From Scytonema sp. UIC 10036 (GTDB lineage: Bacteria > Cyanobacteriota > Cyanobacteriia > Cyanobacteriales > Nostocaceae), in NCBI RefSeq assembly GCF_009725235.1, contig NZ_WJFC01000224.1:1-21218 (forward strand): a stretch of 21,218 nt of DNA, given 5' to 3'. The notes below the pieces were generated by a model. The model saw only the letters and a list, made by a program, of their open reading frames with translations. It searched no databases and was not told the origin of the DNA. Shown here one piece after another: positions 1 to 21,218 of this stretch. Every line of letters starts with the position of its first letter. Within the stretch, counting starts at the first letter, position 1. A program made the position numbers and the translations under genes.

Positions 1-2
1 GT

Positions 3-1275
3 TTTATTATTTACTTATGTGCTAATTGCACAAATGGTCTTTTAGAGGAAGAAAAGAAAAAACTTGAGAGAAGAGTAAGAGAGTATAAAAATTTTGAAAT
101 TAAATATTATTTAATTGATGATTTAGTTAATTTAATAACAAAAGGAAAAAACAGAAAAGTTCATGCTAAATTAAAGGCTATCGATAATAATTTTTTTGAA
201 ACATCAGATGGGGATTTAAGATCTTTAATTACTCAAGTAGATATAAGGGAAATTATCCGAATAGTTATTGATGATGAGACATTGAGAGGAGATGCCTTCC
301 TAACTAGTTATGATATTCTAAAAAACTACGGCATTATTGAAGATGCTTTTCAAGATAATGTAAGAATGTACTTAAAAAATTCTAAAATCAACCGTAGTAT
401 CAAAAAAACTGCTCTCTCAGATGGGAATTATAGATTTTTCTATTTCAACAATGGTATCACTATTACTTGTGACAAATTTAATTATCAAAAAATGCGTTCA
501 CCAATAATTACTCTTGAGAATATTCAAGTAGTAAATGGGGGACAAACAATTCATGCTCTTTATGAAGCCTTCATAGAAGATCCAAGTAAATTTGAAGATG
601 TTGATATATTATGTAGAATCTATGAAACTGATAATTTATTCTTAAAATCACAAGTAGCTGAATATACTAATAGCCAAAATCCTGTTAAGAGTAGAGATGT
701 TCGCTCTATAGATTTTGTACAGCAAAAGTTGGAGCAAGAATTTTTAGCAATGGGTTTTTACTATGAGCGAAAGAGAAATCAGCATCATGGACAACCGAAA
801 AGTTTAAGGCTAGATGCTGAGAAAGCGGGTCAGGTGTTAATGTCTTTTTATAATAAAATGCCTTTGGAAGCTACTAATAGAAAATTCTACATTTTTGGTG
901 ATAGATACGAAGAAATATTCACTGATAATATTAATGCAGAAAAAGTTTTATTGCCTTACAACTCTATAAAAAATAGAAGAAGAGAAAAGACAGATAAAAG
1001 ATAACCTAGAGGTATCTCCAGAAAATTACTTTATTGTATATTCTTCCTATTATATTTTATATATTTTAGGAGAATTGGCTTATAAGCATTCTATTGAACT
1101 CACGTTAAGTAATCTCGAAGCAATTCAGAGTTTATATCCACAATCTCTAAAGATTGTAGAAGCATCTCTTCAAGAAGCGAAAAATTACTATTATGGAAAG
1201 TGGCATTCAGACGCTTCTTTCCTTAAAACAGCTCAAGCTAAAAAATTAATTGACAAGTACATAGAACTTAGTTAA
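3..1275 (+). pseudogene. AIPR-family phage-resistance protein, 5'-partial and frameshifted
   Basis: The frame is open from base 3, so the true start lies before the window. The AIPR family is linked to abortive phage infection and often travels with restriction-type defence genes; the molecular role is poorly known. Visible hallmarks are a DNVRMYLKNSKIN segment, FFYFNNGITITCDKF and ENIQVVNGGQTIHAL, which match the family's conserved NVR, NNGITI and VNGGQT motifs. The first frame stops at 1004. A second frame, open from 970 to 1275, continues the protein with about 100 residues (IEEEKRQIKDNLEVSPENYF onward). The two join if one A is removed from the A6 run at 968-973, giving about 423 visible residues. 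Neither 282 (TTG) nor 1075 (TTG) is a credible separate start. The gene is clearly more AT-rich than its neighbours, which suggests horizontal transfer. Family assignment is firm; whether the frameshift is real or a sequencing error is open. Confidence 0.85.
968..973 (+). other. Frameshift site in the AIPR gene (A6 run)
   Basis: Six adenines lie exactly where the AIPR coding frame jumps from frame 3 to frame 1. Dropping one A turns the codons ATA AAA AAT AGA into ATA AAA ATA GAA and opens the frame to 1275. Homopolymer slippage is the simplest explanation. Confidence 0.75.
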
Positions 1276-1315
1276 TAATTTTTCTTGATAAAGATTGGAA
1301 AAATTATGCTAATTC

Positions 1316-1349
1316 GTTTTAGAGATGCAAAATTTTGCGTCTCTAAAAC
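1316..1349. repeat. 34-bp loopless palindrome between convergent genes
   Basis: The arms GTTTTAGAGATGCAAAA (1316-1332) and 1333-1349 are reverse complements except for one T/G position, with no loop. Nostocales genomes carry many intergenic palindromes of the form TAGAGACG-N-CGTCTCTA, and this resembles them. It sits between the ends of the AIPR gene (plus) and the rtcB gene (minus), so it may also act as a bidirectional terminator, although no long T-run follows on either side. Confidence 0.75.
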
Positions 1350-1381
1350 TTGGCATATTTGTGAGAGATTTACAAAAATCG

Positions 1382-2849
1382 TCACCCTTTAAACGTCAAC
1401 ACCGGACTTAACTTTGCCACAACACCTACCATATCCGCCTGTACCTGCACATCAATTACGGGTTGTATGGGTTTATAAGCAGCAGGTGCTTCCTCAATGC
1501 ACCGTTCTTCTCGCAAAGTGATACAGTCTACACCTGTTAATCCTAAGGCTTCCTCGCTCTGGGATGCTCCTTTTCGGGTAAGCTCAAAGCGTGAAAGTAC
1601 TCTTCCCGCACCGTGGGAAGCAGACGAGCAAAAAGCTGAATTGCCTTTCCCTACTACTAGATATGATGGCGTACCCATCGAGCCCGGTATAATGACGGGT
1701 TGTCCTTCGTAGGAGGGACAAGCACCTTTGCGAGTTACCCATCCCGCACCCTCTTGCAAAGTGATGTTGTGCGGTAAGTCGTACACCAGTGGCGCTTCTA
1801 CATCTCCATACACTTCGCGCAAACGCAACCGCAGCAATTCTGCTAACAAAAGTCTGTTGACAAAACCGTAGTTGGCTGCTGTAGCCTCTGCTTGCAAATA
1901 CTGAGTCACTAGTTGGGGATGGGAATGCACGGATAAAGGAAAAATGTGAGAGTTTGGATACTTCACGCCTTTTTCCCAAGCGGTTTTCGCTCTGTCACGC
2001 CATATTCCGCCAATGTACTTACCGACGTTCCGAGAACCAGAGTGAATCATGAAGGCAATTTGTCCTTCTTTAATTCCCCACGCATGGGCTAAGGCTCTAT
2101 TCTCCACTTGTTCTACTCGTTGAATTTCAACAAAGTGGTTCCCAGATCCAATAGTTGCAAGCCCGCCATCGCGTACTAGCCCAGCTTCAGGAACTAATTC
2201 TTCAGGAGCAAGTTTCCAATTTCCCTCCATTGAACCATTTAAGAAGATGCGATCGCGAAGCGCAAGCCGTACCCGGCTTATCGCCCTCTGCAAGCAGTTC
2301 ATTAAGATTGGACTTGACAAAACTTCCCGTAGGCTCATCTAACATGGCATCTACCCAACCAAGAACCCCATGTTGAAACAATGCTCGCATAGTACGAGCA
2401 TTCATAGTGACATCACGGGTTCCAAAAAAGTAGTCCCCTTTCATGCGTTCTACAAACTGGTTGCGCTTTGCCAGGAATTGGTCAATTGTTAAATGAGCAA
2501 CGTGCAAGCGCATTCCGCAGTTTATATCTGAACCGACAGCACTGGGAATAACTTGACCGATTGTTTCGACAACTGAACCAATGGCAATCCCCGCATCACC
2601 GGGATGAAAGTCGGGTGTTGCACAAACACGGCAAACACACCCACCTGCAGGATGGCGCACATTGGCTAAGTTTGCTAGTTGTTTGAGCGCCTTCGCTTCT
2701 ACGGGAAAACCCTCTGGAAGTAAAACTTCTGCTACGGGTGCATCGGAGGTATTGGATAAACGAACAGAGTAAGTACTGTTGTTGTAACTAACACCTAGCC
2801 CTTGCTTGGCTAGAGCGCGTAAAAGTCGTGTTAAATTTTTTGGCTGCAT
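1382..2849 (-). pseudogene. rtcB: RtcB-family RNA ligase, interrupted by a small repeat insertion
   Basis: RtcB joins 2',3'-cyclic phosphate (or 3'-phosphate) RNA ends to 5'-OH ends using GTP and Mn2+, in RNA repair or tRNA splicing. The N-terminal frame (2849 down to 2280, 190 residues) carries PDFHPGDAGIAIGSVV and GSDINCGMR with the metal-binding Cys111. The C-terminal frame carries GSGNHFVEIQ, IHSGSRNVG, DLPHN and SASHGAGR, whose histidine is the guanylylated residue. The two frames differ by +1. Removing 28 bp at 2252-2279 joins D190 to the Arg codon at 2249-2251 and gives a continuous 479-residue protein, a normal RtcB length (about 410-480). The ATG at 2847-2849 has a GGAG Shine-Dalgarno five bases upstream. 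All catalytic motifs survive in sequence, but the encoded product would be cut into two incomplete parts. Identity is very secure; loss of function is inferred. Confidence 0.9.
2249..2284. repeat. Small HIP1-bearing palindromic repeat inserted in rtcB
   Basis: This 36-bp block begins with the HIP1 octamer GCGATCGC and contains the hairpin AAGCCG-TACC-CGGCTT on the plus strand (GGTA loop on the minus strand). It is flanked by the direct repeat ATCGC (2252-2256 and 2280-2284), spaced exactly 28 bp, like a target duplication or slippage product. Short dispersed repeats of this style are known in filamentous cyanobacteria. No second copy is seen in the window, so repeat status is inferred from its structure and from the frame it breaks. 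Confidence 0.7.
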
Positions 2850-2854
2850 GAAAA

Positions 2855-2858
2855 CTCC
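2855..2858 (-). promoter_or_regulatory. Ribosome binding site of rtcB
   Basis: On the minus strand GGAG lies five bases before the ATG at 2849. It supports this start over the later ATG codons of the gene. Confidence 0.6.
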
Positions 2859-2912
2859 AGGTTCAGCACTGACGAGAGTCGGTTAGGTCAAATTTCAGAA
2901 ATACCGAAAATG

Positions 2913-2933
2913 AGACTCATAACTTATGACTCT
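2913..2933. promoter_or_regulatory. Imperfect palindrome upstream of rtcB
   Basis: AGACTCATAA and TTATGACTCT surround a single C and are complementary at 9 of 10 positions. The site lies about 65 bp upstream of the rtcB start, where a promoter or operator would be expected. Regulator binding is only a possibility; no clear -35/-10 pair was identified. Confidence 0.3.
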
Positions 2934-3009
2934 GAACTATAGGCTTGATTTTTTTGAAGAGGTTAGGAGACTTTGGTTCAGCAGCCGCGTCTTACCTAAT
3001 ATAGTGGAA

Positions 3010-3040
3010 GTCGTTTTCCCACATAGTATGGGAAGACGAC
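3010..3040. repeat. Hairpin with 12-bp arms, probable dispersed-repeat remnant
   Basis: The arms GTCGTTTTCCCA (3010-3021) and TGGGAAGACGAC (3029-3040) pair with one T-G wobble around a 7-base loop. The surrounding stretch (2926-3159) is open on the plus strand and would encode a 77-residue peptide containing FPHSMGRRQENSYL, but the hairpin and the lack of a recognisable family make a repeat more likely than a gene. The rest of 2934-3190 holds nothing else identifiable. Confidence 0.5.
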
Positions 3041-3196
3041 AGGAGAATTCCTACTTATATCTAAGCTATATCAATAACATAAAGATTTTTGAATGGCAAG
3101 CTTTTTTATTTATAATCCTTATTTCTGCACAAAAGTACGAAGTAAAAAATGTATTTTGAGTATTTTCAACTATTGTCAAAAAGGACGAGATTAATT

Positions 3197-3223
3197 AAAA
3201 AAAGAAGTGGCATAGCCACTTCT
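3197..3223 (-). terminator. Rho-independent terminator (minus strand)
   Basis: AGAAGTGGC (3203-3211) and GCCACTTCT (3215-3223) form a perfect 9-bp stem with an ATA loop. Read on the minus strand, the stem is followed directly by seven T (complement of 3197-3203). It would end transcripts arriving from the right, such as the TOPRIM-gene remnant, before they reach rtcB. Confidence 0.75.
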
Positions 3224-3347
3224 AAGTAATTCCCAGGTAGAACCTAATTTTTAGTATAACTTTTCTAAATATTTCAAATCGTATAATTACACACTTATTA
3301 ATTTTCCAATTTATTTTGCTTTTTAGTTTTTAGGTTTTATTTTAAAT

Positions 3348-3363
3348 GTACAGGACTTACGCA
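3348..3363. mobile_element. Possible insertion-sequence end motif
   Basis: GTACAGGACTTACGCA resembles the terminal sequences of insertion elements scattered through Nostoc-type genomes; this is from memory and was not searched. The TAA stop of the adjoining TOPRIM fragment (3357-3359) lies inside it, as expected if an element interrupted that gene. A matching second end was not found, so a complete element is not claimed. Confidence 0.35.
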
Positions 3364-3657
3364 ACTGGCACAGGCGATCGCGCGATTCCCCGGTTCTTCT
3401 GTTTCTGGTTTTGCTGTTGTCGTAACCTAGCCAACAGATCCTCATTCCAGTCTTTGGCTACTGGACGCACCCAAACAGCTTTTGGCAGCTGCTCCCGAAT
3501 CGCTTGAGCCAATTCATTCCCAGATACATCATTATCTGTAGCGGCTATCACTTTTGGTATGGTTCTGAGGTATTCCACAGGTAGGCTCTTGGCACTGTCA
3601 ACTACCTTGAACTTTATACTTTTCTTACAAAATGCCCAATCATTTGTGAGAAAAATT
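3357..3657 (-). pseudogene. TOPRIM-domain protein fragment (primase/relaxase-associated type)
   Basis: The frame is open on the minus strand from 3657 down to the stop at 3357, about 99 codons, with no convincing start. A GTG at 3578 exists, but recognisable sequence continues upstream of it. The fragment reads VVDSAKSLPVEYLRTIPKV, then VIAATDNDVSGNELAQAI and KDWNEDLL. ATDNDxxG is the acidic DxD motif of TOPRIM folds, and KDWNEDL is seen at the C-terminus of TOPRIM domains in plasmid primase or relaxase-associated (DUF3991-type) proteins. The N-terminal catalytic Glu region is absent, and the end falls in an IS-like motif with a Gln/Arg-rich tail. It is best read as a truncated relic of a mobile element or plasmid gene. 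Confidence 0.6.
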
Positions 3658-3993
3658 TAAAAACAAAACCAACAACTTCAGCCTTTCTACTGAATTTTTC
3701 AGTTCCAAAGACCTATCAGTAAAATTTCGCTGTTATTATTCATTGAGACATTTAATAATAGGAAGAAGAATTGAATTAGCTCAAAGTGTTTGATGAGTCG
3801 GTTAACCGTAACAGCACCGAAATACTCATTGTTTGGATTCAATCGCTAGAGCCACTGTTCATTATTCAATATTGAGCAGAATAAACTCTATTTTATTGCT
3901 TGAAAGACTGATTTGCGTTCCCATTGCTTAAAGAAACCGGGGGGCATGAGATGACTGTAAAAACACTCTAGAAATTGGTAACTAAGAAACTAG
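3658..3993. other. Intergenic stretch without a recognised feature
   Basis: AT-rich sequence with stops in the frames inspected. No RNA gene, clear promoter or strong hairpin was recognised. Confidence 0.5.
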
Positions 3994-4303
3994 ATAAACT
4001 CCAAAGCTATCTGCGAATTTATTGACATTCCGTCAGTTTTTGAATACGGCTTAAACTTTTTGGGTACAGTTTATAACGTTTTTTCTATTAATAACAACGG
4101 CGGTGTTACGTTTAATAACCCTAGAGACACCTACACACCCAATACTGCAAGGGCTGAGAAAAATTAATTGACATTTAAATCTTGTAGAGAATGGAATTGC
4201 CGTTGCCAGTGGTGGTTATGTTTACATTACTGGAGATACCGACGGTGCTTTAAGCGGAACAAATGCAGGAAGTATTGATGCTTGGATAGCTAAGTACCGT
4301 TAA
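3994..4303 (+). pseudogene. Remnant of a secreted protein: nidogen-like domain plus SBBP repeat
   Basis: Two short frames encode pieces of known extracellular domains. Frame 1 (3994-4167) contains YGLNFLGTVYNVFSINNNGG followed by VTFNNPRDTYTPNT, which matches the core of nidogen-like (NIDO) domains (xNFFGxxY, NNNGxxTF, TYTP). Frame 2 (4172-4303) encodes ENGIAVASGGYVYITGDTDG, then ALSGTNAGSIDAWIAKYR and a stop. That is one SBBP beta-propeller repeat (VYxTGxTxG, DAWIAKY) with a natural protein end. The frames are separated by stops and a likely deletion junction near 4160-4175. The parent was probably an exported cyanobacterial protein with a NIDO domain at one end and an SBBP propeller at the other. 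Nothing here can be functional. Confidence 0.65.
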
Positions 4304-4609
4304 TTAGTCCAAGATGAGAGTCAGTGTTACTAAAGACTAGATAGTTCAGTTTACCGAATCAAAGCAATACACGCATTTTGGCGATCGCTCTATTGGCTAC
4401 TAATCTTCGCCGATTTAGTTTCAAACGAGGCAAAGTATAACAGCAGTTGTACGAAAGAATAAAGGTTTTAACTGCTTTGATTTTCAGCAAGATTTGACAA
4501 GGTTTGCCTTTATGACACTAGCCCTATCAAGGAAGTAGTTAAATTGGCGAAGTTAGCTAACCACATTTGAGACTGACTAAAAAACATTAATAAAAGATTA
4601 AAAAATTCC
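4304..4609. other. Upstream region of the giant adhesin gene
   Basis: Contains a HIP1 octamer at 4381-4388 and a TTGACA at 4494-4499. No -10 box stands at a suitable distance from that hexamer (TATGAC follows after only 11 bases), so no promoter is called. No other gene or RNA was recognised. Confidence 0.4.
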
Positions 4610-4613
4610 GGAG
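4610..4613 (+). promoter_or_regulatory. Ribosome binding site of the giant gene
   Basis: GGAG lies seven bases before the ATG at 4621 and decides this start. Confidence 0.65.
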
Positions 4614-4620
4614 CATTCTT

Positions 4621-5844
4621 ATGAGTAATAACAATCCCATTAACCTACCCTTCAGTTTGATTGATAGAGATGCTTTCCCGTGGGAAATCACACCAGACGG
4701 GGAATTGGAATACGGTCATATAGCAACCTACTCAGATTCAGGCGAGCAATATTTTCAATCTTATGGAAAATTGAGTAATGATTATTACGGTTATCATAGT
4801 GCCGATGCTTATACGGAAGATAATGGTCGTGAAGTCGTCATAGATCCTAGATATTTGGGGAATGGATACGGTGACGATTTGCCAATTTCAGTATCCCGAA
4901 AAATTTACGTTTCAGAAAACTCTGGCTTTGTTCGGATTTTAGATATTGTCAAAAATACATATTCAGAACCTTGGCAATATGACCATAGGGTTTACAATTA
5001 CTCACATGACTTGCCATCAAATATTACCAAAACCTCAAGTGGAGACAGCAAATTAAACCTGGATGATAACTGGTTAGTTTTAGATAGTATAAGCGATAAC
5101 AATACTAGTGATATAGTTCGAGTCATAGCTGGAACGGGTGGTTATCGTCCTTATCAGGTTTCAAATGGGAATACTTCTGGTGTTACATACAGGCTAAAAT
5201 TGGCTCCAGGCGAAACTCAGATTGTCATGCACTTTATTGCCCGCACTCCCGATGTCGCGACTGCCTTAGCAAAAGGAGACCAGCTTGCGCTTCTGAATAT
5301 GAATGCTTTAGCGGGAATGACTGAGGAAGAAAAGAGCCAGGTTATCAACTTTAACACTGGTGTTAATAATAAACTACCGCCTGATTTGATAGTTGAGTCG
5401 GCTCAAATACTTCCAGGTGAAGTTCCCATTTCGGATGGAAAAATTTCAGTGACTTTGAATGTCAAAAACCAAGGAACTGGGGCATTACTAGAAGACAGAA
5501 GCTGGGGAACGGTTTATATTTCCGATGATAATAAACTTGATGAAAATGACAGAGCAATAGATTCATGGAGTCAATATTTGGAAAACTCCATGTTGCCTAA
5601 TACCAGCTATGAAATAACTGAAGAAATTGATTTATGGAATGTAAAACCGGGACGTAAATTCTTACTTTTTGAAGTAGATCCATTATATGGCAACAATTTC
5701 TATTCTTATAACAATGAAGAAATTGAATCTAATGAATCTAACAATATATTAGCCATACATATTGAAGTTAAAGCACCTGATTTAGATATAATAGAAGCCA
5801 ATATAGAAAATGGAGACCCGCCAAGAGAAGTCTCTTGGGGTTAG
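4621..5844 (+). CDS. Giant CARDB/Calx-beta/RTX adhesin, N-terminal part ending at an amber codon
   Basis: This is the first 407 codons of a 4760-codon frame that continues to 18900 without any frame change. Residues 1-252 form a unique, Asp/Tyr-rich region with no Sec signal peptide, as expected for a type I secretion substrate. Residues 253-384 are the first CARDB repeat, with PPDLIVES, VKNQGTG and WGTVYISDD. The second CARDB repeat begins at APDLDI and is cut after EVSWG by TAG at 5842-5844. The sister repeat at 7018-7053 reads SWGQEIPVFWTV, so the stop stands where Gln (CAG) is expected and a C-to-T change explains it. Without suppression this product would lack the calcium-binding array and the secretion signal and probably stay in the cell. 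Confidence 0.85.
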   Translation: MSNNNPINLPFSLIDRDAFPWEITPDGELEYGHIATYSDSGEQYFQSYGKLSNDYYGYHSADAYTEDNGREVVIDPRYLGNGYGDDLPISVSRKIYVSENSGFVRILDIVKNTYSEPWQYDHRVYNYSHDLPSNITKTSSGDSKLNLDDNWLVLDSISDNNTSDIVRVIAGTGGYRPYQVSNGNTSGVTYRLKLAPGETQIVMHFIARTPDVATALAKGDQLALLNMNALAGMTEEEKSQVINFNTGVNNKLPPDLIVESAQILPGEVPISDGKISVTLNVKNQGTGALLEDRSWGTVYISDDNKLDENDRAIDSWSQYLENSMLPNTSYEITEEIDLWNVKPGRKFLLFEVDPLYGNNFYSYNNEEIESNESNNILAIHIEVKAPDLDIIEANIENGDPPREVSWG

Positions 5845-8800
5845 AAGATATCAGTTTCTTGGACTGTCAAAAACCAAAGTAATACTGTCCCTGCGCCAGC
5901 TAATTGGTCCGATCGCATCTATATTTCTAGTGACCCTTCTTTTGATGAAAAAGACTTGTTCTTTGGTATATATGAGGAGGACATAGACAAGCAACCAATA
6001 GCTCCCGGTGCTACGTATAATATTCAAAAAAACATTACTATTCCTGGTGGAAGCGACCAGTACCTTGGAAGTAAGTACCTAGTATTTGTAGCAGATTATT
6101 CTGACGATCAAGGTGAAACCAATGAAGGCAACAACGCCTACGTCTACTTAACACCTATAGAGTTTAAAGCCCCAGACCTGACCATTACAACAAACCCAAA
6201 TGTTCCTCTTCCCTCAACAGCTATTCCGGGACAGCAAATACCTGTTTCTTGGAGTGTTACCAACCAAGGAAATGGTACAGCCTTAGCCGATTACTGGTAT
6301 GACGGCATCTATTTATCTAGTGACCGAGATTTTCAATCTTGGCTAGATACACCTCTAGGCGGTGAAACAATCAACAACCAGACACCGCTAGCTGCTGATG
6401 CTAGCTACACTATTAAAGACAAAGTTATTACTATACCAACCACAGCCAAGGGTCCTCAGTACTTGCTGTTTGTAGCTGACAGATCTGGCAGTTGGAGTTA
6501 CCCACGGCAACAAGAAACCAACGAGCTTAACAATGTTTACGCTGTACCAATTCAAATAAATACACCAGACTTACTGATGGAATCTGCTAGTATTGCAGGA
6601 AACAAGAGTACGGTCATTATAGGCGAGCAAATATCAGTAAGTTGGACTGTGAAAAACCAGGGAGGTTACCCATCTGAAGCTAATTGGGTAGACCGCATTT
6701 ATATTTCTAGTGACAAATCATGGGATGACAGCGATGCGTATGTATACAGCGTATTTATTGACGAGCAAACACCTCTAGTGGCAAATAATGGTACTTACAG
6801 TATTGACAACAAAGTTATTACCATACCTACCACGATGACTGGAGAGCGGTATCTGCTGTTTATCACAGATGCAACTGGTAACCCAAGAGATCAGATTGGT
6901 AATCAAAGTGAGAGTGATGAAACTAACAACACATACGCAGTTCCCATTGAAATCAAAGCACCGGATTTGACGGTAAAAGAGGCTGGACGACCAAATCCAG
7001 GTACAACCACTTGGACAGCCAGTTGGGGTCAGGAAATACCAGTTTTTTGGACTGTCGAAAACACAAGTGATGCTGCCGCTCCAGCTAATTGGTATGACCG
7101 TGTATATATTTCAAGTGACACCACCCTTAATGGCGGCACACTTTTATATAGTGAATTTATTAGCGAGCAAACACCGCTAGCTGCTAATGGAACCTACACT
7201 ATCAACAACAAACTGATTACCATACCTAACTATAGTAACTACATCAGAGGAAATCAGTACTTACTGTTTGTTACAGATGCAAGTGGAGACCAAGGAGAAA
7301 CGAATGAAGCCAAAGGTCTATTGGAAATCAACAATGTAAAACCAGTACCGATTTTTATAGCTGCACCAGACCTTGTGGTTGAATCGGTAACTGCTGTTCC
7401 ATCAACCTCTGCCCAATTTGGTCAAACCATTGATGTTACTTACTTTGTCAGCAATGCTGGCGATCCTGGTTCATCAATTGTTGCTTCGAGGTGGACAGAT
7501 GGGATTTGGCTTAGCAAAGGATCAACGCTTGACAGCCCTAGAATTGAGTTGACACCTATATCGGTAGAGAGAGATACACCGTTAAATTCTGGTACTTCTT
7601 ACTCCAAAACAGTTACCGTACCTTTACCATTAAATCCGCAGTTCTCCAACGGGACTTACTATATTTGGGTGGCGACAGATACTTCACACAATCAAGTGGA
7701 ATTTAACGAAACCAACAACACCAAATTCAGCCAACCAATTAATCTGACATTACCGACCATACCCGATTTGCAGGTCACTAGTGTTGTGACTCCGCTTGAG
7801 GGACTGTCGGGACAAAAACTGGAAATTGTATGGACAATCTACAACGGAGGGGATAAAGATGCCACTGGAGTATGGCACGATAACGTTTATCTGTCGAAAG
7901 ATGGAAGTATCGGAAACGACGATTTTTATGCATCTTTTTCCTTTGAAGGAACAATTCAAGCAGGCAAGCCAATTGAGCGCAGGCAGTTCATTGACTTGCC
8001 TATCGATCTAGAAGGTGAGCGTTGGGTAGTTGTTAAGACGGATGCTAGTGGCGATGTCTACGAACACGGTCAAGAGAGCAACAATACTCTTATTTCCTCC
8101 AATCCTATGAACATTCGCCTCAGCGATTTTCCGAACCTGAAAGTATCCAGCGTGACTGCTCGAACCGATTCAGCTTTCTCCGGTCAGAAAATCACTGTTG
8201 ATTGGGTAGTAGAAAACACAGGAACTGGCTCAACTAGCGCTCCAATTTGGTATGACGCGGTTTTCCTGTCTTTAAACGGTCAAGAAACATACCTGGGTCA
8301 AACTTCTAACTTTAGCTACTTAGATAAATATAGTAGCGGCATACACAGCTATAACAACAGTTTAGAAGTGACTTTGCCTAATAACGTCGAGGGCAACAAC
8401 TACTACTTAGTTGTTAAAACTGATTATTACAATAATGTCTACGAATATCAAAACGAGGATGACAATTTTCGGAGCACAGAATCACCCACCAACATTGAAC
8501 TGACTCCTCCACCAGACTTGCAGTTGACTGTCAACGAACATTCCCCAGTGTTCTCAGGTCAGAGGACGACTCTGAATTGGACTGTTGTCAATAATGGTCC
8601 TGGCAAAACCTCTCAGCATAGCTGGTATGACGAAGTTTATATGTCAGCTGACCCCTATCTGGGTAATGACGATGAGGAGTACTTCCTGGGTTGGAGTTAC
8701 CACTACGGCGAACTTGATGTTTATGCTGCTAACAGCACTAATGGAGCTACTAGCAGCTACACCACCAGTTTGGATGTCACTTTGCCAATAGGAGTGAGTG

Positions 8801-10880
8801 GAAATTTCTACTTCATTGTTAGAACTGACGCTGGCAATCAGGTTTTGGAATTTGCGGGCGACGCCAATAACATTGTTGCCCAACCTACACCTACTACTGT
8901 TAAACTTACACCACCGCCAGACTTGGAAGTCGAGTTGCTAGGCGTTCCAACTCAAGCTTTGGCTAGCCATGGATTAACCATTGATTACCGCGTCACTAAC
9001 AATGGCTCAACCGCTACTCCCAACTATGCCTGGGTTGATGCTTTCTATCTGTCAGAGGATGCTGATTTCAACTCCAGCACGGATAGGTTATTGGGTGAAG
9101 TTACGCAGTATGGCTCTTTAGACGCAGGTATACCCGATGACCGTTCTGTAACCTTCACTCTACCTGATGGGCTGAGTGGTGCTTTCCACGTCTTCGTTGT
9201 TACTGACCAGCGCAATGACGTTTTTGAACTGAATAATCACAATAATGTTAATAAGTACAACAATGTTGGTAATAATGTCGGAGTTGTTACAGTTTCATCG
9301 CGTCCGGCTGATTTGGTAGTTTCGGCGATCGATGTTCCCACAACTCTTGAGGCAGGCATTGCGAGCCGTATCAAATGGACTGTTGCTAACACTGGAACTG
9401 GTGACACTGCTGTCAGGGCTTGGACTGACAGCATAATTGCGTCTGGTGATACAAATTTAGGCAACGACGATGACGTTGTTTTAGGTTCTTTCTACCACAG
9501 CGATACATTAAGTTTGATAGACGGTACTTACCGAAGTGGTTTGTTGAACCCTGGGGATTTCTCCGAACGCAACGAACTGGTTACCATTCCCTTCACCTTG
9601 TCAGGTCAGTACCATTTGTTTGTTGTGACTGATACCAACTCTCAGGTCTATGAAGCAAATGCTCTTGGCAATAACTATAAATCCCAATTAATTACCGTCA
9701 ACCGAGACACCCCCGATTTGCAAGTGACGGGAGTTAGTGTAATTAATGCGACACCTTCTGTATCAACAACAGACAAGCTCGCTGTTAATTGGACGGTGAA
9801 AAATCTCGGTACTGGTCGCACTAATGCCTACTCCTGGTACGACAGCGTTTACCTTTCTACCGACACCCAACTCAACTCTCAACAAGACATTTACTTGGGA
9901 CAAGTTTTTCATTCTGGTGCCCTAGACCAATTCGGCTCTTATGACGGTTCTGGTACCTTTAACCTGCCAATAGACCTTAAGGGTAATTATCACGTCATTG
10001 TCCGCACAGATAAAAGTGCCAATAGCGAGTATAATGACCGGGTTTTGGAAGGTTCCTTAGAAAACAACAACGACAAAGCAACCACCAACACCACTGCTAT
10101 TACCCTAGGTAAAGTTCCTAACTTGGTGGTGGAAAGTGTTGATGCACCCATTGATGCTATTAGCAGTCAACTGTTTAGTCTCACTTGGACTGTCCGCAAC
10201 GATGGTGCTGCTACTGGCTACAAGCGTTGGTACGATGCCATCTACCTCTCTCGCGACCAAAATTTTGACCGCAATAGCGATGTTTACCTTGACTATCGAT
10301 ATCATTTTGGCGATTTAGCAACAGGAAAGACGTACACGCAACAAAACCAACTGTTCAAAATCCCTTCTGGGTTGTCCGGTCTATTCTACGTCTTTGTTGT
10401 CACTGATGGTGGCAATGAGGTATACGAGCGCGGTGGAGAAGGCAATACGGTTGGTAACAATTTGAACTATGACCGGAACTCCGTGCAGGTGAGTTTGCCG
10501 AACCCTACTGACCTAAGTGTCGGTACTATCACTGTCCCTGTCAATGCCGTTCCAGGACTTGATGCCACCATTAGCTACAGGATTAACAACACCGGACCAA
10601 ATGCGGCTCAAGGTATTTGGCATGACTCCATCTACCTTTCTGCTGATGATAAGTGGGATATAAATGATACTTTTTTTGGACGCAGCCAAGCACCTGTAAA
10701 CTACGTAGCTTCTCCTGGCAATGAGTACAGCTATTACGACAATAGTATAACGGCTCCCTTACCTGGTGTAGTCAGGGGCGACTATCACGTTATTGTCAAG
10801 AGCGATATTCGCAACGCCATTGTAGAAAACGATGAAAATAACAACATTGGTGGTTCTCTAGAGAAAGTATCAATTGATGT
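5377..10880 (+). repeat. Array of 14 CARDB-type repeats (coding)
   Basis: Fourteen units of about 125-135 residues start near 5377, 5773, 6172, 6562, 6958, 7366, 7759, 8128, 8512, 8917, 9304, 9712, 10117 and 10504. Each has three landmarks: a (P/A)DL or PNL start followed by a beta strand; (V/I)xWTVxNxGxG in the middle; and W(Y/V/H)DxIYLSxD. Most end in an FxVxTDxxxxVxExxExNN segment. CARDB is a beta-sandwich adhesion-associated domain common in bacterial surface proteins. Units 3-5 are closest to one another (the EQTPLxAxxxYxI segment recurs), suggesting recent duplication. The amber codon lies in unit 2. Confidence 0.85.
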
Positions 10881-13800
10881 CGAGTCACTGCAATTGGGTG
10901 TCTCTAAAACTGGAACTCTCTTCCAGAAACAATCTGCCTACTATAAGATTGATGTCGCCCAGGGAGAGACACTACAAGTCACCTTTGATTCCCTTGCGGA
11001 TAATGCGTTTAACGAACTCTACATTCGCTACGGTGAAGTGCCTTCCCAAACAGAGTTTGACTATGGATTTGAGAATGTCTCTGCCGACCAGCAAATTGTC
11101 GTACCCTTTACCGAAGCTGGCACTTACTATGTCCTTGCCCGTGCCATCAAAGCTCCAGAGTGGATTCCTCGTCTAGTTGTAGATGAGAATACTACTGTTT
11201 CTGGAATGGGAAATAACTACACGATAGAGGCTAAGACGATTGACTTTGGCATCACGTCCATCGGTCAAACGGTAGGCGATCGCGGTGGTAAGATAACTCT
11301 GGAGATTGATGGTGCCAAGTTTACTCCGTACATGAGGGCGGAGTTGATTGATAGCACTGGTAAGTCAATTGTTGCTGAGAATATCTGGTTTGAAGGTTCA
11401 ACCGACGTATTTGCAACGTTTGACCTAACGAATGCAGCAATAGGAACTTATGACCTGAAAGTTTCGCAAACTTTGAGTGAGCTAGTCTATCAAGAAAATG
11501 CTGATGGGGAACTTGAACCTGTATTTATTACGAATGCTGATGGTGAGCTTGAGCCTGTATACGTTACGGAAGAAAATATGGATGTGCTGGATGATGCATT
11601 TTCAGTTGTGAATGCACGTCCGGATAACGTCTTGATTTCCGTAACCTCGACATCTGCTATATCCCCCGGACAAAGCTTCGACATCATTGTTTCCTATGCA
11701 AATAGCGGTACTCATGATGTCGCGGCACCAGTCATTGTTGTAAATACTGACCGCGACGTTCATCTACAGAACATTCAAGATGGAGATGGATTTGTCCAGA
11801 TAGGCTCAATGACGTTGCTGGGCATTAGCAATGAAGGACCGGCGGGTACTCTCCGTCCTGGGGAAATGGGCATAATTCGCCTTCGGGGAACAGCGCCTTC
11901 GACTACAGGACCAATCAATATTACTGCTCGCCAAATAGTAGATGATGGCACTCCAGTTGACTACAGCGACTTTATAGAGTATCTGGGCGGTGATATTTCA
12001 ACAAAGTCGTGGTTTGATGCAGCCAAGGCGTTGCAAAATCAGTTTGGCAGTTCGTGGACTACTTTCCAAGCAGGTTTGGCTAATCAGGCGACTGAATCTA
12101 CTATCACTAGTAGCAGCTATACACATTCTGCTACAAAGTTGTGGAGTGATGTGGCTTTAAATGCGTGGCTCCTAGCCGAGTTGGAAAATCTATCCACAAC
12201 TAATGAAAGTAGCTCTTTAACAGATAGTGATGGTTCGTCAACAAGCGCTCGTAATACAAGTTCCTTATCAGGAGATAGCAGCTCCCAAACCGAAGAGGAA
12301 ATACAGAATGAAGTAAGTTTAGGGTTGACAGGAAGTGTATATCACGTAGATGTTAGTTCTGAAAATAATCCTGACCCTAAAAAGCCTCCCACCCCACCAT
12401 CGAATAATCCATCCGAAAGTCCTGGAAACCCTGGAAACTTTGAAAACCCGAATAATTCATTTGACCCCGGACACAGTACTACTAATGTTGTCGTTTCCCG
12501 CGACCCCAACGACATCCTTGGTCCTCAAGGGTTTGGTGCAGAACATTGGGTAACATCTGACCCCTTAAATTACACCATCCGCTTTGAAAACGACCCAATT
12601 TTTGCCACTGCACCCGCCCAAGTTGTACGCATCACCCAACAACTTGATAGCGACCTCGACTTCCGTACCTTCCGCGTAGGTGACTTCGGGTTTGGCGACA
12701 CATTTATCGACGTACCAGACAACCGAGCTTTCTATCAAACCCGTCTGGACTTAACTACTACTAAAGGAATCTACGTAGATGTCGTAGCGGGTATTGATGT
12801 TGCTACAGGGCAAGCCTTCTGGGAACTGACATCTATAGACCCCACCACTGGAGTAGAGCCAACCAATCCCTTGCAAGGTTTCTTGCCACCCAACATCACC
12901 AAACCTGAAGGGGATGGCTTTGTCAGCTACTCCGTAAAACCCAAATCGAGTGTTGAGAACGGTACTGTCATTGACGCTCAAGCACGCATTATCTTCGATA
13001 TTAACGAACCCATTGACACACCAGCAATTTTCAACACCATTGACAAGAGTAAACCCACAAGCACTGTTAGCGCATTGCCGAGTGCGACTAACGACACCAC
13101 TTTCTCAGTCAGTTGGTCTGGTAGTGACAATACGGGTGGGTCAGCTTTGGCTGGTTTTACTATCTACGTAAAAGACAATGGCGGAGCATTTGCTCCTTGG
13201 CTGGAAAACACCACTCTCACCGAAGCTACATTTACAGGCATTGCAGGTCACACCTACGCCTTCTACAGCCGTGCCCGTGACAACGCGGGCAATACTGAAG
13301 ATGCTCCGAAGAGTCCTCAAGCATCTACGACCATTGCTGGTGGTAACCCTGGTACGCTAGCATTCGGTGCTGGTGAGTTCAGCATTAGCGAAGATGGCAC
13401 ACAGATTCATGCACTGACCATCATCCGTACCGATGGCACGGCTGGTTCAATTAGCGCCACTGTTACCCTGAGTGATGATACCGCCATCTCTCCAACCGAC
13501 TACAACAGCACTCCCATTGTTGTCACCTTTGCGTCGGGAGAAACAAGCAAAACAGTGCTCATCCCCATCGTCAATGATACGTTAATTGAAAGCGCACAGA
13601 AGCTAAACTTAGTTCTGGGCAACCCCACGGGCGGTGCGACCATTGGCGGTCAAAACAGCGCTACCGTCACCATTGTAGATGATGATGTGCAGCTAGCTTT
13701 TAGTGCTGCAACATTTAGCGCCATCGAAGACGGCACACAAGAGGCTGCTGTCACAGTCATCCGTACTGGCAGAAGCTCTGGAGCAGTCAGTGCCACTATT

Positions 13801-16800
13801 ACACTCAGTAATGGTACTGCCACTTCCCCGACTGATTACGACAGTACATCTATAGTTGTAAACTTTGCTGACGGAGAAACAACTAAGACTGTTGTCATCC
13901 CAATTGTTAACGATACGGTCTCTGAAAGTGATGAGGCGATCGACCTCACCTTAAGCAGCCCGACTCTAGGTGCAACAATTGGGACTCAAAGCACCGCTAC
14001 CTTCATAATTAAAGACAATGACACTCCGCTTAACCTCATCGGGACTCCCAACAATGATACCTTAGTTGGCGGGTATGGTAATGACACCTTGGATGGTAGA
14101 GAAGGCTCGGACACCTTAATTGGCGGTGCGGGTAATGACACTCTCATTGGTGGTACGGGCAATGACACATTAGACGGTGGTATTGGCAATGACTCCATGG
14201 ACGGTGGCAGCGGCAATGATACCTATATTGTTGATAGCGTCGCCGATACCGTTATTGAGAATGCGGGTGGCGGTGCTGATACAGTCCAAGCTTCTGTTGA
14301 CTTCTCAATAGATGGGATGAGTATAGAAAATCTGATCCTGACTGGTAATGCCATCAGTGGTACTGGTAACAACTTGAGCAACCGCATCACAGGAAACGCT
14401 CAGAATAACATCTTGAATGGTGGTGACGGTTACGGCGAGGACACCTTGGATGGTGGGGAAGGTAATGACATAATGTCTGGTGGCTATGGTCATGACACCT
14501 ACATTGTTGATTCGCCTAACGACATCATTATCGAGGATGCTGACGTTTTTGGTATTGATACGGTCGAAGTTTCTGTTGACTACTCAATAGCTGGATTTGC
14601 CAATGTTGAAAATTTGATACTAATTGGTAATGCCATTAACGGTACTGGTAACTCAGTCGGCAACTATCTTGATGGAAATGCACTCAACAACATTTTGTCC
14701 GGGGGAGAAGGCAACGATTCTCTCTATGGCGAAGAAGGGGATGACACCTTAATTGGCGGTGTCGGCAACGATTATCTGTATGGTTATACAGGTAATGACA
14801 CTCTTGATGGCGGTACTGGTGATGACAGAATGTCCGGTGGTAGTGGCAATGACACTTACATTGTTGATTCAGTTAACGACACCATTACTGAGAATATTAA
14901 TGAAGGTTATGATACCGTTAAAGTTTCTTTTGACTACTCAATCGCTGGGCTGACCAATATAGAAAACTTGACCCTGACTGGTAATGCCATCAGTGGTACT
15001 GGTAACAACCAGAACAACCGCATCACAGGGAACGATCTAGACAACGTCTTGAGTGGTGGCGCTGGCTATGACACTTTAATTGGCGGTGCGGGTAACGATA
15101 CCCTGATTGGCGGTACTAGTGATGATACTTACGTTGTTGATTCGCTTAACGACATCATTGTTGAGAATGCGAACGAAGGTTATGACTCGATTGAGGCTGC
15201 GATTGACTACTCAATCGCTGGGCTTGCTAATATAGAGCGCCTAAGACTAACTGGTAATGCGATTAACGGGACTGGCAACTCTCTCAACAACAGGATCTTC
15301 GGAAACTCTCTTGACAATACTTTAATTGGTGATGCAGGTGACGACTTTTTGGATGGCAGCATGGGCAACGATACCCTCATTGGAGGAGTAGGAAGTGATT
15401 ATTACATCATCGATTCACCCAATGACACCATTGTTGAGAATGCATTGGAAGGTGCTAGTGATTGGGTCGAGGCTTCTGTTGACTTTTCAATTGCTAACTT
15501 TACCAATGTAAAATATTTAACACTAATGGGGAACGCCATCAACGGTACTGGCAACTCCCAAAACAACTCTCTTGAGGGAAATGCACTTGACAACGTTTTG
15601 GATGGGGGAGAAGGTGATGATATCATAGCAGGCCACTTTGGAAACGATACCGTAATTGGTGGCGATGGTAACGATACTCTCTACGGTGATGAAGGAAGCG
15701 ATACTTTAATTGGTGGTAATGGTAACGATAGTTATTATGTTGACAGCACGGCAGACACCATCATCGAAGAATTAAACGCTGGGACAGATAGCGTAGGGTC
15801 ATTTGTTAACTGGACGCTAGGAGAAAATCTAGAGAATTTAACGCTTTACGGTTCCAACTCCATCAACGGCACGGGCAATCAACTCAGCAACACAATCACG
15901 GGTAATGCTGCTAACAATATATTGAGAGGTGGTCTCAGTTACGATCGCCTCTATGGAGAGGCTGGGGATGACACTCTTGATGGCGGAGACGGCAGCGATA
16001 GCCTGAATGGCGGTGATGGAAATGATACCTTGGATGGCGGGTCAGACCACGATTATCTCTATGGCAACGCTGGCAATGACACGCTCAACGGTGGCAGTGG
16101 CAATGATTACCTCAGGGGTGATGCGGGGAATGATACGCTCAACGGTGGGTCAGGGAATGATAGCCTTGATGGGAGCACGGGTAACGATGTCCTCGCGGGT
16201 GATGATGGGGATGACTACTACTCTGTTGACAGTACCAGTGACAGCGTTTTGGAAGCAGCGAATGCTGGTACAGATACCGTGAGTTCATCAGTCAGTTGGA
16301 CGCTTGGAGATCATTTAGAAAACTTAACCCTGACGGGCTATAGTGCGCTCGCTGGTACAGGTAATGCTCTCAACAATACAATTAGGAGCAATAACTACGG
16401 AAACAATCTGTTTGGAAATGGCGGTAATGACACCCTCATTGGCGGTACTGGTAATGATACCCTTGATGGTGGTACTGGTAACGACAGAATGGAAGGTAGC
16501 ACTGGTGATGATACTTACATCGTTGATAGCATCACTGATACCATCATTGAGAGTGCGGTTAGCGGTACTGATACAGTTATTGCTTCTATTGACTTCTCAA
16601 TTGCTGGGTTAGCCAACATCGAAAATCTCACACTAACTGGTAGTGCCATCGGCAGTACGGGGAATTCTTTGAACAACCGCATGACAGGGAACGCCCTCGA
16701 CAATACCTTGAATGGCGATAGTGGCAATGACACCTTAATTGGTGATGCGGGCAACGACACCCTCATTGGCGGTACGGGCAATGACACGATAGATGGTGGT

Positions 16801-18900
16801 ACTGGCAATGACACGATGGACGGTGGTAGCGGTGATGATACTTACGTTGTTGACAACACCACCGATACCATCATTGAGAATGCTAGTAGCGGTACTGATA
16901 CAGTTATTGCTTCTATTGACTACTCAATCGCTGGGCTATTGAATATAGAAAACCTAACACTGGCTGGTAATGCCACTAGCGCTACTGGCAACTCCTTAAA
17001 CAACGTCATCACTGGAAACGCCCTCGACAACACCTTGAATGGAGGTGTTGGCAGTGATACCCTCATTGGCGCTACTGGTAATGACATCCTTGATGGCGGT
17101 ACAGGCAATGACAGAATGGAAGGTGGCATTGGTGATGATACTTACATCGTTGACAACACCATCGATACCATTGTTGAGAATGCTAGCAGTGGTCTTGATA
17201 CAGTCGAGGCTTCTGTTAGCTTCTCAATCGCCGGGTTTACTTATGTAGAAAATTTGACACTAACTGGTAGTGCCACTAGCGCTACTGGTAACTCACTTAA
17301 CAACGTCATCACGGGAAATGCCCTCAACAATACCCTGAATGGCGGTGGCGGTGATGACATCTTAATTGGTGGTGCTGGCAGCGATACTCTCATCGGTGGC
17401 TTAGGTAACGATACTTACATTATTAATTCACTTAACGACACCATAACTGAATATTCGTCAGAAGGCACCGATACTGTCGAAGCTGCCATTGACTTCTCAA
17501 TCGCTGGGCTTACCTATGTAGAAAACTTAACACTGACTGGTAATGCCACTAACGGTACGGGCAACTCGCTTTACAACCGCATGACTGGCAACGCCCAGAA
17601 CAATACCTTAAATGGTGGTGGCGGTGATGACATCTTAATTGGTGGTGCTGGTAACGATACTCTCATCGGGGGCATAGGTAACGATACTTACATTATTGAT
17701 TCACTCACCGACACCATAACTGAAAATGCTTCAGAAGGTACCGATACTGTCGAAGCTACTATTGACTTTTCAATCGCCGCGCTCACTAACATCGAAGACC
17801 TGACACTAACTGGTAATGCCATCAGTGGTACGGGCAACTCAGTCGGCAATCGTATTGTAGGAAATGCCCAAAACAACATCCTAAATGGTGGCACTGGCAG
17901 TGACACAATGGAAGGTGGCATTGGTGATGACACTTACATCGTTGATACTACAAGCGATCTCATCACTGAGAATACTAGTAGCGGTACTGATACAATCGAA
18001 GCTTCTGTGAGCTTCTCAATCGCTGGATTAGCCAACGTCGAAAACCTAACACTGACTGGTAGTGCTATCAGTGGTACTGGTAACTCACTCAACAACGTTA
18101 TCAATGGAAATGCCCAAAATAACACCTTAAATGGTGGTGCGGGTAACGATACCCTCAATGGCGGTGCGGGTAACGATACCCTCGATGGTAGCACGGGTAA
18201 CGATGTTCTTTCTGGTGGCGATGGAGATGACACTTATACGGTTGATAGTGCTAGTGACAGTATTACCGAAGCTACTAATGCTGGTACGGATACCGTTAAT
18301 TCCTCTATAAGTTGGACTCTTGGGGATAATTTGGAGAACTTAACCCTAACGGGTAATAGCACCATTGACGGGATTGGCAATGCTCTCAATAACACGATTA
18401 CGGCAAACAGTGTCAGTAACAACCTCTTCGGTCATGACGGCAATGACAATCTGACTGGAGGTGTTGGTAATGACTTGCTTGATGGCGGTACAGGAGATGA
18501 CACCTTGATTGGTGGATCGGGCAATGACACCCTCATTGGCGGTTTTGGCAATGATGTACTCACGGGTAGTACTGGAGTTGATATCTTCGTTCTCAACAAC
18601 CCAAACACTGGAGTTGATAGCATTACCGACTTATCGGTAGTTGATGATACACTCCGTGTTTCTGCTGCTGGTTTCGGTGGTGGGTTAACTGTAGGTGCTG
18701 CCATTACTTCAAGTCAATTTCTCATCGGTAACGGTGCAGTGGCAGCAACTAACTCTAGTCAGCGATTTATCTACAACACCACTACAGGTACTCTGTTCTT
18801 TGATGCCGATGGTAACCAGACTGCTTTTGGGGCGGTACAGGTAGCGACGCTATCAAATAAACCAACAATTGGCACTAGTGACATTTTTGTCACCACTTGA
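5956..18900 (+). CDS. Giant CARDB/PPC/FN3/Calx-beta/RTX secreted adhesin-like protein, main part
   Basis: The frame is open from 5845, directly after the amber codon, and is in phase with the ATG at 4621. TTG 5956 is only the first possible start and has no good Shine-Dalgarno. In full-length numbering: CARDB repeats to about 2087; a PPC-like domain 2088-2200 (QSAYYKIDVAQGETLQV, AGTYYVLARA); an IPT/TIG-like region 2202-2287; another CARDB-like sandwich 2334-2457; a helical piece, then Ser-rich and Pro-rich linkers to about 2607; a conserved SRDPNDILGPQGFG region (DUF7619/DUF11-like) to about 2800; a fibronectin-III-like domain 2809-2909; two Calx-beta domains 2910-3134; RTX repeats 3143-4647; and a type I secretion type C-terminus. 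The likely role is calcium-stabilised surface attachment or matrix, inferred from domains. No enzyme domain was recognised. The export machinery is not encoded nearby. Confidence 0.85.
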   Translation: MFFGIYEEDIDKQPIAPGATYNIQKNITIPGGSDQYLGSKYLVFVADYSDDQGETNEGNNAYVYLTPIEFKAPDLTITTNPNVPLPSTAIPGQQIPVSWSVTNQGNGTALADYWYDGIYLSSDRDFQSWLDTPLGGETINNQTPLAADASYTIKDKVITIPTTAKGPQYLLFVADRSGSWSYPRQQETNELNNVYAVPIQINTPDLLMESASIAGNKSTVIIGEQISVSWTVKNQGGYPSEANWVDRIYISSDKSWDDSDAYVYSVFIDEQTPLVANNGTYSIDNKVITIPTTMTGERYLLFITDATGNPRDQIGNQSESDETNNTYAVPIEIKAPDLTVKEAGRPNPGTTTWTASWGQEIPVFWTVENTSDAAAPANWYDRVYISSDTTLNGGTLLYSEFISEQTPLAANGTYTINNKLITIPNYSNYIRGNQYLLFVTDASGDQGETNEAKGLLEINNVKPVPIFIAAPDLVVESVTAVPSTSAQFGQTIDVTYFVSNAGDPGSSIVASRWTDGIWLSKGSTLDSPRIELTPISVERDTPLNSGTSYSKTVTVPLPLNPQFSNGTYYIWVATDTSHNQVEFNETNNTKFSQPINLTLPTIPDLQVTSVVTPLEGLSGQKLEIVWTIYNGGDKDATGVWHDNVYLSKDGSIGNDDFYASFSFEGTIQAGKPIERRQFIDLPIDLEGERWVVVKTDASGDVYEHGQESNNTLISSNPMNIRLSDFPNLKVSSVTARTDSAFSGQKITVDWVVENTGTGSTSAPIWYDAVFLSLNGQETYLGQTSNFSYLDKYSSGIHSYNNSLEVTLPNNVEGNNYYLVVKTDYYNNVYEYQNEDDNFRSTESPTNIELTPPPDLQLTVNEHSPVFSGQRTTLNWTVVNNGPGKTSQHSWYDEVYMSADPYLGNDDEEYFLGWSYHYGELDVYAANSTNGATSSYTTSLDVTLPIGVSGNFYFIVRTDAGNQVLEFAGDANNIVAQPTPTTVKLTPPPDLEVELLGVPTQALASHGLTIDYRVTNNGSTATPNYAWVDAFYLSEDADFNSSTDRLLGEVTQYGSLDAGIPDDRSVTFTLPDGLSGAFHVFVVTDQRNDVFELNNHNNVNKYNNVGNNVGVVTVSSRPADLVVSAIDVPTTLEAGIASRIKWTVANTGTGDTAVRAWTDSIIASGDTNLGNDDDVVLGSFYHSDTLSLIDGTYRSGLLNPGDFSERNELVTIPFTLSGQYHLFVVTDTNSQVYEANALGNNYKSQLITVNRDTPDLQVTGVSVINATPSVSTTDKLAVNWTVKNLGTGRTNAYSWYDSVYLSTDTQLNSQQDIYLGQVFHSGALDQFGSYDGSGTFNLPIDLKGNYHVIVRTDKSANSEYNDRVLEGSLENNNDKATTNTTAITLGKVPNLVVESVDAPIDAISSQLFSLTWTVRNDGAATGYKRWYDAIYLSRDQNFDRNSDVYLDYRYHFGDLATGKTYTQQNQLFKIPSGLSGLFYVFVVTDGGNEVYERGGEGNTVGNNLNYDRNSVQVSLPNPTDLSVGTITVPVNAVPGLDATISYRINNTGPNAAQGIWHDSIYLSADDKWDINDTFFGRSQAPVNYVASPGNEYSYYDNSITAPLPGVVRGDYHVIVKSDIRNAIVENDENNNIGGSLEKVSIDVESLQLGVSKTGTLFQKQSAYYKIDVAQGETLQVTFDSLADNAFNELYIRYGEVPSQTEFDYGFENVSADQQIVVPFTEAGTYYVLARAIKAPEWIPRLVVDENTTVSGMGNNYTIEAKTIDFGITSIGQTVGDRGGKITLEIDGAKFTPYMRAELIDSTGKSIVAENIWFEGSTDVFATFDLTNAAIGTYDLKVSQTLSELVYQENADGELEPVFITNADGELEPVYVTEENMDVLDDAFSVVNARPDNVLISVTSTSAISPGQSFDIIVSYANSGTHDVAAPVIVVNTDRDVHLQNIQDGDGFVQIGSMTLLGISNEGPAGTLRPGEMGIIRLRGTAPSTTGPINITARQIVDDGTPVDYSDFIEYLGGDISTKSWFDAAKALQNQFGSSWTTFQAGLANQATESTITSSSYTHSATKLWSDVALNAWLLAELENLSTTNESSSLTDSDGSSTSARNTSSLSGDSSSQTEEEIQNEVSLGLTGSVYHVDVSSENNPDPKKPPTPPSNNPSESPGNPGNFENPNNSFDPGHSTTNVVVSRDPNDILGPQGFGAEHWVTSDPLNYTIRFENDPIFATAPAQVVRITQQLDSDLDFRTFRVGDFGFGDTFIDVPDNRAFYQTRLDLTTTKGIYVDVVAGIDVATGQAFWELTSIDPTTGVEPTNPLQGFLPPNITKPEGDGFVSYSVKPKSSVENGTVIDAQARIIFDINEPIDTPAIFNTIDKSKPTSTVSALPSATNDTTFSVSWSGSDNTGGSALAGFTIYVKDNGGAFAPWLENTTLTEATFTGIAGHTYAFYSRARDNAGNTEDAPKSPQASTTIAGGNPGTLAFGAGEFSISEDGTQIHALTIIRTDGTAGSISATVTLSDDTAISPTDYNSTPIVVTFASGETSKTVLIPIVNDTLIESAQKLNLVLGNPTGGATIGGQNSATVTIVDDDVQLAFSAATFSAIEDGTQEAAVTVIRTGRSSGAVSATITLSNGTATSPTDYDSTSIVVNFADGETTKTVVIPIVNDTVSESDEAIDLTLSSPTLGATIGTQSTATFIIKDNDTPLNLIGTPNNDTLVGGYGNDTLDGREGSDTLIGGAGNDTLIGGTGNDTLDGGIGNDSMDGGSGNDTYIVDSVADTVIENAGGGADTVQASVDFSIDGMSIENLILTGNAISGTGNNLSNRITGNAQNNILNGGDGYGEDTLDGGEGNDIMSGGYGHDTYIVDSPNDIIIEDADVFGIDTVEVSVDYSIAGFANVENLILIGNAINGTGNSVGNYLDGNALNNILSGGEGNDSLYGEEGDDTLIGGVGNDYLYGYTGNDTLDGGTGDDRMSGGSGNDTYIVDSVNDTITENINEGYDTVKVSFDYSIAGLTNIENLTLTGNAISGTGNNQNNRITGNDLDNVLSGGAGYDTLIGGAGNDTLIGGTSDDTYVVDSLNDIIVENANEGYDSIEAAIDYSIAGLANIERLRLTGNAINGTGNSLNNRIFGNSLDNTLIGDAGDDFLDGSMGNDTLIGGVGSDYYIIDSPNDTIVENALEGASDWVEASVDFSIANFTNVKYLTLMGNAINGTGNSQNNSLEGNALDNVLDGGEGDDIIAGHFGNDTVIGGDGNDTLYGDEGSDTLIGGNGNDSYYVDSTADTIIEELNAGTDSVGSFVNWTLGENLENLTLYGSNSINGTGNQLSNTITGNAANNILRGGLSYDRLYGEAGDDTLDGGDGSDSLNGGDGNDTLDGGSDHDYLYGNAGNDTLNGGSGNDYLRGDAGNDTLNGGSGNDSLDGSTGNDVLAGDDGDDYYSVDSTSDSVLEAANAGTDTVSSSVSWTLGDHLENLTLTGYSALAGTGNALNNTIRSNNYGNNLFGNGGNDTLIGGTGNDTLDGGTGNDRMEGSTGDDTYIVDSITDTIIESAVSGTDTVIASIDFSIAGLANIENLTLTGSAIGSTGNSLNNRMTGNALDNTLNGDSGNDTLIGDAGNDTLIGGTGNDTIDGGTGNDTMDGGSGDDTYVVDNTTDTIIENASSGTDTVIASIDYSIAGLLNIENLTLAGNATSATGNSLNNVITGNALDNTLNGGVGSDTLIGATGNDILDGGTGNDRMEGGIGDDTYIVDNTIDTIVENASSGLDTVEASVSFSIAGFTYVENLTLTGSATSATGNSLNNVITGNALNNTLNGGGGDDILIGGAGSDTLIGGLGNDTYIINSLNDTITEYSSEGTDTVEAAIDFSIAGLTYVENLTLTGNATNGTGNSLYNRMTGNAQNNTLNGGGGDDILIGGAGNDTLIGGIGNDTYIIDSLTDTITENASEGTDTVEATIDFSIAALTNIEDLTLTGNAISGTGNSVGNRIVGNAQNNILNGGTGSDTMEGGIGDDTYIVDTTSDLITENTSSGTDTIEASVSFSIAGLANVENLTLTGSAISGTGNSLNNVINGNAQNNTLNGGAGNDTLNGGAGNDTLDGSTGNDVLSGGDGDDTYTVDSASDSITEATNAGTDTVNSSISWTLGDNLENLTLTGNSTIDGIGNALNNTITANSVSNNLFGHDGNDNLTGGVGNDLLDGGTGDDTLIGGSGNDTLIGGFGNDVLTGSTGVDIFVLNNPNTGVDSITDLSVVDDTLRVSAAGFGGGLTVGAAITSSQFLIGNGAVAATNSSQRFIYNTTTGTLFFDADGNQTAFGAVQVATLSNKPTIGTSDIFVTT
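11497..11568 (+). repeat. 36-bp tandem duplication inside the giant gene
   Basis: Two in-frame 36-bp copies (11497-11532 and 11533-11568) encode NADGELEPVFIT and NADGELEPVYVT. The differences are few and mostly silent or conservative, so this is a recent slippage duplication in a linker. Confidence 0.85.
13348..14025 (+). other. Two tandem Calx-beta domains (within the giant gene)
   Basis: Two units of about 113 residues run from 13348 to 13690 and from 13690 to 14025. Each shows FSxxExxF/ATFSxxEDGT, TVxRTxxxxGxxSATxTLS, an SPTDYxSTxIVVxFAxGET step and a PIVNDTxxES acidic turn, and closes with an acidic (VDDD, KDND) motif. This is the Calx-beta signature. The acidic loops bind Ca2+ in family members; here binding is inferred. 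The domain pair commonly precedes RTX arrays in cyanobacterial surface proteins. Confidence 0.8.
14047..18560 (+). repeat. RTX (hemolysin-type) calcium-binding array with 14 larger modules
   Basis: The array is built from glycine/aspartate nonapeptides of the form GGxGNDTLx, which fold as Ca2+-filled parallel beta-rolls outside the cell. Blocks of nonapeptides alternate with 14 longer modules that begin DTYIVDS, pass DTVxAS and IENLTLTG, and end near TGNALNN. The modules start at 14218, 14494, 14851, 15124, 15397, 15727, 16213, 16510, 16837, 17137, 17410, 17683, 17929 and 18229. Eleven have the form DFSIAGLxNIENL; modules 6, 7 and 14 have the form WTLGxxLENL. Several neighbours are almost identical at DNA level. 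The many open frames on the opposite strand here are by-products of the repeated codons. Confidence 0.9.
18561..18897 (+). other. C-terminal type I secretion-like domain of the giant protein
   Basis: After the last nonapeptide the protein reads DVLTGSTGVDIFVLNN, VDSITDLSVVDDTLRVSAAG, then FIYNTTTGTLFFDADGNQ and VQVATLSNKP and ends DIFVTT. This order (GxDxF, DxIxDF-like, FxYxxxTGxLxFDxDG, VxxATL, short hydrophobic end) is typical of the C-terminal domain of RTX proteins exported by type I systems, where the uncleaved signal is C-terminal. It agrees with the lack of an N-terminal signal. Confidence 0.7.
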
Positions 18901-18974
18901 TGTAGTTATAAAGCCAGCCCCTTTTTTCTTGCTCATTCGAGACCAAAAAACGTATTATCTACCGGACACGCATA

Positions 18975-19040
18975 TGCAATAAGGGCGCTTTATTGCAAAT
19001 CAATAGCACAAAATTGATAGCTCTTAGCGCCCTTATTGCA
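18975..19040. repeat. 66-bp structured palindrome after the giant gene
   Basis: The outer arms TGCAATAAGGGCGCT (18975-18989) and AGCGCCCTTATTGCA (19026-19040) are a perfect 15-bp inverted repeat. Inside the 36-base centre lies a second short pair, ATCAAT (18999-19004) and ATTGAT (19013-19018). It starts 75 bp after the stop at 18898-18900. It could end transcription of the giant gene, but no T-run follows. A miniature palindromic repeat is the likelier identity. Confidence 0.75.
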
Positions 19041-19141
19041 ACGGTTGCCCTGATTTACCCTTTAGCCTGACTTTTCACGGCATATGGAAAAGCTCATTTT
19101 AAGGGTTTTCCAAGCTCTAATTTTTCCATTAGCTATTTTCA

Positions 19142-19492
19142 TTAACTTATAGTTATTGAGAATAAGGTTGTGGAAAAAGCAACGCTATCTCGTGGTTTGA
19201 GAACTTCCTGTGAAAAGTCAAGGTTTAGCCCACTCACCCCACTTTTTAAACATCCTCGTAAAAACTTTGTAATTTCCATACGACTTCTGTATGGTAATTC
19301 AGCATTACTAACTTTTGAGTTGACAGACAAGAAGGCTAAAAAGTAAAGTGAATAAATTCCATAGCTTTTAAACCCTATTAAAAATAGGTTATTTTGGGGA
19401 TATTGAGGCACATCAATTAAGTTGCCAGATGTAGTAAACCTCGATATAGTAACCAATCCAAAGCTAAATATTAGGTGTACAGGCTTTATCAT
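19142..19492 (-). CDS. Doubtful hypothetical ORF
   Basis: A 116-residue frame with an ATG and only a weak upstream Shine-Dalgarno. The product is rich in Ser, Phe and Leu, with a mildly hydrophobic N-terminal half and a segment LKSGVSGLNLDFSQEVLKPR. No known family is recognised, and no coding feature beyond openness supports it. It may be a chance frame in AT-rich intergenic DNA or a repeat. If not a gene, 19041-19698 holds nothing identified. Confidence 0.2.
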   Translation of the reverse strand: MIKPVHLIFSFGLVTISRFTTSGNLIDVPQYPQNNLFLIGFKSYGIYSLYFLAFLSVNSKVSNAELPYRSRMEITKFLRGCLKSGVSGLNLDFSQEVLKPRDSVAFSTTLFSITIS

Positions 19493-19698
19493 TTATCTAT
19501 CAGTTGAATTAGACAATTGAGTTCAGTTTCAATAGAAAAAACTTCATTGTTTTCATTTTATTTTCAATTTTTAAACATATTTCTAAAAAGCTAGAATTAG
19601 TAAATTCACGGTAGATGATAAAAACAAAAATTGATAGAAAATAATTAAAGCTCGCAATTGTTACTAAAAAATTGAGCGCTTAATCAGAAAAAAATCAT

Positions 19699-20511
19699 AT
19701 GAGTAGTCGTTTCAAAACATCAATTTCTGTAACTGTATTTCTCAGTTGGCTCTTAACACTGTTAACCTCTTCAACCGCTAGAGCAAAACTATACGATCAA
19801 GAACAAGTTGCACTTGCCTCATGTGCTGCTAGAGGTGGAACACCACTTTCAAAGGCAGATTTTGGGGCACGTATTCCTGTGAAACTACGTGAAGCACACT
19901 ATAATGCTGTAGAAACCATTTTTGAGAACTTTGCTTTGCGGAGTTTCCAGCTAACTAAATTTAAGCCAGCTCCTCAAGCCGGAGTACCCCCTATCTATTC
20001 GCCAACTATAGGAAGAACTGTAGTGCCGGATGCCGTCGATGTTTTATATCATTTAATACAACAAGGAAAAAAAGTGGAATTAATAAGATATGAAAATAGT
20101 GTTTTCTATGACGCAAAGAGTAAACAAGGACGTATAGGTTTAAACGATACATCAAAACAAATTATGGGATTCATAGATGCTTTGGCTAATTCACCTGCAG
20201 CTAAAACAACAAGAAACCCCCGTCCTCTTCCAAGGCTAATTTTTATGACTATATCGGACAGTTTTGTAGCAGATGACACATACACAGAAGCTAATAAAAG
20301 ACAAGTAGCTATTTATCAAAGTGTAGTTTGTAGTATACCTATACAAAACCGAAATCAACCTAATACAGTCATGGGAGCACCTGTTCGAGTAAATCCTCAA
20401 GTGTATCAAGGTAAAGGTATAGTATTTTCTACCGATCCAAGTAATGCAATTCCTGTTTCCTTGAATGATGCATCTCTTTTACAACCCGAAAACCTTCCAC
20501 CGCGACTTTAG
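19699..20511 (+). CDS. Exported protein of unknown function, possible PD-(D/E)xK-like core
   Basis: A 270-residue protein starting at ATG 19699; no clear Shine-Dalgarno precedes it. Residues 1-29 form a Sec-type signal peptide: basic start (MSSRFK), hydrophobic core (VFLSWLLTLL) and an ARA cleavage site before KLYDQ. The mature part has two cysteines, Cys42 and Cys211, which could pair outside the cytoplasm. A central segment has V109-P110-D111, then VELIR, then FYDAK (Asp138, Lys140) and Gln154 before a helix. That spacing recalls restriction-endonuclease-fold nucleases and toxins, but the match is weak and rests on few residues. No family name can be given. It lacks operon partners: the nearest genes are distant, and it stands alone in AT-rich DNA. 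Coding status is well supported by length, the signal peptide and amino-acid make-up. Confidence 0.75.
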   Translation: MSSRFKTSISVTVFLSWLLTLLTSSTARAKLYDQEQVALASCAARGGTPLSKADFGARIPVKLREAHYNAVETIFENFALRSFQLTKFKPAPQAGVPPIYSPTIGRTVVPDAVDVLYHLIQQGKKVELIRYENSVFYDAKSKQGRIGLNDTSKQIMGFIDALANSPAAKTTRNPRPLPRLIFMTISDSFVADDTYTEANKRQVAIYQSVVCSIPIQNRNQPNTVMGAPVRVNPQVYQGKGIVFSTDPSNAIPVSLNDASLLQPENLPPRL

Positions 20512-21218
20512 CTAGCAAAGGTAGAAAAAACTAAGATATTGTATTTTTACTTTATCTAAACTAAAAGCAATCATGGAGTGACAAAGAAGTCACAAAACGA
20601 GCTAAGTCTACTCCAACTCTATAGTGCGAATATAACCCTAAATGAGCCATGAGAAAACACCATATTGATGGGGCTGAGAAAATAAAAAATTGGACAATGA
20701 TCCGATGATTCAAATCAAGTCTTGACGATAGAGAAACTGTCCGTTCGCTCATTTTAAGATGGCAAGAGGAATTCATATCTTGAGGGAAAAGGAATAGGAC
20801 GAGTTTTCAACCCAATCCCATTACTAATACCAATTCTCTATCATTGGACTTTGGAAAAAAAGGTGTGTTCGCGTAAATATGACTTTGTTGGCGAATTCAA
20901 AAAAGCTATGCTTTTCGGTTAGCAAGGTGAGGGTTAGTAGCTTTGCTAACTCTCTCTAATCAGTAATGAAATTCAGCAGAGCTTTTTTGGTTGGTTTGTA
21001 ATCAGGAGCTTGTTTAGGGATAGCCAAAAAAGTTAATCAGTGTGCAGACACATGATAATTTAGGTGCTGAGGCTTCTAGGCTAAGCAATGGTTGGACATT
21101 TTATTACTGGTAAGCCCATTACCTAAATGTAGGTTCATGCACTTATATGTACTTGAAAACATGTAAATCACCAAAAAGCTTATAGAGCTTGAACTTCACG
21201 TTGTAAACATTGTCTACA
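20512..21218. other. Intergenic end of window, possible gene scraps
   Basis: No convincing gene. Plus-strand 20664-20780 reads HIDGAEKIKNWTMIR, a stop, then FKSSLDDRETVRSLILRWQE, which could be a decayed coding remnant of unknown family. A stem formed by GTTAGCAA (20918-20925) and TTGCTAAC (20943-20950) is present without a T-run. Near 21058-21110 a short frame ends in SNGWTFYYW and a stop; it is unassigned. Confidence 0.3.

Follow-up and report, generated by a model that had tools for sequence, protein, structure and literature searches.

A dispersed 28-bp two-hairpin repeat inserted in a HIP1 site within the rtcB gene of a Scytonema strain

Results

Gene content and the split rtcB gene

The window, that is, the whole stretch of DNA analysed (a contig of 21,218 bp), carries an rtcB gene on its minus strand at 1382-2849, and an AIPR-domain protein (PF10592) is encoded convergently with it at 282-1004. 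Farther along, a very long frame (4621-18900) with CARDB, Calx-beta and RTX-type calcium-binding repeats is cut by an in-frame TAG at 5842-5844 into 407 aa and more than 4,300 aa.

The rtcB gene is interrupted by a 28-bp block at 2252-2279 (Table 1). The open reading frames on either side of the block are 215 aa (2202-2849, N-terminal) and 318 aa (1382-2338, C-terminal), and a 282-aa protein prediction in the database (P0121) corresponds to the C-terminal part, at about 1382-2230. Both pieces matched the Pfam RtcB profile (PF01139), at profile positions 1-114 and 124-426. Deleting the block in silico gave a single RtcB frame of 479 aa, which is 93% identical to the proteins of Scytonema hofmannii PCC 7110 and Scytonema sp. 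NUACC26 and 91% identical to P0003 and P0004. The first-pass annotation had stated that a 28-bp repeat breaks rtcB and that removal of exactly 2252-2279 fuses the N- and C-terminal frames into 479 residues; both statements were reproduced, with the N-terminal frame ending at 215 aa and the C-terminal part lying out of frame. It had also stated that the joined protein keeps the metal and guanylylation motifs. Judged from the alignment, these motifs would be retained: D108, C111, N228, H229, E232, H260, H351, and H403, which we take to be the eight residues usually given as metal/guanylylation ligands, are invariant across a 19-sequence RtcB alignment. A restored open frame is by itself weak evidence for an insertion, because many 3n+1 deletions near the site likewise keep the frame open. 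The strong evidence is comparative.

Table 1. Features of the interrupted rtcB gene and of the element within it
Feature	Position	Strand	Remarks	Evidence
rtcB, N-terminal part	2280..2849	-	190 codons in the original frame; ORF continues to 2202, stop after 215 aa	ORF list, frame joining, Pfam
rtcB, C-terminal part	1382..2251	-	frame differs from that of the N-terminal part	ORF list, frame joining, Pfam
Inserted element, 28 bp, AAGCCGGGTACGGCTTGCGCTTCGCGAT	2252..2279	-	sequence as read on the minus strand	clean gap in S. hofmannii PCC 7110 and G522; dispersed family
Predicted hairpin 1, AAGCCG-GGTA-CGGCTT	2264..2279	-	6-bp stem; fifth pair C-G	fold prediction
Predicted hairpin 2, GCG-CTT-CGC	2255..2263	-	3-bp stem, followed by GAT tail 2252-2254	fold prediction
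GCG part of the target HIP1	2249..2251	.	with the element's own end forms a regenerated HIP1 at 2249-2256	sequence; empty HIP1 in G522
ATCGC part of the target HIP1	2280..2284	.		sequence; empty HIP1 in G522

The 28-bp block and its predicted fold

The window sequence from 2249 to 2284 is GCGATCGCGAAGCGCAAGCCGTACCCGGCTTATCGC, and the block within it divides on the minus strand into AAGCCG-GGTA-CGGCTT-GCG-CTT-CGC-GAT. Its predicted fold has an energy of −8.3 kcal/mol (z −2.3 relative to shuffled sequences, 5 in 200 of which folded equally well). The perfect 6-bp hairpin described at first pass was found, together with a second hairpin of 3 bp, and the direct repeat ATCGC described as bounding the block lies at 2252-2256 and again at 2280-2284, with a spacing of 28 bp.

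Searches with the window gave no Rfam match at gathering scores, no match to phage records for positions 1-3700, and a plasmid-record match only to the rtcB of Nostoc sp. MS1 (71%). Identity as a classical MITE was considered and rejected. No terminal inverted repeat was found, the hairpins being internal, and the flanking repeat is HIP1 sequence.

An empty site in the closest relatives

The two closest rtcB genes compared at the DNA level are those of S. hofmannii PCC 7110 (G523) and of a second Scytonema genome, G522. The rtcB region of the window is 89% and 87% identical to them, respectively, and each alignment has a single clean gap of 28 bp where the block lies. The empty site of G522 is GGCGATCGCATC, with an intact HIP1, and that of G523 is GCGATCTC, with one base of the HIP1 octamer changed. 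Alignment of the RtcB proteins P0001-P0007 showed zero extra residues at the insertion place; P0002, P0004, P0005, and P0006 represent four further near relatives. The empty site that the first-pass annotation had asked for is therefore present, and no relative carrying the same block in a functional frame was encountered in the rtcB loci read.

The dN/dS of the joined window gene against G523 was 0.12, and that of G523 against G522 was 0.105. The window and G522 each had 8 private amino-acid changes in RtcB, and G523 had 5. By these two measures, among these three genes, no relaxed selection on the window rtcB was visible, from which it follows that either the break happened recently or the gene continues to be read in some way. 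We favour a recent insertion: the window copy is of the frame-breaking 28-bp form and appears young, and the strain has probably lost, or nearly lost, this RtcB.

A dispersed repeat family in Scytonema

A 20-bp core of the element, AAGCYGGGTACRGCTTGCGC, searched with at most one mismatch, was found in 155 copies in G523 and in 67 copies in G522. It was present once in each of eight other genomes and absent from the remaining 207 of the 217 family genomes, and a reversed-pattern control gave 0 matches. The two copy-rich genomes were found through the similarity of their rtcB. Earlier pattern surveys had returned 1 of 43 genomes and 1 of 388 genomes of the order, the same Hassallia copy both times. 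The near-absence of the repeat that these surveys indicated was rejected, since both sets excluded the two Scytonema genomes. With empty sites and abundant copies in the two nearest relatives, the first-pass proposal that a small dispersed cyanobacterial repeat has moved into a conserved gene is supported.

These counts refute local slippage or duplication, by which the 28 bp would have been made in place by copying across ATCGC. Hairpins favour slippage in general and ATCGC does flank the block, but a sequence whose core occurs 155 and 67 times in two relatives, and whose surrounding 36-mer (2249-2284) is unique in the window even when 3 mismatches are allowed, has practically no chance of having arisen in this way.

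Of the 130 distinct copies that we read, 129 belong to the two Scytonema genomes and the last to Hassallia; they are a subset of the known copies, gathered with a pattern biased toward the 28-bp form and extended by the copies lying next to those it matched. The main forms are one of 28 bp ending GCGCTTCGCGAT/A and one of 30 bp ending GCGCTAAGAGCGAT/A or GCGCCAAGGGCGAT/A, each predicted to fold as two hairpins. Among the 74 single-unit arrays, 53 were of 28 bp, 18 of 30 bp, 1 of 29 bp, and 2 of 27 bp. The fifth pair of hairpin 1 was T-A in 71 of the 130 copies, C-G in 56, and neither in 3. This covariation concerns one base pair in two states, and one ancestral double change could give it.

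The copies fell into 96 groups, 22 of which contained 2-4 units, with uniform unit orientation in all 22. Neighbouring units differed in stem or size in 28 of 30 pairs, and simple tandem duplication is therefore excluded for most arrays. The end of the element, GCGAT or GCGAA, rebuilds a HIP1-like site on its far side, and further insertion at that site fits the arrays. Insertion into a palindrome at random would not account for their uniform orientation; recombination between existing units would fit too. The orientation of the element showed no trend with chromosome position (74 places in G523, p 0.44), and so nothing ties insertion to the replicating strand.

The HIP1 target and the insertion point

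When the insert was removed, 61 of 94 Scytonema arrays gave an exact HIP1, GCGATCGC, and 80 of 94 gave one with at most one mismatch, while only 0.16% of positions in the same loci lie within one mismatch of HIP1. In the other 14 arrays HIP1 was not rebuilt within one mismatch. For six of the 130 copies no right end could be placed, and these were excluded from the present counts and from the frame counts below. The link to HIP1 proposed at first pass can thus be stated more exactly: the repeat sits inside HIP1, between its fifth and sixth base (third and fourth on the other strand). The same annotation had suggested scars of target duplication or slippage. The ATCGC repeat exists, but this interpretation has to be reworded, since one copy is HIP1 sequence and the other is the element's own end; a classical target duplication is not supported.

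Copies ending in GCGAA locate the insertion point. In a dehydrogenase gene and in a response-regulator-like gene, empty relatives have GCGATCGC and filled ones have GCGAT-element-GCGAA-CGC. This places the cut at GCGAT^CGC (GCG^ATCGC on the complementary strand), provided that the A is original. The GCGAA end could instead stem from a subsequent base change or from exchange of alleles, and the exact point would then be blurred. The same point in HIP1, between nucleotides 3 and 4, is given for the repeat SDR5 in a passage of PMC4390886.

Nine repeat sites were searched for homologues, and three had clean empty sites. Beyond rtcB, empty sites were found for a 58-bp array (L126, against G522) and for two single copies, L102 by comparison with a homologue in its own genome and L139 by comparison both with a homologue in its own genome and with G522. 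Eight comparisons of filled and possibly empty loci gave four clean empty sites, one second filled copy (L102/L232), and three pairs that were too diverged (L164 twice, L101). Two response-regulator-like paralogues of S. hofmannii (L102:1501 and L136:698) share a position close to the 3′ end of the gene at which each carries the 28-bp unit; a third paralogue, L231, has an empty HIP1 there.

The evidence so far also bears on whether the block is a sequencing or assembly error and rtcB is intact in the cell. The block is read from one 21,218-bp contig, that is, from the assembly alone. However, a base-calling error cannot produce an exact member of a dispersed family placed precisely in HIP1, and a mis-join at a repeat would have had to leave both rtcB flanks in order. 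We regard such an error as highly improbable.

Insert length and reading frames

Arrays whose length is a multiple of three lay inside open frames of at least 450 nt in 18 of 29 cases, and arrays of other lengths in 4 of 66 (Fisher p 1.3e-8). The sample comprised 95 arrays, the 94 of the two Scytonema genomes and the Hassallia copy. Results were similar at open-frame cut-offs of 300 and 600, and with unit starts left unadjusted for 27-bp units the counts were 16 of 26 and 6 of 69 (p 3.3e-7). A further 9 of the 66 arrays interrupt a frame that rejoins on removal. Of the control points taken 350 nt from the arrays, 103 of 175 lay in open frames of at least 450 nt. The length of a unit is thus of consequence to the host: in open frames the 30-bp units persist, whereas most 28-bp units do not. 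The 28-bp insert in rtcB is of the disfavoured, frame-breaking kind.

Other inserts at the same rtcB position

Our survey of rtcB comprised 76 loci, 72 of which cover the insertion site. Of these 72, 62 had no insert, one had 3 extra bases, and nine had 24 extra bases; the 28-bp block of the window was found in none. An intact HIP1 was present at the site in 13 of the 62 loci without insert. The 24-bp inserts kept the reading frame in all nine cases and were of two types. The first, GCGAT-GGCTNCGCC...-CGC, occurred in six loci titled Nostoc, Cylindrospermum, Amazonocrinis or Desmonostoc; the second, TCCCTACGGGATAGCTTCGCTTCA or a variant of it, in three loci titled Richelia, Oscillatoriaceae, and Microcoleus. 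A single representative of each type was folded, and two hairpins were predicted for each, those of the second type being no better than shuffles (z −0.64).

The first type, whose general form in Nostoc and relatives is GCGAT-GGCTNCGCCAACGCCTTCGGCGA(A/T)-CGC, was matched in 19 of 27 tested genomes, and 17 of these 19 had a match outside rtcB; in G019 and G026 the rtcB insert itself was the sole match. It reached at most 7 copies per genome with 3 mismatches allowed. Compensating changes were visible in its second hairpin, and the 30-bp Scytonema form contains the 3′ half, CGCCAAGGGCGA, that is common in this type. A single rtcB position has thus been occupied by three different inserts and is a recurrent target site.

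Scattered copies in a dehydrogenase gene

In four of the eight single-copy genomes (G039, Hassallia byssoidea; G430; G442; G458), the copy was of the 28-bp form and lay in a short-chain dehydrogenase gene, where "one copy" stands for a single match to the 20-bp core with one mismatch allowed. S. hofmannii has the 28-bp form at the same HIP1 of this gene. The other four single-copy genomes had 30-bp forms, elsewhere. In addition to its single 28-bp copy, G039 had five matches to the 24-bp type.

A survey of the dehydrogenase gene gave 40 matches in 26 of the 217 genomes, and 30 loci were fetched. The element was present in five of them (L251, L256, L257, L258, and L269) and was identical in all save for its last base. 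Three rows (L277, L278, and L280) apparently repeat neighbouring genes already counted, and the match in L266 begins at the site. The gene tree was built from 28 rows, 25 of them different, after two short rows were dropped. On this tree the five filled rows required five state changes, and a single clade was rejected (p-AU 0.0008). The gene has further indels, of 6, 15, and 27 bp, that were likewise discordant with the tree. These suggest allele exchange, so repeated insertion is unproven and we do not claim five independent insertions. A second insert, of 27 bp (GATAGCGAAGCGCTGCTGCGAAGCGCA), lies at the same place in L256, L257, and L265, which disagree on the 28-bp insert.

Most of the filled dehydrogenase copies look like dead genes. 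L256 and L257, which also have the 27-bp insert, have open frames of just 174 and 170 aa; a 1-nt insertion is present in L257 and in L258, and the match of L269 is without the 5′ part. L251 is otherwise intact.

In yeast mitochondria, mobile translational bypassing elements are short hairpin inserts between matching codons. By analogy, ribosomes might skip or recode the block, so that rtcB would still work. In rtcB a GAT precedes the insert and recurs at its end, and the gene is without other lesion and has a dN/dS of 0.12; the nine arrays in frames that rejoin on removal, and the out-of-frame insert common to the same dehydrogenase gene in four genomes besides S. hofmannii, would also be in keeping with skipping. 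On the other hand, efficient skipping would prevent the strong depletion of inserts that are not a multiple of three from open frames, and among the filled dehydrogenase copies most bear other lesions, L251 being the exception. A recent insertion explains the intact rtcB flanks equally well, and we give bypass very little credence.

The dehydrogenase data bear as well on the way in which the element reached rtcB. Homologous recombination with foreign DNA already bearing the insert, and not a new insertion in the lineage, would match the scatter of the same 28-bp insert over the dehydrogenase tree and the allele exchange suggested there. However, the block occurs in none of the rtcB loci covering the site, and its flanks match Scytonema rtcB throughout. 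Recombination is therefore a very unlikely origin of the rtcB copy.

A bolder reading would make HIP1 a true attachment site for invading hairpin modules of 24-30 nt that are able to enter genomes from outside. Three different modules occur at one HIP1 position of rtcB in different lineages, and a 28-bp unit identical save for its last base is the sole copy found in four non-Scytonema genomes, at one HIP1 of a dehydrogenase gene whose filled backgrounds do not form a clade. We consider this reading speculative and unlikely.

Relation to known repeats and proposed mechanism

The Scytonema family belongs to the small dispersed repeats (SDR) of cyanobacteria, as a new family of a known phenomenon. 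Its units of 28 and 30 bp are noncoding and occur in 155 and 67 copies in two Scytonema genomes, and filled and empty sites between relatives indicate recent mobility. As with SDR5, insertion is between nucleotides 3 and 4 of HIP1, with the point fixed at two loci. We found no published account of this family among open-licence PubMed Central papers. SDR1-8 of Nostoc punctiforme, SDR5 among them, are reportedly 21-27 nt long, and SDR4-6 are said to have a common fold; the Scytonema units, mostly of 28 and 30 bp, differ in length, and SDR5 was compared by its description only. To our knowledge, no enzyme is known to move small dispersed repeats. In PMC4390886, SDR5 is described as a small dispersed repeat of N. 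punctiforme placed in HIP1, and HIP1 itself (section 3.3) as a highly over-represented cyanobacterial octamer of unsolved function.

The 24-bp inserts of Nostoc and relatives resemble the Scytonema family in their rtcB position, in a compatible insertion point, in the two hairpins predicted for the one sequence folded, and in the 3′ half that many copies have in common with the 30-bp form. They differ in the 5′ hairpin, in keeping the frame, and in having few copies per genome. Mobile bypassing elements are likewise short hairpin inserts between matching codons, but the frame filter argues against skipping here.

REPs and REPINs are also short hairpin repeats, for which PMC3116915 and PMC3733652 consider spread in trans likely, through an enzyme whose gene lies elsewhere. 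They have GTAG/CGTC tags and a RAYT partner; no such tag was seen in the 28 bp, and no element beside such a gene at the loci fetched. Mobilisation of a single-stranded hairpin by a Y1 transposase, in the manner of REPIN/RAYT or IS200/IS605, would agree with the hairpins, the fixed short target, and the lack of a clear target duplication, and Y1 transposase matches were found in both Scytonema genomes (16 and 24). Inspection of both strands of the 28 bp, however, revealed no GTAG/CGTC tag, none of the 30 Y1 loci fetched from the 40 matches had the element in its flank, and the orientation of the element showed no trend along the chromosome. This mode of transfer appears unlikely.

The comparisons show that a 28-bp member of a dispersed two-hairpin family inserted into HIP1 (GCGAT^CGC) at codon 190 of rtcB, and we consider this explanation, taken with the following proposed account of mobilisation and selection, very probable. 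The repeat codes for nothing and would be moved in trans, probably through a folded single strand. One unit of this strand (RNA or DNA) would enter, by joining or by copying, a HIP1 that is opened at a single fixed position. The unit end GCGAT or GCGAA would rebuild a HIP1-like site on one side, where more units could be added in the same orientation. Selection would keep multiple-of-three inserts in genes and remove most 28-bp ones, and the rtcB copy would be one not yet removed.

These data show that an insert of 28 nt can divide a conserved gene in two. More than 200 copies in two genomes, with empty sites, a fixed insertion point, and a frame filter, provide material for testing HIP1 function and repeat mobility.

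Further variation in rtcB

In the rtcB of Nostoc sp. CHAB 5824 (L071), which lies on a short contig where an assembly fault is possible, residue 188 joins directly to residue 443, and the left edge of the deletion is near the same HIP1 site. Further variable inserts, of 12-174 nt, were seen in cyanobacterial loci at rtcB codons 25, 37, 90, and 357, the last position being filled in 15 aligned loci.
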